From Patulibacter minatonensis DSM 18081 (GTDB lineage Bacteria; Actinomycetota; Thermoleophilia; Solirubrobacterales; Solirubrobacteraceae), in the NCBI RefSeq assembly GCF_000519325.1, contig NZ_KI912613.1, forward strand, positions 4,996,171-5,060,170: a stretch of DNA of 64,000 bases, given 5' to 3'. The notes under the pieces were generated by a model. That model was not told the origin of the DNA and searched no databases. It saw nothing but the letters and a program-made list of their open reading frames with translations. The position numbers were made by a program, and so were the translations under genes. Below, one piece after another: positions 1 to 64,000 of the stretch (its first letter is position 1; the number at the start of each line of letters is the position of its first letter).

Positions 1-540
1 CTGATCCCGAGCGAGCGCGAGGCGCACACGACGAAGGTCGACCTCAAGCTCCCACCCGGCGTGATCCCGTTCTCCTACGGCGAGACCCCCGGCTGGAAGC
101 GGAAGCTGATCACCGCCCCCGACGGCGCGGTCGACCGGGTCGTCTGGACCGGGAAGCTGGCCGAGGACGGGTTCGCCGCGTTCCGCTTCCTGGCGAGCAC
201 CCCCGACAAGCCGACGACGCTGACCTGGAAGGCGATCCAGACCTACGACGAAGGACCGGTCGCACGCTGGATCGGCGCACCCGGATCCGAGAGCCCCGCC
301 CCGGTGACGAAGGTCGTCGCCGGCGCGCCGCGGCAGAACGCGGGCGGCGAGGGCACGGAGGACACGTCCGCCCCCGCGACGACGTCCGGGGCGGCGAGCG
401 CGAAGGCCCCCGTCGCAACGACGGCCACCGCCGGCGGATCGCCCGACGACACCGACTGGGTCGCCCGCGGCCTCGGGATCTCGGCGCTGCTCGTCGCGAT
501 CCTGGGCGTCGCCGTGCTGCGGCGAAGCGGGACGGCCTGA
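1..540 (+). CDS. YcnI-family (DUF1775) copper-associated membrane-anchored protein, 5' end missing
   Basis: The frame is open from base 1, so the signal peptide and the family's N-terminal His lie outside the window. What remains reads as the second half of a YcnI domain: an LIPSERE strand, a PGW turn (PGWKRKL), a WTGKL strand, an F-R-F-L-A strand and the closing TWKAIQTYDEGPVARWIG segment typical of DUF1775. An Ala/Thr-rich linker of about 60 residues follows, then a single hydrophobic helix (GISALLVAILGVAVL) with a short basic tail, as in cell-surface YcnI proteins. YcnI binds copper and usually sits with CopC/CopD genes; here the upstream side is not visible. Family assignment is by motif order; function is inferred from the family. 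Confidence 0.8.
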   Translation: MIPSEREAHTTKVDLKLPPGVIPFSYGETPGWKRKLITAPDGAVDRVVWTGKLAEDGFAAFRFLASTPDKPTTLTWKAIQTYDEGPVARWIGAPGSESPAPVTKVVAGAPRQNAGGEGTEDTSAPATTSGAASAKAPVATTATAGGSPDDTDWVARGLGISALLVAILGVAVLRRSGTA

Positions 541-871
541 GGCGCGTCGGCAGGAGGGGTCGCCGTCGGCGCGGCCCCGGCGCGGCCCCGGCGCGGCCCC
601 GGCGCGGCCCCGGCGCGGCCCCGGCGCGGCCCCGGCGCGGCCCCGGCGCGGCCCCGGCGCGGCCCCGGCGCGGCCGAAGCGTCCTCCCGTCGGACGCGGA
701 TGTCAAGCAGGACCGTCCATGCGTCGAACGGGCTCATCGGGCCGGGGGCCGGGGGTAGCCGACGGGCGACGCCGACCGGCGTCGTCCCCCGAAGGAAGGA
801 CCACCCGCATGTCCCCCACCCCGCACACCTGCACCGGCGGCCCGACCGCCGACCGGCGATAGGGGCGCACG
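541..871. other. Intergenic region with GC minisatellite
   Basis: No gene is supported in these 331 bases. The first half is an 11-bp tandem repeat (listed separately); the second half leads into the small membrane-protein gene at 872. The long open frames running through the repeat encode only low-complexity Arg/Pro/Ala and are artefacts of the base composition. Confidence 0.7.
569..675. repeat. 11-bp tandem repeat, about 9.7 copies
   Basis: The unit GCGCGGCCCCG starts at 569 and recurs every 11 bp (580, 591, 602, 613, 624, 635, 646, 657), with a partial copy at 668-675. The copies are identical. Each unit is G+C only, so the array should be strongly structured as single-stranded DNA or RNA. 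It lies just downstream of the YcnI-like gene. Confidence 0.95.
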
Positions 872-1024
872 ATGCTCTACGGACTCGTCGCCCTCCTCGT
901 CGTCGTCGCCCTGGTGCTCTTCCTCGCGAAGGTCGCCGTCGGCGGCGGCATCATCGGCATCGTCGCGCTGATCCTGCTCGTCTGGGTCGTGCTGAACGCG
1001 CGCCGCGCCGGACCGATCCGCTGA
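872..1024 (+). CDS. Small hydrophobic membrane protein, 50 aa
   Basis: ATG at 872 opens a 50-residue frame ending in TGA. The product is almost entirely hydrophobic: one helix (LYGLVALLVVVALVLFLAKVAV), a Gly-Gly-Gly turn, a second helix (IIGIVALILLVWVVL) and a basic tail (NARRAGPIR). That predicts a two-helix hairpin with its C terminus on the cytoplasmic side. A purine-rich AGGGGCG stretch precedes the start. I do not recognise a family. It stands alone between the minisatellite and a convergent LuxR gene. The clean hydrophobic pattern ending in Arg residues argues for a real gene rather than chance. Confidence 0.55.
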   Translation: MLYGLVALLVVVALVLFLAKVAVGGGIIGIVALILLVWVVLNARRAGPIR

Positions 1025-1091
1025 CCGCCGCGGACGGGACGGTCCGCCGCCCCGTCCGCCGCCCGATGGCGCCGGATCCGGACCACGTGTT

Positions 1092-1127
1092 CCGCGGTCA
1101 CCGATGGTCGCCCTCCGACCAACGTGG
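1092..1127. repeat. 36-bp direct repeat, copy 1
   Basis: A 36-bp segment beginning CCGCGGTCACCGATGG is repeated exactly at 1164-1199. Each copy contains a small hairpin, TGGTCG-CCCTC-CGACCA. The pair sits between the 3' ends of two convergent genes, so tandem transcription terminators are one reading and paired binding sites another. Confidence 0.9.
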
Positions 1128-1163
1128 CCCCCGACCCCGAGACCGACCGGCAGACCACCGGCC

Positions 1164-1199
1164 CCGCGGTCACCGATGGTCGCCCTCCGACCAACGTGG
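1164..1199. repeat. 36-bp direct repeat, copy 2
   Basis: Exact second copy of the 1092-1127 element, offset by 72 bp, about 37 bp from the stop codon of the LuxR gene on the other strand. It carries the same internal TGGTCG/CGACCA hairpin. Confidence 0.9.
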
Positions 1200-1235
1200 A
1201 CCCCGGAGCGACGCCCACCCCCGAGCTCGCCCCCG

Positions 1236-2360
1236 TCAGCGGTCGTCGGACCCCGACGAGGCCACGGGCGGCTCTCGCCGCGGTGGCTCCCACCCGGCGT
1301 CGATGCACGCGGAGATCGCCTGCGCCCGGTTGATCACGCCGAGCTTGCGGAGGATCCGCTTGACGTGCGACTTCGCGGTCCCGACGGTGATGCCGAGCTC
1401 GGCGGCCACCGACGCGTTCGAGTGCCCGTGGAGGACCAACCCGAGGATCTCGGCCTGCCGGACCGTCAGGCGGTCGTCGTCGTCGGACTCCCCCAGGGCG
1501 TTGCGCAGCGCGGGAGCGACGCGCGGGGCGACCGTCGCACTCCCGGCCTCCGGGAGATGCGTCAGCTCGACCGGCGCGCTGGTCAGCTCCCCGACGTCCC
1601 GGTCGACCGCCGCCAGACGCTCGAGGACGTGGTCGCGCTGGAGCCGCAGGCGGGCGAGCATCGCCGTCCGCTCGAACGTCGCGCCGACGCCGGCGGCGAA
1701 GAGGTCGAAGGCCTCGCGGTCGAGCGCGTCGACGTCCCGGCCGTCCGGCCCGTGGTCGACGACCAGCAGGCCGAGCTCCTCGTCGCCCGCCCGGACGACC
1801 CGGGCGATCGCGCGCTGCGGCGGGGCGGCCAGCAGCTCCCGCGGGGCGTCGTCCCCCGGGCAGTCGTCGGTCACCGCCGCGGTCCACGGCTCCCAGTCGC
1901 CGTCGTCGCGACGCGCCAGGGTCGCCCGCCGGAACCCGACGTGGCGGACGAGCTCCGCGCACAGCTCCTCGACGAGATGGTGGGGCGTCGGCGCGGCCCG
2001 CAGGACGTCGAGCGCGATCCGGCATCCCGTGACGCGCTGCGCCGTCCGCGCCCGATCGAACGCGAAGGCCTCGGTCGCCATCGCCCGGAGCGCGACGAGC
2101 GCGTCGCGGTGGGTGGCGGCGTCGCGATCCCCGGGGTCCCCGGTCCGGAGGCGCTCGAGGCAGTGGGCCGACAGCTCCTCCGCGAGCACGGCCGCCCCAC
2201 GTGCCCGCGGCACGGCCGGCGCCGGCCCCCCGCCGTGGTCGGGCAGCGCCTCCCGGAGCCGCTCGAGCCGGGCGTGCAGCTCGCGCTCGGGGCGCCCGTA
2301 GGCGGGACCGTGGAGCGGCGACGGGGCGATGCGGGCGACCCGTCCGTCCAGCAGCGTCAC
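1236..2360 (-). CDS. GAF-like/LuxR-type transcription regulator, second gene of a pair
   Basis: The GTG start at 2360 overlaps the stop of the preceding gene (GTGA), giving 374 aa and predicting translational coupling. The N-terminal 280 residues form an Ala/Arg/Leu-rich helical region followed by a GAF-like sensor segment (LVEELCAELVRHVGFRRATLARRDDG onward). The C-terminal 65 residues are a clear LuxR/GerE helix-turn-helix: LTVRQAEILGLVLHGHSN, then a recognition helix in TAKSHVKRILRKLG. There is no receiver domain, so input is probably a ligand or partner sensed by the GAF-like part. It matches the second gene of the pair at 50772-51899 in architecture and in its HTH (KSHVKR..LRK.G..NR..AIS). 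DNA-binding role is secure; ligand and targets are unknown. Confidence 0.85.
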   Translation of the reverse strand: MTLLDGRVARIAPSPLHGPAYGRPERELHARLERLREALPDHGGGPAPAVPRARGAAVLAEELSAHCLERLRTGDPGDRDAATHRDALVALRAMATEAFAFDRARTAQRVTGCRIALDVLRAAPTPHHLVEELCAELVRHVGFRRATLARRDDGDWEPWTAAVTDDCPGDDAPRELLAAPPQRAIARVVRAGDEELGLLVVDHGPDGRDVDALDREAFDLFAAGVGATFERTAMLARLRLQRDHVLERLAAVDRDVGELTSAPVELTHLPEAGSATVAPRVAPALRNALGESDDDDRLTVRQAEILGLVLHGHSNASVAAELGITVGTAKSHVKRILRKLGVINRAQAISACIDAGWEPPRREPPVASSGSDDR

Positions 2361-3532
2361 GGGCGGACGCGCCCCTGTTGGGCGATCGTCGTCTGCAGGA
2401 CCTGCGAGACCACCCCGGAGCGCGTGTTCACCCCGAGCTTCCGCATCACGTTCTTCACGTGCGACTTGACCGTGCTCTCCGCGATCACGAGCTCCGCCGC
2501 GATGTCCCGGTTGCTCGCGCCGGCCGCGAGGCAGGCGACGATCTCCCGCTCGCGGTCGGTGAGGGTCGCCGCCACCGGCGGGCCCGGGGCGACCGGTCCC
2601 CCGGACGGTGACGGGCCGGGGAACGCGACCGTGGGCTCGCGGAGCGCCAGGACCCGGCGCTCGGCCTGGCTGAACGCGTCGCGGACGTCGCGGCGCTGCA
2701 TCTCGACCCGCTGGGCGGCGACCGCGCTCTCGAAGACGAGCGCCAGGCCGTCGGCGAAGGCCCGGACGTTGTCGCGGTCCTCCGGCTCGAGCTCGCGCCC
2801 GCACGAGAACGCGTCGGCGTGCAGGAAGCCGATGACTCCCGTCGAGGTGATCAGCGGCGCGGCGACGTAGCCGCTGCACTGCGACACCTGCAGCATCGGC
2901 TGGGCGACCCGCTGCAGCGACGCCCGGTCGCGGATCAGCGTGGGCGTCCGCCGGTGGACGAGCTCGGCCTCGGGCATCGTCGAGGTCAGGGCGATCTCGG
3001 CCTGCAGCGAGTAGTCGCGGAAGGCCAGGTTCGTCGGGTGGCGCTCGTCGCTCTCGAAGTGCATCCGGCGCGGGACCCAGGTCGATCCGCGGAGGTGGGA
3101 GATCATCGCCCGGTCGAACGCGCCGGCGGCGCACAGCTCGCGCGGGACGCTCTCGACGAGCTGCCGGACCGTGGGGGCGCGCCGCAGCCGGTCGACGGCC
3201 TCGTGCACCCGCTCCAGCGCCCGGAAGCGGAGCCGCAGCTCGAAGCCCCGGAGCTCGGCCTGGGTGTCGAGCAGCTCGGTGAGGGCGGAGCACGCCGCGT
3301 CGAGGACCAGCGGCGTGGACGCCGGGTCGGCGAGCACGGCCAGCAGCTCGGCCTCGCTGGCGGCGATCCGTGCCGTGACGTCGGCGAGGAGCGCGCGGTC
3401 GACCGTCCCGCCGGGAACCGCCACGGCGGCAGCGGCGTCGGCGCACTCCCGCACGCGACCCACGACCCCGTCCCAGGACCCGGAGCGACGTGCCGACGCC
3501 GGGGCGGGCCGCCGATCGAGGTTCTGGTGCAT
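2357..3532 (-). CDS. GAF-domain LuxR-type transcription regulator, first gene of a pair
   Basis: ATG at 3532 gives 391 aa; a longer frame from 3622 would run into moeA, so the shorter start is preferred. Residues about 100-290 form a GAF-like domain (AGAFDRAMISHLRGSTWVPRRMHF ... CSGYVAAPLITSTGVIGFLHAD), followed by a coiled linker and a C-terminal LuxR HTH (LTDREREIVACLAAGASN, then TVKSHVKNVMRKLG). The stop overlaps the next regulator by 4 nt, so the two are probably made together and may heteromerise. The GAF segment closely parallels that of the gene at 49606 (same W-V-P-R and F-x-H-A-D signatures), indicating a duplicated two-gene cassette. Confidence 0.87.
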   Translation of the reverse strand: MHQNLDRRPAPASARRSGSWDGVVGRVRECADAAAAVAVPGGTVDRALLADVTARIAASEAELLAVLADPASTPLVLDAACSALTELLDTQAELRGFELRLRFRALERVHEAVDRLRRAPTVRQLVESVPRELCAAGAFDRAMISHLRGSTWVPRRMHFESDERHPTNLAFRDYSLQAEIALTSTMPEAELVHRRTPTLIRDRASLQRVAQPMLQVSQCSGYVAAPLITSTGVIGFLHADAFSCGRELEPEDRDNVRAFADGLALVFESAVAAQRVEMQRRDVRDAFSQAERRVLALREPTVAFPGPSPSGGPVAPGPPVAATLTDREREIVACLAAGASNRDIAAELVIAESTVKSHVKNVMRKLGVNTRSGVVSQVLQTTIAQQGRVRP

Positions 3533-3563
3533 GCGATCTTCTACGCGCGGGACACCGGGGGCG

Positions 3564-3586
3564 CAACCCCCGACTCCGGGGGGTTG
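3564..3586 (-). terminator. Inverted repeat between moeA and the LuxR pair
   Basis: CAACCCCC (3564-3571) and GGGGGTTG (3579-3586) are perfect arms with a 7-nt spacer. The element lies about 30 bp past the moeA stop and about 30 bp before the LuxR start, so it may terminate moeA transcription or act as an operator for the regulator pair. No T-run follows. Confidence 0.45.
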
Positions 3587-3614
3587 TATGACGCGACGAC
3601 CCCCGGCAGGGCCG

Positions 3615-4844
3615 TCAGGCACCGGGCAGACGCAGCACCGGCACGATCGTGCCCGCCCGGTGCTCCGGTCCCGGCGGCACGATCACCAGGGCGTCGCTGC
3701 CCGCCGGGGTCCGCAGCCGGTGGGAGTGCTGCAGCGCGGCGGGTCGGGCCACGAGGAGCGCGTCGTCGTCGACCGCGAGCCGGGCCCACAGCACCCGGTG
3801 CCGGTCCGGGGTCCCCCGCACGTCGACCGCGAGACGTGCATGCTCCGGCCCGGCCGGCGGAGCGCCGCGCATCGCCCGCACGATCGGGACCGCCAGCAGC
3901 ACCGCTCCGACGAGCGCGGCGGAGGGGTTGCCGGGCAGGCCGAGGACGGGGCGAGCGCCGGTCGGGCCGGGGAGCACGCCGAGGGCGGTCGGCGCGCCGG
4001 GCTTCATGCGGACGCCCGCGACGATCTCCCGCACCCCGACGGCAGCGAAGGCGCGACGGACGTGGTCGTGCCGCCCGACCGAGAGACCGCCGCAGGCGAC
4101 GACCAGGTCGCCGGCTGCCGACCGCAGGGCCTCGAGCGTCGCGTCCGGGTCGTCGCCGACGTGCGCGACGTCGACCGGGCCGCACCCCGCGGCCGCGAGC
4201 AGCGCAGGCAGCGCCGTGCCGTGCACGTCGTGGACCCCGCCCGGCGGCAGCGGGCGGCCGGTCGGCGTGACCTCGTCGCCGGTGACGAGCACCGAGACCG
4301 TCGGGGGCCGGCGCACGGCGACGGTCGCGATGCCGAGGCCGGCGAGGAGCGCGGCGCGGCCCGGGTGCAGGCGGTCGCCGCACCGGACGACCACGTCGCC
4401 GCGGGCGACGTCCTCCCCCGCACGCCGGACGTCGTTCCCGGCCGCCACGGGTCGCCGCAGGACGACCGCGGCGTCCGACTCCTCCGCGTCCTCGACCCGC
4501 ACCACCGCGTCCGCGCCGCCGGAGATCCGGGCGCCGGTGCTGATGCGCAGCGCCTGCCCGGCGCCGATCGTGCCGGTCGCCGGACGACCGGCACGGGCCT
4601 CGTCGACGAGGGCCAGGACGACGGGCGCGCCGTCGCCGGCCGCAGCGGTGTCGGCGGCCCGTACCGCGTAGCCGTCCATCGCCGAGCCGTCGAACCCGGG
4701 CAGCGACACCGGCGCGACGACGTCCGCGGCGGCCACGCGACCGGTGGCGGCGACGCAGGCGACGTGCTCCACCCCCGTCGGTGCCGCGGTACCCGCCGCG
4801 ACGGCGGCGGCGACCGCGTCGGGGAGGGATGCCGGGGCCCTCAT
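3615..4844 (-). CDS. moeA: Molybdopterin molybdotransferase MoeA
   Basis: 409 aa, the usual MoeA length. MoeA inserts molybdate into adenylylated molybdopterin to complete the molybdenum cofactor in the cytoplasm. Diagnostic motifs are in order: LPGFDGSAMDGYAVR (residues 48-62), TGAR (about 103-106), GDEVTPTG in the MoCF_biosynth domain (189-196), the GGLSVGRHDHV loop (252-262) and LPGNPSAAL (303-311), followed by the C-terminal MoeA domain. ATG at 4844 begins at the expected family start. No other moa/mog gene is adjacent, so it stands alone. A molybdoenzyme elsewhere in the genome is implied; none is in this window. Confidence 0.95.
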   Translation of the reverse strand: MRAPASLPDAVAAAVAAGTAAPTGVEHVACVAATGRVAAADVVAPVSLPGFDGSAMDGYAVRAADTAAAGDGAPVVLALVDEARAGRPATGTIGAGQALRISTGARISGGADAVVRVEDAEESDAAVVLRRPVAAGNDVRRAGEDVARGDVVVRCGDRLHPGRAALLAGLGIATVAVRRPPTVSVLVTGDEVTPTGRPLPPGGVHDVHGTALPALLAAAGCGPVDVAHVGDDPDATLEALRSAAGDLVVACGGLSVGRHDHVRRAFAAVGVREIVAGVRMKPGAPTALGVLPGPTGARPVLGLPGNPSAALVGAVLLAVPIVRAMRGAPPAGPEHARLAVDVRGTPDRHRVLWARLAVDDDALLVARPAALQHSHRLRTPAGSDALVIVPPGPEHRAGTIVPVLRLPGA

Positions 4845-4937
4845 GGGCGAGGACCCGCGGGCGGGACTGCGGTCGTGCCGGGCACGCCCGCAGTGTCCCA
4901 GGTGCCGACGCTCTGGACCGACCGCCGGCGGACCGGA

Positions 4938-6410
4938 TCAGCCGGCGGCCGGCGGGTCCAGGTAGACGGTCTGGAGCGCCTGGTAGTGCGCCAGGCCCTC
5001 GGGACCGAGCTCGCGGCCGAGGCCCGAGGACTTCACGCCGCCGAACGGCGCCGCCGGGTCGTTGACGTAGTGGTTGATGCCGATCGACCCGGTCTGCACG
5101 CGACGGGCGACGGCGAGGCCCCGCTCCTGGTCCTGCGTCCAGACGGTGCCGCCGAGGCCGTACTCGGTGCCGTTGGCGATCGCGATGGCGTCGTCCTCGT
5201 CGTCGTACTGGATGACGGAGAGGACCGGCCCGAAGATCTCCTCCTGGGCGATCGCGGAGTTGCGGTCGACGTCCGCGAAGATCGTCGGCTGGACGAAGTA
5301 GCCGTCGAGGCCGTCGGGGCGGCCGCCGCCGGCGGCGACGCGTGCGCCCTCGTCCTTGCCCTTCTGGATGTAGCCCTCGACGCGCTCGCGCTGGACCTGG
5401 GAGACGAGCGGCCCGATCTGCGTGCCGTCGTCGAGCGGGTTGCCGATCGTGACGCCGTTGGCGAGCGCCGACAGCGTCTCGACGACGTCGTCGTAGCGGC
5501 TCTTCGGCGCGAGGATGCGGCTGTTGAGCCAGCAGGTCTGCCCGTTGTTGATGAGCATGGAGCCGAACAGGGCCTCCATGTTGCCCACGAGGTCCGCGTC
5601 GTCGAGGACGATCGCGGCCGACTTGCCGCCGAGCTCGAGCGTCACGGGACGGAGCAGGCGGCCGCAGACCTCGCCGATCTTCCGGCCGGCGGCGGTCGAG
5701 CCGGTGAAGGAGACCTTGTCGATGCCCGGGTGCTGCACGAGGTACGCGCCGACCTCGCGGCCACCCTGGACGATGTTGATGACGCCGGCGGGCACGCCCG
5801 CGGCCTCCGCGGCCTCCGCGATCGTGTAGGCGTCGAGGGTCGTCTCGGGGGACGGCTTCAGGACCACGGTGCAGCCGGCGGCCAGGAGCGGGGCGAGCTT
5901 GAGGAACGTGATCGCCTGCGGGAAGTTCCACGGCACGATCGCGCCGACGACGCCGATCGGGGTGCGGCGGACGATCGAGGTGCCGCCGAGCAGGCCCGGG
6001 CGGCGCTCCTCGACGTCCTGCTTCGTCGCGAGGTCCGCGTAGTAGCGGAGGACCATCCCCGGGAACGGGCCCTCGAAGGCGCGGGAGATCGCGACGGGCA
6101 TGCCGTTCTGCGACGAGGTCCGCAGCGCGGAGTCCTCGGCGCGCGCGTCCATCGCGTCGGCGAGCTTGTTCAGGGTCTCCTGGCGCTGCTCGGCCGACCA
6201 GCGCGACCAGCCGGACGGGTCGTCGAACGCGCGGCGCGCGGCGGTGACGGCGACGTCGATGTCCTGCTCGGTGCCGTCCGGCACCGAGCCGATCTGCTGC
6301 AGCGTCGACGGCGACGTGATCGTGATCCGCTCGGACCCCGTCGGCGGCACCCACTCCCCCCCGATGTAGAGGGTGTCGTAGGTGACTTCCAGCTCGGCGA
6401 CGGTGCTCAT
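4938..6410 (-). CDS. NAD(P)-dependent aldehyde dehydrogenase
   Basis: 490 aa. It oxidises an aldehyde to the acid with NAD(P)+. ATG at 6410 follows a good GGAGAA ribosome site; longer in-frame readings lack domain homology. Visible motifs are PWNFP (residues 160-164, coenzyme pocket), FTGSTAAGRKIG (235-246), catalytic Glu259 in LELGGKS, and nucleophile Cys293 in NNGQTCWLNSRI, followed by EEIFGPVLSV and the C-terminal GGVKSSGLGRELG. The Trp after Cys293 and the overall pattern resemble the broad group of aliphatic/aromatic aldehyde dehydrogenases often found with terpene and alkanol degradation. It is monocistronic, so it could supply the acid-forming step for the distant P450/aromatic locus, but that is only inference. 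Confidence 0.93.
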   Translation of the reverse strand: MSTVAELEVTYDTLYIGGEWVPPTGSERITITSPSTLQQIGSVPDGTEQDIDVAVTAARRAFDDPSGWSRWSAEQRQETLNKLADAMDARAEDSALRTSSQNGMPVAISRAFEGPFPGMVLRYYADLATKQDVEERRPGLLGGTSIVRRTPIGVVGAIVPWNFPQAITFLKLAPLLAAGCTVVLKPSPETTLDAYTIAEAAEAAGVPAGVINIVQGGREVGAYLVQHPGIDKVSFTGSTAAGRKIGEVCGRLLRPVTLELGGKSAAIVLDDADLVGNMEALFGSMLINNGQTCWLNSRILAPKSRYDDVVETLSALANGVTIGNPLDDGTQIGPLVSQVQRERVEGYIQKGKDEGARVAAGGGRPDGLDGYFVQPTIFADVDRNSAIAQEEIFGPVLSVIQYDDEDDAIAIANGTEYGLGGTVWTQDQERGLAVARRVQTGSIGINHYVNDPAAPFGGVKSSGLGRELGPEGLAHYQALQTVYLDPPAAG

Positions 6411-6722
6411 GTGTTCTCCTCGGTCTTCTCGGACGCTCGGACGGCAGGGCGATGCGGGCGGAGACCCGCATGTCGTGAGCTTCCCATCACACGACCTCCG
6501 CGTGGGAGGGGCGCCCGGCATCGCTGTGGGGATGGACAGGGGCGCGTTCCGTGTCCGGTGGGACCGTCCCGGATGGCGGGATGCCGGGCGGGTCCGACCC
6601 GTCGCGGCCGCCGGACCCGGTGCTCGTCGACGTCGCCGGAGCACCACGCGGTCGTCGCCGTCGAACCTGACCGACGTCCTGTCGCGGAATGCGGACCCCG
6701 GTGTCCCACGCCCGCGCGGTGC
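6411..6722. other. Intergenic region upstream of the aldehyde dehydrogenase
   Basis: No gene is supported in these 312 bases. The notable element is a perfect inverted repeat, ATGCGGG (6452-6458) and CCCGCAT (6465-6471) with a 6-nt spacer, centred about 50 bp upstream of the aldehyde dehydrogenase start. It is a candidate operator for that gene. Confidence 0.6.
6452..6471. promoter_or_regulatory. Inverted repeat, candidate operator of the aldehyde dehydrogenase gene
   Basis: ATGCGGG-N6-CCCGCAT, perfect 7-bp arms, 42-61 bp upstream of the start codon at 6410. Placement fits an operator or an mRNA leader hairpin. No regulator gene is adjacent. Confidence 0.4.
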
Positions 6723-7076
6723 CTACGCCCGGCCGGTTCCCGACGACGACGTCGCACCCGGCCGCTTCGGCAGCACGACGTGCTCGAGCATCCCGTCGCG
6801 CCGCGCCTGGGCGATCAGCTCCGGCGACGCCTGTCCCGGCCACATCCCGTACCGCTCGAGGAACTCCCGCGACTCGGACTCCTTGTGGCGGTCGACGTCC
6901 CCGGCGAAGCCGACGCGCTGGATGTAGTTGACCAGCACGATCCCGCCTCCACCGCCGGCAAGGAGCCCGGCGGCCTCCATGCCCGCGGCATCGTGGCGCA
7001 CGATCAGGAGCACGACGCAGACCGCGAAGATCGTGGCCGGCAACCAGAAGCGGATGATCCTCTCGAACGTGAACAC
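6723..7076 (-). CDS. Two-helix membrane protein of unknown function, 117 aa
   Basis: I chose the GTG at 7076 because an AGGAG ribosome site lies 8 nt upstream and the protein then begins directly with its first membrane helix. Residues about 9-27 (FWLPATIFAVCVVLLIV) and 33-52 (GLLAGGGGGIVLVNYI) are hydrophobic; the rest is a charged cytoplasmic tail (DVDRHKESESREFLERYGMWPG) ending in low-complexity Ser/Gly. No family is recognised. Its neighbours on both sides are separated by promoter-sized gaps, so it is probably monocistronic. Confidence 0.65.
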   Translation of the reverse strand: MFTFERIIRFWLPATIFAVCVVLLIVRHDAAGMEAAGLLAGGGGGIVLVNYIQRVGFAGDVDRHKESESREFLERYGMWPGQASPELIAQARRDGMLEHVVLPKRPGATSSSGTGRA

Positions 7077-7198
7077 GTGCTGCTCCTCGACGGGTGCGGA
7101 CGGCCCGGGCGGGGCGGTCCCTGCACCCATCATCCCAGCCCCGGGCGCGGTCGTCCGGTGGGAAAACCCACCAGCGCCGAGCCGGTGCTCCGCCCGGG

Positions 7199-7564
7199 TC
7201 AGTCGTCGCCGCCGGCGCGCAGCGCGAGCAGGAACAGCGGGAGCTGCAGCGGCAGGCGGGCGACGAGGGTCCGCTGTCCGCCGGGGAGCTTCGGGAAGCG
7301 CTCGGGGTGCAGCGCCATCTCGACGTTCGCCGGGAACACGCCGACGATGGTGGCCGCCGCGAGCCGCCGGCCGAACCGGCGGGTGCGCGGGTGCATCGTC
7401 GAGACGCCCGCGACGAGCTCGACGGCCCCGCTGAGCAGGATCAGCTCGCGGTGGGCGGGCAGGTACGACGGCATCGCCGGGGCGAAGACCTTCGGGGCGG
7501 CGAGGTGCAGGACGCCCATGCCGGCCATGAACGGCCCGAACGCGCGACGCGGGGAGAGCTTCAT
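7199..7564 (-). CDS. DoxX-like small membrane protein
   Basis: About 121 aa from ATG at 7564 (a GTG at 7573 would add three residues; neither has a clear ribosome site). The pattern is that of the DoxX/DUF4267-like four-helix family: an N-terminal FGPFMAGMGVLHLAAPKVFAPAMP, then ELILLSGAVELVAGVSTM, AAATIVGVFPANVEMAL and a last helix LPLQLPLFLLALRAG. Members are integral membrane proteins of mostly unknown biochemical role, some linked to redox stress. The gene stands alone. Confidence 0.7.
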   Translation of the reverse strand: MKLSPRRAFGPFMAGMGVLHLAAPKVFAPAMPSYLPAHRELILLSGAVELVAGVSTMHPRTRRFGRRLAAATIVGVFPANVEMALHPERFPKLPGGQRTLVARLPLQLPLFLLALRAGGDD

Positions 7565-7763
7565 GCGGGGCACGCTCGCAGAACCGACCCCACAACGCCG
7601 AACGCCCCCGGACGGATCCGGAGGCGCTCGACGGCGTGTGTGTGGTGGGCGGAGGCCGTCCCGGGCCTCCGACCGTTGTTGTCCCGTCCTGGTGCCAGGA
7701 GCACTCGGACTCCACGACCGTAGCGCGCCCGGCCGGAAGTTCCAAGGGCCCTGGACAGGTCTT

Positions 7764-7783
7764 ACGTGACGCTGACGTCACGT
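7764..7783. promoter_or_regulatory. Perfect inverted repeat ACGTGACG-N4-CGTCACGT
   Basis: 8-bp perfect arms separated by CTGA. The site is 26 bp beyond the stop of the His-rich gene and 180 bp upstream of the DoxX-like gene. With no T-run it looks more like a protein-binding palindrome than a terminator. Confidence 0.5.
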
Positions 7784-7809
7784 TGAGGCTTCGCGACCGG
7801 TCGGAGAGG

Positions 7810-8154
7810 TCAGCCGACGACCGCAACCGGCCCGTGGTCGTCGCAGTGGTCCCCGTGCGGGTGGTGCAGGACGCCGTCGACGAGGTAGTCGACGTGGTCG
7901 CCGTGCGGGACCTCCGGGTGCCCGCAGTCCGGGCCGTGGACGTGCGCGTCGTCGTGGCCGGCGGCGGGGGTCGTGTGGCCGTCGGGGTGCTCGGCGTCGA
8001 CGACGAAGACGTGCTCGTCGACGTGGTCGCCGTGCTGGTGGTGCAGGTGCCCGTCGTGGAGGTGGTCGACGTGCCCGTCGTGCTCGACGGCGACGTGGCC
8101 GCAGCCGGGGCCGTGCTGGTGGTCGTGGTCTTCGTGGATCACGTGATCGCTCAT
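7810..8154 (-). CDS. Histidine-rich metal-binding protein (zinc island)
   Basis: 114 aa of which 29 are His, with many Asp and two HGPxCGH motifs (residues about 14-20 and 74-80). DGH, GDH and LHH repeats run through the chain. There is no signal peptide or membrane segment, so it is a cytosolic metal store or chaperone by composition. Similar short His-rich proteins occur beside zinc genes in other actinobacteria. Next upstream are a Fur-family regulator and ZnuA, which points to zinc. A TACGGT -10 box ends 6 nt before the ATG (8161-8166), so the mRNA is probably leaderless. The metal is inferred, not shown. Confidence 0.75.
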   Translation of the reverse strand: MSDHVIHEDHDHQHGPGCGHVAVEHDGHVDHLHDGHLHHQHGDHVDEHVFVVDAEHPDGHTTPAAGHDDAHVHGPDCGHPEVPHGDHVDYLVDGVLHHPHGDHCDDHGPVAVVG

Positions 8155-8242
8155 GCGGCGACCGTACGACCGGGTCGGCGCGCCGCCCAGCGGATGAGCG
8201 TGATTCGCGTTCTCACGCCCGCGGGCCGCCCGCCCCGGTCGC

Positions 8243-8698
8243 TCAGGCCTCGCGCCGGACGCCGCGGAGCACGACCTCGTGGGAGCGCAGCTCGATCCCG
8301 AGCCGGTCGGCGACCCGCTCGATCGAGCGCTCGAGGTCGTCGTCGGTGAACGGCCGGACCTCGCCCGTCCGCTCGTCGACGACGTGGTGGTGATGGTGCT
8401 CGGGGTCGGCGATCTCGAACCGCGCGACGCCGTCGCGCCCGTCGAGCCGGCGGAGCAGCCCGAGGTCGGAGAGCTCCATGAGGACGCGGTAGACCGAGGC
8501 GGTCGATCCGCCGCCGCCGGGGCGCAGCAGCGACGTGATCTCGGCGGCGCTCAGCAGGCACTGGCCCTCGCGCGCCAGGGTCTCGACGACGGCGGTCCGC
8601 GCCGCGCCGGCGCGCAGCCCGGCGGCGGTCATCCGCCGGGTCGCGAGCTCGAGCCAGCGGTCGCGGACCGCGCCGTCAGCGGGGGAACGTGCAGCCAT
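8243..8698 (-). CDS. Fur-family metalloregulator (Zur-like) lacking the CxxC site
   Basis: 151 aa with the Fur fold: a winged helix (LRAGAARTAVVETL ... SAAEITSLL ... STASVYRVLMELSDLGLLRRLD, residues 29-86) and the DPEHHHHHV metal-binding strand (99-106). Fur, Zur and PerR normally continue with C-x2-C binding structural zinc; here that stretch reads VVDERTGEV, with no cysteine, and the C terminus also lacks Cys (the only Cys is Cys47). The gene overlaps the 3' end of znuA by 23 bp and is therefore expressed with it. Context, and the Zur-type box at 9803, make a zinc role most likely. Fur family membership is sure; metal identity is inferred. Confidence 0.85.
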   Translation of the reverse strand: MAARSPADGAVRDRWLELATRRMTAAGLRAGAARTAVVETLAREGQCLLSAAEITSLLRPGGGGSTASVYRVLMELSDLGLLRRLDGRDGVARFEIADPEHHHHHVVDERTGEVRPFTDDDLERSIERVADRLGIELRSHEVVLRGVRREA

Positions 8699-9731
8699 CG
8701 GCCTTGCCCGTGAAGCCGCGGACGACGGCGTCGGCGTTGTGCTGCTCCATGCCGATGTACGTCGCGCCGTCGCTGCCCTGCTCGCCGAGCGTGTCGCCGT
8801 AGAGCGTGAGGTCCGACGACGCCCCGGTCTCCTTCCCGATCGCGTCGGCGAGCTTCGGGTTGACGGACGACTCGGGGAAGATCGCCTTGACCTTCTCGCG
8901 CTCGATCAGCTTCGTGAGCGCTGCGACCTGGCCGGCGGACGGCTGCGCCCGGGTGGTCTGCGAGGGGATCGCGGCCCCGACCACGGTGATGCCGTAGCGG
9001 TGTGCGAAGTACCCGAACGCGTCGTGGCTCGTGACGAGCTTGCGCTCGGCCTCCGGGACCGCCGCGACGCACTCGCGGATCCGGGCGTCGAGGGCACGGA
9101 CCTTCGCGAGGTAGGCGGCGGCGCTGCGGCGCACGGCGTCGGCGGCGGACGGGTCCGCCTGCACGAGCGCGTCGCGGACGATGCCGACGGCCGCCTCGAC
9201 GTTCGTGGGGTCGTGCCACCAGTGCGGGTCGGTGTCGCCCTCGTGGTCGTGGCCCGCCTCGGCGTGCTCGTCCTGCGCGTGCTCGTCGCCGTGCTCCTCC
9301 TCCGCGTGCTCGTCGCCCGCGAGCTTCGTCGGGACGCCGTCGCCGACGGTCACCACCGGGGCGTCGCCGCCGGACTGCTTCGCGACGTCGGAGATCCAGC
9401 CGTCGAGCCCGAGTCCCGAGGCGAAGACGACCTTCGCCCCCGCGGTCTCCGTGACGTCGACGGGGCGCGGCTCGTACTCGTGCGGGTCGGTGTTCGGCTG
9501 GAGCACCTGGTGGACGTCCACCGCGTCGCCCCCGACCTCGCGGACGATGTCGCCGAGCTGCGACGTGGTCGCGACGACCGTCATCCGGCCGCCGGATCCG
9601 GAGGACGTGCCCGAGTCGGATCCGCAGGCGACGAGGCCGACGGATGCGGCGGCCACCGCTGCGGCGGCGACGAGCCGGCGGCGGAGCGTCCCGGCGGGGC
9701 GGGTGGTCGGACGGGGTGCTGCGACGTGCAT
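8676..9731 (-). CDS. znuA: ZnuA-type zinc ABC transporter substrate-binding lipoprotein
   Basis: 351 aa. A basic N terminus and hydrophobic stretch end in the lipobox LVAC (Cys36), so the protein is lipid-anchored outside the membrane. It is a cluster A-I metal receptor: ligand His84 in NTDPHEYEP, a His/Asp/Glu-rich flexible loop (about 142-163), DPHWWHDP (169-175), His236 in TSHDAFGYFAHRYG, and a late acidic ligand near YGDTL. The His-rich loop is typical of zinc rather than manganese receptors. An AGGAA ribosome site precedes the ATG. A Zur-like palindrome lies 72 bp upstream. No znuB or znuC gene is adjacent, which is unusual: the permease and ATPase must be elsewhere. Confidence 0.92.
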   Translation of the reverse strand: MHVAAPRPTTRPAGTLRRRLVAAAAVAAASVGLVACGSDSGTSSGSGGRMTVVATTSQLGDIVREVGGDAVDVHQVLQPNTDPHEYEPRPVDVTETAGAKVVFASGLGLDGWISDVAKQSGGDAPVVTVGDGVPTKLAGDEHAEEEHGDEHAQDEHAEAGHDHEGDTDPHWWHDPTNVEAAVGIVRDALVQADPSAADAVRRSAAAYLAKVRALDARIRECVAAVPEAERKLVTSHDAFGYFAHRYGITVVGAAIPSQTTRAQPSAGQVAALTKLIEREKVKAIFPESSVNPKLADAIGKETGASSDLTLYGDTLGEQGSDGATYIGMEQHNADAVVRGFTGKADGCTFPR

Positions 9732-9801
9732 GCGGTTCCTGACGGGAGCGGCGGGGTGCGCGTCGACCCGGTCGTCCCGGCCCGACGACCGAGGACCTTA
9801 C

Positions 9802-9818
9802 ATGAGACTGACTCTCAT
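9802..9818. promoter_or_regulatory. Zur/Fur-type operator upstream of znuA
   Basis: On the gene's strand the core reads TGAGAGTCAGTCTCA, a 7-1-7 pattern with dyad symmetry broken only at one base pair; the outer arms ATGAGA and TCTCAT are perfect. Location 72-88 bp upstream of the znuA ATG, and a Fur-family gene in the same operon, support autoregulation by zinc. Confidence 0.75.
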
Positions 9819-9937
9819 CACCTTCAAGCGGTGAACATGACGGCGCGGCGTCCGTCGCCGGCCGCCGGTCCGGGTCCACGTCGAGGGCCGGTGCTCCGCG
9901 TGCCACCGCGCGACCGCGGCCACCCGCCGGCGACCGC

Positions 9938-10324
9938 TCAGCCGGCGTCGAGGCGCCCGATGACGTCGCCGACGACGACCAGGGCCTCCGCCAGGGCCCG
10001 CCGCGCCGCGAACAGGTCCGCATCACCGGACGGGCCGAGGGGCGCGCCGGCCGCGGCCCGCTCGATGCGGTGCCGCAGCACGACGAGATGGAGCCCCAGG
10101 GCGTCGAGCTCGACGGAGGCGTCGATCCGCGGATCGGCCTCGATGCGGACGGTCAGGTCGAGGACCCGAGCGAGCACCGACTCCGCCTCCTCCGCGATCC
10201 CGCGCAGCGGGCGGGCGTGCGGACGCCCCCCGGTGGGACGACGGGCGCCGGCGCCGGCCCCGCCCCGCCCAGACCGCGGGCGGCCGCCCGTGGAACGTGC
10301 TCGTGACCCGTGGTCCAACCGCAT
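9938..10324 (-). CDS. Small helical protein of unknown family, 128 aa
   Basis: ATG at 10324 follows a GGGAGG ribosome site. The first 40 residues are Arg/Gly-rich and probably disordered. The last 85 are a helical domain beginning EEAESVLARVLDLTVRIEAD and ending RALAEALVVVGDVIGRLDAG. The domain resembles that of the protein at 14877-15206 (EEA.SV..RV, a central L-V-x-L-x-x-R-I-E-R, and a D.L..AR stretch at equal spacing). No known family is recognised. It stands alone upstream of znuA. The paired occurrence in this window suggests a lineage-specific family. Confidence 0.6.
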   Translation of the reverse strand: MRLDHGSRARSTGGRPRSGRGGAGAGARRPTGGRPHARPLRGIAEEAESVLARVLDLTVRIEADPRIDASVELDALGLHLVVLRHRIERAAAGAPLGPSGDADLFAARRALAEALVVVGDVIGRLDAG

Positions 10325-10570
10325 ACCGACCTCCCTGCCCGCACCCGAAGGTGGATGTGTGCGACACGTGGACGTCGCCTGCACCGAATGTACGCCGTCC
10401 CGGAGCCCGTGGGCGTGTCCAGTCCGGCCATGATCCGCGCCGCCGGTTCCGCCCGATGTGGAAGCCGTGCGGCGGTCGTCCGGCCGACGCCCGGGGGCGA
10501 CCACCGCCGTCGCGGGTCGACGACGTCGAGACGCCGGCGCCCCGGTGCCGCGACCGGACCGGGGCCGACC

Positions 10571-11734
10571 TCAGCCGGACGTGCGGGACCGGGCCAGCGC
10601 CTCGGTCAGGCGCTCGACCCCGACGACGCCGATGGCGCGCCCCAGCGCGTCGCAGCAGACGACCGGGAGGAGGCGCTCGGACGCGGGACGCCCCGCCGCG
10701 CGGAGCGCGACGTCGGCGACGTCCTCCCCCGGCATGACGCACATCGGTCGCGGGCCGCCAGGCACGAGCTCCCCGTCGACCTCGAGGCCGACGGGCGCAC
10801 CGTGGTCGTCGACGAGGACGACGTGCGACCGCTCGCCCGTGAGCGACCGCCGGCCGTTCGCGGTCCGCATCACCGCGCGCATCTCGGCGTCGTCGACCTC
10901 GCGCATCGGGGTCTCCCGGACCAGGCGCCCGACGGGCAGCGCCACGTGCTCGTGGTCGCCCAGGTGCCGGACGAGGTCCGCGACCTCCGGGGCGAGGTCC
11001 CCGGCCTCGGGACCGGGCCGGCCGAGCAGGTACCCCTGTCCGAGCGCGACCTCGAGCTCCGCGACGACCTCGAGCTCGCCGCGGCGCTCGATGCCCTCGG
11101 CGACGAGCCAGCCGTCGAGCTCGTCGGTCAGCGCGCCGATCGCCGCGACCGCCGCCCTGCGGTGGGGCTCGTGGTCGAGGTCGGTGACGAGCGCCCGGTC
11201 GAGCTTGACGAACGCGGGCCGGAGCGCGAGCACGTGGCCGAGGCTGGCGTAGCCCGCCCCGACGTCGTCGACGCCGAGCAGCGCCCCCGCCGACGCGGTC
11301 GACGCGAACGCGGTGCGCAACGCGTCGTAGTCCAGGACGCGCTCGTGCTCGGTGATCTCCACCACGAGGCCGCGGAGGTCGCCGCCCGCCGCGAGGACCT
11401 CCGACGTCGCGGTCTCGAGCATCACCCCGGCGCTGACGTTCACGCTCAGGAACGTGTTGGCCGGGAGCTGCGGCCGGACGCGCAGCGCCTTGGCGAGGAT
11501 CGCGCGCTCGAGGTCGCCGAGCCGGTGCTCCCGCTCGGCGGCGGCCAGCCAGGGCAGCGGGTACGGCGGGTAGCCGTCGAGGTCGAAGCGCGCGAGCACC
11601 TCGTAGCCCGCGACGACCCCGCGCCGCAGGTCGGCGATCGGCTGGAACGCCAGCCGCACCGGGCCGTCCGGGCAGCCGACGAGGTCGAGCGCACGGGACC
11701 AGTCGAGCCCTGGGTCGGCCGTCGTCTCGATCAC
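10571..11734 (-). CDS. EAL-domain cyclic-di-GMP phosphodiesterase with C-terminal CBS-like region
   Basis: 387 aa from a GTG at 11734 with a GGAGG ribosome site. Residues 25-245 form an EAL domain that hydrolyses c-di-GMP. The signature reads EVL at 45-47, and the catalytic set appears intact: Glu45, Asn99 in SVNVSA, Glu126 in EITEHE, Asp156-Asp157 in DDVGAG, Lys177, Glu213 in AEGIE and Gln233 in GQGYLLGRP. Residues about 260-385 look like a degenerate CBS pair (VVLVDDHGAPVGLEVDGE ... LLPVVCCDALGRAIGVVGVERL), which could sense a nucleotide. No membrane segment or GGDEF domain is present. It is divergent from the DUF1059 gene. Confidence 0.88.
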   Translation of the reverse strand: MIETTADPGLDWSRALDLVGCPDGPVRLAFQPIADLRRGVVAGYEVLARFDLDGYPPYPLPWLAAAEREHRLGDLERAILAKALRVRPQLPANTFLSVNVSAGVMLETATSEVLAAGGDLRGLVVEITEHERVLDYDALRTAFASTASAGALLGVDDVGAGYASLGHVLALRPAFVKLDRALVTDLDHEPHRRAAVAAIGALTDELDGWLVAEGIERRGELEVVAELEVALGQGYLLGRPGPEAGDLAPEVADLVRHLGDHEHVALPVGRLVRETPMREVDDAEMRAVMRTANGRRSLTGERSHVVLVDDHGAPVGLEVDGELVPGGPRPMCVMPGEDVADVALRAAGRPASERLLPVVCCDALGRAIGVVGVERLTEALARSRTSG

Positions 11735-11847
11735 CGTCGTCCTCCCCGCATCGTCGTCCCCCGTCCGTCCATCACTCCTGCACGTACCCGCCGGAGGTCT
11801 GGTAGACCACGGTCGTCCGAGCCGTCAACGCAGGGAGTCGAGTCGAG

Positions 11848-12018
11848 ATGAAGCAGTTCGCATGTGGCAGCGTGGTGCCCGGGTGCACCGCGACGTTCGA
11901 GGGACCGACCGAGGACGCGATCCTCGCCCAGGTCGCCGAGCACGCGAAGGCCGACCACGGGATGGAGTCCGTCCCCAACGAGGTCGTCGAGCAGGTGCGG
12001 CAGAACATTACGGGCTGA
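11848..12018 (+). CDS. DUF1059 small protein, 56 aa
   Basis: The chain starts MKQFACGSVVPGCTATFEG and continues TEDAILAQVAEHAKADHGME, the layout of DUF1059 proteins: two Cys near the N terminus followed by an amphipathic helix with His residues. Members are small cytosolic proteins of unknown function. The gene is divergent from the EAL protein. The spacing of Cys6, Cys13, His32 and His37 would suit metal binding, which is inference. Confidence 0.8.
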   Translation: MKQFACGSVVPGCTATFEGPTEDAILAQVAEHAKADHGMESVPNEVVEQVRQNITG

Positions 12019-12343
12019 GCGTCCGGCCGCCGTCCCCGCGCACCGCCGCGCCGCCTCGAGGGCGGTCGGACGGCGGGTGCGTGGGGTCGCGTTCACGGTC
12101 GTTGCTCCTGCGGTGGCGGCCCGGGCATCGGGTCGGCGGGGAGCAGCTTCCCTCCACCCCGCCCGCCGTGTCAACGCCACTGGACGGTGCGGCCGGGCGG
12201 GACCGACGATCCGTCCGCCGCACCCCGCCGTCGCTCACGGACCGCGGCGGTCCGGACGACACCCGGCGGGTCCCACCCCCCGCGCCGGGGGCGCGAGACG
12301 CCCGGAGCTTGCGGCGTACGGGCCGATGATGGAGGCTCTGGAC
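12019..12343. other. Intergenic region upstream of plsB
   Basis: No gene is supported in these 325 bases. It holds the plsB leader and the GGAGG site at 12331-12335. A short perfect dyad, GGACCGC-G-GCGGTCC at 12239-12253, is the only structure I see. Confidence 0.6.
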
Positions 12344-14812
12344 ATGCATGGGGCCCCCGGCGGACGAGCAGGCATCACGACGACGACACCGACGCCCTGG
12401 CCGCCCGAGGGAGGCAAGCCCGTCTACCTCGCGCCCAGTGCCAACGCGGTCGAGCGCGACGTGCTGCTCGGCGCCGTCCGGGCGCTCGCGGTGGGCGACG
12501 GCGATCCGCAGCTCGTGTTCTCCGGCGCGGACGCGATCGCGGCCGCCGACGACCCCGGGCGGCCGATCGTGCCGGTCCGCGTCCACTGGTCGCCGGCGGG
12601 TGGGGACGGCGGCCCCGCGCGCCTCGCCGGTCTGCGGGAGATCACCCGGGTCGCCGCCCCCGAGGCCCTCCGGCTCCCGCGCCAGCGTCGCGTCCTCTCG
12701 AGCGACCCCTCCCGTTGCCGCGTCCTCGTCGGCGCGCCGGCCACGCTCACCGAGCTCGAGGCCCGCTGGCGCGAGCGCACCGGGACCCCCGGGAAGACCA
12801 CGTCGGACTCGTCCGGACCCGCGTCCTCGTCGACCGGCGACCTGCCGTCGTTCATCGAGCGGGCGGCCGGGATCGTCCTCGAGCGCGCGAAGCGCTCCGT
12901 CACCGGCGACCGCTACCGCGCCCCACGGGGAGCCGTCGACGAGATCATCGGCGACCACCGGTTCCAGGAGGCCGCGGACGCACTCGCCGTCCGCCTCGGC
13001 CGCGATCCCGTCGGCGTCATCGCCGACGCGCGCGCCTACCTCGAGGAGTTCGGGACGGAGCAGCACAGCGCCGCGCGCGACGTCTGGGCCCGCTGGTCGC
13101 GGTTCCTGCACCGCGCCTACGACGTGAAGGTCGACCCGGAGCAGGTGGCGAGGATCCGGGAGCTCGCCGCGGAGCGCCCGCTCGTCTTCCTCCCGTCGCA
13201 CCGCTCGAACCTCGACGGGTTCGTGATGGCGGCCCTGATGTACGACCAGGGGCTGCCGCCGAACAACACGCTGGGCGGCATCAACATGTCGTTCTGGCCG
13301 CTCGGCCCGATGGGTCGGCGCAACGGCGTGATCTTCATCCGCCGCACGTTCCGCGACAACGAGGTCTACCGCTTCGCGCTCCGGCAGTACCTCGGGTTCC
13401 TCGTGCAGAAGCGGTTCAACCTCGAGTGGTACATCGAGGGCGGACGCTCCCGCACCGGCAAGCTCCTGCCCCCGCGGCTCGGCCTCTTCAACTACCTCGC
13501 CGACGCCGTCGAGGACCTCGGCACCGACGACCTCCGCGTGATCCCCGTGTCGATCGTCTACGACGAGCTGCGCGAGGTGCACGAGATGACGAGCGAGTCC
13601 CGCGGCGCGGTGAAGCCCGCCGAGGGCGCCAAGTGGCTGTTCGACTTCGCCCGCTCGCAGAAGGGCGACTACGGCTCGATCCACGTGAACTTCGGCGAGC
13701 CGCTCGACCTCGCCGCGTCACTGCGCCGCCACGGCGGTCTCGGCAAGGACGTCGAGCCGGCCGCCAAGCGCCTCGCCCGCAGCAAGTCGTCGTTCGAGGT
13801 GATGACCCGGATCAACCGCGCCACCGCCGTCACCGACACCTGCCTCGTCACGCTCGCGCTGCTGGCCGGCGAGGACCGCGCCCTGACGATCGGCGAGGTC
13901 TCCGACGCGCTCGAGCCGCTGATCACCTACGTGCACCAGCGGGGTATCCCCGGCGCCGAGAGCACCGACGGCCTGGCGGTGACCTCGCGGGTCGAGCGCA
14001 CCCTGAAGACGCTGCAGGAGCACGGCGTCGTCGAGTGCTTCGCCGGCGGGCGCGAGACCGTGTTCCGCATCGGCCCCGACCAGGAGCTCGTGGCCGCCTT
14101 CTACCGCAACGCCGGCATCCACTGGTTCATCAACCGCGCGATCGTCGAGCTCGCCCTGCTCCACGCGGCCGAGGCCGAGCCCGGCGAGGGCGACGATCCG
14201 TTCGACGTCGCGGTCGAGGACGCGTTCCGGCTCCGCGACCTCCTGAAGTTCGAGTTCTTCTTCCCGGAGAAGGAGGAGTTCCTCGACGAGCTGCGGGAGG
14301 AGGTCGCGCTGATCGACCCGCGCTGGCGCGACCGCGAGAGCCGCGCCGAGCTCGTGCCCGAGCTCGGGGAGCGGTTCCGCGACTCGGGCGCGGTGGTCGC
14401 TCACCGCGTGCTGCGGTCGTTCGTCGAGGCGTACGCGATCGTCGCGGACCACCTGGCCGCGTCGGGCGCGAAGTCCGTCGAGGTCGAGGACACGATCGAG
14501 CGGTGCCTCCTGCTCGGTCGGCAGTACCGGATGCAGCGCTACGTCACGAGCGAGGAGGCCCTGTCGTCCCACCTCTTCCGCTCCGCCCTGCAGCTCGCGA
14601 AGAACCGCGGGCTCGTGGACGCCCCCGGCGATCCGGACCTCGCCGCCCGGCGCACCGCGTTCGCGGACGAGCTCGCGGACGTCCTCCGCCGCCTGCGCGC
14701 CGTCGGCCGCCTGGACCGTCAGCGCTCCCGGCCGACGGGCTTCGCCGACCCGGAGACCGACCGTCCGGGGTCGGCGGACGACCCGGCCGGCGGCGTCGCG
14801 ACGGTGGCCTGA
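12344..14812 (+). CDS. plsB: Glycerol-3-phosphate 1-O-acyltransferase PlsB
   Basis: 822 aa, close to the roughly 800 of the family. PlsB acylates sn-glycerol-3-phosphate with acyl-CoA/ACP, the first step of phospholipid and triacylglycerol synthesis, at the membrane. The acyltransferase core is clear: HRSNLDG with His286 and Asp291 (HX4D), GGINMSFWPLGPMGRRNGVIFIRR (block II), EGGRSRTGKLLPPRLG (block III, 3-phosphate binding) and VIPVSIVYDEL (block IV). Start: three ATGs cluster at 12326, 12329 and 12344; the last has GGAGG 8 nt before it and is chosen. It fits functionally with gpsA, which makes its substrate, 10 kb downstream. Confidence 0.95.
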   Translation: MHGAPGGRAGITTTTPTPWPPEGGKPVYLAPSANAVERDVLLGAVRALAVGDGDPQLVFSGADAIAAADDPGRPIVPVRVHWSPAGGDGGPARLAGLREITRVAAPEALRLPRQRRVLSSDPSRCRVLVGAPATLTELEARWRERTGTPGKTTSDSSGPASSSTGDLPSFIERAAGIVLERAKRSVTGDRYRAPRGAVDEIIGDHRFQEAADALAVRLGRDPVGVIADARAYLEEFGTEQHSAARDVWARWSRFLHRAYDVKVDPEQVARIRELAAERPLVFLPSHRSNLDGFVMAALMYDQGLPPNNTLGGINMSFWPLGPMGRRNGVIFIRRTFRDNEVYRFALRQYLGFLVQKRFNLEWYIEGGRSRTGKLLPPRLGLFNYLADAVEDLGTDDLRVIPVSIVYDELREVHEMTSESRGAVKPAEGAKWLFDFARSQKGDYGSIHVNFGEPLDLAASLRRHGGLGKDVEPAAKRLARSKSSFEVMTRINRATAVTDTCLVTLALLAGEDRALTIGEVSDALEPLITYVHQRGIPGAESTDGLAVTSRVERTLKTLQEHGVVECFAGGRETVFRIGPDQELVAAFYRNAGIHWFINRAIVELALLHAAEAEPGEGDDPFDVAVEDAFRLRDLLKFEFFFPEKEEFLDELREEVALIDPRWRDRESRAELVPELGERFRDSGAVVAHRVLRSFVEAYAIVADHLAASGAKSVEVEDTIERCLLLGRQYRMQRYVTSEEALSSHLFRSALQLAKNRGLVDAPGDPDLAARRTAFADELADVLRRLRAVGRLDRQRSRPTGFADPETDRPGSADDPAGGVATVA

Positions 14813-14814
14813 CG

Positions 14815-14829
14815 GGCGACCTCGTCGCC
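14815..14829 (+). terminator. Hairpin directly after plsB
   Basis: GGCGAC-CTC-GTCGCC forms a 6-bp stem with a 3-nt loop starting 2 nt after the plsB stop. No U-tract follows. A weak candidate terminator between convergent genes. Confidence 0.4.
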
Positions 14830-14876
14830 GGTCCCGGGGCCGTTCGACCTCCGGGCCGGCGTCGGCCCGGGCGCGG

Positions 14877-15206
14877 TCAGACCGTCGCGAAGTACTCGAC
14901 GAGCTCGGACACGGTCTCGACCGACGCGCCGATGTCGCGCCGCGCGCCGAGGAGCGCGTCGATCCCGCCGTCGCCGTGACGCTCGGGCCGGGAGCGCTCG
15001 ATCCGCCACTGGAGGTCCACCAGCGTCGTCGTGATCGCGTCGATGTCCTCGATCGCGATGGTCTCGCCGAGGTGCGTCGCGTCGAGGACACCCTCGACGC
15101 GCAGGCGGACTGAACGGGCTTCCTCGCGGAGCGCCGACGGCTGGGTCCCCCGTCGCGCAACCCGTGCCTGGCACCCCGCGGCGCGCCTCGCCGTGCGTGC
15201 GCTCAT
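14877..15206 (-). CDS. Small helical protein, paralogue-like to the one at 9938
   Basis: 109 aa from ATG at 15206, chosen for the GTGGGGG stretch 10 nt upstream; another in-frame ATG lies at 15236. After a basic N terminus of about 25 residues comes a helical domain: LREEARSVRLRVEGVLDATHLG ... DIDAITTTLVDLQWRIERSR ... IDALLGARRDIGASVETVSELVEY. Spacing and key residues (EEA.SV..RV, LV.L..RIER, D.L..AR) match the protein at 9938-10324. Unknown function; convergent with plsB. Confidence 0.6.
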   Translation of the reverse strand: MSARTARRAAGCQARVARRGTQPSALREEARSVRLRVEGVLDATHLGETIAIEDIDAITTTLVDLQWRIERSRPERHGDGGIDALLGARRDIGASVETVSELVEYFATV

Positions 15207-15339
15207 GTCGTGCGTTCCCCCACCGGAAGCGGTCATTGCCCGTTGTTCGGACGACCCTCCCGTTTTGTGACCACGAATGTCGTCCGGGCCCATCGGACGT
15301 CCATCCGGGGGGCGCGGCGCCCGGACGCCGGACCCGGTG

Positions 15340-16257
15340 CTACTCGTGGTCCTCGACGAGCTCGCGCATCCGCCGGTACTCGTCGGCGGTGATCTCCCGG
15401 CCCCGGAGGGTCGAGAGCGCCGGGTCGCCGTCCACGTACGACGCCTCGTTGCGACGCCACACCTGGATGTACTTGTAGAACGGCACGGTCGGGTGGAGGT
15501 GATGGACCAGGTGGTAGTTCTGGTACAGCATCAGCGGGGAGACCCAGCGCTCGCCGCCGATGCGGTTGCGGGTCGTCTTGAGCCGGTCCTCCTTGGGCCG
15601 GTGGTGCAGGCCGTGGTGCGGGAGGTAGTCGAACGCGTAGGCGAGCCAGATGATCGCCAGGCGCGACGGCACGAAGAGGACGACGAGCCAGGCGACGACG
15701 TTGCCCGTCGCGATCAGCGCGACGGGGACCGCGACGCCCAGGGCGAGGAACAGGATGCCCTCGACCTGCTCGGGACGGGGCCGCGAGCGGACGTGCCGGA
15801 GGTAGAAGAGCACGTAGTGGTAGTCGATCGTGACCCACCGGAAGGGCCGCTGCCAGCCGGGCCCACGCATCGTGTAGTGGTCCGGGTCGTCGCCGTCGTC
15901 GTGGTTCGTGAACCGGTGGTGCTGCATGTGGATGAAGCGCCAGACCGGGAACGCGGCGTGGAGGGCGAAGAACGGTGCCGACGCCCGGCCCATCGCGTTG
16001 TTCAGGACCTTGTTGCTCGACGCCGAGCGGTGCGCCGCGTCGTGCGCGACGGTGAACAGGAGGTACCCGGTGACCGCGTTGACGACGACCGTCGCCCACC
16101 ACGGCACGGCGTCGGCCAGGTAGAGCACGGTCGCGCCGATCCAGCCGGCGAGGCCCACGACGAGCAGCGCGAGGGTCGGGACCGCGACGGACGGCACGGG
16201 CTCCGCAGGGTTCGGGATCCGGCGGACGGTGACGGGTGGGGGGACGGTGGCGGACAT
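15340..16257 (-). CDS. Membrane fatty acid desaturase
   Basis: 305 aa from ATG at 16257 (GGAG 12 nt upstream). It belongs to the membrane di-iron desaturase/hydroxylase family, with the three His boxes in order: HDAAHR (about residue 72), HMQHHRFTNHDDGDDPDHY (about 109-127) and YHLVHHLHP (about 253-261). Hydrophobic segments before box 1 and between boxes 2 and 3 give the usual four-helix membrane topology. Such enzymes use O2 and a ferredoxin or cytochrome to desaturate acyl chains or hydroxylate carotenoids; position and substrate cannot be told from sequence. Setting among lipid genes favours an acyl-chain desaturase. Confidence 0.88.
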   Translation of the reverse strand: MSATVPPPVTVRRIPNPAEPVPSVAVPTLALLVVGLAGWIGATVLYLADAVPWWATVVVNAVTGYLLFTVAHDAAHRSASSNKVLNNAMGRASAPFFALHAAFPVWRFIHMQHHRFTNHDDGDDPDHYTMRGPGWQRPFRWVTIDYHYVLFYLRHVRSRPRPEQVEGILFLALGVAVPVALIATGNVVAWLVVLFVPSRLAIIWLAYAFDYLPHHGLHHRPKEDRLKTTRNRIGGERWVSPLMLYQNYHLVHHLHPTVPFYKYIQVWRRNEASYVDGDPALSTLRGREITADEYRRMRELVEDHE

Positions 16258-16378
16258 CGGTGGCGGCTCCTCGACGGACGGTGCGATCCCAACGTACGCC
16301 CCCGGAGCGCCGGTGGCTACGGGCACCCGGCCCAGGGCGGTGTGCGGATCGCACATCCCCCGCGACGGGTCCACCGCC

Positions 16379-17623
16379 TCAGCCGGGCAGGACCGCCGGG
16401 CCGAGCGCCGCGGCGAGCAGCAGCGCGGCGTGGAGCTCGGCCGGGCGGTCGGTGGCCGGACGGCCGCGGAGCTCCTCGGCGCGGCGGACGCGCTGCAGGA
16501 CCGTGTTGCGATGGACGCCGAGCAGGCGCGCGGCCGCCGCGAGGCCGCCCTGCGGCGCGACGACCGCGAGCAGGGCGGCGCGGACGCGCTCCGCGGCCGG
16601 ACCGGCCGTCGCCAGGCCGCCGAGCTCGCCGGCCACGAAGGCCCGCGCCGCGTCGACGTCCCGGCTCAGCAGATCGACGAGCGCCACGTCGGCGTAGGTC
16701 GAGAGCGACGGGGCGCGGTGTTCCGCGAGCGTCGCGATCCGGCGCGCGCGGTCGGCCTGGAGCCGTCCGTCGCGGAAGCCCGCCAGGCCGACCCCCGGGC
16801 TCCCCACCGCGACGTGCACCTCGGCCGACGCCGCCCGGGTCGCCGCGGTCGACGCGGCGACGTCGACCGGCCCGTCGGGCACGACCCAGCCGCCGAGGAC
16901 GTGGGGCCCGTCGGGGACGAGCAGCGGCCGGGCGCTCCCCACCGTCGCCGCGAGGGCGAGCGCGACCCGCTCGAGCTCCACCGGATCGCCGGTCGACCAG
17001 CACACGAACGCGAGCTGCGGACCGGCGAGCGCGTGGCCGAGGGCACGCTCGGCGGAGCGGTGGTCGACCGGCTCTCCCGCGAGCACGGCGCGGACCACGT
17101 CGGCACGCACGATGGCCGCTCGCCGCTGGCGTCGCTCCCGCTCGGCGACGTGCTCGGCGCCGACGCGCGCGGAGACCGTGTCGATGTAGCGGAACGAGAA
17201 CGCCGCGGTGTCGCGGAGCGCGACGGCCAGTCGGTCGCGGTCGGTGATCACCTCGGTCAGCGCGGAGCTCCAGAGGCCCCAGAAGTACGCGTGCCCGAGC
17301 CGGTAGAAGCGCAGGGTCGAGTCCACCCCGCGGCCGCTGGCCGCCATCCGCCGGGCGTGCTCCAGCGCGGCGACCGGGGCCTCGGTCGCGCTCGCCGGGA
17401 TGCCGTGGCGCACCATCGAGATCATCGCCTCGACGTTGGCGCTGCACGACGCGAGCGTCACGCCGGCGATCTCCGGGTCGTCGACGGCCTCCGGGATGTG
17501 TTCCGCGAGGTAGTCGAACATGCCCCCGGCGATGCCCTCGACGTCGCCCGCCCAGCCCGTCGCGAGGGCGCGGACCTCCTCGATCGCCATCCCGTCCGGC
17601 GGCGCGTCCTGCGGCTCGAGCAC
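16379..17623 (-). CDS. PucR/CdaR-type transcription regulator
   Basis: 414 aa from GTG at 17623 (GAGG 8 nt upstream; an ATG at 17590 is the alternative). The middle region (about 160-300) is the GGDEF-like domain of PucR proteins and the C terminus is the PucR HTH: LAAAARLLGVHRNTVLQRVRRAEEL (about residues 362-386), where H-R-N-T-V is the family signature. The N-terminal 150 residues are helical and probably sense a small molecule. It is divergent from the secreted glucosaminidase at 17703, 79 bp away, and next to the desaturase, either of which it may regulate. Confidence 0.85.
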   Translation of the reverse strand: MLEPQDAPPDGMAIEEVRALATGWAGDVEGIAGGMFDYLAEHIPEAVDDPEIAGVTLASCSANVEAMISMVRHGIPASATEAPVAALEHARRMAASGRGVDSTLRFYRLGHAYFWGLWSSALTEVITDRDRLAVALRDTAAFSFRYIDTVSARVGAEHVAERERRQRRAAIVRADVVRAVLAGEPVDHRSAERALGHALAGPQLAFVCWSTGDPVELERVALALAATVGSARPLLVPDGPHVLGGWVVPDGPVDVAASTAATRAASAEVHVAVGSPGVGLAGFRDGRLQADRARRIATLAEHRAPSLSTYADVALVDLLSRDVDAARAFVAGELGGLATAGPAAERVRAALLAVVAPQGGLAAAARLLGVHRNTVLQRVRRAEELRGRPATDRPAELHAALLLAAALGPAVLPG

Positions 17624-17702
17624 CCGTCGAGCCTCGCACGCCCGGCGGTCGGCGGGGTGCCGGCACGGGCGTCCCGGACGGGCGCTACCCTGGCGGCGTC
17701 CC

Positions 17703-18689
17703 ATGCGCGTGCGTCCTCGTCCCCTGTCGTCCATCGCCGTCGTCCTGCTGGCATCCGCCACGGCGGCGGTCTCCCCCGCGGCGGCGTCCTCCGGGCCGCC
17801 CGCCGGCCCCGCCGCCCAGGCGAGCCCGGCGACGCCCCGGGCCGCGCGCGCCGCGCCGTCGCCCGTGGGTGTCGTGCGGCTGAAGCCGGCCGGGTCGACG
17901 ATCGCGACCCGCCGGAGCCCGGTCGCGCCGGCACCCGGCAGCGCCGTGAAGGACGGCGACAGCTTCGTGATCCGCTGCCAGGTCAACGGCGACGAGCAGG
18001 CGTCGACGTACGGCACGTCGCGGCTCTGGAACCAGGTCCAGCTCCCGACCGGGGAGATCGCCTACCTCCCGGGCGCCGCGACCGACCTCTCGACCCGCAC
18101 CGAGATGGTCGCCCCGTACTGCGGTTGGCAGGACGCCACCCGCGTCGGCGGCTCGCAGGGGACGTGCTTCCGGCGCTCCCCCGTGCGGCTCCTCGCCGCC
18201 CCGCGGTCGCGCGCCGCGTTCGTGAAGCGGGCCGGACCGGAGGCCCGGCGGTCGTTCCGCTCGACCGGCGTGCCGGCGTCCGTGTCGGTCGCCCAGGGGA
18301 TCCTCGAGTCCGACTCCGGGAAGGCGACGGCCGGGGCGAACAACTACTTCGGCATCAAGGCGCAGCAGGTCGACCCGGGCACCGGGACGTTCACCTGGGG
18401 GTCCTCGGCGGTCGGCTGCGTGAACGTGCCGACGTTCGAGTCCGAGGGCGGCACGGACGTGCGGATCATCGCCGCGTTCCGGCTGTACCGGACGATGCGC
18501 GGCTCGTTCGCCGACCACGGGCGGTTCCTGCGCGACAACCCGCGGTACGCGACCGCGTTCCGGTACCGCCGCGATCCGAAGCGGTTCGCGAAGGCGCTCC
18601 AGCGCGCAGGGTACGCCACCGACCCGTCGTACAGCTCGAAGCTGATCGCGCTGATCCGGCAGGAGCGGCTCACCCGCTTCGACCGCTGA
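17703..18689 (+). CDS. Secreted glucosaminidase-domain cell-wall hydrolase
   Basis: 328 aa. A signal peptide (RPRPLSSIAVVLLASATAAVS then ASS cleavage region) leads into an Ala/Pro linker, a small SH3-like region (VKDGDSFVIRCQVNGDEQAS ... GEIAYLPG, about 80-150) and a C-terminal FlgJ/GH73-type glucosaminidase domain: VPASVSVAQGILESDSGKATAGANNYFGIKA, with the catalytic Glu in ILESDSG, then FRLYRTMRGSFADHGRFL. It should cleave peptidoglycan glycan strands outside the cell. A TACCCT -10 box lies 11 nt before the ATG and there is no ribosome site, so the leader is very short. Confidence 0.85.
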   Translation: MRVRPRPLSSIAVVLLASATAAVSPAAASSGPPAGPAAQASPATPRAARAAPSPVGVVRLKPAGSTIATRRSPVAPAPGSAVKDGDSFVIRCQVNGDEQASTYGTSRLWNQVQLPTGEIAYLPGAATDLSTRTEMVAPYCGWQDATRVGGSQGTCFRRSPVRLLAAPRSRAAFVKRAGPEARRSFRSTGVPASVSVAQGILESDSGKATAGANNYFGIKAQQVDPGTGTFTWGSSAVGCVNVPTFESEGGTDVRIIAAFRLYRTMRGSFADHGRFLRDNPRYATAFRYRRDPKRFAKALQRAGYATDPSYSSKLIALIRQERLTRFDR

Positions 18690-18829
18690 GCCCGGGGGCG
18701 CGTCGCCGGTCGCGGGCCGTCGCGGCACCTCCTGCGCCCTCGTGCATGCGCCACGGGCACCGCGGCCGGGCCGGCCGGGGTGGCGAGGTCACACGGCCCG
18801 CCGGGACGCGTCGCGGGGCGGCGCGAACG

Positions 18830-18845
18830 ACCCCCGGTCGGGGGT
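18830..18845. promoter_or_regulatory. Inverted repeat ACCCCCG-GT-CGGGGGT
   Basis: Perfect 7-bp arms around 2 nt, about 24 bp upstream of the TAGCGT -10 box (18869-18874) that precedes the fadB2-like gene. Candidate operator overlapping the -35 region; alternatively the terminator of the glucosaminidase gene. Confidence 0.4.
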
Positions 18846-18880
18846 GTCGCGGCACGTCGCCGGAGGACTAGCGTGATCGC

Positions 18881-18949
18881 ATGGACCCCAGCGCTCACCC
18901 CCTCGGCCGCCCGGCCGCCACCGCGTGCCTCCCGGAGGCCGGCCGATGA
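18881..18949 (+). CDS. Leader mini-ORF, 22 aa, overlapping the next start (ATGA)
   Basis: ATG at 18881 lies 6 nt after a TAGCGT -10 box, the spacing seen at leaderless starts in this window. The frame (MDPSAHPLGRPAATACLPEA...) ends in TGA that overlaps the ATG of the following gene. If translated, it would couple initiation of the downstream gene. It may equally be an untranslated leader. Confidence 0.4.
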   Translation: MDPSAHPLGRPAATACLPEAGR

Positions 18950-19818
18950 GCGCCGCGGAGCAGATCGACCTCGTCGGCGTCGTCGGCGGCGGGCAGATGG
19001 GGTCCGGGATCGCGGAGGTCGCCGCGCGCGCCGGGTGCGACGTCGTCGTCGTCGAGGTCAGCCAGGAGCTCGCGGACAAGGCGGTCGCCAGGATCGAGGC
19101 CTCCCTGCAGCGCGGCGTCAGCCGGGGCAAGCTCACCGCCGAGGAGGCCGCCGACACGGTCGGACGGCTCAGCGCGTCGGGGTCGATGGCCGACCTCGCC
19201 GACCGGCAGCTCGTCGTCGAGGCGGTCGTCGAGCGCAAGGAGGCGAAGCTCGAGGTGATCGGCGCGCTGGCCGAGATCCTCACCGACCCGACGGCCATCC
19301 TCGCGTCGAACACGTCGTCGATCCCGATCGTCGAGCTCGGCGCGGCCGTCGGCCAGCGGTCCACGAACGTCCTGGGGCTCCACTTCTTCAACCCGGTGCC
19401 GGTGCTCTCGCTCGTCGAGATCATCCCGTCGCTCCTGACGTCCGAGAGCGTCACCGAGCGCGCGCGGTCGTTCGTCGTCGACGTCCTGGGCAAGGACCCG
19501 ATCACGGCCCCCGACCGCGCGGGCTTCACCGTCAACGCGCTGCTGATCCCGTACCTGCTCTCCGCCATCCGGATGCTCGAGCAGGGCCTCGCGTCCGCGA
19601 AGGACATCGACGAGGGCATGGTCAAGGGCTGCGCGCACCCGATGGGCCCGCTGCGGCTGTCGGACCTGATCGGACTGGACACCGTGCTGGGCGTCGCCGA
19701 GACCCTCTACGCCGAGCAGCGCGAGCAGCTGTTCGCCCCGCCGGCGCTGCTCCAGCGGCTCGTGTCGGCCGGCCGGCTCGGCCGCAAGACCGGGCACGGC
19801 GTCTACGACTACGACTGA
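18946..19818 (+). CDS. 3-hydroxybutyryl-CoA dehydrogenase
   Basis: 290 aa. It interconverts 3-hydroxyacyl-CoA and 3-oxoacyl-CoA with NAD(P). N-terminal Rossmann domain: VGVVGGGQMGSGIAEVAARAG (residues about 7-27), ASNTSSIPI (about 124-132), the family signature LGLHFFNPVPVLSLVEII with catalytic His (about 145-162), and a C-terminal helical domain starting DRAGFTVNALLIPYL with GCAHPMGPLRLSDLIGLD. Length fits stand-alone FadB2/PaaH enzymes. ATG at 18946 has GGAGG 7 nt upstream. It is convergent with the gene at 19872 across a strong palindrome. Confidence 0.93.
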   Translation: MSAAEQIDLVGVVGGGQMGSGIAEVAARAGCDVVVVEVSQELADKAVARIEASLQRGVSRGKLTAEEAADTVGRLSASGSMADLADRQLVVEAVVERKEAKLEVIGALAEILTDPTAILASNTSSIPIVELGAAVGQRSTNVLGLHFFNPVPVLSLVEIIPSLLTSESVTERARSFVVDVLGKDPITAPDRAGFTVNALLIPYLLSAIRMLEQGLASAKDIDEGMVKGCAHPMGPLRLSDLIGLDTVLGVAETLYAEQREQLFAPPALLQRLVSAGRLGRKTGHGVYDYD

Positions 19819-19830
19819 CGGTCCGCGCGC

Positions 19831-19852
19831 GGCGGTCCCGGCCGGGACCGCC
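19831..19852. terminator. Bidirectional terminator, 22-bp perfect palindrome
   Basis: GGCGGTCCCGG followed at once by CCGGGACCGCC, centred between two convergent genes (stops at 19818 and 19872). The flanks CCGCGCGC and GCGCGG extend the stem with a small mismatch. Confidence 0.75.
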
Positions 19853-19871
19853 GGACGCGCGGCGCCGGCGA

Positions 19872-20354
19872 TCAGCAGGAGGGCCGGCGCACGCGCCGGG
19901 GTCCGCGCGAGGCGGGCGTCCCGGCGCCCGGGCGCAGGACGGGCGGGCCGCCGAGCAGGGCGACGAGCGGGCGGGACCGGCCGAGTCGGCGGGACGGCAC
20001 GTCGGCGCGGGCCGGGCGGGCCATCAGGTCGCGCCCGCGGGACATCGAGTCCTCTGCGGCGCGGCAGTCCTCGGCGATGCGCTCCGCGAGGTCCTCGAGG
20101 TCCTCCACGGGCATCTCCGCGGCCGGGTTCTCGCGGAGCGTCGTCGCGACCTCGTGGAGCCGGTGGATGATGACGAGGAGCGTGGCGCGGACGACCGACA
20201 CCTCGTCCGCGCACTCCGGCACGTCGTGGGCCGCGTCGGCGAGGTCCTGCCGCGCCGCGTAGAGCTCCTGCGAGAGCTCCTCGGTCAGCCAGTCCGCGAC
20301 CGCGATGAAGTGGGTGGAGAGCTCGGTGTCGCCGGTGCGGTCGTGTCGGGGCAT
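19872..20354 (-). CDS. Helical protein of unknown function, 160 aa
   Basis: ATG at 20354. Residues about 15-115 are strongly amphipathic helical (STHFIAVADWLTEELSQELY ... VVRATLLVIIHRLHEVATTL ... PVEDLEDLAERIAEDCRAAE), with many Glu/Asp; the last 45 are Arg/Gly/Pro-rich and likely disordered. No known domain. It loosely resembles, in size and build, the two other orphan helical proteins in the window, without a convincing alignment. No ribosome site is visible. Confidence 0.5.
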   Translation of the reverse strand: MPRHDRTGDTELSTHFIAVADWLTEELSQELYAARQDLADAAHDVPECADEVSVVRATLLVIIHRLHEVATTLRENPAAEMPVEDLEDLAERIAEDCRAAEDSMSRGRDLMARPARADVPSRRLGRSRPLVALLGGPPVLRPGAGTPASRGPRRVRRPSC

Positions 20355-20510
20355 CGTGTGGGCCGGTCCGGCGATCCCGGAGGGCTCCGGGGGCACGTGG
20401 ACCCTGGCGCGTCGGGGGTCATCAGACAGAGACGACCGGGATCGGGAAAACAGACGAAAATCGTAGGACGAGTTTCCCGGCACCCCCCGGACGGTGTACC
20501 CGGCGAGCGG

Positions 20511-21929
20511 TCAGGCGCCGACCGCGAGCACCTCGTCGAAGCCCGCCCGCAGACTCTCCCGCAACGCCGGGACGTCGGTCACCGCGGCCGTGTCGACCGC
20601 GATCCCGATGCTGCAGACGCCGCGGTTCGACACGAGCGTGGCCATGATCGCGCAGCCCGGGACGGGGCCCATCACGTAGAGGCCCTGCACCTCGGCCCCG
20701 GCCACGAACGCGTCGCGGTCCAGGCCGCGGAAGTTCGACGCCTGCACGTCGAGCGCGCTCGTCAGCGAGGCCGTCGACCGGGTGATGAGCGCCGTCGGCA
20801 GCCGGCTCATCAGCGGGGCGACGGCGCCCGCCAGGTCGAGCGCGGGCTCGTCGCGCGCGGCGAGGACCTGCTCCCGGACCCGGGAGATCCGTCGTGCGGC
20901 GTCCGGCTCCGCCACCGGCAGCGCCACCCGGGCGGCGGCGAAGCGGTTGCCGCCCGAACCGTCGGCCGACGTCCGCAGGCTGATCGGCATCCCGAGGGGG
21001 AGCTCGTCGACGTCCACCCCGAGCCGCTCGTGGTAGCGACGCAGTCCGGCGCCGAGCGCCGCGAGGTACGCGTCGTTCAGCGATCCGCCGAGCGCCTTGC
21101 CGGCACGACGGAGGTCCGCGAGCGAGACCTCGTGCGTGAAGACCGCGCGCCCGAGGCCCCGCGAGCGGAACGCGGGCGACGGGCTCCCCGGCGCCGCGCC
21201 GGCCATCCGTCCCAGCGACGACACGTACCGCGCGGTCGCCGCGGCGGTCCGCCGGGGGCGCCGGACGATCCCGCCCGCCAGGCGGGTGGCGCGCGCCGCG
21301 ATGCCGGGCGTCCGTGCGAGCTGCCGGGTCGCGTTGCGGACGAGGAGCCCCGACGCCGACGCGGCCTCCGCGGGGACGAGTCCGGCCTGTCCGGTCGCCG
21401 AGACGGTCGGGTCGCGCGTGTCGCTGTGGATGAGGTCCAGCAGCTGGACGAGCGCCGTGCCGTCGGCCATCGCGTGGTGGAGCTTGAAGAGGTACAGGGC
21501 CCGTCCGTCGGCGAGCCCTTCGACGAGGACGCCCTTCCACTGCGGGCGGTCGCGGGCGAAGTCCTCCATGTGGACCTCGGCCGCCACGACCATCGCGTCG
21601 TCGAACGTCGACCCGGGCGGCAACGCGATCCGGCGCAGGTGCGCGTCGAGGTCGACGTCGACGTCGACCCACGCGGGCTGCCCGATGCGCGACGGATCCT
21701 CGAGCACCCGCTGGCGCATCCGGCGGACGCGGCGGACCAGCCAGCGGTGGCCGGTGACGAGCCGCTCCCACTCGGGCGCGTGGTCGAGGACCTCGACCAG
21801 GAGCCCCGCCGAGCGCAGCACCGGGTCGGCGTCGGCCCGCCACATCATCGTCTCGAAGGGCGACAGCTCGTCGGCCGTGCCCCAGTCGGCGGCCTCGGTG
21901 CTCCTCGCGGACGTCGTCTCCTGCGGCAC
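20511..21929 (-). CDS. WS/DGAT-family O-acyltransferase (wax ester synthase / diacylglycerol acyltransferase), copy 1
   Basis: 472 aa from GTG at 21929 with AGGAG 5 nt upstream. These enzymes transfer acyl groups from acyl-CoA to diacylglycerol or fatty alcohols at the membrane-lipid droplet interface, making storage triacylglycerol or wax esters. Motifs: N-terminal [12 protein letters not shown], active-site HHAMADG (residues 151-157), [10 protein letters not shown] with NRF, and the late SNFRGLD ... MGPVPG region. Nearly the same sequence recurs at 26634-28040. Divergent from gpsA, which supplies glycerol-3-phosphate. Acceptor preference cannot be read from sequence. Confidence 0.92.
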
Positions 21930-22109
21930 GGTGCTCCTCGCGTGGTGTGCCGCGGGGTGCGGCGGTCGGAGCGGAGGATAGTCCCCGTCCGTCGTACGGC
22001 GCACGCGCGGTTCCCCCGGATGGAGGACGCAGACCACCCCTCGGATCCGCTCGCGAGCCGTGCGCTGCGGATACGGTCGTCGGACGGATCCCGGACGAGG
22101 AACACCAGC

Positions 22110-22154
22110 ATGCGCACGATCTCCCGGCACGACGACCTCCCCGCACCGGCATGA
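22110..22154 (+). CDS. Leader mini-ORF, 14 aa, overlapping gpsA start (ATGA)
   Basis: ATG at 22110 has a good GAGGAA ribosome site about 6 nt upstream, while gpsA itself has none (CCCGCACCGGC precedes its ATG). The 14-codon frame ([14 protein letters not shown]) stops in TGA overlapping the gpsA ATG. Translation re-initiation from this leader is the simplest way for gpsA to be read. Confidence 0.5.
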
Positions 22155-23161
22155 CGAAGCCCGTCAACGTCGTCGTCCTCGGTGGTGGCTCGTGGGCCAC
22201 GACCGTCGCGTCCCTCGCGGCGACGAACACCCCGACCACGATCTGGGCCCGCGACGCCGACGTCGCCCGCGACATCGACGAGCACCACCGCAACTCGCGG
22301 TTCCTCGAGGACCGCCCCCTCACCGAGAGCCTCCGCGGGACCGACGACCTCGCCGCCGCGGTCGCGAAGGCCGACGTGCTCGTGATGGGCGTCCCGTCCC
22401 AGGCGCTGCGCGAGGTCGCCGGGCTCGCCGCCCCGCACCTGCGCCCCTGGGTCCCGGTGCTGTCGCTCTCCAAGGGCATCGAGGTCGGCACCCGTCTGCG
22501 CCCGACCCAGATCATCGGGTCCGTCCTGCCCGGTCACCCGATCGGCCTGCTCGCCGGCCCGAACCTCGCCCGCGAGATCCTCGACGGCAAGGCGGCCGCC
22601 GCCGTCGTCGCGACGCCGGACACCGAGGTCGCCAAGGCCCTGCAACCGCTGTTCTCGACGCCGCTGTTCCGCGTCTACCGCAACGCGGACGTCGTCGGCA
22701 GCGAGCTCGGCGGCGCCCTGAAGAACGTGATCGCGATCGCCAGCGGCATGGCCGACGGCCTGGGCGTCGGCGACAACACGCGGGCGATGGTGGTGACCCG
22801 CGGGCTCGCGGAGGTCACGCGGCTGGGCGTGGCGCTCGGCGGCGACCCGGTCACCTTCACGGGCCTCACGGGCCTCGGGGACCTCCTGGCCACCTGCTCC
22901 AGCAAGCTCTCGCGCAACCGGCGCGTCGGCGAGGAGCTCGGCAGCGGGAAGACGATCGAGGAGGTCCTCGCGGGGATGAGCCAGGTCGCCGAGGGCGTCA
23001 AGTCCGTCCGGACGGTCCTCGAGCTCGCCGCGATGCACGACGTCTCGATGCCGATCGCCGAGGAGGTCGACGCGGTCGTCAACGAGGGGCGGTCCGCCCG
23101 CGACGCCTACCGCGGTCTGCGGGCCGAGGCCGCGCAGAGCGAGCACCACGAGGTGGCCTGA
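22151..23161 (+). CDS. gpsA: Glycerol-3-phosphate dehydrogenase [NAD(P)+]
   Basis: 336 aa. It reduces dihydroxyacetone phosphate to sn-glycerol-3-phosphate, the backbone used by PlsB. Rossmann motif [14 protein letters not shown] (residues 7-20), NSRFLED, SLSKGIE with Lys108, AGPNLAREI (135-143; the family more often has GPSFA), catalytic Lys191 in [22 protein letters not shown], and [15 protein letters not shown]. Full family length. The start lacks its own ribosome site and overlaps a 14-codon leader. Convergent with the PucR-type gene at 23220 across a terminator hairpin. Confidence 0.95.
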
Positions 23162-23175
23162 GGGCCGGGGCGGTC

Positions 23176-23205
23176 GGCACCGACGGGTGGCGGCCCGCCG
23201 GTGCC
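23176..23205. terminator. Bidirectional terminator hairpin
   Basis: GGCACCG (23176-23182) pairs with CGGTGCC (23199-23205), and inside it CGGG pairs with CCCG. It fills the 58-bp space between the convergent stops of gpsA and the PucR-type regulator. Confidence 0.7.
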
Positions 23206-23219
23206 CCGCACGCGGCTGC

Positions 23220-25004
23220 TCAGCTGCGCAGCGCGATGACCGCGGCCTGTGCGGTCAGCTGATCGCCGACGTCGCCGAGCACGTCGAGTCCCGTCCGCTC
23301 GCGGATGCGCGCGAACCGGTGGCGGATCGTGTTGGCGTGGAGCCCGAGCACCGCCGCGGTCTCGGTGACGCTCGCGCCCGCGGCGAAGAAGTGGCGCAGC
23401 GTCTCCACGAGGTCCCCGCCGGCGGACTCGGCCCGCAGGAGCGGTCCGAGCAGCTCGGTCGCCAGGTCGCGGGCATCCGAGGCCTCGCAGGCGAACAGAC
23501 GCGCGGGACCGAGGCTCTCGACCGTCAGCGACCTGGACGGACCGGCGACGACCGCGGCGCCGCGGGCCTCCCGCAGCGCGCGCGGGAGTCCGATGAGGCC
23601 GGTGCTCGGCGCGGAGACCACCACGCGCACGTCCATCCCGGCCGCGTCGGCGAGGGCCTCGAGGGCGGCGCCCGCCGCGGCACGTCGCTCGACGTCCGCC
23701 GGAGGTTGCACCACGAGGACCGAGCCCGTCCCGAGCACGACCTCCACCGGCGCCCACGCCGGCAGCGCCGACCGGACCGCATCGAGGTCGAGGGCACCGC
23801 CGTCGGACAGCACGACCAGACGCGGGGCCTCGGGGTCGATCCCGAGCCGGACGGCCAGGGCGTCGCAGGCGTGGGGACCGAGCCCTCCGCCGAGGACGCC
23901 CGCGAGGAGCGTCGCGCGGGCCGCGTCGTCGGGCTCGCCGACGGGGGCCTGCCGGACCGTCAGCGCCGCGGCGATCCTGGCGGCGATCAGGCGGTCGGTC
24001 GTCCCCGGGCGACCGCCGGCGGGGAGCACGAGCACGACGTGCGGTCCGTCGCCCGGTCCGGTGCGCACCAGCGCGGCGGCGCACGACGGGCCGTCGGTGC
24101 GCCCGGACCGGAGCGGCACCACGACGGTGCCGTCGTCGTCCGGCACGGTGCTCGCGCGCATCGCGGCGATCCCGACGGCGGCGTCCGGGGAGGGCCGGCC
24201 GTCCGCATCGGCGGGACCGGCGCGGAGGACGAGCTCGCCCGACCCGTCGCGGAGCTCGACCACGACCTCGGCCGCGACGGCGACGGCCTCGAGGAGCGTG
24301 CGACGGCCCGCGCCTCCGGTCTCGCCGATGGCGCGCTCGACCCGGGCGATCCGGGCGTGGGCCCGTCGCTCGCGGGCCAGGGCGTCCCGCGCCGCGGCGA
24401 GCTCCGCGACGCGCAGCGAGCGGTCCATCCACCGACCGAGCAGCGCCGCGAACGCCGCGGCGGCGGACTCGAGCTCCGTCCCGAACCGCCGGCGACGGTC
24501 GCGGTCCTCGACGAACGCGACGCCGAGCACGCGCCCTCCGGCGGACACGGGCACGATCAGCACGGAGCCGGTGTGCTGCCGGCGGACGGCGACCGCCTGC
24601 GCCGGGCGCGGACCGGGAGGCGCGTCGGGCAGGGCGACCGGGGTGCGAAGCCCGACGGCCTCGCGGACGGCGGGCTCGCCGGTGGGATCGAGGATCAGCC
24701 GCCGCAGGACCGGGTCCAGGGACGCCGGGTGGCCGAGGCGGCCGTGGAAGCACCCGCCCTCTCCCCCGCGCAGGTAGACGCTGCAGCGATCGGCGTCCAG
24801 CAGGTCGCAGAGCGCCTCGGCGGCGGGACGCAGCACCGCGTCGAGACCCGGGCGGTCGCCGGCCCGCCCGAGGACCTCACCGAAGGCCCGCGCAGCCGCG
24901 GGGTCGGCCCGCGGCGCCTCGACGTCGGGCAGCGCCCGCAACGCCGGAGCGGTCCCGCCGGCCCGGCGCAGGGCGGTACCACGGGTCGTCTCGGTCATCG
25001 CCAT
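23220..25004 (-). CDS. GAF-domain PucR-type transcription regulator
   Basis: 594 aa. Residues about 40-200 are a GAF domain (AEALCDLLDADRCSVYLRGGEGG ... GSVLIVPVSAGGRVLGVAFVEDRDRRRR), then a coiled coil (about 205-240), a second sensory/GGDEF-like region and a C-terminal PucR HTH (ASVTETAAVLGLHANTIRHRFARIRERTG). H-A-N-T-I-R-H-R-F is the family's recognition helix. The ATG at 25004 is 6 nt after a TACTGT -10 box (25011-25016), so the transcript is probably leaderless. A GTGAACGATCGTTTAC palindrome lies 20 bp upstream, over the promoter, so it is itself regulated by whatever reads that motif. Confidence 0.85.
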   Translation of the reverse strand: MAMTETTRGTALRRAGGTAPALRALPDVEAPRADPAAARAFGEVLGRAGDRPGLDAVLRPAAEALCDLLDADRCSVYLRGGEGGCFHGRLGHPASLDPVLRRLILDPTGEPAVREAVGLRTPVALPDAPPGPRPAQAVAVRRQHTGSVLIVPVSAGGRVLGVAFVEDRDRRRRFGTELESAAAAFAALLGRWMDRSLRVAELAAARDALARERRAHARIARVERAIGETGGAGRRTLLEAVAVAAEVVVELRDGSGELVLRAGPADADGRPSPDAAVGIAAMRASTVPDDDGTVVVPLRSGRTDGPSCAAALVRTGPGDGPHVVLVLPAGGRPGTTDRLIAARIAAALTVRQAPVGEPDDAARATLLAGVLGGGLGPHACDALAVRLGIDPEAPRLVVLSDGGALDLDAVRSALPAWAPVEVVLGTGSVLVVQPPADVERRAAAGAALEALADAAGMDVRVVVSAPSTGLIGLPRALREARGAAVVAGPSRSLTVESLGPARLFACEASDARDLATELLGPLLRAESAGGDLVETLRHFFAAGASVTETAAVLGLHANTIRHRFARIRERTGLDVLGDVGDQLTAQAAVIALRS

Positions 25005-25024
25005 GGATGGACAGTACCGGATCC

Positions 25025-25040
25025 GTGAACGATCGTTTAC
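25025..25040. promoter_or_regulatory. Palindromic operator GTGAACGATCGTTTAC
   Basis: 16-bp near-perfect palindrome (one half-site base off), 8 nt upstream of the TACTGT -10 box of the PucR-type gene. Closely matches the sites at 30403, 49420 and 49557. Confidence 0.75.
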
Positions 25041-25176
25041 ATGCCGTCCGGTGCGCGGATCGCCCGTGCGAAACACGGATCGCCCGTCCCGACGGCGGTC
25101 TCGCCGGTCCGGGGCGTCGGCGGGCCCCGGAGGACGTCCCCCCGATGGGAGGCGAAGGTCCATCCGTGGCGGTCGC

Positions 25177-26637
25177 CTACGGGGCGGCCTCCAGCGCCGG
25201 CGGGGCCGACGGGCCCCACTCGTCGAGCGTCGTCTGGAACAGTCCGCGGATGCGCTCGACCTGCGCCGGGATGTCCTCGGTGGCCCAGTCGGTCGTCGGC
25301 TGCGGCTCGAGCACCCGGACGTCGAGGGTGCCGCTGCGGATGTAGCCGTCGCCCCGCCACTGGAGCGCCCCGGCGTTGCGCAGGACGATCGGGACGATCG
25401 GGACCCCGGCCTGCTGCGCCATGTGGAAGGCGCCCTTCTTGAACGGCCCGAGCCGGGGCGTCATCGAGCGGGTGCCCTCGGGCGAGAGCACGATCGAGAC
25501 GCCCTCCTGCAGCCGCGCGACGACGGGATCGAGGACCTTCCGCGGGTCACCGGACCCGTCGCGCTCGACGAAGGCGATGCCGGCCAGCCGCGCGAACTGC
25601 CCGATCCCCGGCTGCGAGGCGACCTGCGCCTTCGCCACACCGGTCATGTCCTGGCGCAGCAGCCGCATCACCACGAGGCCGTCGATCCAGCTCTGGTGGT
25701 TGAAGATGAAGACCGCGGGGCGATGCGACCACGCGTGCTCCTCCCCCTCCACGTTCAGCCGGACCCCGGCGAACGCGAGCGCCAGCCGGCTGCCGACGTC
25801 GAGGGTCACGTCGACGGCGACCTTGCGGTCGCGGTTGAGCACCCCGAGGCCCAGACCGAGTCCGAACGACGTCGCCATGCTGCCGTACGCCGCGAGCGAC
25901 CGGACCTTGTCGACCACGCCCAGGGGCGTCCGCGCGACCAGGGTCTCGGTGGGCCAGCCCTGGCGCTCGGCGTGGGCGCGCAGGTCGTCGTGCGGATTGA
26001 TCGCCACGGCGTGCCCGACGACCGAGAGGAACTCGATGTCCTCCGCGCCGTTGGCGTAGCCGAAGCTGTCGATCAGCGCCACGTCGTGCGCGTCGGCGAA
26101 CGCCTCGACGGCGTCGGCCTTGCCCGCACCCCAGAGGATCGCGTCGTCGACGATGCCGCCGTCGAGGACCCCGTCGACGACCGACGGCGTCGTGCACAGC
26201 ACGTGCTCGACGTCGAGCTCCCGCACGACCGGCTCGATCTGGAACGGCAGCGCCGAGCTGGCGATGACGACGGTGTGACCACGGCGCTGGTGGGCCTCGA
26301 TGAGGAGGAAGGCGTCCTCGTACATCCACCCACCGGTGACGCTGCGGGCGAGCTTGCGTCCGGCGGCGTCCAGGTCCTCCTTGCGGCGACCCTTCAGCGC
26401 CCGGACCCCGACCCGCATCAGCTCCTCGAAGCTGCTGCGCCCGGCGGCGCCCTTGAGCCCGACGAGCGTCAGGTTCGCCATCTCCATCAGGCCGATGTCG
26501 CGGCGACGGAAGCGGTCCTTCATCAGCGCCGCCGCCGAGTACCCGTCGATGACGGTGCCGTCGAAGTCGAAGATCGCGGCGGTCTGCGGGCCCTCCGGTG
26601 CCGCCTCGATCGCGGCGAGGCGCTCCTCGAGGCTCAT
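25177..26637 (-). CDS. HAD-IB phosphatase / 1-acylglycerol-3-phosphate acyltransferase fusion
   Basis: 486 aa. N-terminal half: HAD-superfamily IB hydrolase with nucleophile loop FDFDGTVIDG (Asp24, Asp26), IASSALPFQIEP and IDSFGYANGAEDIEFL. C-terminal half: PlsC-type acyltransferase with FNHQSWIDG (His314, Asp319, HX4D), FVERDGSGDPRKVL and SPEGTRS (386-391). The fusion suggests sequential phosphatidic acid formation and dephosphorylation, i.e. feeding diacylglycerol to the adjacent WS/DGAT. Its ATG overlaps the WS/DGAT stop by 4 nt. Such fusions are known in actinobacteria; the coupling of activities here is inference. Confidence 0.93.
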   Translation of the reverse strand: MSLEERLAAIEAAPEGPQTAAIFDFDGTVIDGYSAAALMKDRFRRRDIGLMEMANLTLVGLKGAAGRSSFEELMRVGVRALKGRRKEDLDAAGRKLARSVTGGWMYEDAFLLIEAHQRRGHTVVIASSALPFQIEPVVRELDVEHVLCTTPSVVDGVLDGGIVDDAILWGAGKADAVEAFADAHDVALIDSFGYANGAEDIEFLSVVGHAVAINPHDDLRAHAERQGWPTETLVARTPLGVVDKVRSLAAYGSMATSFGLGLGLGVLNRDRKVAVDVTLDVGSRLALAFAGVRLNVEGEEHAWSHRPAVFIFNHQSWIDGLVVMRLLRQDMTGVAKAQVASQPGIGQFARLAGIAFVERDGSGDPRKVLDPVVARLQEGVSIVLSPEGTRSMTPRLGPFKKGAFHMAQQAGVPIVPIVLRNAGALQWRGDGYIRSGTLDVRVLEPQPTTDWATEDIPAQVERIRGLFQTTLDEWGPSAPPALEAAP

Positions 26638-28040
26638 GCCGTCGCCCCGGTCGTGCCGAGGACCTCGTCGAAGCCCTCACGCAAGCTGCGCCGCAGCAGC
26701 TCGACGTCGGTCACCGCGGCCGTGTCGACGGCGACGCCGATGCAGCACGTCCCGCGGTGGGAGATCAGCGTCGCCATGAACGCGGAGCCGGGCACCGGGC
26801 CCATCGGGTACACGGCGAGGACCTCGGCGCCGGCCATGAAGGCCTCGCGGTCGAGCCCGCGGAAGTTCGACGCCTGGACGTCGAGGCCGTTCGTGAAGCT
26901 CGCCGTCGCGCGCGTCAGGAGCGCCGTGGGTGCGCGGCTCATCATCGGCGCGGTGGCGCCCGTGAAGTCGAGGGCCGGCTCGCCCCGTGCGGCGAGGACC
27001 TGCTCCCGGATCCGGCGCACGCGCTCGGCGGGGTCGGGCTCCGCGACCGGGAGCGCGATGCGCGCGCCGGCGAACCGGTTGCCGCCGCTCTCGTCCTCTG
27101 CGGTCCTGAGGCTGATCGGCATGCCGAGCGGCACCTCGTCGACCTCGACCCCGATCGCCGCGTGGTAGCGCCGCAGCCCACCGCCGAGACCGGCGAGGTA
27201 GGCGTCGTTCAGCGACCCCCCGAGCCGCTTGCCCGCGGCGCTCAGGTCCTTCACGGGCACGTCGATCGGGAACAGCGCGCGACCGAGGCTGCGCTCGCGC
27301 ATCGCCGGCGAGGGCGTGCCCGCCGGGGCGCCGAGGACGCGGCCGAGCGACTGCGCGTAGCGCCGGGCGCTCGTGAACCCCTTGCGCGGCCGGACCGCGA
27401 GGCCGAGCGCCGCACGGCCGCCGCGCAACGCGAGCCCGGGGGTCCGCGTCGCCTGCCGGGTCGCGTGCCGGACGGCGAGCGCCGCACCCGAGCTCCGCGG
27501 TGCGGCGTCGAGCGGGCCCACCAGTCCGGCCGTGACCGTCGGGTCGCGCGTGGAGCTGTGCAGGAGGTCGAGCAGCTGCACGATCGCGGTGCCGTCCGCC
27601 ATGGCGTGGTGGAGCTTCAGGAGGTACATCGCCCGACCGTCCGGGAGCCCCTCGACCAGCACGCTCAGCCACTGCGGACGGGTGCGGTCGAAGCCCTCCT
27701 CGTGGAGGTCGCCCGCGACGCGCAGCGCGTCGTCGAGGGTGGAGCCCTCCGGCAGGCGCACCCGCCGGACGTGGACGTCGAGGTCGACCTCGGTGTCCAC
27801 CCACGCCGGCTGGCCGACGAGCGTCGGATCGTCGAGGATCCGCTGCCGCATCCGCCGGACGCGCCGCACCGCCCACTGGTGACCGGCGCGGAGCCGCTCC
27901 CACTCCGGCGCGTGGTCGAGGATCTCCACGACGACGCCGGCGGAGCGGAGCGCGGGGTTCGCGTCCGCGCGCCACATCATCGCCTCGAACGGGGTCAGCT
28001 CGTCCGCGACGCCCCAGTCCGCCGGTGCGTCGCGGCTCAT
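26634..28040 (-). CDS. WS/DGAT-family O-acyltransferase, copy 2
   Basis: 468 aa, very similar throughout to the copy at 20511. Active-site HHAMADG at 144-150, LTPFEAMMWRAD at the N terminus, [10 protein letters not shown], and [11 protein letters not shown] ... MGPVPGSAF near the end. It is the middle gene of a tightly overlapped operon: its ATG overlaps the stop of the alpha/beta hydrolase, and its stop overlaps the start of the HAD-PlsC fusion (both ATGA). The operon logic is triacylglycerol or wax ester turnover. Both copies keep the catalytic His and Asp, so neither is a relic. Confidence 0.93.
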   Translation of the reverse strand: MSRDAPADWGVADELTPFEAMMWRADANPALRSAGVVVEILDHAPEWERLRAGHQWAVRRVRRMRQRILDDPTLVGQPAWVDTEVDLDVHVRRVRLPEGSTLDDALRVAGDLHEEGFDRTRPQWLSVLVEGLPDGRAMYLLKLHHAMADGTAIVQLLDLLHSSTRDPTVTAGLVGPLDAAPRSSGAALAVRHATRQATRTPGLALRGGRAALGLAVRPRKGFTSARRYAQSLGRVLGAPAGTPSPAMRERSLGRALFPIDVPVKDLSAAGKRLGGSLNDAYLAGLGGGLRRYHAAIGVEVDEVPLGMPISLRTAEDESGGNRFAGARIALPVAEPDPAERVRRIREQVLAARGEPALDFTGATAPMMSRAPTALLTRATASFTNGLDVQASNFRGLDREAFMAGAEVLAVYPMGPVPGSAFMATLISHRGTCCIGVAVDTAAVTDVELLRRSLREGFDEVLGTTGATA

Positions 28041-28888
28041 GCCCCGACCTCCGTGCCCTGCTCGGCGTCGACGCGCCCGGTGACCTCGAGGATCGTCCGG
28101 GCCACGAGGGCCGGGTCGTCGAACATCGGCACGTGCCCGACCCCGGGCAGGTGCACGAGCTCGGCGTTCGGCAGGTGCTCCATGAGCGGCACCCCGTAAC
28201 CCGGGAACGGGATCGTCCGGTCCAGCTCGGCCCAGGCCACCCGCACGGGGCAGGTCACCTGCGACATGTCCTCGGCGAACGGGCCGTCCCGGAGCGTCGC
28301 GGCGAGGAACGGCTCGAGGATGGTGCAGGCCCCGAGGTCCTCGGTCATCTCGAGCGCGGCGGCGGCCGGGACGCGCTCCCCGTGCGCCATCACCGACCGG
28401 AACGCGAGCTTCCGGGCCCGCGGGCGTCGCAGCACCCGCAGCACGCCCGGGTTGGTCACGGAGCCGAACCGGCTCGCCTGGCGCATCAGCCGCGACACCC
28501 GGGCCAGGCGGCGGTCGTCGAGCCAGCCGCCGGCAGGGGAGAACGCGACGGCCGACGTGGCACGCCCGCGACGGGCGAGCTCCAGCGTCACCCAGCCCCC
28601 GAGCGAGTTGCCGACGACGTGGGCCGTCCCGAAGCCGGCCGCGTCCATCGCGCGCTCGACGTCGTCGGCGAGCGCCGCCACGCTGATCTCGGCGTCCGCG
28701 GGGTGGGGCGTGCCGCCGCCGTGCCCGAGCAGCGTCGGCGCGAGCACGTCGTGCTTCGCGGAGACCGCGGGGAGGACGGGCGTCCACACGCGCCAGGTGC
28801 CGGTGAGCCCGTGCAGGAGGACCAGCGGCGTTCCTTCGCCGGTGCGCACGAACGGCGGGGTGGAGGAGCCGGGCGGGTTCTGCGGCAT
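28037..28888 (-). CDS. Alpha/beta-fold hydrolase
   Basis: 283 aa. LVLLHGLTGTWRVW (oxyanion region, 22-35), nucleophile elbow VVGNSLGGWV with Ser95, and a late GVGHVPMFDDP His. An Asp in the AWAELDRTIPF loop completes a plausible triad. No signal peptide. First gene of the operon with WS/DGAT and HAD-PlsC, so an ester of a storage lipid or a monoacylglycerol is a reasonable substrate guess; the family is too broad to be sure. Confidence 0.85.
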   Translation of the reverse strand: MPQNPPGSSTPPFVRTGEGTPLVLLHGLTGTWRVWTPVLPAVSAKHDVLAPTLLGHGGGTPHPADAEISVAALADDVERAMDAAGFGTAHVVGNSLGGWVTLELARRGRATSAVAFSPAGGWLDDRRLARVSRLMRQASRFGSVTNPGVLRVLRRPRARKLAFRSVMAHGERVPAAAALEMTEDLGACTILEPFLAATLRDGPFAEDMSQVTCPVRVAWAELDRTIPFPGYGVPLMEHLPNAELVHLPGVGHVPMFDDPALVARTILEVTGRVDAEQGTEVGA

Positions 28889-29026
28889 GGGGAGTCCGAT
28901 CTGGAGCGGTCGAGGCGGGGCGCCGTGCGGGACGCCCCGCGGACGACGCTATCGGCGGGACGTGGGCCCGGACGACCGGTGCGCCCGCACGTTGTGCGGA
29001 CGGACACCGGCCGGGCGGGTGCCGGT

Positions 29027-29060
29027 GCCGGTCCGCGGGCCGCGGGCCCCGCGGACCGGC
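29027..29060 (-). terminator. Terminator hairpin after the alcohol dehydrogenase gene
   Basis: GCCGGTCCGCGG (29027-29038) and CCGCGGACCGGC (29049-29060) are perfect 12-bp arms with a 10-nt loop, starting 6 nt past the TAA of the gene. Strong hairpin, no T-run. Confidence 0.8.
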
Positions 29061-29066
29061 GGGGCG

Positions 29067-30176
29067 TTACGCCGCGTCGGGGACGAGGACGACCTTCACG
29101 ACCTCGCCGCGGTGCTGGGCGTCGACGGCCTCGTTGATCTGCGACAGCGGGAACGTCTCGATCAGCTTGTCGAACGGGAACTTGCCCGCCTTGTGCCACT
29201 CGAGCATCTTCGGGATGAAGACGTCGGGGTCGGAGTCGCCCTCCTGGATGCCCCGGACCGTCAGCCCCAGCGCGAGCAGCGGCAGGTACGGGATCGGGGT
29301 CAGGATGTCGAGCGCCGGCGGCACGGCGAGGATGCCGTAGGTCGCGTGGAAGTCCACGGCTGCCGTGGAGCCCGCGATGACGTCCGGGATCCCGGTGGTG
29401 TCGACGACGAAGTTCGCGCCGGAGGGCACGATCGCGCGCACGAGCTCGCCGATGTCGCCCGAGGTCGGGTCGATCGCATGGGTGGCACCGAGCTCGAGCG
29501 CGAGCTCGCGGCGCGCGGCCACGGGCTCGGACACGATGATGGTCCCGGCCTCCTGGATCGCTCCGCCCATCGCGGCGGCGAGACCGACGGGACCGCCACC
29601 GAGGATCAGGAGGGTGGAGCCCTTCGTGACCTTCAGCGAGTTGACGACGGCACCGGCGCCGGTCATCAGGCCGCAGCCGAGCGGGCCGACGAGCTCGATC
29701 GGGACGTCGTCGCCGACCGGGACGACGTTGCGCTCGGAGGTGAGCGCGTACGACGCGAACGAGGACTGCCCGAAGAAGCTGCCGTGGACGGCCTCGCCGT
29801 CCTTGTTCAGCGTGACGGCGCCGTCGCCCTGCACGCCGCCGTAGTTCAGCGGGGCGAAGTTGTGGCAGTAGGAGGGGTCGTCGTCCTTGCACGTCGGGCA
29901 GGTGCCGCAGGTCGCGAAGCCGACGGCGACCTTGTCGCCGACCTTGACCTTGGTGACGCCCTCGCCGATCGCCTGGACGATGCCCGAGCCCTCGTGCCCG
30001 AAGACGGCCGGCAGAGGAGCGGGGAGGATCTGATCGCGCGCGGTGAGGTCGGTGTGGCAGAGCCCGACGCCCTTGATCTCGACGATCAGCTCCCCGGCCC
30101 GCGGCGCCTGGAGCTCGAGCTTCTCGATGGTGAACGGCTTCCCGCCCTCGCGTACGACTGCTGCAGTGATGTCCAT
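29067..30176 (-). CDS. Zinc-dependent alcohol dehydrogenase (aryl/allyl-alcohol type)
   Basis: 369 aa MDR-family NAD(P)-dependent dehydrogenase. Catalytic zinc ligands Cys40 (GLCHTD) and His61-Glu62 (GHEG); structural zinc Cys90, Cys93, Cys96, Cys104; Rossmann LLILGGGPVGLAAAMG. The insertion-rich structural-zinc lobe and AVGFATCGTCPTC resemble benzyl/aryl-alcohol and class III-like dehydrogenases. ATG at 30176 follows AGGAG. Monocistronic, ended by a strong hairpin. It could oxidise the alcohol made by the P450s 15 kb away; that is inference from the pathway, not linkage. Confidence 0.92.
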   Translation of the reverse strand: MDITAAVVREGGKPFTIEKLELQAPRAGELIVEIKGVGLCHTDLTARDQILPAPLPAVFGHEGSGIVQAIGEGVTKVKVGDKVAVGFATCGTCPTCKDDDPSYCHNFAPLNYGGVQGDGAVTLNKDGEAVHGSFFGQSSFASYALTSERNVVPVGDDVPIELVGPLGCGLMTGAGAVVNSLKVTKGSTLLILGGGPVGLAAAMGGAIQEAGTIIVSEPVAARRELALELGATHAIDPTSGDIGELVRAIVPSGANFVVDTTGIPDVIAGSTAAVDFHATYGILAVPPALDILTPIPYLPLLALGLTVRGIQEGDSDPDVFIPKMLEWHKAGKFPFDKLIETFPLSQINEAVDAQHRGEVVKVVLVPDAA

Positions 30177-30439
30177 GGTGCTCCTCGTTGGGTCGATGAC
30201 GGGCGACCCGGGAGGTCCGGCGTGCAGGTGTCGGCGACGTCGGTCTCGCGGGTCGGGGCGAACGTATCCGCACACCCGACGGGTCGTCGCGGGCGCGCGA
30301 CCTTCCGCTGGGAGTCTCTCCAGCGACCGCCCCGCCGCCGTCGCCCCCGGGACGGGGCTTCCCCTCCCGTTGGGGGTCAATCCACCCGTCGAGGAGGTCG
30401 ATGTGAACGATCGTTCATCCCTCGTGGTAGCGTGGCGCC
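30177..30439. other. Divergent promoter region, alcohol dehydrogenase / LLM oxidoreductase
   Basis: No gene in this stretch. It holds the alcohol dehydrogenase ribosome site, the palindromic operator at 30403-30418 and a TAGCGT -10 box at 30428-30433 whose transcript would begin at or near the GTG at 30440. Confidence 0.65.
30403..30418. promoter_or_regulatory. Palindromic operator GTGAACGATCGTTCAT
   Basis: The core TGAACGATCGTTCA (30404-30417) is a perfect 14-bp palindrome. It ends 9 nt before the TAGCGT -10 box, essentially the same spacing as at the PucR-type promoter (8 nt), so one regulator probably represses both promoters. Confidence 0.8.
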
Positions 30440-30520
30440 GTGCCCAATCCGAGCCCGCTCCACGACATCGTCGGACCCGTCGAGCACGGCACCGACCACC
30501 GTGCCGGGACGGGCCGATGA
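30440..30520 (+). CDS. Leader mini-ORF, 26 aa, overlapping the LLM gene start (ATGA)
   Basis: GTG at 30440 is 6 nt after the TAGCGT -10 box, fitting a leaderless start. The frame (MPNPSPLHDIVGPVEHGT...) runs to a TGA overlapping the ATG of the LLM gene, which has only a weak GGGACGGG before it. Translation coupling is plausible. Composition gives no hint of an attenuator amino acid. Confidence 0.45.
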   Translation: MPNPSPLHDIVGPVEHGTDHRAGTGR

Positions 30521-31443
30521 CCCGCGCCCCGCGCCCCTGGGCGGGCATCGGCGTCGCCGTCCCGAGCGTCGACGCGTACGGCATCGGCCACCCCGTGCTG
30601 GACGTCGCCCGCGCGGCGGAGGACCACGGCCTGGACCACGTCTGGGTGCCCGACCACCTCGTCTTCCACCGCCCGATCGTCGAAGCGCTCACGACGCTGG
30701 CGATGATCGCCGGCGCCACGTCGCGCGTGAAGCTCGGCACCGCGATCCTCAATCCCGCGCTGCGCCCGCTGATCTGGACCGCCAAGCAGCTCCAGACCCT
30801 CGAGACCCTGGCCCCCGGCCGCACCCTCCTGGGTGTCGGGATGGGCGGCGAGTACGAGCCCGAGTGGACCGCCGCGGGCGTGAACCGCAAGCAGCGCGCC
30901 CGTCGGTTGGACGAGGCGCTCGACCTGCTGCCCGCGCTGTTCTCCGGCGAGCCCGTGACGCACGAGGGTCTCCACGGGATCGACACCCCGGCGATGGTCC
31001 CGAGCGCCCCGGTGCCCCCGGTCCTGATCGGCGGCCGCGCCGAGCCCGCGCTCCGACGCACCGCCCGCGCCGGCGACGCCTGGCTGCCGATGTGGCTGGA
31101 CCCCGACCAGGTCGCCACCGGCCTCGCGCAGCTCGCGGAGTACGCCGCGGAGCTGGACCGCCCCGCCCCCGGCGCCGCCCTCGTCGCGTTCATCAACGTG
31201 AACGACGACGAGGAGCGCGGCCACCAGGAGGCCGCGGAGCTCGTCAAGAAGCAGTACGGCATGCCCTACGAGAAGGTCCGCAAGTGGACGATCGTGGGCT
31301 CGGAGGACCAGGTCGCCGAACGCCTCGAGGAGTACCGCCGGGCCGGTATCGAGGGCTTCTCCTTCGCCGTCGCCGGTCCCGACCAGCTGACCCAGGTCGA
31401 GCGCATCGCGGGCGTCCGCGCACGCCTCGGCCTCACCGTCTGA
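30517..31443 (+). CDS. LLM-class F420-dependent oxidoreductase
   Basis: 308 aa, bacterial luciferase-like TIM barrel that probably uses F420H2 or FMN. Typical features: GIGVAVPSVDAYG at strand 1, AAEDHGLDHVWVPDHL, AGATSRVKLGTAILNP, LLGVGMGGEYEPEW, RRLDEALDLL, PPVLIGGRAEPALRRTARAGDAWLP, and a closing EEYRRAGIEGFSF. Actinobacteria use such enzymes on diverse ketones, alcohols and lipids; the substrate is unknown. It precedes an acyl-CoA dehydrogenase gene by 28 bp and is probably cotranscribed, under the palindrome at 30403. Confidence 0.88.
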   Translation: MTRAPRPWAGIGVAVPSVDAYGIGHPVLDVARAAEDHGLDHVWVPDHLVFHRPIVEALTTLAMIAGATSRVKLGTAILNPALRPLIWTAKQLQTLETLAPGRTLLGVGMGGEYEPEWTAAGVNRKQRARRLDEALDLLPALFSGEPVTHEGLHGIDTPAMVPSAPVPPVLIGGRAEPALRRTARAGDAWLPMWLDPDQVATGLAQLAEYAAELDRPAPGAALVAFINVNDDEERGHQEAAELVKKQYGMPYEKVRKWTIVGSEDQVAERLEEYRRAGIEGFSFAVAGPDQLTQVERIAGVRARLGLTV

Positions 31444-31471
31444 CCCCCGCACGACGCACCCCGAGGACCCC

Positions 31472-32635
<1,164 letters not shown>

Positions 32636-32643
32636 GCCAGACG

Positions 32644-32678
32644 CGGCGCGCGACCGGGGCGATCCCGACCGCGCGCCG
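32644..32678. terminator. Bidirectional terminator hairpin
   Basis: CGGCGCGCG (32644-32652) and CGCGCGCCG (32670-32678) are perfect 9-bp arms; the site lies between convergent genes (stops at 32635 and 32738). Confidence 0.65.
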
Positions 32679-32737
32679 CCGGCCGGGACCGCGCGGCGTC
32701 GCCACGGCCCCGCCGCGTCCGCGCGCGGCCGGCTGGG

Positions 32738-34411
32738 TCAGCCCGCGTCGCGCAGCCGGTCGCGCAGCTCGGTGCGGCGGATCTTGCCGCTGATCGTCTT
32801 CGGCAGCTCCTCCACGAAGTGGATCTCCCGCGGGTACTTGTACGGCGCGGTCAGCTGCTTGACGTGGTCCTGGAGCTCCTTCGCGAGCGCGTCGGAGGCC
32901 TCGTGGCCCGCCGACAGGATCACGAACGCGGTGACGATCTCGGTGCGGTCGGGGTCGGGCTTGCCGACGACCGCGGCCTCCGTCACCGCGGGGTGCTCGA
33001 CGAGGGCGGACTCGACCTCGAACGGACCGATGCGGTACGCCGACGAGGTGATCACGTCGTCGTCGCGGCCCTCGAACCAGAGGTACCCGTCGGGGTCGCG
33101 GGCGGCCTTGTCGCCCGTGAAGTACCAGCCGTCGTGGAATCGCTCGGCCGTCGCCTCGGCGTTGCCGTCGTAGCCGCGGAAGAGCCCGACGGGCCGGTGC
33201 TCGCCGTCGGTGCGGATCGCGATGTCGCCGACCTGGCCGTCCGGGGCGCGCTGCAGCTCGGCGTCGAGCACCTGGACGTCCCAGCCGGGCATCGGCAGGC
33301 CCATCGACCCGGAGCGCACGGGCACGGAGCGGTAGTTCGCGATCGTCACGGAGGTCTCGGTCTGCCCGTAGCCGTCGTGCACCGTGAGGCCGCCCGTGCC
33401 CTTGGCCCAGACCTTGATGACCTCGGGGTTCAGGGGCTCCCCCGCGCTCGTGCAGTGCCGCAGCGCCGAGAGGTCGAAGGCCTTCAGGTCCGCCTGGACG
33501 AGGGTCCGGTAGAGCGTCGGGGGCGCGCAGAAGGAGGTGATGCCGCGGTCGGCGAGGATCCCGAGGATCACGTCCGCGGTCGGCTTGCCGAGCTGCACCT
33601 GCACGATGGTGGCGCGCTCGTGGAGCTGCCCGAAGAGCGTGCCGAAGGCGGCCTTCGCCCAGCCCGGGTCGGTGACCGCCCAGTGCCGGTCGCCCGGACG
33701 CAGGTCGTGCCAGAAGCGGGCCGTCGGGACGTGCGCCAGGCCGTACTCCTGGACGTGGGTGACCATCTTGGGGTGCGACACCGTGCCGCTCGTGAAGTAC
33801 ACGAGCATCGGGTCCTCGCGCGCCGTCGGGTCGTCGGGGAGGTCCCCGCCGTCCTCGGGCGCGGCGTCGACGACCGAGGCCAGATCCAGCCAGGTCCCGT
33901 CCGCGGTGTCCACGCCGCCGCAGGCGATCCGGGTCCGCAGCGCCGCCGGCACGTGAGCGATGGCGTCGATCTTCGCGGCGCCGGCGACGTCGGTCACGGC
34001 GGCGACGGCCCCGGACTGCTCGAGCCGGTAGGCGATGTCCTTCGTCGTCAGCAGGTTCGGCCCCGGCATCGGCACGGCGCCGATGCGGATCGCCCCGAGG
34101 ACGGCCGTGTACCACTCGGCGATCCGCGGCAGCATCACGAAGACGCGGTCGCCCTTGCCGACCCCCTGGTCGAGCAGGGCGCGGCCGAACCGCCGGGCGT
34201 CCCGCGCGAGGTCCGCGGCGGTCTGCTCGGCGGTGGTCTCCCCGTCGGGACCGATCGACAGGACGGCGAGGTCGTCCGGCGCGTCGTGCGCCCAGCCCTC
34301 GACGATGTCGATCACGGCGTTGTAGCGCGCGGGCACGTCGATCCGGAAGGTCCGGCGCGCCTCCTCGTAGTCGGTGAGGCGCGGCGGGACGTCGCGGCCG
34401 GGCGCGCTCAC
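32738..34411 (-). CDS. AMP-dependent acyl/aryl-CoA synthetase
   Basis: 557 aa from a GTG at 34411 that overlaps the aldolase stop (GTGA). ANL-superfamily ligase that activates a carboxylate via acyl-AMP. Motifs: P-loop [12 protein letters not shown] (T-S-G-T core), YGQTETS (A5), [30 protein letters not shown] (the A8 hinge) and catalytic Lys in [10 protein letters not shown]. It resembles the medium-chain acyl-CoA synthetase (ACSM) group, which also takes benzoate-type acids. Last gene of the hydratase-dehydrogenase-aldolase operon, so it may activate an aromatic or short-chain acid of the same route. Confidence 0.93.
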
Positions 34412-35442
34412 GACGCGCTCGCCCCGGTCGCGAGGTCGGCGGCCTGCGCCGCCGCGATCTCGCCGGCGACGTCGACGATCCAGTCCTCCTGGCCCGCGAC
34501 GGCCTTGCGGCGACCCAGCTCGACGAGCACGTCGCGCGGGTCGATCCCCAGCCGCTCGCTGTGGCGCTTGGCGTGGAGCAGGAACGTCGAGTAGACGCCG
34601 GCGAAGCCGAGCGCGAGCGACTCGCGGTCGGGGAACGGCTGGAACGGCATGAACGGCTGGACGACCTGCTCGGCGGCGTCGGAGAGCCCGAAGACGTCGA
34701 AGCCGGTGTCGATGCCCGACTGGTGCAGGACCGCGGCCAAGAGCTCCGTCGCCGCGTTGCCCGCGCCCGCACCGAGTCCGCGGAGGCAGCCGTCGATCCG
34801 GGTCGCGCCGGCCTCGACCGCTGCGATCGTGTTGCCGACGGCGAGCCCGAGGTTGTTGTGCCCGTGGAACGCGACCTCGGGGACGACCTCGGCGAGGGCG
34901 GCCACCCGGTCCCGGACGCCTGCCGGCACGAGCGCGCCGGCCGAGTCCACGATGTAGACGCACGTCGCGCCGTAGCCGGCCATCAGCGCGGCCTGCTCGG
35001 CGAGCTGCGCCGGCTCGATCATGTGGGACATCATCAGGAAGCCGATCGGCTCCAGACCGAGCTCCTGCGCCGCGGCGAAGTGCTGTTGGGAGATGTCCGC
35101 CTCGGTGCAGTGCGTGGCGATGCGGACCGCCTTCACCCCCAGGTCGGCGGCCGCCTTCAGGTCGCGGCGGGTACCGACGCCGGGGAGCAGGAGGACGCCG
35201 ATGTCGGTCGACTCCGAGACCGCGACGGCCCGCTCGATCAGCTCGAGCTCCGGCACGTGCGACATGCCGTACTGCAGCGAGGACCCGCCGAGCCCGTCGC
35301 CGTGGGTGACCTCGATCAGCGAGACGCCGGTGCCGTCGAGCGCGCGCACGACGTCCTCGACCTGCTGCACCGTGTAAGCGTGGCGCATCGGGTGGGACCC
35401 GTCGCGCAGCGTCGTGTCGGTGATGCGGATGCGGGAGCTCAT
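34408..35442 (-). CDS. 4-hydroxy-2-oxovalerate aldolase
   Basis: 344 aa, DmpG/BphI/MhpE type. It splits 4-hydroxy-2-oxoacids to pyruvate and an aldehyde. Visible: [16 protein letters not shown] (metal-binding Asp and catalytic region, 6-21), [35 protein letters not shown] (metal His pair), [14 protein letters not shown]. The ATG overlaps the stop of the acetaldehyde dehydrogenase gene; in this family the two proteins form a complex that channels the aldehyde. Length and motif order are standard. Confidence 0.95.
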
Positions 35443-36350
35443 GCGGCCACCAGCCCTTCGCGCTGGACCTGGACCCATCGTTCGCCGACCTGGCACGCGG
35501 CGGCGGTCATGATGTCGAGGTTGCCGGCGTACGGCGGGAGGAAGTCGCCCGCGCCCTCGACCTGGAGGAGGACGATCACGACCGTCCGCTCGCCCCACGG
35601 CGTCCACTGGCGGTCGATCACCGGCTCGACCTTGAGCCGGTACCCGGGCACGTAGCGGGAGACCTGCTCGACCATCCGGTCCACGGAGGCACGGAGGGCC
35701 TCCTCGTCGATCGCCGGATCCTCCGGGACCGCGAAGAGGGTGTTGCCCATCAGGATCGGCGGGTCGGCGGGGTTCAGGACCATGATCGCCTTGCCCGCCG
35801 CGGCGCCACCGACCTGCTGCAGCGCGCCCGACGTCGTCCGGGTGAACTCGTCGATGTTCTGCCGCGTGCCGGGCCCGGCCGAGAGGCTGGCGATGGTCGA
35901 CACCATCTCCGCGTACTTCAGCGGCGCCACGCGGTCCAGCGCGTGGACGATCGGGATCGTCGCCTGTCCGCCGCAGGTGATGAGGTTGACGTTCGTCCCG
36001 GAGAGGTGCTCGTCGAGGTTCACCGCCGGGACCACCAGCGGGCCGATGTGCGCGGGCGTCAGGTCGACCGCGAAGATGCCGGCCTGCTCGAGGCGCGGGG
36101 CGTGGGAGCGGTGCGCGCCGGCGGAGGTCGCGTCGAAGACGACCTTCACGTCGGCCTCCAGCACGCCGTCGAGCCCGTCGGAGGAGACCGGCACGCCGAG
36201 GTCCTTCGCACGGGCGATGCCCTCCGACGCGGGATCGATGCCGGCGAAGCACGCGACCTCCATGGTCTCGCTGCCGCGGAGCTTCATCAGCAGGTCGGTG
36301 CCGATGTTGCCGGTGCCGATGATCGCGACCCTCGTCGCTCCGGTGGTCAT
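35439..36350 (-). CDS. Acetaldehyde dehydrogenase (acylating)
   Basis: 303 aa, DmpF/BphJ/MhpF type. It converts the aldehyde from the aldolase to acyl-CoA with NAD+ and Co[15 protein letters not shown] (Rossmann), [14 protein letters not shown], catalytic Cys in [13 protein letters not shown] (about residue 132), [19 protein letters not shown] and [16 protein letters not shown] at 36350 overlaps the hydratase stop. Together with the aldolase it forms the classic terminal pair of meta-cleavage pathways. Confidence 0.96.
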
Positions 36351-37168
36351 CGCGTCGTCCCGACCGTGGCCGTGACCGTGCCCACCGCGCCGGAGAACCG
36401 CGCCTCGTAGGCGCCGGGCGCGGCCGGGACCGCCGCGGTGAACGACCCGGCGAGGATCGGCTGCCCGACCGGCAGCGCCTCGCCGAAGCGGCCGACGGCC
36501 TCGGCGAGCCACGCCACCGCCTTGGCGGGGTGACCGAGGACCGCCTCGCCGGTGGCCCGCCCGACCTCGTCGCCGTCGTGCGTCATCACGACCTCGATCT
36601 CGCGGAGGTCGCCGACCGCGTCGAGCGGGACCGCGGCGCCGAGCACCGCGCCGAAGCACGACGCGTTGTCGGCGATCGTGTCCGGCAGCGTGATCCGCCA
36701 GTCGACGACGCGCGAGTCGATCACCTCGAAGACGGGGACGATCTCCGCCGTCGCGGCCAGCACCTGCTCGACGGTGAGTCCCGGTCCGCGCAGTTCCTCT
36801 CCGAGGACGAAGGCCAGCTCGGGCTCCAGGCGCGGGGCGACCATCCGCTGTGCGGCCGGGTCGAACGTCGCCCCGTCGGCGAACAGGTGCGAGTCGAGCA
36901 CCACGCCGAAGTCGGGTTCGTCGACACCCAGCTGGCGCTGCATCGCGAGGCTCGTCAGGCCGATCTTGCGTCCGGCCACCGTCCGTCCCGCCGCGGCGTG
37001 CCCGGCGACGAGGCGCTGCTGCACGCGGTAGGCGTCGTCGACGTCGAGCCCTCCCGGGCGCTCGGTGAGGGGCTCGACGGCGGTCCCCGACTCGAAGGCC
37101 TCCAGGAGTTCGCGCGCGAGGGCGTCGAGCTCGGCGGAGGACCGAGGACGGTGGTCAGTGGTCGACAT
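36347..37168 (-). CDS. 2-oxopent-4-enoate (2-hydroxypentadienoate) hydratase
   Basis: 273 aa, DmpE/MhpD family. It hydrates 2-hydroxypenta-2,4-dienoate to 4-hydroxy-2-oxovalerate, the substrate of the next enzyme. Motifs: [44 protein letters not shown] (metal Glu), [12 protein letters not shown]. First gene of the leftward operon, divergent from the IclR gene across about 100 bp. The length and the single-domain form match the family. Confidence 0.94.
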
Positions 37169-37208
37169 TCCCGGGACCGGACCACACGGCACGCCTCGAC
37201 GCAACCCG

Positions 37209-37224
37209 TATCCCGATATCCAGA
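37209..37224. promoter_or_regulatory. Candidate IclR operator left of the regulator gene
   Basis: The intergenic space contains TATCCCGATATCCAGAA. A related GATATCCGGGATCC sequence lies on the other side of the IclR gene (38051-38064). Shared GATATCC in the two control regions of one pathway suggests a binding site, but the match is short. Confidence 0.35.
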
Positions 37225-37269
37225 ACGAAAAGCCCAGGCGCGAGGATCGACCGGCTAGCCTCGCCGACC

Positions 37270-38052
37270 ATGCTGTTGACGGTGATGAACGTCGGGCGCG
37301 TCCTCGACGCCTACGACGAGGACCATCCGGAGCGCGGGGTCGCCGAGATGGCGGACGTCCTGGGCGTCGGGACGTCGAAGGCCCACGCCCTGATGACCTC
37401 GATGGCGGAGATCGGCCTGCTCCGCCGCGTGCCGGGCGGGCGCTACCGGATCGGCTGGCGGGCGCTCGAGCTCGTCCGCCTGATCACCGAGTCGACGCCC
37501 TTCCGGCCGGTCGCCCAGCGCGTCGCGGAGACGATCGCCCGGCGCAGCGGCGAGGTCGTGCACGTCGGCACCCTGGACGGCGGGCGGGTCGTCTACGTCG
37601 ACCGCTTCGTCGGCTCGCGCGGGGCCCAGATCCCCGTGTCCTCCGTCGGTTCCTCCCTGCCCGCGCACTGCACGGGTGTCGGCAAGGTGCTGCTCGCGCA
37701 CCAGGACGCCGGCATCGTCGACGTGATCCTCGACGACCAGGGGCTGGAGCCGATGACCGCCAACACGATCACCACGCGGGACCGGCTCTACGCGGAGCTC
37801 CACCGCGTGCGGGCCGACGGGGTCGCCTACGACCGCGAGGAGGTCCAGCCCGGCCTGTCGTGCGTCGCCGCACCGATCTTCGACGACGACGGCCGGGCCG
37901 TCGCCGCCCTCTCGATCTCGGTGCCCACGGAGCGCTTCGCCCGGGCCGAGACGGCACTGACCAGCACCGTTCGTCGTGCGGCGCGCACGATCTCCGAGCG
38001 CCTGACGGTCCCCGCCTCCGCAGAGGAACTCGAACGCGCCACGTCGTCCTGA
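37270..38052 (+). CDS. IclR-family transcription regulator of the aromatic locus
   Basis: 260 aa. N-terminal winged helix (VLDAYDEDHPERGVAEMADVLGVGTSKAHALMTSMAEIGLLRRV, about 11-54) and C-terminal IclR effector domain (GEVVHVGTLDGGRVVYVDR ... PAHCTGVGKVLLAH ... GVAYDREEVQPGLSCVAAPIFDDDGRAVAALSIS). Such regulators commonly sense aromatic acids. It sits between the two halves of the degradation pathway, which it most likely controls. A TAGCCT -10 box (37256-37261) ends 8 nt before the ATG and no ribosome site is present, so the mRNA is probably leaderless. Confidence 0.92.
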   Translation: MLLTVMNVGRVLDAYDEDHPERGVAEMADVLGVGTSKAHALMTSMAEIGLLRRVPGGRYRIGWRALELVRLITESTPFRPVAQRVAETIARRSGEVVHVGTLDGGRVVYVDRFVGSRGAQIPVSSVGSSLPAHCTGVGKVLLAHQDAGIVDVILDDQGLEPMTANTITTRDRLYAELHRVRADGVAYDREEVQPGLSCVAAPIFDDDGRAVAALSISVPTERFARAETALTSTVRRAARTISERLTVPASAEELERATSS

Positions 38053-38064
38053 TATCCGGGATCC
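38051..38064. promoter_or_regulatory. Candidate IclR operator at the Rieske operon promoter
   Basis: GATATCCGGGATCC immediately upstream of the TTGACG -35 box at 38068; shares GATATCC with the site left of the IclR gene. Confidence 0.35.
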
Positions 38065-38067
38065 GGG

Positions 38068-38097
38068 TTGACGGTGCGGGCGCCGGCCGGATACAGC
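38068..38097 (+). promoter_or_regulatory. Promoter of the Rieske dioxygenase operon
   Basis: TTGACG (38068-38073), 18-nt spacer, TACAGC (38092-38097), then 6 nt to the ATG of the 18-codon leader at 38104. Near-consensus sigma-70-type spacing and a leaderless start. Confidence 0.65.
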
Positions 38098-38103
38098 TGG
38101 GTC

Positions 38104-38160
38104 ATGCCCATCGCACACCGGGACGGCACGTCCGTCCGCTCGACCGCCGCCGGCGCATGA
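38104..38160 (+). CDS. Leader mini-ORF, 18 aa, overlapping the Rieske alpha start (ATGA)
   Basis: ATG at 38104 sits where a transcript from the TTGACG/TACAGC promoter would begin. The frame (MPIAHRDGTSVRSTAAGA) ends in TGA overlapping the ATG of the dioxygenase gene, which lacks any ribosome site of its own (CGACCGCCGCCGGCGC precedes it). This is the best supported of four such leaders here. Confidence 0.55.
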   Translation: MPIAHRDGTSVRSTAAGA

Positions 38161-39503
38161 GCTCCGCCCGCCCCGAGGTCCTCGTCGAGGACCAGAAGGA
38201 CGACGGCACGTTCCGCGTCCACCGCTCCGCCTTCCTCTCGGACGAGATCCACGCCGCGGAGATGCAGCGCGTCTTCGAGCGCTCCTGGCTGTTCATCGGC
38301 CACGAGTCCGAGCTCGCCGAGAAGGGCGAGTACCGCCGGCGCAAGATCGCGGGACGCTCGATCATCTTCGTCCGCAGCGACGACGGCGAGATCCGCGCCT
38401 TCCACAACACGTGCCCGCACCGCGGCGCGATCGTCTGCCGCCAGGACAAGGGCGTCGCGAAGGCGTTCCAGTGCTTCTACCACGCGTGGACGTTCAACTC
38501 CCGGGGCCAGCTGAAGGGCATCCCGGGCAAGGACGGCTACGACGGCGGCACCTTCGATGCGGCCGAGCGCTCGCTCAAGCCGGTGGCCCGGTTCGAGAGC
38601 TACCGCGGGTTCCACTTCGTGAGCTTCCAGGAGGACATCCAGCCGCTGTACGACTACCTGGCCGGGGCGCGGGAGTACCTGGACCTCATCGTCGACCAGT
38701 CCCCGTCGGGGCAGCTGCGCGTCGCGGACGGCTCGCACCAGTACTCGATCCGGGCGAACTGGAAGCTCCTGGCCGAGAACAGCATCGACGGCTACCACGG
38801 CATGCCGACCCACCAGACGTACTTCGAGTACGTCGCCGAGGCCGGCGGCCTCGGTGGGAAGGGCGGCAAGAAGCTCCACGGCCGCGGCCACTCGCTCGGC
38901 AACGGCCACGCGTGCGTCGAGTACTGGGCCCCCTGGGGCCGGCCGGTCGCCCGCTGGGTGCCGATCATGGGCGAGGAGGCCAAGCCGGCGATCGAGGCCG
39001 CGAAGGCCGAGATCGTCGAGCGGCAGGGCGCCGAGAAGGCCGACCGCATCTGCGAGTGGAACCGCAACATGCTGATCTACCCGAACCTCGTGATCAACGA
39101 CATCATGTCGACGACGATCCGCACGTTCTGGCCGGTCAGCAAGGATTACATGGAGATCGACGCCTGGGCGATCGCCCCCGTCGAGGAGGGCGAGGGCGAG
39201 GCCCTGCAGACGCGCCTGCACAACTTCCTCGAGTTCCTCGGGCCGGGCGGCTTCGCCACGCCCGACGACGTCGAGGCCCTCGAGTCGTGCCAGATCGGCT
39301 TCGAGGCCGGCGGCGAGCAGTGGAACGACGTCTCGCGCGGGATGAAGCGCGAGGCCCTCGTCGACGACGAGCTCCAGATGCGCGCGTTCTGGCGCCAGTG
39401 GGTCGCCCAGATCGAGGGCTACGAGATCGACGACTGGGGCGACGCCCCGCTGCCGGACGAGCTCGTGACCCCCGACGCCGAGCGCACCTGGGCGATCACG
39501 TGA
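38157..39503 (+). CDS. Rieske aromatic-ring dioxygenase, alpha (catalytic) subunit
   Basis: 448 aa. It adds O2 to an aromatic ring to give a cis-dihydrodiol. Rieske [2Fe-2S] ligands Cys86-x-His88 and Cys106-x2-His109; mononuclear iron motif ENSIDGYHGMPTH with Asp211, His214 and His219. A large alpha subunit with a partner beta subunit (40279) indicates an alpha3beta3 enzyme. Order alpha-dehydrogenase-beta-decarboxylase-hydrolase-extradiol enzyme resembles p-cumate (cmt) clusters more than benzoate or biphenyl ones. No Rieske ferredoxin is in the operon; the ferredoxin and reductase at 43621-45215 may serve it. Confidence 0.94.
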   Translation: MSSARPEVLVEDQKDDGTFRVHRSAFLSDEIHAAEMQRVFERSWLFIGHESELAEKGEYRRRKIAGRSIIFVRSDDGEIRAFHNTCPHRGAIVCRQDKGVAKAFQCFYHAWTFNSRGQLKGIPGKDGYDGGTFDAAERSLKPVARFESYRGFHFVSFQEDIQPLYDYLAGAREYLDLIVDQSPSGQLRVADGSHQYSIRANWKLLAENSIDGYHGMPTHQTYFEYVAEAGGLGGKGGKKLHGRGHSLGNGHACVEYWAPWGRPVARWVPIMGEEAKPAIEAAKAEIVERQGAEKADRICEWNRNMLIYPNLVINDIMSTTIRTFWPVSKDYMEIDAWAIAPVEEGEGEALQTRLHNFLEFLGPGGFATPDDVEALESCQIGFEAGGEQWNDVSRGMKREALVDDELQMRAFWRQWVAQIEGYEIDDWGDAPLPDELVTPDAERTWAIT

Positions 39504-40261
39504 CGGGAACGCCCCCGGTCGCGGTCGTGACCGGCGCTGCCGCCGGGATCGGTCGCGCCATCGTCCGCCGGCTGCGCGCCGACGGGTGGCTCGTCGTCCT
39601 CGCGGACCTCGAGGCGAACGTCGCCCGCGCAGCCGCGCAGGCCGAGGGCGACGACGTCCTGTCCTTCGGCGGCGACCTGAGCGACGCCGACATCGCCCGC
39701 GCGCTGATCGCGGACACGACGGCCGAGCACGGCCGCATCGACCTCCTGGTCAACAACGCGGGCGGCGGCGTCCTCCGGCCCTTCATGGACCACGACGACG
39801 CGTCGATCGCGGCCACGATCTCGCGCAACCTGCTGACGACGATCCACTGCATCCAGGCCGCGATGCCCGCGCTCCTGGAGTCGCGGGGCTCGGTCGTCTC
39901 GATCGGTGGCGACTCGGTGCGCAACGGCCTGTCGATGCACGCGGTCTACAACGCCGCGAAGGGCGGGGTGCACGGCCTGACGACCGGCCTGGCCCGCGAG
40001 TTCGCGCCCCGTGGCGTGCGGTTCAACGTCGTCGCCCCCTCGATCGTGCTGACCGACCAGGTCGTGCAGATGGAGCGGGACCGCGACACGCTCACGCCGC
40101 CCGTCCTGCACATGCTCGACGAGGCCGTCGACGTCATCCCCATGGGTCGCCCCGCGACCGTCGAGGAGGTCGCGAACGTCGTCGCGTTCCTCGGTTCCCC
40201 GCAGGCGTCGTTCGTGACCGGCCAGGTCGTGAGCGTCAACGGCGGCAGCACGATGCTCTGA
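39500..40261 (+). CDS. SDR-family cis-dihydrodiol dehydrogenase
   Basis: 253 aa from a GTG that overlaps the alpha-subunit stop (GTGA). Classical short-chain dehydrogenase: VVTGAAAGIGRAIV (TGxxxGxG, residues 9-22), NNAGGG (85-90), catalytic Ser139 in GGDS, Tyr150 and Lys154 in YNAAK, and the C-terminal PMGRPATVEEVANVVAFL ... VTGQVVSVNGGSTM. By position it re-aromatises the dihydrodiol to a catechol. The substrate is inferred from the operon. Confidence 0.92.
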   Translation: MTGTPPVAVVTGAAAGIGRAIVRRLRADGWLVVLADLEANVARAAAQAEGDDVLSFGGDLSDADIARALIADTTAEHGRIDLLVNNAGGGVLRPFMDHDDASIAATISRNLLTTIHCIQAAMPALLESRGSVVSIGGDSVRNGLSMHAVYNAAKGGVHGLTTGLAREFAPRGVRFNVVAPSIVLTDQVVQMERDRDTLTPPVLHMLDEAVDVIPMGRPATVEEVANVVAFLGSPQASFVTGQVVSVNGGSTML

Positions 40262-40278
40262 GGCTCCGGAGGAGCGAC

Positions 40279-40794
40279 ATGACCGACACCACCATGCCCC
40301 AGACCACCCACGACCGCCTGATGCTTCGCCTCGAGGTCGAGGAGTTCCTGATCGAGGAGGCAGCGATCCTCGACGAGTGGCGCCTCGACGACTGGATCGC
40401 CCTCTTCACCGACGACGCCACCTACGTGGTGCCGTCGACGGACCTCGCCGGCGGCGACCCGGCGCGCGACCTGACGCTGATCGACGACGACCGGCTCCGC
40501 CTGGAGTGGCGCGTGAAGCGGCTGAAGAGCCGGCACGCCCACCGCGAGTACCCGTGGTCCCGCACCCGCCGACTCGTGACGAACGTCCGCGTGCTGCGTG
40601 CGGAGGACGACGAGCTCGACATCACGGCGTCGATCCTCGTCCACCGCTTCCGCCACGGGCGCCAGGACCACTTCGTCGCGCGGTACCTCATGACGCTCGT
40701 GCGCACCGAGGACGGCCTCCGCATCCGTCGCCGCCGGGCGGAGATCGACCAGGAGCGGCTGAGCCCCAACGGTGCGCTCAGCATGATCCTGTGA
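40279..40794 (+). CDS. Rieske aromatic-ring dioxygenase, beta subunit
   Basis: 171 aa, the usual length for the small subunit, with the NTF2-like fold pattern: EVEEFLIEEAAILDEWRLDDWIALFTDDATYVVP at the N terminus and RRLVTNVRVLRAEDDELDITASILVHRFRHG, then RRRRAEIDQERL. It is structural and stabilises the alpha trimer. GGAGGAG precedes the ATG. Separation from the alpha gene by the dehydrogenase gene is unusual but occurs in carboxylate-type dioxygenase clusters. Confidence 0.93.
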   Translation: MTDTTMPQTTHDRLMLRLEVEEFLIEEAAILDEWRLDDWIALFTDDATYVVPSTDLAGGDPARDLTLIDDDRLRLEWRVKRLKSRHAHREYPWSRTRRLVTNVRVLRAEDDELDITASILVHRFRHGRQDHFVARYLMTLVRTEDGLRIRRRRAEIDQERLSPNGALSMIL

Positions 40795-41495
40795 GCGCCG
40801 TCCCGCCCTCCCCCACGACCGCGACCCTCGTCGCGGCCTGCCGGGTGCTCGAGCACCAGGGACTGACCACGGCGTTCGGCCACGTGACGGCCCGGGTCGA
40901 CGGCGCCGACGACGTCCTGATCTCCGGCAGCGCCGGACCGGGGCTCGTCACCGGACCCGAGGACCTCGTCCTGATCGGTCCGGACGGCGACGTCCGCGGC
41001 GGCGACGCGACGCTCCTGCCCGGCGAGACCGCGCTCCACCTCGGCATCCTCCGGGCGCGGCCCGACGTCGGGAGCGTCGTCCGCTTCCATGGTCCGAGCA
41101 CCCTGGCCTGGGGCACCCTCGGGCGCGCCCTGCCGGCGACCACGGGCATGGGCCTGTTCCTCGGGCACCAGGTCCCCGTCTTCGACACGAGCACGACGAT
41201 CACGGCGGCCGAGCACGCCGACCGCATGGCGTCGGCGCTCGGGCCGCGCCCGGCGCTCCTGCTGCGCGGGTTCGGCTCCGTCACCGTCGGCCGGACGATC
41301 GAGGAGGCCGTGGCCCGCGCCTGGCTGCTCGAGCGCTCCGCCGCCGCCCTGCTCGCGGCGCACACCGTGTCCACCCCCCTTCCCTATCCGGCGACCGCGG
41401 CCGAGCCCTTCGCCTCGGACGACGGTCCCGCACCACGCCAGCTGGCGCGCGTGTGGCACTACCTGCAAGCGATCTCGAAAGGACAGAAACGATGA
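40791..41495 (+). CDS. Class II aldolase/adducin-family protein, probable ring-cleavage-product or dihydroxy-acid decarboxylase
   Basis: 234 aa from a GTG overlapping the beta-subunit stop. Class II aldolase fold: GLTTAFGHVTARVDGADDVLISGS (N-terminal), LPGETALHLGILRARPDVGSVVRFHGPS with the active Glu, and LLLRGFGSVTVG. True fuculose-phosphate aldolases have H-x-H and a later N-H-G; here only one His (RFHG) survives in the first and the second reads R-G-F-G, so aldol chemistry is doubtful. Relatives CmtD (cumate) and PhtC (phthalate) are decarboxylases in the same pathway position, which I take as the likely role. Confidence 0.82.
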   Translation: MSAVPPSPTTATLVAACRVLEHQGLTTAFGHVTARVDGADDVLISGSAGPGLVTGPEDLVLIGPDGDVRGGDATLLPGETALHLGILRARPDVGSVVRFHGPSTLAWGTLGRALPATTGMGLFLGHQVPVFDTSTTITAAEHADRMASALGPRPALLLRGFGSVTVGRTIEEAVARAWLLERSAAALLAAHTVSTPLPYPATAAEPFASDDGPAPRQLARVWHYLQAISKGQKR

Positions 41496-42373
41496 CCTCG
41501 ATCTGGCTCGACCTCATGGGCGCCGGCGTCCAGGAGCGCTTCTACGACGCCGGCGGCGTCCGCACCCGCGTCCTGGAGTGCGGTGAGGGGCCGGTGCTCC
41601 TCCTGCTCCACGGCACCGGCGGCCACGCGGAGACGTACTGCCGCAACCTCGGCCCGCTGTCGGAGCACTTCCGCGTCGTCGCCCCCGACCTGATCGGGCA
41701 CGGCTTCACCGACCGCCCCGACGTCGACTACACCCTCGACACGTTCGCAGGGCACATCGTCGACCTGCTCGACGCGCTGGGCGCCGACACGGCGATCCTC
41801 TCCGGCGAGTCCCTCGGCGCGATGGTCTCCGCCTGGGTCGGCATCACGCACCCCGAGCGGGTGGAACGCGCGGTGCTGAACACCGGCATCCTCGCCCGCC
41901 CCGACGCCCCCGGACAGGCGCAGCTCGACGACCTCGAGCAGCGCACGATGGCGATGGCGAGGGACGGCGTGACGCTCGAGGGCGTCCGGCACCGCATGAA
42001 CTGGCTCGTCTCCTCCCCCGACCGCATGACGGACGAGATGATCCAGGTGCGCCACCGCGTCTACACGCAGGACGGCATGCTCTCCAGCGTCGCGACGATC
42101 ATGTCCAGCGTCATCGGGATGATCCGCGGGACGAACGACGGCACCGACTACTACGCCCCGGGCACGATGGCCCGGCTCGAGGTCCCCACGCTCGTCCTCT
42201 GGACGGTCGACAACCCGGGGCAGAGCACGGAGCTCGCCCGCGAGACCGCGAAGGAGCTCCCGGACGGGAGGTTCGAGGTGCTCGAGGACTGCGCCCACTG
42301 GCCGCAGTTCGAGCAGCCCGACGCGTTCAACGCGATGCATCTCGAGTTCCTCGTCGCCGGGAAGGTGGCCTGA
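41492..42373 (+). CDS. Alpha/beta hydrolase, probable meta-cleavage-product hydrolase
   Basis: 293 aa. LLLLHGTGGHAETYCRNL (oxyanion loop), nucleophile Ser107 in LSGESLGAMV, Asp in LWTVDNPG and His in EDCAHWPQFEQPD. This is the pattern of MhpC/BphD/CmtE C-C bond hydrolases, which cut the ring-opened product to 2-hydroxypenta-2,4-dienoate (feeding the hydratase at 36347) and an acid. The start overlaps the previous stop (ATGA) and has AAAGGA upstream. Confidence 0.9.
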   Translation: MTSIWLDLMGAGVQERFYDAGGVRTRVLECGEGPVLLLLHGTGGHAETYCRNLGPLSEHFRVVAPDLIGHGFTDRPDVDYTLDTFAGHIVDLLDALGADTAILSGESLGAMVSAWVGITHPERVERAVLNTGILARPDAPGQAQLDDLEQRTMAMARDGVTLEGVRHRMNWLVSSPDRMTDEMIQVRHRVYTQDGMLSSVATIMSSVIGMIRGTNDGTDYYAPGTMARLEVPTLVLWTVDNPGQSTELARETAKELPDGRFEVLEDCAHWPQFEQPDAFNAMHLEFLVAGKVA

Positions 42374-42374
42374 C

Positions 42375-43457
42375 ATGGCCGAGTTCCTGGGCCTCGGGGT
42401 CACGCACTACCCGCTCCTGGCGGGGACCGACGAGCACATGGCCGGCCTGCTGCGCTGGACGCTCGGCGATCCGGACATCCCGGAGGAGCTGAAGGACCCG
42501 GCCGCCTGGTCGCCGTCGATGCGGGCGGAGTGGGAGCGCGGCACGGAGGCCGCGGCCGCGCACCGCGCCGAGCTGCGCGAGCACATGGCGCGATGCCGCA
42601 AGGCGCTCGACGACTTCGAGCCGGACGTCCTCATCGTCTGGGGCGACGACCAGTACGAGAACTTCCGCGAGGAGGTCGTGCCGCCGTTCTGCGTGCTGGC
42701 CTACGAAGATCTCGACGTCCCCGCCTTCGAGGTCATGAACGAGCGCGGCAGCCCCAACGCCTGGGGCCTGCCGGACGACTTCGAGATCGTGCTCCACGGC
42801 GATCCCGAGACCGCGCGGTCGATGACCAACAGCCTGATCGACGACGGCTTCGACATGGCCTACTCGTACAAGAAGCGCGCCGGTGCGCACTTCCCGCACG
42901 CGATCCTGAACACCCAGCTGTTCCTCGACTACGACAACGCGGGCGCCGAGCTGCCCTACCCGATCGTCCCGATCACGGTCAACTGCTACGGCCAGCACGC
43001 CATCGCCCGCAAGGGCGGGCTCGCACGATTCGCGGACATCCACGACGAGCGCCTGGACCCGGTCGGCCCGACCCCGAAGCGCTGCATGGACCTCGGGGCC
43101 TCCGTCGTCCGCGCGCTCGCCGGCACCGACAAGCGGGTCGCACTGGTCGCGTCCTCGAGCTGGTCGCACGCGTTCCTCGTCGACAAGACCTGGCACCTCT
43201 GGCCGGACACGCCCGCCGACCGCCGGCTCTACGAGGCGTTCGTCGCCGGCGACCTCGACACCTGGCGCGCGGTGACGGGCGCCGAGGTCGTCGACGCGGG
43301 CCAGCACGAGATGCTCAACTGGTTCTGCCTCGTCGGGGCGATGGAGGAGCTCGGCATGACGCCCGACTGGTCGACGTTCGTCGAGACGGACGTCTTCAAC
43401 TCGAACAAGTGCTTCGCCGTGTTCAGCCAGGACGGCGCGGCGGCTGCCGCCGACTGA
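42375..43457 (+). CDS. LigB-type (class III) extradiol ring-cleavage dioxygenase
   Basis: 360 aa. Non-haem Fe(II) enzyme that opens a catechol next to the diol. GLGVTHYPLL with a metal His (His11) at the N terminus, VLIVWGDDQYENF (about 85-97), GAHFPHAILN with His172 and His175, and VALVASSSWSHAFL. These place it in the LigB superfamily rather than the vicinal-oxygen-chelate class. It starts 1 nt after the hydrolase stop. Last gene of the operon, followed by two hairpins. Exact substrate (2,3-dihydroxy-cumate-like is my guess) needs biochemistry. Confidence 0.9.
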   Translation: MAEFLGLGVTHYPLLAGTDEHMAGLLRWTLGDPDIPEELKDPAAWSPSMRAEWERGTEAAAAHRAELREHMARCRKALDDFEPDVLIVWGDDQYENFREEVVPPFCVLAYEDLDVPAFEVMNERGSPNAWGLPDDFEIVLHGDPETARSMTNSLIDDGFDMAYSYKKRAGAHFPHAILNTQLFLDYDNAGAELPYPIVPITVNCYGQHAIARKGGLARFADIHDERLDPVGPTPKRCMDLGASVVRALAGTDKRVALVASSSWSHAFLVDKTWHLWPDTPADRRLYEAFVAGDLDTWRAVTGAEVVDAGQHEMLNWFCLVGAMEELGMTPDWSTFVETDVFNSNKCFAVFSQDGAAAAAD

Positions 43458-43466
43458 CCGGACGCT

Positions 43467-43490
43467 GGACCGCCGGAGGTCCGGCGGTCC
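43467..43490. terminator. Terminator hairpin 1 after the aromatic operon
   Basis: GGACCGCCGG-AGGT-CCGGCGGTCC: perfect 10-bp stem, tetraloop, 9 nt past the dioxygenase stop. Confidence 0.8.
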
Positions 43491-43519
43491 GGTGGGGCGC
43501 CGCGGGTCCGGCGGGTCCG

Positions 43520-43544
43520 CGGCCGCGCCCCCGGGGCGCGGCCG
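43520..43544. terminator. Terminator hairpin 2 in the same convergent gap
   Basis: CGGCCGCGCCCC and GGGGCGCGGCCG are perfect 12-bp arms around one base (43520-43544). With hairpin 1 it insulates the convergent aromatic and ferredoxin operons. Confidence 0.7.
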
Positions 43545-43620
43545 GGGCGCGGCCGGACGGACGTCGACCGCTCCGCGCGGGGGCGACCGGCGACGCAGGT
43601 CGCCGGGAGGAGTCCTCCTC

Positions 43621-43941
43621 CTAGCCCTGCTCCTCGGGGACCGTGACCTTCAGGCCGTCCTCGGCGTCGGTCACGACGAGCTGGCACGAGAGCCGCGAGT
43701 TCTCCTGCACGGTGTCCAGGAACTCGAGGAGCTCCCACTCCTCCTCCGACGCCTTGCCGTAGTGCGCGGCCCACTCGCCCTCGACGTACACGTGGCAGGT
43801 GGCGCAGGAGCAGCTGCCGCCGCACTCCGCCTCGATGCCGGGCAGGTTGTTGGCGACCGAGCCGTCCATGACGCTGAGCCCGGACTTGACCTCGATGGTC
43901 TGCTCCGAGCCGTCGGGGAGGACGTAGGTGACGCTTGGCAA
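43621..43941 (-). CDS. [2Fe-2S] ferredoxin of the putidaredoxin/terpredoxin type
   Basis: 106 aa, matching putidaredoxin and terpredoxin in length when read from the TTG at 43941, which has AAGGA about 10 nt upstream; no ATG or GTG fits. Cluster ligands follow the C-x5-C-x2-C pattern in ECGGSCSCATCHVYV, with the fourth Cys in SRLSCQLVV. An additional Cys occupies the middle of the loop (GGSCS). It transfers electrons from the reductase at 43989 to the P450s at 45256 and 46821, and possibly to the Rieske dioxygenase. Last gene of the P450-reductase-ferredoxin operon. Confidence 0.92.
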   Translation of the reverse strand: MPSVTYVLPDGSEQTIEVKSGLSVMDGSVANNLPGIEAECGGSCSCATCHVYVEGEWAAHYGKASEEEWELLEFLDTVQENSRLSCQLVVTDAEDGLKVTVPEEQG

Positions 43942-43988
43942 CGTGGTGATTCCTTCGTGAGTGGGAGGGGTGGGAGTCGCGGCGCCCG

Positions 43989-45215
43989 TCAGGCGACGAC
44001 GTCCTTGAGTCCGACGGCCTCGTCGGCCAGACGGGTGACGTCGACGCGCTGTCGGGTCCGAATGTACTTCTTGCCGGCCATGAACTCCTTCGGGGCGTTC
44101 GCGGACTCGACCGCCGCGATGACGTCCCCGTCGAGGTGGAAGACCGTGAACCGTCCCGTGGTCGGATCGCCACGGACGACGGCCGCGTGACCCGGGCGGA
44201 GCAGCCCGGCCATCTTCAGCTTCAGGTCGAACTGGTCCGACCAGAACCACGGCACGTCGGCCGCCGGCACGTCCTTGCCGACGATGACGTGCGCGGCCTG
44301 CTTGGCCTGCTCCATCGCGCTCGGGATGCTCTCCATGCGGACGAGCTCCTCGACGTTCCCGACCGGACGCCGGGTCACGTCGCCGATCGCCAGCACGTGC
44401 GGGTCGCTCGTGCGCGTGGCGGCGTCGACGACGATGCCGCCGTCGCACGTCAGGCCGGCAGCGCTGGCCAGCTCGTCTCGGGGGATCGCCCCGACGCCGA
44501 CGAGCGCGAGGTCGCAGGGGATCTCGCGGCCGTCGCCGAGCACGACCGCGCGCACGTGGCCGTCGTCGTCGCCCGCGAACCCGGTGACGTCGGCCGACGT
44601 CAGGACCTCGGTGCCCTGGGCGACGTGGTGCCCGGTCAGGATCTCCGACAGCTCCGGGCTCGCGACCCGAGCGAGCACGCGGTCCTCGCGCTCGAGGACC
44701 GTCACCTGCTGGCCGACGGAGCGCGCGACCGCCGCGACCTCGAGCCCGACGTAGCCGGCACCGACGATCACGAGCCGCTTGTCGGGGTGCACCGCGTCCT
44801 TCAGGACGCGGGCGTCCGCCAGCGTGCGCAGGACGACGACGCCGTCGAGGTCCCCGCCCGGCACCGGCAGGCGCCGCGGCTCGGCCCCGGTGGCGAGCAC
44901 GAGGGTCGAGTACGCGAGCTCGGTGTCGTCGCCCAGGCGCACGGTGCGCGCCTCAGGGTCGATCGCGACGACGTCCTCCGAGAGGCGCAGCGTGATGCCC
45001 TGCTCCTCGTAGAACTCGAGCGGCCGCAGCGGATCCTCCAGCTCGTCGGCGTGGAACTTCTTCGAGAGCGGAGGACGGTGGTACGGCGCATCGGGCTCGG
45101 ACCCGATCAGCACGACCGGGCCCTCGTAGCCGAGCTGGCGCAGGGTCCCGACGAGGGTGCCCCCGCCGTGCCCGGCGCCGACGATGACGACGGGCGCCTC
45201 GTCCGCGGCGCTCAC
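43989..45215 (-). CDS. NAD(P)H-ferredoxin reductase (putidaredoxin-reductase type, FAD)
   Basis: 408 aa from GTG at 45215. FAD-binding VVIVGAGHGGGTLVGTLRQLGYEGPVVLIGSE (GxGxxG), PYHRPPLSKKF, NAD-binding LVIVGAGYVGLEVAAVARSVGQQVTVLERE, and the late HVLAIGDVTR with the C-terminal DFKLK-like QFDLKLKMAGLL. This is the reductase that reduces the neighbouring ferredoxin. It lies between P450 and ferredoxin genes, 40 bp after the P450 stop, as in terp and cam systems. Confidence 0.94.
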   Translation of the reverse strand: MSAADEAPVVIVGAGHGGGTLVGTLRQLGYEGPVVLIGSEPDAPYHRPPLSKKFHADELEDPLRPLEFYEEQGITLRLSEDVVAIDPEARTVRLGDDTELAYSTLVLATGAEPRRLPVPGGDLDGVVVLRTLADARVLKDAVHPDKRLVIVGAGYVGLEVAAVARSVGQQVTVLEREDRVLARVASPELSEILTGHHVAQGTEVLTSADVTGFAGDDDGHVRAVVLGDGREIPCDLALVGVGAIPRDELASAAGLTCDGGIVVDAATRTSDPHVLAIGDVTRRPVGNVEELVRMESIPSAMEQAKQAAHVIVGKDVPAADVPWFWSDQFDLKLKMAGLLRPGHAAVVRGDPTTGRFTVFHLDGDVIAAVESANAPKEFMAGKKYIRTRQRVDVTRLADEAVGLKDVVA

Positions 45216-45255
45216 CGGGCCACCGCCGGCGTCGCGTCGGTCCCGGCGCGCGCGC

Positions 45256-46581
45256 TCATCGCAGCTCGAGCTTCATCGGCAGGTTCTTCACGCCGCCGAC
45301 GAAGTTCGTCTGCACGACCTTGCGCTCGCCCGTGAACTCGCCGCCGACGATGAGCGGGATGAGCTCCTCGTACATCACGCGAAGCTCGAGCTTGGCGACG
45401 TGCTGGCCGATGCACATGTGCGGGCCGTAGCCGAAGGCGATGTGCTTGTTCGGGCGGCGCGTCGAGTCGAACGTGTCGGGATCGGAGATGACCTCCTCGT
45501 CGCGGCTGCCCGACTGGAAGAGCGTCAGGAGGCGATCGCCCTTCTTGATCTTCTGGCCGCGCAGCTCGTAGTCCTGCTCGGCCCGGCGGGTGAACTGCTT
45601 GACCGGCGCGGCCCAGCGGATGGCCTCGTTGACGAAGTCCGCGATGCCCTTCGGGTCCTCCTGCAGCGCCTTGAGCTGGTCGGGGTGCTTGATGAGCTGC
45701 TCGATGCCCGTGGCGAGCGTCGCCGACGTCGTGTCGTGGCCGGCGGTCGCGATGGCGATGAAGTAGCCGTACGCGAACGTCTTGGGCATGTACTCGCCGT
45801 CGTCGTACTTCGCGGTCGCGACGATCGTGGCGAGGTCGTCCTTCGGGTTCGCGCGGCGGTCCTCGACGATCTGGTCGAAGTAGGCGTAGAAGTCCTGGAC
45901 CGTCGCCATGAGCTGCTGGGCCTGGGCCTCGGGCGAGAGCTCGATCTCCTCGCGCTTGGAGTCCGGGTCGGCGGTGCCGAAGAAGTCCTGGGTCAGCGCC
46001 ATCATCCGCGGCTCGTCCTCCTCCGGGACGCCGCAGAGCGACATCACGACGTGGAGCGGGAAGTACATCGACCAGTCCTTCATGAGGTCGAGCTCGCCGG
46101 CGGCCGCCTTCTCCTTGAGGTCCTCGATGGAATCCTTGGCGAGCTCGCGGATCCGGTCCTCCCACTTCTTGATGTTGGCGGGGCGGAACCAGTCCAGGGC
46201 GACGTTCTTGACGACCGAGTGCTCCGGCGGATCCATGTACGGGAGCACGTCCATCACGCGGTGCGACCCGCCGGTGATGCTGAGGGTGAACTGCTCGCCG
46301 GCCTGGTTGGTGAAGAGCGGGTTGTGGCTGCCCTTCTCCTCGCCGCCGCCGTTGGAGAAGATCGCCGGCTGGCGCTCGACCTCCATGATGTCCGCGTGCT
46401 TCGTCAGGAGCCACATGGGGTCCCAGCCCTCGACGTGCGCCTGTCCGAGCGGCATGTTGTCCCGCAGCCACTTGTAGGCCTCGAAGAGCTTCTTCTCGTC
46501 GCGGTGCCCCTCGGGGAGGACGATCTGCTTGGCGATGTCGTCGGGGACGATCGCGTTGTCGGTCTCGGTGGCGGTGCTCAT
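45256..46581 (-). CDS. Cytochrome P450, CYP108-like, copy 1
   Basis: 441 aa soluble class-I P450. I-helix ATAGHDTTS (oxygen-activating Thr near 284), ExxR at Glu319-Arg322 in [11 protein letters not shown], and haem ligand Cys390 in [12 protein letters not shown]. Many segments (MAHIEGYDPMW-like start, [38 protein letters not shown]) recall P450terp (CYP108), which hydroxylates alpha-terpineol; from memory, not a search. AGGAG precedes the ATG. Heads the operon with its reductase and ferredoxin. Almost the same protein lies just upstream (46821). Confidence 0.95.
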
Positions 46582-46820
46582 GGAAATCTCCTGGATGGGG
46601 CATGCGCCGCCGTGCTCGGGAGCGGTGAGGCTCTCCCGCGGCAGCGCGCTCGCTCTGCGGGAGCAGTCTCACGAGCGCCCGGGAGCCCGCCGCCTTCGCA
46701 CCGGGCGATCTTCCTCTACCGGTGGGGGTACAGACGCGATCCGGGGGCCGGTCGCGGACCGGTAGCGGGGCAGGAACACCCCGCTCAGGACCGGTCTTCG
46801 CGCGGGCGCTCCCGCTCGGC

Positions 46821-48146
46821 TCAGCGCAGCTCGAGCCTGACCGGCAGGTTCTTCACGCCGCCGACGAAGTTCGTCTGCGTGACCTTGCGCTCGCCGGTGA
46901 CCTCGCCGCTGACGATGTGCGGCAGGAGCTCCTCGAACATCACGCGCAGCTCGAGCTTCGCGACGTGCTGCCCGATGCACATGTGCGGGCCGTAGCCGAA
47001 GGCGATGTGCTTGTTCGGCTTGCGCGTGGAGTCGAAGGTGTCGTAGTCCTCGAACACCTCCGTGTCGCGGTTGGCGGCCTGGTAGAGCGTCAGGAGGCGG
47101 TCGCCCTTCTTGATCTTCTGGCCGCGGAGCTCGTAGTCCTCGAGCGCCTGCCGGGTGAACTGCTTGACCGGGGAGGTCCAGCGGATCGCCTCGTTGACGA
47201 AGTTCGGGATCCCGGACGGGTCGTCCTGCAGCGCCTTCAGCTGATCGGGGTGCTCGAGCAGCTGCTGGATGCCGGTGGTGAGCGTGGCGGACGTGGTGTC
47301 GTGCCCGGCGGTCGCGACGGCGACGAGGTAGCCGTAGGCGATCTCCTTCGGCAGGAGCTCGCCGTCGTCGCCGCGCGCCACCGAGACGATCGTGGCGAGG
47401 TCCTCGGTCGGGTTGGCGCGGCGGTCCTCGACGATCGTGTCGAAGTAGGCGTAGAAGTCGTTGATCGTCGCCACCCACTGCTTCGCCGCCGCCTCGGGCG
47501 ACACGTCGACGTCGTCGCGCTTCTTGTCGGGGTCCGCCGTGCCGAAGAAGTCCTGCGTCAGCGCCATCATCCGCGGCTCGTCCTCCTCGGGCACGCCGCA
47601 GAGGGACATGATCACGTGGAGCGGATAGTGGATCGCCCAGTCGGCGATGAGGTCCAGCTCGCCGGCCGCGGCCTTCACCTTGAGGTCGGCGACCGACTCC
47701 CGGGCGAGCTCACGGACTCGGTCCTCCCACTGCTTGATGTTCGCGGGACGGAACCAGTCCAGCGCGATGTTCTTGACGAACGTGTGCTCCGGAGGGTCGA
47801 GGTAGGTGACGGTCTCCAGGACGCGGAAGCTGCCACCCGTGAGCTGCTTCGTGAACTCCTCGCCGGCCTGGTTGACGACGATCGGGTTGTGCGAGCCCTT
47901 GTTCTCGCCCCCGCCGTTCGTGAAGATCTGCGGCTGGCGCTCGACCTCCTGGATGTCGGCGTGCTTGACGACGAGCCACAGCGGGTCGTAGCCCTCGACG
48001 TGGGCCTGCGCGAGCGGGGCGTTGGCGATCAGCCAGTCGTACGCGGCGTAGAGCTTGTCCTCGTCGCGGTGGCCCTCCGGCAGGACGATCTGCCGGGCGA
48101 TGTCGTCGGGGACGATCGCGTTGCCGGTCTCGGTGGGGGTGCTCAT
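46821..48146 (-). CDS. Cytochrome P450, CYP108-like, copy 2
   Basis: 441 aa, colinear with copy 1 without gaps: I-helix [20 protein letters not shown] (ExxR), haem Cys390 in [24 protein letters not shown] at the end. Differences cluster in the substrate-recognition regions (for example about residues 85-115), so the two probably act on different or successive substrates. CAGGAG ribosome site before the ATG. It has its own 239-bp upstream region with an inverted repeat, so it is separately regulated from copy 1. Confidence 0.95.
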
Positions 48147-48199
48147 CGGGTCTCCTGTGAGGTGCGCGGCTGCGGGCGCGGGCCGCCGGGTGAGGGCTC

Positions 48200-48225
48200 C
48201 ACGATCCGTCGGGTGTCGGATCGTG
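48200..48225. promoter_or_regulatory. Inverted repeat upstream of P450 copy 2
   Basis: CACGATCCG-N8-CGGATCGTG, perfect 9-bp arms, 54-79 bp before the P450 ATG. A strong operator candidate; nothing equivalent is seen upstream of P450 copy 1. Confidence 0.65.
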
Positions 48226-48385
48226 CGCAGTGTCACACGCTGAACCGCCCGGCCGACCTCCTCGATCGCCGAAGACGGTGTATCGCTGGAGACCTCTACA
48301 ACGACGCGCGAGTCGCGGAGGGGCATCTCGCTCCCGGTCGCGGGGGCGGGGCCCGCGGCGCGCCGCCGCGGCCCCCGCCCCCGCG

Positions 48386-49363
48386 TCACCGGGTCGTCAG
48401 CACGACCTTGCCGCGATGGCCGCCGTCCTCGAGCAGCCGATGGGCGTCGGCCGCCCGGTCGAGCGGGAGCACCGTCCCCACGACCGGCCGCCAGTCCGGC
48501 ATCCGGTCGATCAGGCCGAGCATCGCCGCGAAGTCGCGATGGCTGCCCATCGTGGTCCCCCGGATGTCGAACTGGCCGAAGTAGAACGGCCGGATCGCGA
48601 TCTCGGCCTGCTCCGCGGCGTTGGCGCCGAAGCTCACCACCCGTCCGCCGGGGCGCAGGGTGCTGAGCGCGTCCGCCCACTGCCCGACGGGGTCGATCAC
48701 GAGGTCGAAGCCCTCGCCGTCGTTGGCCTCGCGCGCCGCCTGCGGCCAGCCCGCATCGCGGTAGGAGACCCCCGCCGTCGCGCCGAGCGCGACCGCGCCG
48801 TCGATGCCGCCCTGCGACGAGGACGTGACCGTGATCCGCGCACCGGCGCGGTGCGCGAAGGCGACGAGGAAGGTCGCGACCCCGCCGCCCGCGCCGAGGA
48901 TCAGCACGCGCTCGCCGGGGCGCAGGCCGCCACGGCCGAACAGCGCGCGGTGGGCCGTGACGCCGGCCAGCGGCAGGGCCGCGGCCTCCTCCCACGAGAG
49001 CTGCGCGGGCTTCGGCAGGACGTTCTCCTCGGGCACCGCGACGAGCTCCGCGTACGTGCCGTCGACCCGGTCGCCCAGGATCTCGAAGCGGGGTCCGGGG
49101 GCGGCGTCGCGGTCGCCCCACCAGAGCGAGGGGACGATCACGACGTCCTCCCCCGTGTCGCGCCGGACGCCCGCGCCGTCGGCCCCGGGCACGAGCGGGA
49201 GCGGCGCGGGGTACTGCCCGCGACGGACGAGGCAGTCGTGCCAGTTCAGCGCGGCCGCCCGGAGCTCCACGAGCACCCATCCGGGAGGGACGACGGGGTC
49301 CGGCGCCTCCTCCGGCCGGAGCGTGTCCAGTCCGCCGTACTCGTGCAGTCGCACTGCGTGCAT
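48386..49363 (-). CDS. Zinc-independent quinone-oxidoreductase-like MDR protein
   Basis: 325 aa MDR-family NADPH oxidoreductase. N-terminal GroES-like lobe ([29 protein letters not shown]), Rossmann [31 protein letters not shown], and [17 protein letters not shown] near the end. The catalytic zinc Cys of alcohol dehydrogenases is absent and no structural zinc cluster is present, so it is of the quinone reductase/enoyl reductase kind. GAGAGGA precedes the ATG at 49363. A GTGAACGATCCTTCAC palindrome lies 56 bp upstream, linking it to the candidate regulon. Confidence 0.87.
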
Positions 49364-49419
49364 CGGGGTCCTCTCGGTCGCGGTCGGCGGCCAGGCCGCC
49401 CGGGTCCGGACGACCCTAC

Positions 49420-49435
49420 GTGAACGATCCTTCAC
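49420..49435. promoter_or_regulatory. Palindromic operator GTGAACGATCCTTCAC
   Basis: One off from a perfect palindrome; the extended ACGTGAACGATCCTTCACGT spans 49418-49437. 56 bp upstream of the MDR oxidoreductase start. Confidence 0.8.
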
Positions 49436-49485
49436 GTGACCTCGCCGAGGACACGGGGGGACGTGCGTCCGTCGCGGATCGGGAC

Positions 49486-49501
49486 GTGAGCGACCGTTCG
49501 C
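49486..49501. promoter_or_regulatory. Degenerate copy of the palindromic operator
   Basis: GTGAGCGACCGTTCGC agrees with GTGAACGATCGTTCAC at 13 of 16 positions. It lies midway between the two clear copies in the same divergent region. Confidence 0.4.
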
Positions 49502-49556
49502 ACGTCGTCCGTTCGGCCGACGCGCACAGACGGGCGGGCCGGAGGTGGCATACGCC

Positions 49557-49572
49557 GTGAACCATCGTTCAC
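49557..49572. promoter_or_regulatory. Palindromic operator GTGAACCATCGTTCAC at the LuxR promoter
   Basis: One mismatch from perfect dyad. It overlaps a TTCACA -35 box (49569-49574) that is 18 bp from a TATGGT -10 box (49593-49598), so binding should block the promoter. Confidence 0.8.
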
Positions 49573-49605
49573 ACTCCGAGAGCGCGGCCAGGTATGGTTG
49601 GTGCT

Positions 49606-50775
49606 GTGAGCGCACGCACACGAGTCCAGTCGTCGTCCCCGGACATCGGAACCGCCGCCCACGTCGCGGCGCTCGACGGCCGCGTGCGGGCCCTCCTCGG
49701 CGCCCAGCCCACCGCCGACGGCGCCCCCGACCTCGCCCTCGCCGTGGCCCGCGAGCAACTCGAGGACCGGCTCAGCCGCGACGCCGCGACGTGGTCGCGG
49801 GACACCGTGGTCGAGGCGTGCGACCTCCTCCGGTCCGTGGACGAGGTCCAGCGGATCCGCGAGGAGCGCGCGGTGCGCGAGCGCCTGACGGAGCTCGCCC
49901 GCATCCAGCGGGCGGTCGACGCGCTGTCCGGCCTGAGCACGGACGAGGCCGTCCGCCGGGCGCCCATCGTGCTGTGCGAGAGCTGCGACGTCGGCCGCGG
50001 GATGATCTCCGCCGTCGTCGGCTCGATCTGGGTGCCGCGCCACCTGCACATCACGCCGGGCCACGAGGAGCACGCCGACAGTTTCCAGGAGTACATCTCG
50101 AGCGCCCGGATCCCGCTCGCGCACACGCTGCTCGAGGCCGAGCTCGTCCGGCGCCGGGTCGCGGGGATCGTCGACGACACGGCCGGCGACGAGCGCACGT
50201 TCAAGCCGATCGTCGAGGCCGGCCAGTCGGCGGCCTACGTCGTCGCCCCGATCATGTCGCGCGGCCGCGCGATCGGCTTCGTCCACGCCGACCGCCACGA
50301 CGGCGACACGCGGGTCACCGACCACGACCGCGACCGGCTCGCCGCGTTCGCGTCCTGCTTCGGGCTGCTCCACGAGCAGACCCTGCTCCGGGACCGCCTG
50401 GCGGCCCAGCGGCTGCGGTCCCGCGCCGCGTTCGCCGACGCCGAGTCGTCCCTGATCCGGCTGCAGGAGGACGCCGTCCGCCTCGACGACGCCCTGCGCT
50501 CGGCGGCCGAGGTCGCCGACGGGCCGACGCGCCAGGACGCCGGCGGGCCGACCGCCCAGCGCGTCCAGGACCTCCTCACCAGCCGCGAGCGCGAGGTCCT
50601 CGGGCTGATGACCGAGGGCGCCACCAACACGCGCATCGCGGAGCAGCTGGTGATCGCCGAGGGCACCGTCAAGTCCCACGTCAAGAACATCCTGCGGAAG
50701 CTGCGGGCGCCGACCCGGTCGGCGGCGGTGGCCCGCTACGCGCACCTCACGCGCCGCTCCAACCAGGTCGCATGA
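49606..50775 (+). CDS. GAF-domain LuxR-type transcription regulator, first gene of the second pair
   Basis: 389 aa from GTG at 49606. The TATGGT -10 box ends 7 nt before this GTG, which would be at the transcript 5' end; an ATG at 49594 overlaps the -10 box itself and is rejected. GAF-like domain about 105-265 (LCESCDVGRGMISAVVGSIWVPRHLHI ... AAYVVAPIMSRGRAIGFVHADR) and C-terminal LuxR HTH (LTSREREVLGLMTEGATN, TVKSHVKNILRKL). The sequence parallels the first gene of the pair at 2357-3532. The stop overlaps the next gene (ATGA). Regulated by the palindromes just upstream. Confidence 0.88.
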   Translation: MSARTRVQSSSPDIGTAAHVAALDGRVRALLGAQPTADGAPDLALAVAREQLEDRLSRDAATWSRDTVVEACDLLRSVDEVQRIREERAVRERLTELARIQRAVDALSGLSTDEAVRRAPIVLCESCDVGRGMISAVVGSIWVPRHLHITPGHEEHADSFQEYISSARIPLAHTLLEAELVRRRVAGIVDDTAGDERTFKPIVEAGQSAAYVVAPIMSRGRAIGFVHADRHDGDTRVTDHDRDRLAAFASCFGLLHEQTLLRDRLAAQRLRSRAAFADAESSLIRLQEDAVRLDDALRSAAEVADGPTRQDAGGPTAQRVQDLLTSREREVLGLMTEGATNTRIAEQLVIAEGTVKSHVKNILRKLRAPTRSAAVARYAHLTRRSNQVA

Positions 50776-51899
50776 GCCCGGAGGTCCTGGGCGGCTCCCG
50801 GTCCCCCCGCGCGCGCCGGACGGGCGACGTCGCCCGGCACGCCGACACCATCGTCCGGCGCCTGCACGCGATGGGCATCGACCCGGGCGCCGCGGGCATC
50901 GGGGCCGACGACCTCGAGCGGGCCTCGACCACGCTCGACCGCGGCGCGGAGCTCGTGACCGGGCTGCTCACGGGCGCACCGGCGCGGCGCCGGTCGGAGC
51001 TCGCCGCCGTCCTGGTCGAGCTCCACGACGCCCGCCGCAGCATCCGCGCCCTGCGGATGACCGGGCGCGGCCGCCCCGCGGAGGCCCTGCAGCAGAGCGT
51101 CACCCGCCTGCGGAACGTCAGCTCGACGACCGGGCTGCTGGACCGCGTCTGCGGCGAGGCCGCGACGTGCACCGGGCTCTCGCGCGTGGCGCTGTCGACG
51201 GTGGCCGAGACCGACTGGAGCGTGTGCCGCATCCACGCGGAGCACGAGCCCGGCGCCCAACCGCCCCCCGAGCTCCTGGCGATGTCGCAGGACATGGCGG
51301 GGATCGAGCGCGAGGTCCTCCGCACCGGCGACGGCGTGGTCGTCCCCGCAGACGCGGACACCCCGATGCGGCAGGTGTTCGGGTCGTCCCACGTGGTCGT
51401 CCCCGTGCCCGTGTCGACCGGGGTCCTGGGCCTCCTCCACGGCGACCACCACCCGACGGACCGACCGGCGGACGAGGTCGACCGGGAGCTCCTCGCCGCG
51501 TTCGGCCGGGCCTTCGGCCAGATCTACGAGCGCACCGCGCTGCAGGAGCGGCTCGACACGCAGCGGCGCACCCTGATCGCCGCGCTGCAGGCGGAGACCG
51601 AGGCGGCCGAGGAGCTCGGCGCCGCGGACTTCAGCTTCGCGGTCCCGGGTCACGAACCCGACGCCGACGCAGTGCCCGCGCCCCGCGGGAGCAACGCGGC
51701 CATCGACGCGCTGCTCACGCCGCGCGAGCGCGAGGTCCTCGAGCTGATCCTCGCCGGCGCGTCCAACGGCGTCATCGCCGAGCGGCTCGTGATCACGACC
51801 GGCACGGTCAAGTCGCACGTCAAGCGCGTCCTGCGCAAGATCGGCGCGGCGAACCGCTCCGAGGCGATCTCGCGATACTTCGAGCTCGACGGCGCCTGA
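50772..51899 (+). CDS. GAF-like LuxR-type transcription regulator, second gene of the second pair
   Basis: 375 aa. GAF-like region about 120-260 (LLDRVCGEAATCTGLSRVALSTVAETDWSV ... SSHVVVPVPVSTGVLGLLHGDHH), a helical linker, and a C-terminal LuxR HTH (LTPREREVLELILAGASN, TVKSHVKRVLRKIGAANRSEAISRYF). The ATG overlaps the stop of the first regulator. HTH details match the second gene of the 1236-3532 pair. Target genes are unknown; the next gene, 28 bp downstream, may be cotranscribed. Confidence 0.87.
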   Translation: MSPEVLGGSRSPRARRTGDVARHADTIVRRLHAMGIDPGAAGIGADDLERASTTLDRGAELVTGLLTGAPARRRSELAAVLVELHDARRSIRALRMTGRGRPAEALQQSVTRLRNVSSTTGLLDRVCGEAATCTGLSRVALSTVAETDWSVCRIHAEHEPGAQPPPELLAMSQDMAGIEREVLRTGDGVVVPADADTPMRQVFGSSHVVVPVPVSTGVLGLLHGDHHPTDRPADEVDRELLAAFGRAFGQIYERTALQERLDTQRRTLIAALQAETEAAEELGAADFSFAVPGHEPDADAVPAPRGSNAAIDALLTPREREVLELILAGASNGVIAERLVITTGTVKSHVKRVLRKIGAANRSEAISRYFELDGA

Positions 51900-51927
51900 G
51901 CCACCTCCACCACCCCGGAGCGTCCCC

Positions 51928-53028
51928 ATGTCCTGGACCGAGACCACCACCCGCCCCCGCCCCGCCGCCCTCGAGGCGACGACCCTCCCCGACGCGTTCG
52001 CCCGCACGGTGGCCGAGCGTCCGGCCGACGTCTGGCTCCGGTCCGCCGGCCCGGAGGGCGCCGCGATCACCTGGGAGGACGCCGCCGGTCGCGTCGCGCG
52101 CCTCGCCGGGGGCCTCGAGACGATCGGGGTCGGTCGTGGCGACGTCGTCGCCGTCGCGCTCGCCGGCTCGCCGGAGCTCCACCTCGTCGACCTCGCGGTC
52201 CAGCACCTCGGGGCCGCCGCGCTGCAGCTCGGCGCGTCGCCGGCGGACGACGCCGCCGCACTCGTGGACGCCGCGGGGGCCCGGGTCGCCGTGACCCACG
52301 CCGGGGCGATCGCCGGGATCTCCGGGGCGACGGCGCTGACGCACGTCGTCTCCGTCGACGGCGGCGAGGGCTCCACCGCCACGCTCGACGCGCTCGAGTC
52401 GGGCGCCGGGGACGGCATCGACCTCGCGGCGGCGACCGCCGCCCTCACCGGGGACGACGTCGCCGCGGTGCTCGTCGAGGACGGAGCGCCCGTCCGCCGC
52501 ACCCACGGCGAGCTCCTGGCCGCCCTCGTCCGCGTCGAGGACGAGTCCTCCCCCGCGCTCGGCGGCCGGATCGTCACGTCGCTGCCCGCCACGACCGCCG
52601 GGGTGCGGACCGTCGACGTCGACGCGGCGATCGCGTTCGGCCTCGAGGTCACGTGCGCTCCCGGGCCGGACGACCTGGCCGCGACCGTGGCGGCCGTCCG
52701 GCCCACGCGGCTGCTCGCGCCCGCGCCGCTGCTCGAGGCGCTGCGGGCCGACGTCGAGTCGGCGGCCGCGGAGTCGTCCGACGTCGCCGCCGCGCTCCGG
52801 GCCGGGTTCGACACGGACGACGCGATCCAGGCCGGCTGCCCCCCGCAGTTCCACCCGGGGCCCGGCCCGGAGTTCGAGGCGCTGCTGCTCGCCGCCCGCG
52901 AGCGGCTCGGCCTCGACGCGCTGGAGTGGCTCGGGGCCGACGCCTCCGCCGACCGCGAGCTCCTGCGCGTCCTGCGCGCGATCGGGGTCCCCGGGGTCGA
53001 GCCGTGGGCCGTCGCGCCGGCCGCCTGA
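51928..53028 (+). CDS. Degenerate ANL-superfamily (long-chain acyl-CoA synthetase-like) protein, catalytic motifs missing
   Basis: 366 aa. The N-terminal 120 residues read like a long-chain acyl-CoA synthetase (TLPDAFARTVAERPADVWLRS ... ITWEDAAGRVARLAGGLETIGVGRGDVVAVALAGSPELHLVDLAVQHLGAAALQL). The P-loop T-S-G-T-T-G is absent where expected (the stretch reads VAAVLVEDGAPVRRTHGELLAAL), and the protein ends at VPGVEPWAVAPAA where active enzymes have the E-x-x-G-x-T/S-E A5 motif and a further 200 residues. It therefore cannot adenylate acids in the usual way. It is intact, with normal codon use, so a retained non-catalytic role is likelier than decay. Confidence 0.75.
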   Translation: MSWTETTTRPRPAALEATTLPDAFARTVAERPADVWLRSAGPEGAAITWEDAAGRVARLAGGLETIGVGRGDVVAVALAGSPELHLVDLAVQHLGAAALQLGASPADDAAALVDAAGARVAVTHAGAIAGISGATALTHVVSVDGGEGSTATLDALESGAGDGIDLAAATAALTGDDVAAVLVEDGAPVRRTHGELLAALVRVEDESSPALGGRIVTSLPATTAGVRTVDVDAAIAFGLEVTCAPGPDDLAATVAAVRPTRLLAPAPLLEALRADVESAAAESSDVAAALRAGFDTDDAIQAGCPPQFHPGPGPEFEALLLAARERLGLDALEWLGADASADRELLRVLRAIGVPGVEPWAVAPAA

Positions 53029-53048
53029 GCGCCGCGACGCGACCCTCG

Positions 53049-53063
53049 GCGTCCGGCGGACGC
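53049..53063. terminator. Hairpin between convergent genes
   Basis: GCGTCC-GGC-GGACGC, a perfect 6-bp stem in the 58-bp gap between stops at 53028 and 53087. Confidence 0.55.
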
Positions 53064-53086
53064 GGGGGACCGGCGACCGCCCGGGC

Positions 53087-53971
53087 TCAGGCGCCCGCCG
53101 ACCGCGGCGCGCCGGCGACGGTGCCGACGACGAGGTAGTCGACCCCGTCGACGAACGGCCAGTGCCAGAGGGCCGTCGAGAGGACCGGCACGCCGGCCTC
53201 GGCGAGCGCGGGGCGCGGGTCGGCCTCCCGGGGGCCCTTGGCGCGGGCGGCCAGCCGCAGCGCCTCGCCGGGGTCGTCGTCGGCGGCGTCGAGCACGTCC
53301 CGGAGCTCGACCGGCTGCGCGTAGCCGTTGCCCCAGCACGCCGGGTCGTGGACGTGGACGACGACCGGGGCGGACGCGTGCAGGACGGCCACGACGCCCG
53401 CGGTCAGCGGCCCGCCCTCCCGGGCGATCGTCGCCCGGCGCCGGTCGGCCGGCACACCGGCGTCCAGCAGCGCCGGGTAGAGGAGCTGGCTGTAGAGCAG
53501 GTCGCCGATCACCAGGTCGTAGGGGCCGCCGGGGAGCCGTGTCCCGCCGTCGCCGGTCGTCGCCGGCCCGGACCGGGGGCCCACCGCCGCGCCCCGCGCC
53601 GCGGGCGCACCGACCGCCCCCTCGTGGGACGCCGCGTGCACGACCCGGTCGACCGCACCGCGCGTGACGTCGTGCTGCACCACGCGGATCCGCCGGCGCA
53701 GGCCGCGCCTCACGCGCCGCACGGCCTCGGCCGCCGCCGCGTCGTCGATGTCCAGGAGCGTCACGACGGACGCCCGGTGCGCGATCCGCCCCAGGGGCAG
53801 GTCGTCGCCGTTGCCCGCGCCCACGACCGCGACACGGGCCCCCGGGGCCAGGTGCGGGTCGGTGAGCGACCAGAGCGCGTCGCGGCACGACGCCCAGCGC
53901 GGTCGTCGCCCCCGCTCGCGGCGCGCGTTCCTGGACGCGTTCGCGTCGGCGGCGGCACCGTCGGGGACCAT
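53087..53971 (-). CDS. SAM-dependent methyltransferase-like protein
   Basis: 294 aa. A class I SAM-binding motif is visible: ARVAVVGAGNGDDLPLGRIAHRASVVTLLDIDDAAAAEAVRRV (motif I with the acidic end of strand 2), then IRVVQHDVTRG, and GPYDLVIGDLLYSQLLYPALLD. The Gly/Ala/Pro-rich insert about 120-145 is unusual. The C-terminal half (VVVHVHDPACWGNGYAQPVE) does not match a family I know. A TACCGT -10 box (53979-53984) ends 7 nt before the ATG, so the mRNA is probably leaderless. Substrate unknown. Confidence 0.65.
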   Translation of the reverse strand: MVPDGAAADANASRNARRERGRRPRWASCRDALWSLTDPHLAPGARVAVVGAGNGDDLPLGRIAHRASVVTLLDIDDAAAAEAVRRVRRGLRRRIRVVQHDVTRGAVDRVVHAASHEGAVGAPAARGAAVGPRSGPATTGDGGTRLPGGPYDLVIGDLLYSQLLYPALLDAGVPADRRRATIAREGGPLTAGVVAVLHASAPVVVHVHDPACWGNGYAQPVELRDVLDAADDDPGEALRLAARAKGPREADPRPALAEAGVPVLSTALWHWPFVDGVDYLVVGTVAGAPRSAGA

Positions 53972-54108
53972 CCGCGGGACGGTACCGGGGCGCGGTCCGG
54001 GCGCCCTGCGTACGGTGGCCGCATCGGGACCATCGTGGCGCCCTCGGATGCTACGTTGGGTGGTGGGTCCCGTCACCGTCCTCACTCGTCCGCCCCGGGC
54101 CCGGCGCC

Positions 54109-54546
54109 ATGACCGCTCGCACCCTCCCACCCACGCCCCAGCACACGTCCCACATCGGACCCGCGGAGCTCGCCGCCCGGGCCGCCGCCGTGGCGCTCGC
54201 CGTCGCCTCCCTCGCCGTGTTCGTGATCGGCACGTACTTCTGGACGAAGGTCATGACGGAGACGTTCAGCCCGCTCGGGTACGCGTTCACGCCGGTCGGG
54301 ATGTACGGCATCGCGATCGTCCTGATCCCGCTGATGGGCGTCATCCACCGCCTCTGGATCAGCGGCGACCTGGAGCGCAAGGAGGGCATCGCCCAGGCCG
54401 CCGAGCGCGACCGCCTGCGGACCTCGCTGCTGGGGGCCCCGCCGCCGGGCAGCCTGCGCAACGTCCACGCCCAGCCGCCGCCGGAGAACCTGATCTTCGG
54501 CGAGGACCTCGAGGAGCTCCGCCGCCGCCGGCGCGAGGGGAGCTGA
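54109..54546 (+). CDS. Two-helix membrane protein of unknown function
   Basis: 145 aa. Two hydrophobic segments (about 23-45, AARAAAVALAVASLAVFVIGTYF, and 62-80, VGMYGIAIVLIPLMGVIH) are followed by a charged cytoplasmic tail with heptad-like Leu/Arg/Glu spacing and a Pro-rich end. No family recognised. Divergent from the methyltransferase-like gene and 43 bp before cobF. Confidence 0.65.
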   Translation: MTARTLPPTPQHTSHIGPAELAARAAAVALAVASLAVFVIGTYFWTKVMTETFSPLGYAFTPVGMYGIAIVLIPLMGVIHRLWISGDLERKEGIAQAAERDRLRTSLLGAPPPGSLRNVHAQPPPENLIFGEDLEELRRRRREGS

Positions 54547-54589
54547 CCGTCCCGGGGTCGAGCGCGTCGCGGCACTACGATGCGGCGTC

Positions 54590-55348
54590 GTGCCCCGGCT
54601 CCTCATCATCGGCATCGGCGTCGGCGATCCCGACCACGTCACGGTCCAGGCGGTCCGGGCGCTGAACGACTTCGACGTCCTGTTCGTCGTCACCAAGCCC
54701 GGCGTCGACGAGCCGCTGGCGCTGCGCCGCACGGTCGTCGACCGACACCGCGCGGCGGGCGCGTACCGCACGGTCGAGCTCCCCGACCCGCCACGGGAAC
54801 GCGAGCTCGACGGCGACCACGGGAGCGCCGTGCGCCAGTGGCGCCGGGAGCGCGCCGACCTGTGGACCGCGGCCCTCGACGAGCACCTCGGGGCCGACGA
54901 GACGGGCGCGTTCCTCGTCTGGGGCGACCCGTCGCTGTACGAGTCGACGCTCGCGATCGCGCAGACCGTGGTGACCCGCACCGCCGTCCCCGTCGAGGTC
55001 GAGGTGCTGCCCGGCGTGAGCGCCGTGCACGTGCTGACCGCACGCCACCGGATCCCGCTGAACCGCGTCGGCCGCGCGGTGCAGATCACCCCCGCGCGCC
55101 TGCTCGCGGACGGGATGCCCGAGGACGTCGACGACGTCGTCGTGATGCTCGACGCGCACGCCACGTTCGCGTCGATCCCCGCCGACGGCCTCGAGATCTA
55201 CTGGGGCGCGTACCTCGGCACGGAGGACGAGCTCCTGCGCAGCGGTCCCCTCGGTGAGGTCGCGGAGGAGATCCGGGCCCTCCGCGCCGAGGCGAAGGCG
55301 CGGAAGGGTTGGATGTTCGACACGTACCTGCTGCGCCGGACCGGCTGA
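54590..55348 (+). CDS. cobF: Precorrin-6A synthase (deacetylating)
   Basis: 252 aa tetrapyrrole methylase. CobF methylates C-1 of precorrin-5 and releases acetate in aerobic cobalamin synthesis. Motifs: LLIIGIGVGDPDHVTVQAVRALNDFDVLFVV (GxGxGDP), FLVWGDPSLYEST (second SAM loop), VLPGVSAVHVLTARHRIPLNR and GWMFDTYLLRR. The GTG start at 54590 is 8 nt after a TACGAT -10 box (54576-54581), fitting a leaderless start. No other cob gene is nearby, so it is detached from the rest of the pathway. Confidence 0.9.
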   Translation: MPRLLIIGIGVGDPDHVTVQAVRALNDFDVLFVVTKPGVDEPLALRRTVVDRHRAAGAYRTVELPDPPRERELDGDHGSAVRQWRRERADLWTAALDEHLGADETGAFLVWGDPSLYESTLAIAQTVVTRTAVPVEVEVLPGVSAVHVLTARHRIPLNRVGRAVQITPARLLADGMPEDVDDVVVMLDAHATFASIPADGLEIYWGAYLGTEDELLRSGPLGEVAEEIRALRAEAKARKGWMFDTYLLRRTG

Positions 55349-55357
55349 GCGGCGGCC

Positions 55358-55606
55358 CTACTTGTGCGTCATCGCGATGACGCCGAACACGATCGCGGCC
55401 AGGCAGACCGCGCCGCAGAGGGCGACGAGCGCCCCGTTGACGAGCACCGCCGTGGACCGCCCCTCGGTGCGCGCCTGCTCGAGCGCCTCGCCGCGCAGGA
55501 CGCCGAACCCGAAGATCGCGGTCACCCCCACCCCGCCCCCGAGCGCGATCAGGACGATCTTCCAGAGCGCGTCGAGGTCCACGACCTGGGCGAGCGGGGC
55601 GATCAT
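55358..55606 (-). CDS. Small two-helix membrane protein cotranscribed with pit
   Basis: 82 aa. ATG overlaps the pit stop (ATGA). Helices at about 13-36 (LWKIVLIALGGGVGVTAIFGFGVL) and 55-78 (VLVNGALVALCGAVCLAAIVFGVIAM) are joined by a charged loop (RGEALEQARTEGRS). No family recognised. Its coupling to pit suggests an accessory role in phosphate transport, by context only. Convergent with cobF (9 bp between stops). Confidence 0.7.
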   Translation of the reverse strand: MIAPLAQVVDLDALWKIVLIALGGGVGVTAIFGFGVLRGEALEQARTEGRSTAVLVNGALVALCGAVCLAAIVFGVIAMTHK

Positions 55607-56790
55607 GCCGCGCTCCCGGCCGGGGTCGGGGCCGCGGGTCGTCGCGGCTCCCGCTCCGTCGCCTCGTCCCCGGACCCGACCGTGTCGTCCGGCTCGACCG
55701 CCTTGCGCTGCACCGTGATGAACAGCGAGGCCGCGGCGGCGCCGGAGACGATCGCCATGATCACGGACCCCGTCGAGCCGGAGCCGATGGCGTCGGCGGC
55801 CTGCCAGATCATCGCCGCGACGAGGCCGGCCGCCGGGATCGTGAACAGCCAGGCGAGGACCATCGTCCCGAAGAGGCTCCAGCGGACCTCCGACAGCTTC
55901 TTGCCGAGGCCCACGCCGAGGACGCCGCCGGAGACCACGTGGGTCGTCGAGAGCGGGTAGCCGAAGTACGTCGAGCCGAGGATGACGCTCGTGGACGACG
56001 ACTCCGCGACGAAGCCCTGCGGCGACTCGATCTCGGTCAGCCGCGTCCCGAGCGTGCGGATGATCCGCCACCCGCCGATCGCCGTGCCCGACGCGATGGC
56101 GAGCGCCGCGACGAGCTTCACCCAGACCGGGATCGTGTCGGCGTTCTCGAGCGTCCCGTGGGCGACCAGCGCGAGCGTGATCACGCCCATCGTCTTCTGC
56201 GCGTCGTTCGTGCCGTGGGCGAGCGAGACGAGCGACGCCGACGCGAGCTGCCCGTAGCGGTAGGCCCGGCGACTCTGGTCCGTCGGCCCGCCGGGACGCA
56301 GGCGGTAGGCCACGAACGTGCCGAGCGCCGCGACGAACCCGCAGATCACCGGGGCGAGGACGGCGGGGAGCAGGACCTTCTCGACCAGGCCGTCGCCCTT
56401 GATCGCCCCGGTGCCGTTCGCGATCAGGACGGCACCGACGATCCCGCCGATCAGCGCGTGGCTCGAGCTCGACGGCAGCGACAGCGCCCAGGTGACGAGG
56501 TTCCAGAGCATCGCGCCGGCGAGCGCGGCGAAGATCAGCGCCATCCCCCCGTCGCCCTTGATGACGGTGTTGTCGACGATGCCCGAGGCGATCGTCGCGG
56601 CGACCTTCACCGAGAGGAACGCGCCGACGAGGTTCAGGACCGCCGAGAGCATCACCGCCTTCCGGGGGCTGAGCGCCCGCGTGGCGATCGAGGTCGCCAT
56701 CGCGTTGGCGGTGTCGTGGAAGCCGTTGGTGAAGTCGAACGCGACCGCCGCGACGACGACCACGACGAGGAGGAGGACGTCGGAACCCAT
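55603..56790 (-). CDS. pit: Inorganic phosphate transporter, PiT family
   Basis: 395 aa integral membrane transporter, low-affinity phosphate import with a cation. The two PiT signature repeats are present: AFDFTNGFHDTANAMATSIATRAL near the N terminus and SLAHGTNDAQKTMGVITLAL in the middle, plus SLPSSSSHALIGGIVGA and YPLSTTHVVSGGVLGVGLGKK. About ten hydrophobic segments; the C-terminal 35 residues are a charged tail. A PHO-type direct repeat lies about 50 bp upstream. Confidence 0.95.
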   Translation of the reverse strand: MGSDVLLLVVVVVAAVAFDFTNGFHDTANAMATSIATRALSPRKAVMLSAVLNLVGAFLSVKVAATIASGIVDNTVIKGDGGMALIFAALAGAMLWNLVTWALSLPSSSSHALIGGIVGAVLIANGTGAIKGDGLVEKVLLPAVLAPVICGFVAALGTFVAYRLRPGGPTDQSRRAYRYGQLASASLVSLAHGTNDAQKTMGVITLALVAHGTLENADTIPVWVKLVAALAIASGTAIGGWRIIRTLGTRLTEIESPQGFVAESSSTSVILGSTYFGYPLSTTHVVSGGVLGVGLGKKLSEVRWSLFGTMVLAWLFTIPAAGLVAAMIWQAADAIGSGSTGSVIMAIVSGAAAASLFITVQRKAVEPDDTVGSGDEATEREPRRPAAPTPAGSAA

Positions 56791-56830
56791 GACCGTCCGC
56801 CCTACCCTTCGGGGCCCCCGCGCAGCGGGC

Positions 56831-56852
56831 CTTCACGACCCTTTCACGGTGA
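56831..56852 (+). promoter_or_regulatory. PHO box (11-nt direct repeat) upstream of pit
   Basis: TTCAC at 56832 and again 11 nt later at 56843 (CTTCACGACCC then TTTCACGGTGA). This matches the 11-nt GTTCACC-type repeats bound by PhoP in actinobacteria. 42-62 bp from the pit start; orientation is on the opposite strand. Confidence 0.6.
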
Positions 56853-56889
56853 TGGCGCGGCGGCGCTCGGACGGCTCCGCGGGCGCCGC

Positions 56890-57414
56890 TCAGCGGCCGT
56901 CCCGGCCCTCCCTGGGCACCTCGAACTCGCCGTCCGGATCGATCGGGACGGTCCGCGGGCCCGCGGTCTCCGGCGCCGCCGGAGCCGGCTCCGCGGCGGG
57001 GGCGTGCTCCCGCGTCGACTCCTCGCGGACGGTGCCCTCGATCGTGCCCAGCACCTGGCGGACGATGATCCGCTCGCCGCAGCTCCAGCAGTACTCGGCG
57101 GAGCGCCCGTGGGGCGCGCCGCAGAAGCGGCAGCTGCCGGCGATGCCGGCGTGGTCCTCCGCGAGGCGCTCGACCTCGCTGAGCCGCGCGTCCAGCCGCT
57201 GCAGCACCGCGGCGCGCTGCGCGAGGACGTCGACGCGGAAGTGGTCGCGGACGGCCATCTCGTAGACGAGGCCGCCGAGGTCCCAGGTGCTCTCGGCGAC
57301 CTGCTCGGCGAGCCGGCGGCGCTCGTCCTCCAGTGCGGCGCGCTGCGGGGTCATGCCCGGGATCGGGGGCGCCTCGGCCGGGCGGCTCCAGGGCAGGCGC
57401 GGACGGGTGGCCAT
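56890..57414 (-). CDS. Zinc-ribbon coiled-coil protein
   Basis: 174 aa. Residues about 22-90 are helical with strong heptads (RAALEDERRRLAEQVAESTWDLGGLVYEMAVRDHF ... LQRLDARLSEVERLAEDHAG). A zinc ribbon follows: Cys95, Cys98, Cys109, Cys112 (CRFC ... YCWSC). The tail is acidic and Pro-rich. No membrane segment. It begins 1 nt after the stop of another zinc-ribbon gene and is the last gene of the pst operon. Function unknown; a scaffold or sensor role is inference. Confidence 0.8.
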   Translation of the reverse strand: MATRPRLPWSRPAEAPPIPGMTPQRAALEDERRRLAEQVAESTWDLGGLVYEMAVRDHFRVDVLAQRAAVLQRLDARLSEVERLAEDHAGIAGSCRFCGAPHGRSAEYCWSCGERIIVRQVLGTIEGTVREESTREHAPAAEPAPAAPETAGPRTVPIDPDGEFEVPREGRDGR

Positions 57415-57415
57415 C

Positions 57416-58069
57416 TCAGTTGCCCCCGACGACCACGGCGTCGGGCAGGGCGCGGGACGCGTCGCGCGCCTTGTCCGGGTCCTTGCTCTTCAGCGCGTCC
57501 TCCGTCGACTTCGGGATCGCGACGGCCTTCGGCGCGGTGGCCGGGGTCTTCTCGATCTCCGCGGCCTCCTTCTTCTGGGTCGCGTCGAGCTTGCTCTTGT
57601 CGATCTTCTCGACCTTGTCGGAGCCCGAGTCCGCCGAGGCCTTCGTGTCCTCGGTCGACGTCGTGTCGTCGGCCGACGCCGCGGTGTCCGCGGTCGTCGT
57701 CGGCGTCACGGCCGCCGCGGCGGGAGCGCCGCCGACGACGATCGGCTGCTGCGACCCGTCGCCGCCGCCGTCGCCGACGAGCACGCCGACGCCGAAGGCC
57801 AGGAGCACGCAGGCCAGCGCCGCGAGGAGGGTCCCGGTCGCGGGGCCGCTGCTCTGGGGTGCCGCCCACAGGGCGGGCGGCACGGCGCCCACCGGCGGGG
57901 CGGCGGCCGGCGCAGTCGGCACCAGGGCGTCCTGGAACGGGAGCCGCGCGTGCTGACGCCGGGCGCCGCACGACAGGCAGTAGCGCTGGTCGGCGGCCAT
58001 CGGTGCGCCGCAGGAGCCACAGGACCCGGCGCGCGGATCGTCGGCGGGGAGGAACGGACTGGTGCTCAT
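57416..58069 (-). CDS. Zinc-ribbon single-pass membrane protein
   Basis: 217 aa. N-terminal zinc ribbon: Cys17, Cys20, Cys31, Cys34 (CGSC ... YCLSC). A Pro/Ala linker leads to one membrane helix (about 79-99, GTLLAALACVLLAFGVGVLVG), then an extracellular region rich in Thr/Ala/Asp that turns Lys-rich (EKIDKSKLDATQKKEAAEIEK). Topology: ribbon inside, charged tail outside. Overlaps the lipoprotein stop by 4 nt. The same ribbon-helix-Thr/Ala-linker plan appears in the protein at 62820. Confidence 0.82.
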   Translation of the reverse strand: MSTSPFLPADDPRAGSCGSCGAPMAADQRYCLSCGARRQHARLPFQDALVPTAPAAAPPVGAVPPALWAAPQSSGPATGTLLAALACVLLAFGVGVLVGDGGGDGSQQPIVVGGAPAAAAVTPTTTADTAASADDTTSTEDTKASADSGSDKVEKIDKSKLDATQKKEAAEIEKTPATAPKAVAIPKSTEDALKSKDPDKARDASRALPDAVVVGGN

Positions 58070-58833
58070 CGGGAGGACCTCGTGGTCTTCTGCAGCTTGG
58101 TGGGCAGGGCCTCGGCGGCGAGGCGGCCGCGGCGGCCGTCGCCGACCAACACGGCTTCGAAGGTGGCGGACGACCGCGGGGCGATCGTGTCGATGCGGGT
58201 GGCCGCCGCGGCGACGAGCTCGTCGCCGTCCCGGGTGGTCACGTAGACCGGGACCTCGGTCTGCTCCCGGCGGAGGTCGTTGTGGACGACGCCGGTGACG
58301 GCGACGCCGTCCTCGCCGGAGTCCTCGGTGCTGCGCTTCACGGCGCTGACGCGCAGCGCCGCGGCCGGACGGCGGGAGCGCCGGGTGGGGGCGCCGACGA
58401 TGACCTCGAGCTTCGCGTCCGTGGTCGTCGCCGGGACGTTCGAGTTGACCCAGGTGACGCGGCCGCGCGGCGGCAGGACGGGGACGCGGAGCAGGAGCTC
58501 GTCGCCGCCCTCGCCGTCGTTGGAGTACGTCTGCTTGCCGCCGGCCTGCAGCCGGAGCGCGACGGGCACCCGCAGGAGCGCCCGCGGACCCGTGTTCTGC
58601 AGCTCCACGACGACGGCGGTCCCGGCCTTCGTGCGGACCTCCTTGCGCCCCACGACCCGGACGGCGGGGTCGGGACGGCCGAGCGCGACCTTCCCCGGCG
58701 CGTCGACGGCCTTCGCCCTGCGCTGCAGCGCGGCGCTCTTGTCCTGGGTCGTCGAGCAGCCGGCGAGCGCCAGCCCGCAGACCGCGAGGCCGACCGCCGC
58801 GGGCCCGACGCCGGAGCGCCGGGAGGCGCTCAT
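58066..58833 (-). CDS. Lipoprotein of the pst operon, unknown function
   Basis: 255 aa. Signal sequence with lipobox LALAGC (Cys about 26). The rest looks like two Ig-like beta domains: [48 protein letters not shown] ... and [53 protein letters not shown], the latter resembling FxLYD-type folds. It begins in a 4-nt overlap with pstB and ends in one with the zinc-ribbon gene, so it is coexpressed with phosphate import. No phosphate-binding motif is recognised. Confidence 0.8.
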
Positions 58834-59723
58834 CCGAACGCCCCCTGCACGTAGTCGCGCGTGCGGTCGGCCCGGGGGTTCGTGAAGAGCTCCTCCGTCG
58901 GCGCGTACTCGACGAGGTCGCCGAGGTACATGAACGCGACGTGGTCGCCCACGCGGCGGGCCTGCGCGAGGTTGTGCGTGACGATGACGATCGCCAGGTT
59001 CTGCCGCAGCTCGTGGATCAGCTCCTCGACGACGCCGGTCGAGATCGGGTCCAGGGCGGAGCACGGCTCGTCCATCAGGAGGACGTCGGGCTCGACGGCG
59101 AGCGCACGGGCGATGCAGAGCCGCTGCTGCTGACCGCCGGAGAGCCGGAGCGCGGGCCGGCCCAGGTCGTCGGCCACCTCGTCCCAGAGGCCGGCGCGAC
59201 GCAGGGCCTTCTCGACCCGGGGCTGCAGAACCGCCTTGCCGGGGCGGCGCATCGCCTGCTCGCGGATCGCATAGGCGACGTTGTCGAAGATCGACATCGG
59301 GAACGGGTTGGGCTGCTGGAAGATCATCGACACGCGGCGGCGCAGCCGGGTGATCTCGAGCTGGTCGATGTCGTCGCCGTCGAGCAGGATCCGCCCGTCG
59401 CGGGTGGCACCGGGAGTCAGCTCGACGAGCCGGTTCAGCGACCGCAGGAGCGTCGTCTTGCCGCAGCCCGACGGGCCGATCAGCGCGAGGACCTCGCCTT
59501 GGCGGACGGGCAGCGTGACCCGGTTGACGGCCGGCCGCGCCGAACCGGCGTAGTGGATGGAGACCTCGTCGATCCGTAGGCGCTCCGGCCCGTAGGAGGG
59601 CGCGAGCGCGCGCGCGATCGGCTCCGGGATCTCCTGGCGCGTCGCGGGATCGACGACGTTCGGGGCCTGCTCGGAGCTGATCCGGCGGACCGGGGGCGGG
59701 AATTCGGCCATGGGACTGCTCAT
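58830..59723 (-). CDS. pstB: Phosphate ABC transporter ATP-binding protein
   Basis: 297 aa. Walker [10 protein letters not shown] (83-91), Q-loop [20 protein letters not shown], signature LSGGQQQR, Walker [14 protein letters not shown] and the H-loop IVIVTHN. The P-N-P-F-P-x-S-I-x-D-N-V segment is diagnostic for PstB. An extra N-terminal stretch of about 48 residues precedes the usual start. ATG at 59723 overlaps pstA's stop. It powers high-affinity phosphate import. Confidence 0.97.
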
Positions 59724-60697
59724 CTCGGGAGGTCGTTGCCGGCGCGGCGTCGGCCGATGAAGGCGACGAGGACGTTCAGGGCGATGATCAGGAGCATCAG
59801 GACGAACGCGGCGGCGTACGCCTTCTCCGGGGCGTTGCCCTCGCCGGTCGGGGAGTTGTTGTAGACGTAGCTCGTCAGGGTGGAGCCGGTGCCCTGCAGC
59901 GTGCCGATGCCCGGGATGTCCGTGCCGGCCTGGAGCTGGAGGGTGGCTCCGAGGAGCAGCACGATGATCGCGGTGTCGCCGGCGATCCGGCCCATGCCCA
60001 GGGCGGTGCCGGTGGCGATGTCGGGGCGCACGGTCGGCAGCAGGACGCGCCGGATCGTGGCCCACCGCGTCTTGCCCAGGCCGTAGCTCGCCTCGCGCAC
60101 GTGGCGCGGCACGGACTGCAGCGCCTCGCGGGTGGTGGCGAAGATCGACGGAACGGCGATCAGCGACATCACCGTGCCGGCGGCGATGAAGCTGCGCCCG
60201 AAGACCCCGCCGCCGTCGGCGGCCGAGAACGACGCCCACGAGAACATCGGCAGCTGGAAGATCGCCAGGCCGAAGATGGCGATCGCGATCGACGGGGCAC
60301 CGGCGATGACCTCGATGCCGGACTCGACGACGCGCGCGAGCCAGCGCGGCTTGCCGTACTCGACGATCCAGAGCGCGGCGCCGACCGCGAGCGGCAGGGC
60401 GATCGCCGTGGCGATCACGATGATCATCAGCGTCCCGACGATCGGGTCGAGGATGCCGCCGGTCTGCGACTGGTCCGATCCCGGCTGCGGACGGCTGAAC
60501 AGGAGGTCCAGGTTCACGTACTGCAGGCCGCGGTAGCCCATGTAGATCAGGAGCGACGCGGCGACGAGCACCAGCAGGATGCCGACGAGCCAGGCGGCGC
60601 CGACGCCGATCAGGTCGAGCGGGCGCCAGAGCCGCAGCTCGCCGAGCAGGCGGTCGCGGCGTGAACGCCGCCCCCCGGGGCCGACCGGCACGCTCAT
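59720..60697 (-). CDS. pstA: Phosphate ABC transporter permease
   Basis: 325 aa with six hydrophobic segments. PstA markers: [52 protein letters not shown] and the cytoplasmic EAA-like loop [43 protein letters not shown] at 60697 overlaps the pstC stop. Confidence 0.96.
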
Positions 60698-61674
60698 CGT
60701 GCCGTCCCCAGCCGCAGGCGCCGCTTGATCAGCGATCCGCCGATCGACAGGAAGAGCGACGAGACGAGCAGGACGAGCGCCATCGCGTAGATGCTCGACT
60801 TCAGCGCCGGGGCGGCGATGCCCTCGGACTGCTCGGCGATCGTCGCGGCGAGCGGGCGCAGGGGCTCGAAGAGGAAGATCAGGCCGTCCCAGGGCTGCGG
60901 GGAGAACCCCTTCGACCCGGAGACCATCGAGAGCATGATCGCCTCGCCCAGCGCACGGGCGCTCGCGAGCACGGCGGCGGCGACGATCGCCGGCCGGATC
61001 GCGCGGACCGACACGGACATGACGGCGCGCCAGCGGGTGACGCCCAGGGCCAGCGCCCCCTCGCGCCAGCCCCGCGGCACGGCGGTCAGGGCGTCGACGA
61101 CGATCGAGATCATGATCGGCGTGATCATCAGCGTCAGCAGGACGACGGAGACGAGGAGCCCGGGCCCGTTGAGCGTGATCACGTACGAGACCGACTCGCG
61201 CTGCCCCTCGTTGATGAGGTGGTCGTTGACGAACGGGACGAGGACGAGGATGCCGATCAGGCCGTAGACGACCGAGGGCACCGCGGCGAGCAGCCGCACG
61301 ACGGGGACGACGATCGAGCGGACCCGCGGCGGGGCGAGCTCGACGATGAAGATGGAGGCGAGGACCGCGATGAAGACGCCGAGGCCGACCGCGAGGACGG
61401 TCGTGAGCGCGGTCGCGTAGAGCAGCGGCCACGCGCGGAGCTGGTAGGCGTCCCCCGAGGGGTCGGCGCCGGCGTTGACCATGGCGCCGAGCTCGGCGTC
61501 GACGTCCTTCCCGGACCCGAACCAGCTGAGCCCGTTGTGCTGGAACGACGGCCAGGCCTCTATCGCGATGAAGACGATCATCGCGACGATGACCAGGACG
61601 ACGCTCACCGCCGTCGCGCCGAGCATCCGCTCGGCGCGACGGTCGGTGAGCGGCCGGAAGAGGCTGCGCAGCAC
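60694..61674 (-). CDS. pstC: Phosphate ABC transporter permease
   Basis: 326 aa from GTG at 61674 with AGGAA upstream. PstC features: a long periplasmic segment after helix 1, then [61 protein letters not shown], and the EAA loop [35 protein letters not shown] with [16 protein letters not shown]. Pairs with PstA to form the channel. Confidence 0.96.
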
Positions 61675-61719
61675 GCGGGTGGTTCCTGTCGCTGGTCCTG
61701 GTCTCGGGCGTCCGCGGGA

Positions 61720-62556
61720 CTACTTGAGCGGGACGGCCTTCTGGGCGACGACGATCTTCCGGGCCGCGGAGCTCGTGCGGACCCAGTTGACGAAGCGCGC
61801 GGTCTCGCCCTTCGGGGCGCCCTTCGTGACCATCCAGAAGGAGCGGGTGCCCTTGTACGCGCCGGACTTCGCGTTCGCGGTCGTGCAGGTGACGCCCTGG
61901 TAGCTGGCGGCGCTGACGCCCTCGGTGAACTCGATGGAGACGAAGCCGATGGCGGCCGGGTCGCGCTTGACCGCGGCCTGGATCAGGCCGTTGGAGCCCA
62001 GGCGGGCGGCCGTCGACGACAGCGAGGCGCCGCCCATGAAGAGGTTCTCGAAGGCGTCGAGCGTACCCGAGGCCTCGTTGCGGGCCTGGAGGCTGATCGT
62101 GCCGGTCTGCTGCGCGCCGGGGATGTCCGACCAGGAGCGGATCTTGCCGGAGAAGATGTCCTGGACCTGCTTCTGCGTCAGGCCGTTGGCGAGCTTGTTC
62201 GCCGGGTTCGTGATCAGGCAGACGGCGTCCTTGGCGACGCGGTAGAAGTTGCTGCCCTTCGGGTCGTCGGAGCGCGGGTCGCGCGAGGAGTTGCCGATCG
62301 TGACGCGACCCTTGGAGGCGTCGGTGATCCCCTTGTCGGAGCCGCCCTGGGCGACGCGGAAGGAGACCTTCGAGTTCAGCGAGCTGTACTTCTTCGTCAG
62401 CGCGGTGACGAGCGGGTACATCGACGTCGAGCCGCTCATCGTGATGGTGGTCTTCTTGGCGGCGGACGCCGGGGCGGCGGCGACGGCGGGGACCGCGAAC
62501 GCGGCCGCGAGGGCCGTGGCGGTCGTCAGGCGGGTGACGTGGACGGGCATGCGCAT
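61720..62556 (-). CDS. pstS: Phosphate-binding protein of the ABC transporter
   Basis: 278 aa from ATG at 62556 with an AGGAG site. Signal peptide TRLTTATALAAAFAVPAVAAAPASA, without a lipobox. Phosphate-binding loops: TMSGSTSMYPLVTAL, VAQGGSDKGITDASKGRVTIGNSSRDPR and ARNEASGTLDAFENLF. Soluble or weakly held receptor; actinobacterial PstS is more often a lipoprotein. First gene of the operon pstS-C-A-B-lipoprotein-ribbon-ribbon; PHO box upstream. Confidence 0.95.
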   Translation of the reverse strand: MRMPVHVTRLTTATALAAAFAVPAVAAAPASAAKKTTITMSGSTSMYPLVTALTKKYSSLNSKVSFRVAQGGSDKGITDASKGRVTIGNSSRDPRSDDPKGSNFYRVAKDAVCLITNPANKLANGLTQKQVQDIFSGKIRSWSDIPGAQQTGTISLQARNEASGTLDAFENLFMGGASLSSTAARLGSNGLIQAAVKRDPAAIGFVSIEFTEGVSAASYQGVTCTTANAKSGAYKGTRSFWMVTKGAPKGETARFVNWVRTSSAARKIVVAQKAVPLK

Positions 62557-62663
62557 GGTGCTGAGGTCTCCTGGGAGTCGAGGTCGTAGCGACGGTGAGG
62601 GAAGGCGCCCACCGCCGCGGAGGCGGGGCGCACAGACGGGGATCATGGGACCTGCGCAGGACC

Positions 62664-62696
62664 GGACTGTGAACATCCGGTGGAATCGACGTAAAC
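62664..62696 (-). promoter_or_regulatory. PHO box upstream of pstS, three 11-nt units
   Basis: On the minus strand three consecutive 11-nt units start GTTTACG, TTCCACC and GTTCACA. The period and the GTTCAC core match PhoP-box direct repeats of actinobacteria. It lies 108-140 bp before the pstS ATG and about 125 bp from the divergent gene at 62820, so it may serve both. Additional GTTCAC words occur at 62778 and 62792 (+ strand). Confidence 0.75.
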
Positions 62697-62819
62697 ACAA
62701 CACCCGTCCAGGCCGGGCGTCGTGAACGCATGGTTGACGACACCAATCAACGAACGGGCGCGAACCGGTCCCAGGTCGTTCACAACTCGACGTTCACGCG
62801 TTGGGATCGTCCTGTCTCG

Positions 62820-64000
62820 ATGGCCGACGAGCGCCCACGCGACGACGTCGCCCCCGACGAGCCCGCGGGACCCTGCCGGTCCTGCGGCGTCCCGACCACG
62901 ACCGCGCAGCGGTACTGCCTCGGGTGCGGCGAGCTCCTCGGCGCTCGGCGGCTCGACCCGCTCGCGGTGCTGCGGGACCAGGGCGTCCCGGCCCCGGCGC
63001 CGGTTCCCGCGGCGGCCCCGGCGGGCCGTGCCGCCCCGATGGCCGCCGCCGTCGCCGCGATCGCGGTCGCCGGGCTGGCCGGGTCCCTCGTCGCCGGCGG
63101 CGGCGAGGGCGCGCGGGCCGCGGTCGTGACGCGGCCGACGGCCGCGGCCGCGCCGGCACCGGCACCCACGACGACGGCCGCGAAACCGTCGGCGTCGGCG
63201 CCCGTCCCCTCGTCGTCCGACACGAGCGCGTCGGACGACACGAGCTTGACGGCGGACGCAGCGCCGGCCGAGGTGACCGCCGCCCCGGCGGCGACGGACA
63301 CGGGGACCGACACGTCCGCCGACACCGGCGGCGACACCGGGGACGACACGACGACCCCGGACGAGCCGGCGATCCCGCCCCACGTCTGGCTGCTCGCGAT
63401 CGAGGGGCCCCGCGCCCAGGAGGCCGTCGATCGCGTCGCAGAGCAGGGCGTGCGGCTCACCGGCGTCCGGCCCGTCTCCGCCGACACCATCGGGAACGCC
63501 ACGACCCTCGTCACGGGGAACCTGCCCGCCGGCGCCGCCGCGGCTCCCGGGACCACCACGACGACGCCCGCCGCGGGCACGACCACCACCGTCGATCCGT
63601 CGGCGGCGCCGACCGCGTCGCTCCCCGAGGAGCTGACCGCGGCCGACCAGACCTGGCGGAGCTACGTGGACGTCCAGCCCGGCGGCGCCGACGCCCTGCC
63701 CGGCGCGTGCGCCGACCCGCCCGCCGGCGACGCGGCCGCCGCGGCCCTCGCGGCCCGCACCCCGTTCGGGCGCATCACCGCGCTGCGGACGGACGACCTC
63801 TGCGCGAAGGGCACCGCGAGCCTCGAGACGCTCGGCAACGACGTCTCGTCCGGCGACTCCCTCCCGTCGTTCTCCTACGCGACGCTCGGCGGCTGCGCGC
63901 CGCCCGAACGCACCGTCGTCGCGCTGCCCGACCAGGTCTCCGACACGGTCACGGCGATCACGGAGAGCACCGAGTACCAGGAGAGCGGCGTCGTGATCGT
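62820..64000 (+). CDS. Zinc-ribbon membrane-anchored phosphoesterase-like protein, 3' end missing
   Basis: ATG at 62820 opens a frame still running at the window end (393 codons seen). Zinc ribbon Cys19, Cys22, Cys33, Cys36 (CRSC ... YCLGC); one membrane helix about 74-94; a long Thr/Ala/Asp-rich linker; then from about residue 187 a domain with the look of the phosphoesterase (PF04185, AcpA/phospholipase C) family: a GVRPVSADTIGNATTLVTGNLP segment, DQTWRSYVDVQPGGADALPGAC, RTPFGRITALRTDDLCA and LPSFSYATLGGC. The first strand reads VWLLAIEG, so the usual metal site there looks altered. Divergent from pstS, so probably in the Pho regulon. Catalytic status cannot be judged with the end missing. 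Confidence 0.75.
   Translation, partial: MADERPRDDVAPDEPAGPCRSCGVPTTTAQRYCLGCGELLGARRLDPLAVLRDQGVPAPAPVPAAAPAGRAAPMAAAVAAIAVAGLAGSLVAGGGEGARAAVVTRPTAAAAPAPAPTTTAAKPSASAPVPSSSDTSASDDTSLTADAAPAEVTAAPAATDTGTDTSADTGGDTGDDTTTPDEPAIPPHVWLLAIEGPRAQEAVDRVAEQGVRLTGVRPVSADTIGNATTLVTGNLPAGAAAAPGTTTTTPAAGTTTTVDPSAAPTASLPEELTAADQTWRSYVDVQPGGADALPGACADPPAGDAAAAALAARTPFGRITALRTDDLCAKGTASLETLGNDVSSGDSLPSFSYATLGGCAPPERTVVALPDQVSDTVTAITESTEYQESGVVI

Follow-up and report, generated by a model that had tools for sequence, protein, structure and literature searches.

Tandem CYP108-type P450s convergent with a p-cumate-type ring-cleavage operon suggest a P450-initiated route for p-cymene-like compounds in Patulibacter minatonensis

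Introduction

P450terp (CYP108A1), which is accompanied by terpredoxin, oxidizes alpha-terpineol. P450tol from Rhodococcus coprophilus TC-2 (PDB 7V40–7V46), known as a biocatalyst, hydroxylates toluenes at the benzylic carbon, and its pocket residues have been listed (PMC11219674). CYP108N12 and CYP108N14 of Rhodococcus globerulus, which are supported by the ferredoxin cymredoxin, hydroxylate the methyl group of p-cymene, and CYP108N12 initiates p-cymene catabolism (PMC11889516, PMC11279926). In Rhodococcus sp. P14, the gene for CYP108J1, which oxidizes polycyclic aromatic hydrocarbons (PAHs), is clustered with those for tandem LuxR regulators, a 2Fe-2S ferredoxin, a ferredoxin reductase, an alcohol dehydrogenase (ADH), and an aldehyde dehydrogenase (ALDH) (PMC7037279). 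The cmt pathway of Pseudomonas putida F1 and Burkholderia xenovorans LB400 has a non-P450 entry enzyme, the two-component monooxygenase CymA, and a TetR-type regulator, CymR; its operon contains a ferredoxin and a reductase.

Here, we describe a locus in Patulibacter minatonensis DSM 18081 that resembles each of these systems in part. The window is the whole stretch of 64,000 nucleotides that we analyzed (Table 1). We treat the gene families, the duplication, and the conserved neighborhoods elsewhere as established, and we infer the substrate, the reaction order, the electron transfer, and the regulation.

Table 1. Features of the P450 unit and its surroundings in the window
Feature	Coordinates	Strand
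Aldehyde dehydrogenase; one of three candidates for module ALDH	4938..6413	-
Aryl-alcohol dehydrogenase (benzyl alcohol dehydrogenase-like); genome's best match to module ADH	29067..30149	-
Acyl-CoA synthetase; best match MbcS (branched-chain type), below the cut-off of the MbcS model	32738..34429	-
4-Hydroxy-2-oxovalerate aldolase	34408..35442	-
Acylating acetaldehyde dehydrogenase	35439..36359	-
2-Hydroxypenta-2,4-dienoate hydratase	36347..37132	-
IclR regulator	37270..38052	+
Rieske dioxygenase alpha subunit (benzoate/cumate type)	38139..39503	+
SDR, cis-diol dehydrogenase (CmtB role)	39560..40261	+
Ring-hydroxylating dioxygenase beta subunit	40258..40794	+
Class II aldolase-fold decarboxylase (CmtD role)	40791..41495	+
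Meta-cleavage product hydrolase (CmtE role)	41492..42373	+
LigB-type extradiol dioxygenase (CmtC role)	42375..43457	+
Putidaredoxin/terpredoxin-type [2Fe-2S] ferredoxin, TTG start	43621..43941	-
FAD-dependent ferredoxin reductase, 408 aa, GTG start	43989..45215	-
P450A, CYP108-type, 441 aa; pocket diverged (L89, V112, L224)	45256..46581	-
P450B, CYP108-type, 441 aa; sister of P450A	46821..48146	-
Candidate operator, inverted repeat CACGATCCG-N8-CGGATCGTG, 53–79 nt upstream of P450B; weak evidence	48200..48225	.
Quinone oxidoreductase-like (PIG3-like), zinc-binding-dehydrogenase family	48386..49414	-
GAF-LuxR regulator 1	49594..50775	+
LuxR-type regulator 2, tandem with GAF-LuxR regulator 1	50772..51899	+

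Results

The P450 pair and its family

The P450–reductase–ferredoxin unit (43621–48146, minus strand) is convergent with the p-cumate-type ring-cleavage operon, and 163 nt separate its end from the extradiol dioxygenase gene; the original prediction that it faces the aromatic locus was correct. The PIG3-like protein encoded beside the unit recurs near such P450 modules.

As had been noted, the two P450s align without gaps and share long identical stretches: 335 residues are identical (76%), with longest runs of 28 and 27 aa. P450s with more than 40% full-length identity to a family member are placed in the same family. Both exceed this value against P450terp (46–48% over 421 columns), and the alignment bears out their predicted CYP108-like character. 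They are closer to P450tol, which has the same length and is the nearest among the solved enzymes; its identity of 63–65% leaves the P450 fold in no doubt. The heme Cys loop, the ExxR motif (position 319), and the I-helix acid-alcohol pair AGHDTT are present in both. Given that P450tol acts on the methyl group of toluene, hydroxylation at a benzylic methyl is a better fit than oxidation of terpineol; of the earlier hint at monoterpenol oxidation, the CYP108 membership stands and the terpineol-type reaction is the less likely one. P450A and P450B form a sister group in the tree (SH-aLRT 99), and, judged from their sequences, they arose by duplication within the present lineage.

Pocket differences between P450A and P450B

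The predicted difference in the substrate-recognition sites (SRSs) holds literally, in that SRS1, SRS3, and SRS5 carry substitutions, but not in the sense that these parts differ significantly more than the rest of the protein: with approximate SRS limits, 28.6% of positions differ within the SRSs and 22.4% elsewhere (Fisher p=0.21), so that enrichment is not significant. This result, together with the 76% identity, would suit two redundant dosage copies acting on one substrate. However, the two enzymes differ at four of the 11 positions that contact toluene in P450tol, of which P450B keeps nine (T112 and T114 changed) and P450A eight (L89, V112, and L224 changed). Of 71 relatives, only P450A has a Leu (L224) in place of W223, and its L89 and V112 are rare among them, whereas P450B matches the common states; moreover, their separate upstream gaps have no motif in common. 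We therefore regard dosage copies as quite unlikely. Since the P450B pocket is conserved and the P450A Leu is unique among the 71 relatives, the two P450s are probably not redundant; P450A, with a pocket remodeled relative to the common one of P450B, probably takes a related substrate of a different shape.

Upstream regions

Each P450 gene is preceded by a gap of 239–240 nt, and almost no sequence is common to the two gaps. The expectation that each P450 has its own control region was thus borne out as far as separate upstream sequence is concerned, but not for a sigma70-like promoter, since neither such promoters in these gaps nor terminators gave a signal above chance; a 9+9 bp palindrome occurs upstream of P450B only, with none of that length upstream of P450A. 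Regulation of the CYP108J1 type through a CAACTTTC operator upstream of the P450 was rejected, the motif being absent from both strands of the window. The window shares with the CYP108J1 cluster the tandem LuxR regulators, the 2Fe-2S ferredoxin, the P450, the reductase, the ADH, and the ALDH; it differs in that half-site and in the position of its ADH and ALDH genes, which are not adjacent to the P450s.

Ring-cleavage operons and redox partners

Family models located the cmt roles of P. putida and LB400 (PMC5224996), namely Rieske alpha and beta subunits (CmtAb and CmtAc), diol dehydrogenase (CmtB), extradiol dioxygenase (CmtC), decarboxylase (CmtD), hydrolase (CmtE), hydratase, aldolase, and acetaldehyde dehydrogenase, within 34408–43457, all except the ferredoxin and the reductase. 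The regulator is of the IclR type, in contrast to CymR. The Rieske alpha subunit reached no substrate-specific model cut-off, and a search of 200 Burkholderiaceae for a proteobacterial CmtD counterpart was uninformative (no match at E<=1e-25). As to whether the operon is specific for p-cumate or serves another 4-alkylbenzoate, the MbcS-like ligase gives no more than a hint of isobutyrate.

The reductase gene lies 40 nt past P450A and 47 nt ahead of the ferredoxin gene. As predicted, the ferredoxin starts at TTG, a start well supported because no in-frame ATG or GTG lies between the reductase stop and this codon and because homologs align from residue 1; an AAGGA Shine-Dalgarno-like stretch lies 9 nt upstream. 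The protein is a homolog of putidaredoxin and terpredoxin with the [2Fe-2S] ligand pattern C-x5-C-x2-C-...-C (Cys 40, 46, 49, and 86). The extra Cys noted in its cluster loop (Cys at 40, 44, 46, and 49) is real, but C44 is no peculiarity: it occurs in 51 of 52 homologs with at least 45% identity and in the solved 3HUI and FdVI, and is a clade feature.

The description of this pair as dedicated to the P450s is doubtful, because the Rieske operon (37270–43457) has neither a CmtAd-type ferredoxin nor a CmtAa-type reductase and the P450-type pair is the only one nearby. It may also supply the Rieske dioxygenase, a refinement compatible with our main reading. Putidaredoxin-type ferredoxins are known partners of class IIA Rieske oxygenases. 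The p-cumate dioxygenase of P. putida has both components and more distant relatives (L099, L030, and L090) have a Rieske ferredoxin and a second reductase, while the close P450-bearing clusters of R. ruber and P. terrae show the P450-type pair only. On the other hand, the pair is encoded within the P450 operon, its relatives accompany P450s with no Rieske genes in most loci, the R. pseudokoreensis cluster has a separate 2Fe-2S reductase, and the host genome has a distant Rieske-ferredoxin candidate (3125099). Sharing is thus possible but doubtful.

Dehydrogenases and neighborhoods in other genomes

The ADH at 29067 matched benzyl alcohol dehydrogenase 1F8F (E=2.5e-86). Both dehydrogenase genes lie outside the P450 operon, and the genome offers alternatives for both, among them a further complete module elsewhere that brings an ADH and an ALDH of its own. 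Three genes in the genome are about equally suitable as the module ALDH, and the one at 4938 lies 38 kb away; its link to the P450 unit is weak.

Among 58 actinobacterial loci encoding a P450 at >=55% identity, a ferredoxin was found nearby in 43, a reductase in 42, an ALDH in 38, and an ADH in 37, such that close homologs of the window's ADH and ALDH accompany the unit in 37–38 loci. These neighborhoods lend independent support to the originally predicted chain of P450, ADH, ALDH, and Rieske steps. Six genomes have a related Rieske/extradiol cluster no more than about 16 kb from the P450 (rough expectation, 0.25–1), and R. ruber MSA14 pmega_1 carries P450-FdR-Fdx-ALDH-ADH-RHOa-RHOb-SDR-AMP-ligase...extradiol dioxygenase-hydrolase in about 15 kb.

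The linkage is not obligatory, because most CYP108/P450tol-type modules do not adjoin a cumate cluster (extradiol dioxygenase within 10 kb of the P450, 5/58). The P450s might instead oxidize toluene, xylene, limonene/terpineol, or a PAH and the ring-cleavage operon serve another aromatic acid, the proximity being incidental or that of a shared catabolic island. Besides this pair, the host genome has three CYP108-like P450s that are intact and one that is degraded, and the substrate of P450terp is terpineol. Since CYP108J1 oxidizes PAHs (PMC7037279), the substrate is not readable from the P450 family. Against this alternative stand the co-location repeated in the six other genomes and on the R. 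ruber megaplasmid, and the pocket of P450B, which is identical to that of the Pseudonocardia terrae P450 adjoining a cumate-type cluster whose extradiol dioxygenase is 80% identical to the window's. We consider such separate roles for the P450s and the operon fairly unlikely.

No such P450 was found in 398 other sampled genomes of the host's class, and the module was probably acquired horizontally. Composition gave no case for recent transfer: the GC3 of the P450s (0.98) matches that of the neighbors, and their low GC is therefore amino-acid driven.

Discussion

It is reasonably probable, from gene content and arrangement, that the P450 unit starts the breakdown of p-cymene-like compounds and feeds the adjacent ring-cleavage operons. 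Electrons would pass from NADH through the FAD reductase and the [2Fe-2S] ferredoxin to the P450 in a three-component system, whose most likely substrate is p-cymene or a closely related alkyl-toluene, hydroxylated at the benzylic carbon of the ring methyl group. The benzyl-alcohol-dehydrogenase-like ADH and then the ALDH (4938 or another copy) would oxidize the alcohol to p-cumate, which derives from a plant terpene, or to a similar aryl carboxylate. Through the divergent operons (32738–43457), dihydroxylation of this acid would be followed by ring cleavage, decarboxylation, and hydrolysis to a short acid and 2-hydroxypentadienoate, the latter being converted to pyruvate and acetyl-CoA.

Such a route is distinct from the cym monooxygenase route, as originally predicted, but not new, since a P450-initiated p-cymene route has been published for R. 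globerulus CYP108N12 (PMC11889516, PMC11279926). That system, likened here by description only, has the same named P450 family and ferredoxin support; the present host, going by the class-wide search, is not closely related to Rhodococcus. In contrast to P450tol, known for its use as a biocatalyst, the P450 of the window comes in two copies that adjoin a ring-cleavage operon. An extended scheme, in which one putidaredoxin-type ferredoxin and one reductase drive both methyl hydroxylation by the P450s and ring dihydroxylation by the Rieske dioxygenase as a single chain while P450A is retuned to a second substrate, is unlikely as a whole.

The missing Rieske redox partners raise the question of electron-chain sharing between the oxygenases, and P450A and P450B provide a natural pair of sister enzymes with four differences among the known contact positions of the pocket. 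The locus would extend a P450-initiated p-cymene-type route, biochemically established in one Rhodococcus, to a class with no such P450 in its other sampled genomes.

The P450 pair and its ferredoxin

The original prediction placed two CYP108-like P450s, a ferredoxin reductase (FdR) and a ferredoxin (Fdx) correctly. P450A and P450B align without gaps, sharing 335 identical residues (76%; longest identical runs, 28 and 27 residues) and 82% DNA identity. The nearest solved enzyme, Rhodococcus coprophilus P450tol (7V40), shares 65% and 63% identity with them and hydroxylates toluenes at the benzylic carbon (PMC11219674); P450terp (48% and 46%) comes second. Alignment assigns both to CYP108 by the usual 40% identity rule.

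Features of the P450 unit and its neighbors
Feature	Position	Strand	Remarks
P450A	45256-46581	-	441 aa
P450B	46821-48146	-	441 aa
FdR	43989-45215	-	starts 40 nt after P450A
Fdx	43621-43941	-	starts 47 nt after the reductase
p-Cumate-type genes	34408-43457		IclR regulator, Rieske alpha and beta, SDR diol dehydrogenase, class II aldolase-type decarboxylase, meta-cleavage hydrolase, LigB-type extradiol dioxygenase
Divergent genes			hydratase, acetaldehyde dehydrogenase, aldolase, then acyl-CoA synthetase closest to MbcS
ADH	29067-30149	-	aryl-alcohol dehydrogenase
ALDH	4938-6413	-	aldehyde dehydrogenase

Each P450 has its own upstream gap of 239–240 nt; the gaps have no motif longer than 10 nt in common, and neither contained a sigma70-like promoter. 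A perfect 9+9 bp palindrome (48200-48225) upstream of P450B only is weak evidence because, when the window was shuffled 100 times, one or more sites with no more than three mismatches to it turned up in 29 of the shuffles.

The TTG start of Fdx is well supported because AAGGA lies 9 nt upstream, the stretch from the reductase stop to the TTG contains no in-frame ATG or GTG, and homologs align from residue 1; where their alignment reaches the start, homologs begin with ATG (46), GTG (3) or TTG (2). The predicted extra Cys (C44) is present but normal for the clade, as it is found in 51 of 52 homologs and in the solved ferredoxins 3HUI and FdVI.

Substrate pocket

That the substrate recognition sites (SRS) of the two P450s differ is true as a description but is not a statistical signal, because the differences are not significantly concentrated there (28.6% vs 22.4%, p=0.21, with approximate SRS limits). 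Among the 11 residues surrounding toluene in 7V41 (PMC11219674), P450B keeps nine and P450A eight, and the pair differ at four (89, 112, 114 and 224, window numbering). Of 71 core relatives, 51 carry W and 17 carry F at position 223 (P450tol numbering); L occurs there in P450A alone. The 11-residue pocket of P450B is identical to that of a Pseudonocardia terrae P450, which lies near an extradiol dioxygenase 80% identical to that of the window.

Linkage to ring cleavage

A decarboxylase acting after an extradiol enzyme is typical of 2,3-dioxygenation in which the carboxyl group is retained, as for p-cumate, as opposed to benzoate-type 1,2-dioxygenation. All p-cumate pathway roles (PMC5224996) are present at 34408-43457 save the ferredoxin and reductase.

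We compared 58 loci from other genomes, each with a P450 of at least 55% identity. Ferredoxin (43/58), reductase (42/58), ALDH (≥55%; 38/58) and ADH (≥45%; 37/58) genes lay near the P450, frequently in the order P450-FdR-Fdx-ADH-ALDH. The same cluster type with tandem LuxR regulators has been published for CYP108J1 (PMC7037279). On R. ruber MSA14 pmega_1, P450-FdR-Fdx-ALDH-ADH-RHOa-RHOb-SDR-AMP-ligase genes, followed by an amidohydrolase and a regulator and, after these, an extradiol dioxygenase and a hydrolase, span about 15 kb. A Rieske/extradiol cluster lies within about 16 kb of the P450 in R. ruber NBRC 15591, P. terrae, Protofrankia, Mycobacterium sp. AT1, Geodermatophilus and Nocardia alni; a rough Poisson expectation by chance for the 58 loci, which we estimated assuming one to two Rieske homologs per genome, is 0.25–1, so that the p value of six cases falls in the range 3e-7 to 6e-4. 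The proposed tie between P450s and ring cleavage thus gains support beyond that first offered. The linkage requires at least six changes on the P450 tree, and therefore was gained or lost repeatedly. A closely related cumate-type cluster on a Rhodococcus pseudokoreensis plasmid has, in place of the P450 system, an AlkB-type alkane monooxygenase and a separate 2Fe-2S reductase.

Redox partners and dehydrogenases

Fdx and FdR were predicted to be dedicated to the P450s. The pair may not be dedicated, because the Rieske operon contains neither a ferredoxin nor a reductase, and in the clusters of R. ruber and P. terrae the P450-type pair is likewise the only one. More distant clusters (Pseudonocardia sp. 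EC080619-01, N. alni and R. erythropolis X5) have a second reductase together with a Rieske ferredoxin.

ADH and ALDH had also been proposed to feed the pathway. ADH resembles benzyl alcohol dehydrogenase 1F8F and scores highest in the genome against the module ADH (55%). An equally close ADH, however, belongs to another complete ALDH-ADH-P450-FdR-Fdx module (about 4.116–4.122 Mb, in G000:C1:4110000-4126000), whose P450 is 48% identical to P450A. ALDH is among three candidate copies (64–66%) but is not singled out, and its position, next to MoeA and a LuxR pair, is 38 kb distant.

Tandem LuxR-type pairs occur at 1236-3403, near ALDH, and at 49594-51899, near the P450s; cyp108j1 of Rhodococcus P14 is also preceded by tandem LuxR genes. 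The block at 25177-30149 (HAD-acyltransferase, wax ester synthase/DGAT, alpha/beta hydrolase and aryl-ADH) possibly esterifies an alcohol intermediate; similar blocks adjoin CYP108-type P450s on a Mycobacterium paragordonae plasmid and in Mycolicibacter.

Duplication and origin

P450A and P450B group as sisters (SH-aLRT 99) in a tree of 88 P450s, and two more P450s from this genome join them (94 and 86). The genome has five intact CYP108-like P450s, P450A and others 76, 63, 59 and 48% identical to it; a sixth is present as fragments. The fragments (G000:C1:2606000-2624000) adjoin an FAD oxidoreductase (DAO) fused to a Rieske domain; the 59% paralog (G000:C1:4535000-4551000) adjoins an acyl-CoA dehydrogenase, an AMP-binding ligase and a tandem LuxR pair resembling that at 49594-51899.

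Among 60 relatives (genus, family and order), none had a P450 match at E≤1e-120 or an extradiol dioxygenase match at E≤1e-80, and no P450 match at E≤1e-150 occurred in the class's remaining 398 genomes. P450 GC3 is host-like. These results are most simply explained by horizontal gain and a later duplication; loss in other lineages is also possible.

Biological meaning

In R. globerulus, CYP108N12 starts the breakdown of p-cymene (PMC11889516, PMC11279926), and a P450 route to p-cumate was hence already established before this locus. By inference, the P450s of P. minatonensis would act on p-cymene-type substrates. The 43621-48146 unit with its neighbors is real and forms a coherent catabolic unit, of a type already known, and its points of most interest are the remodeled pocket of P450A and the absent Rieske redox partners.
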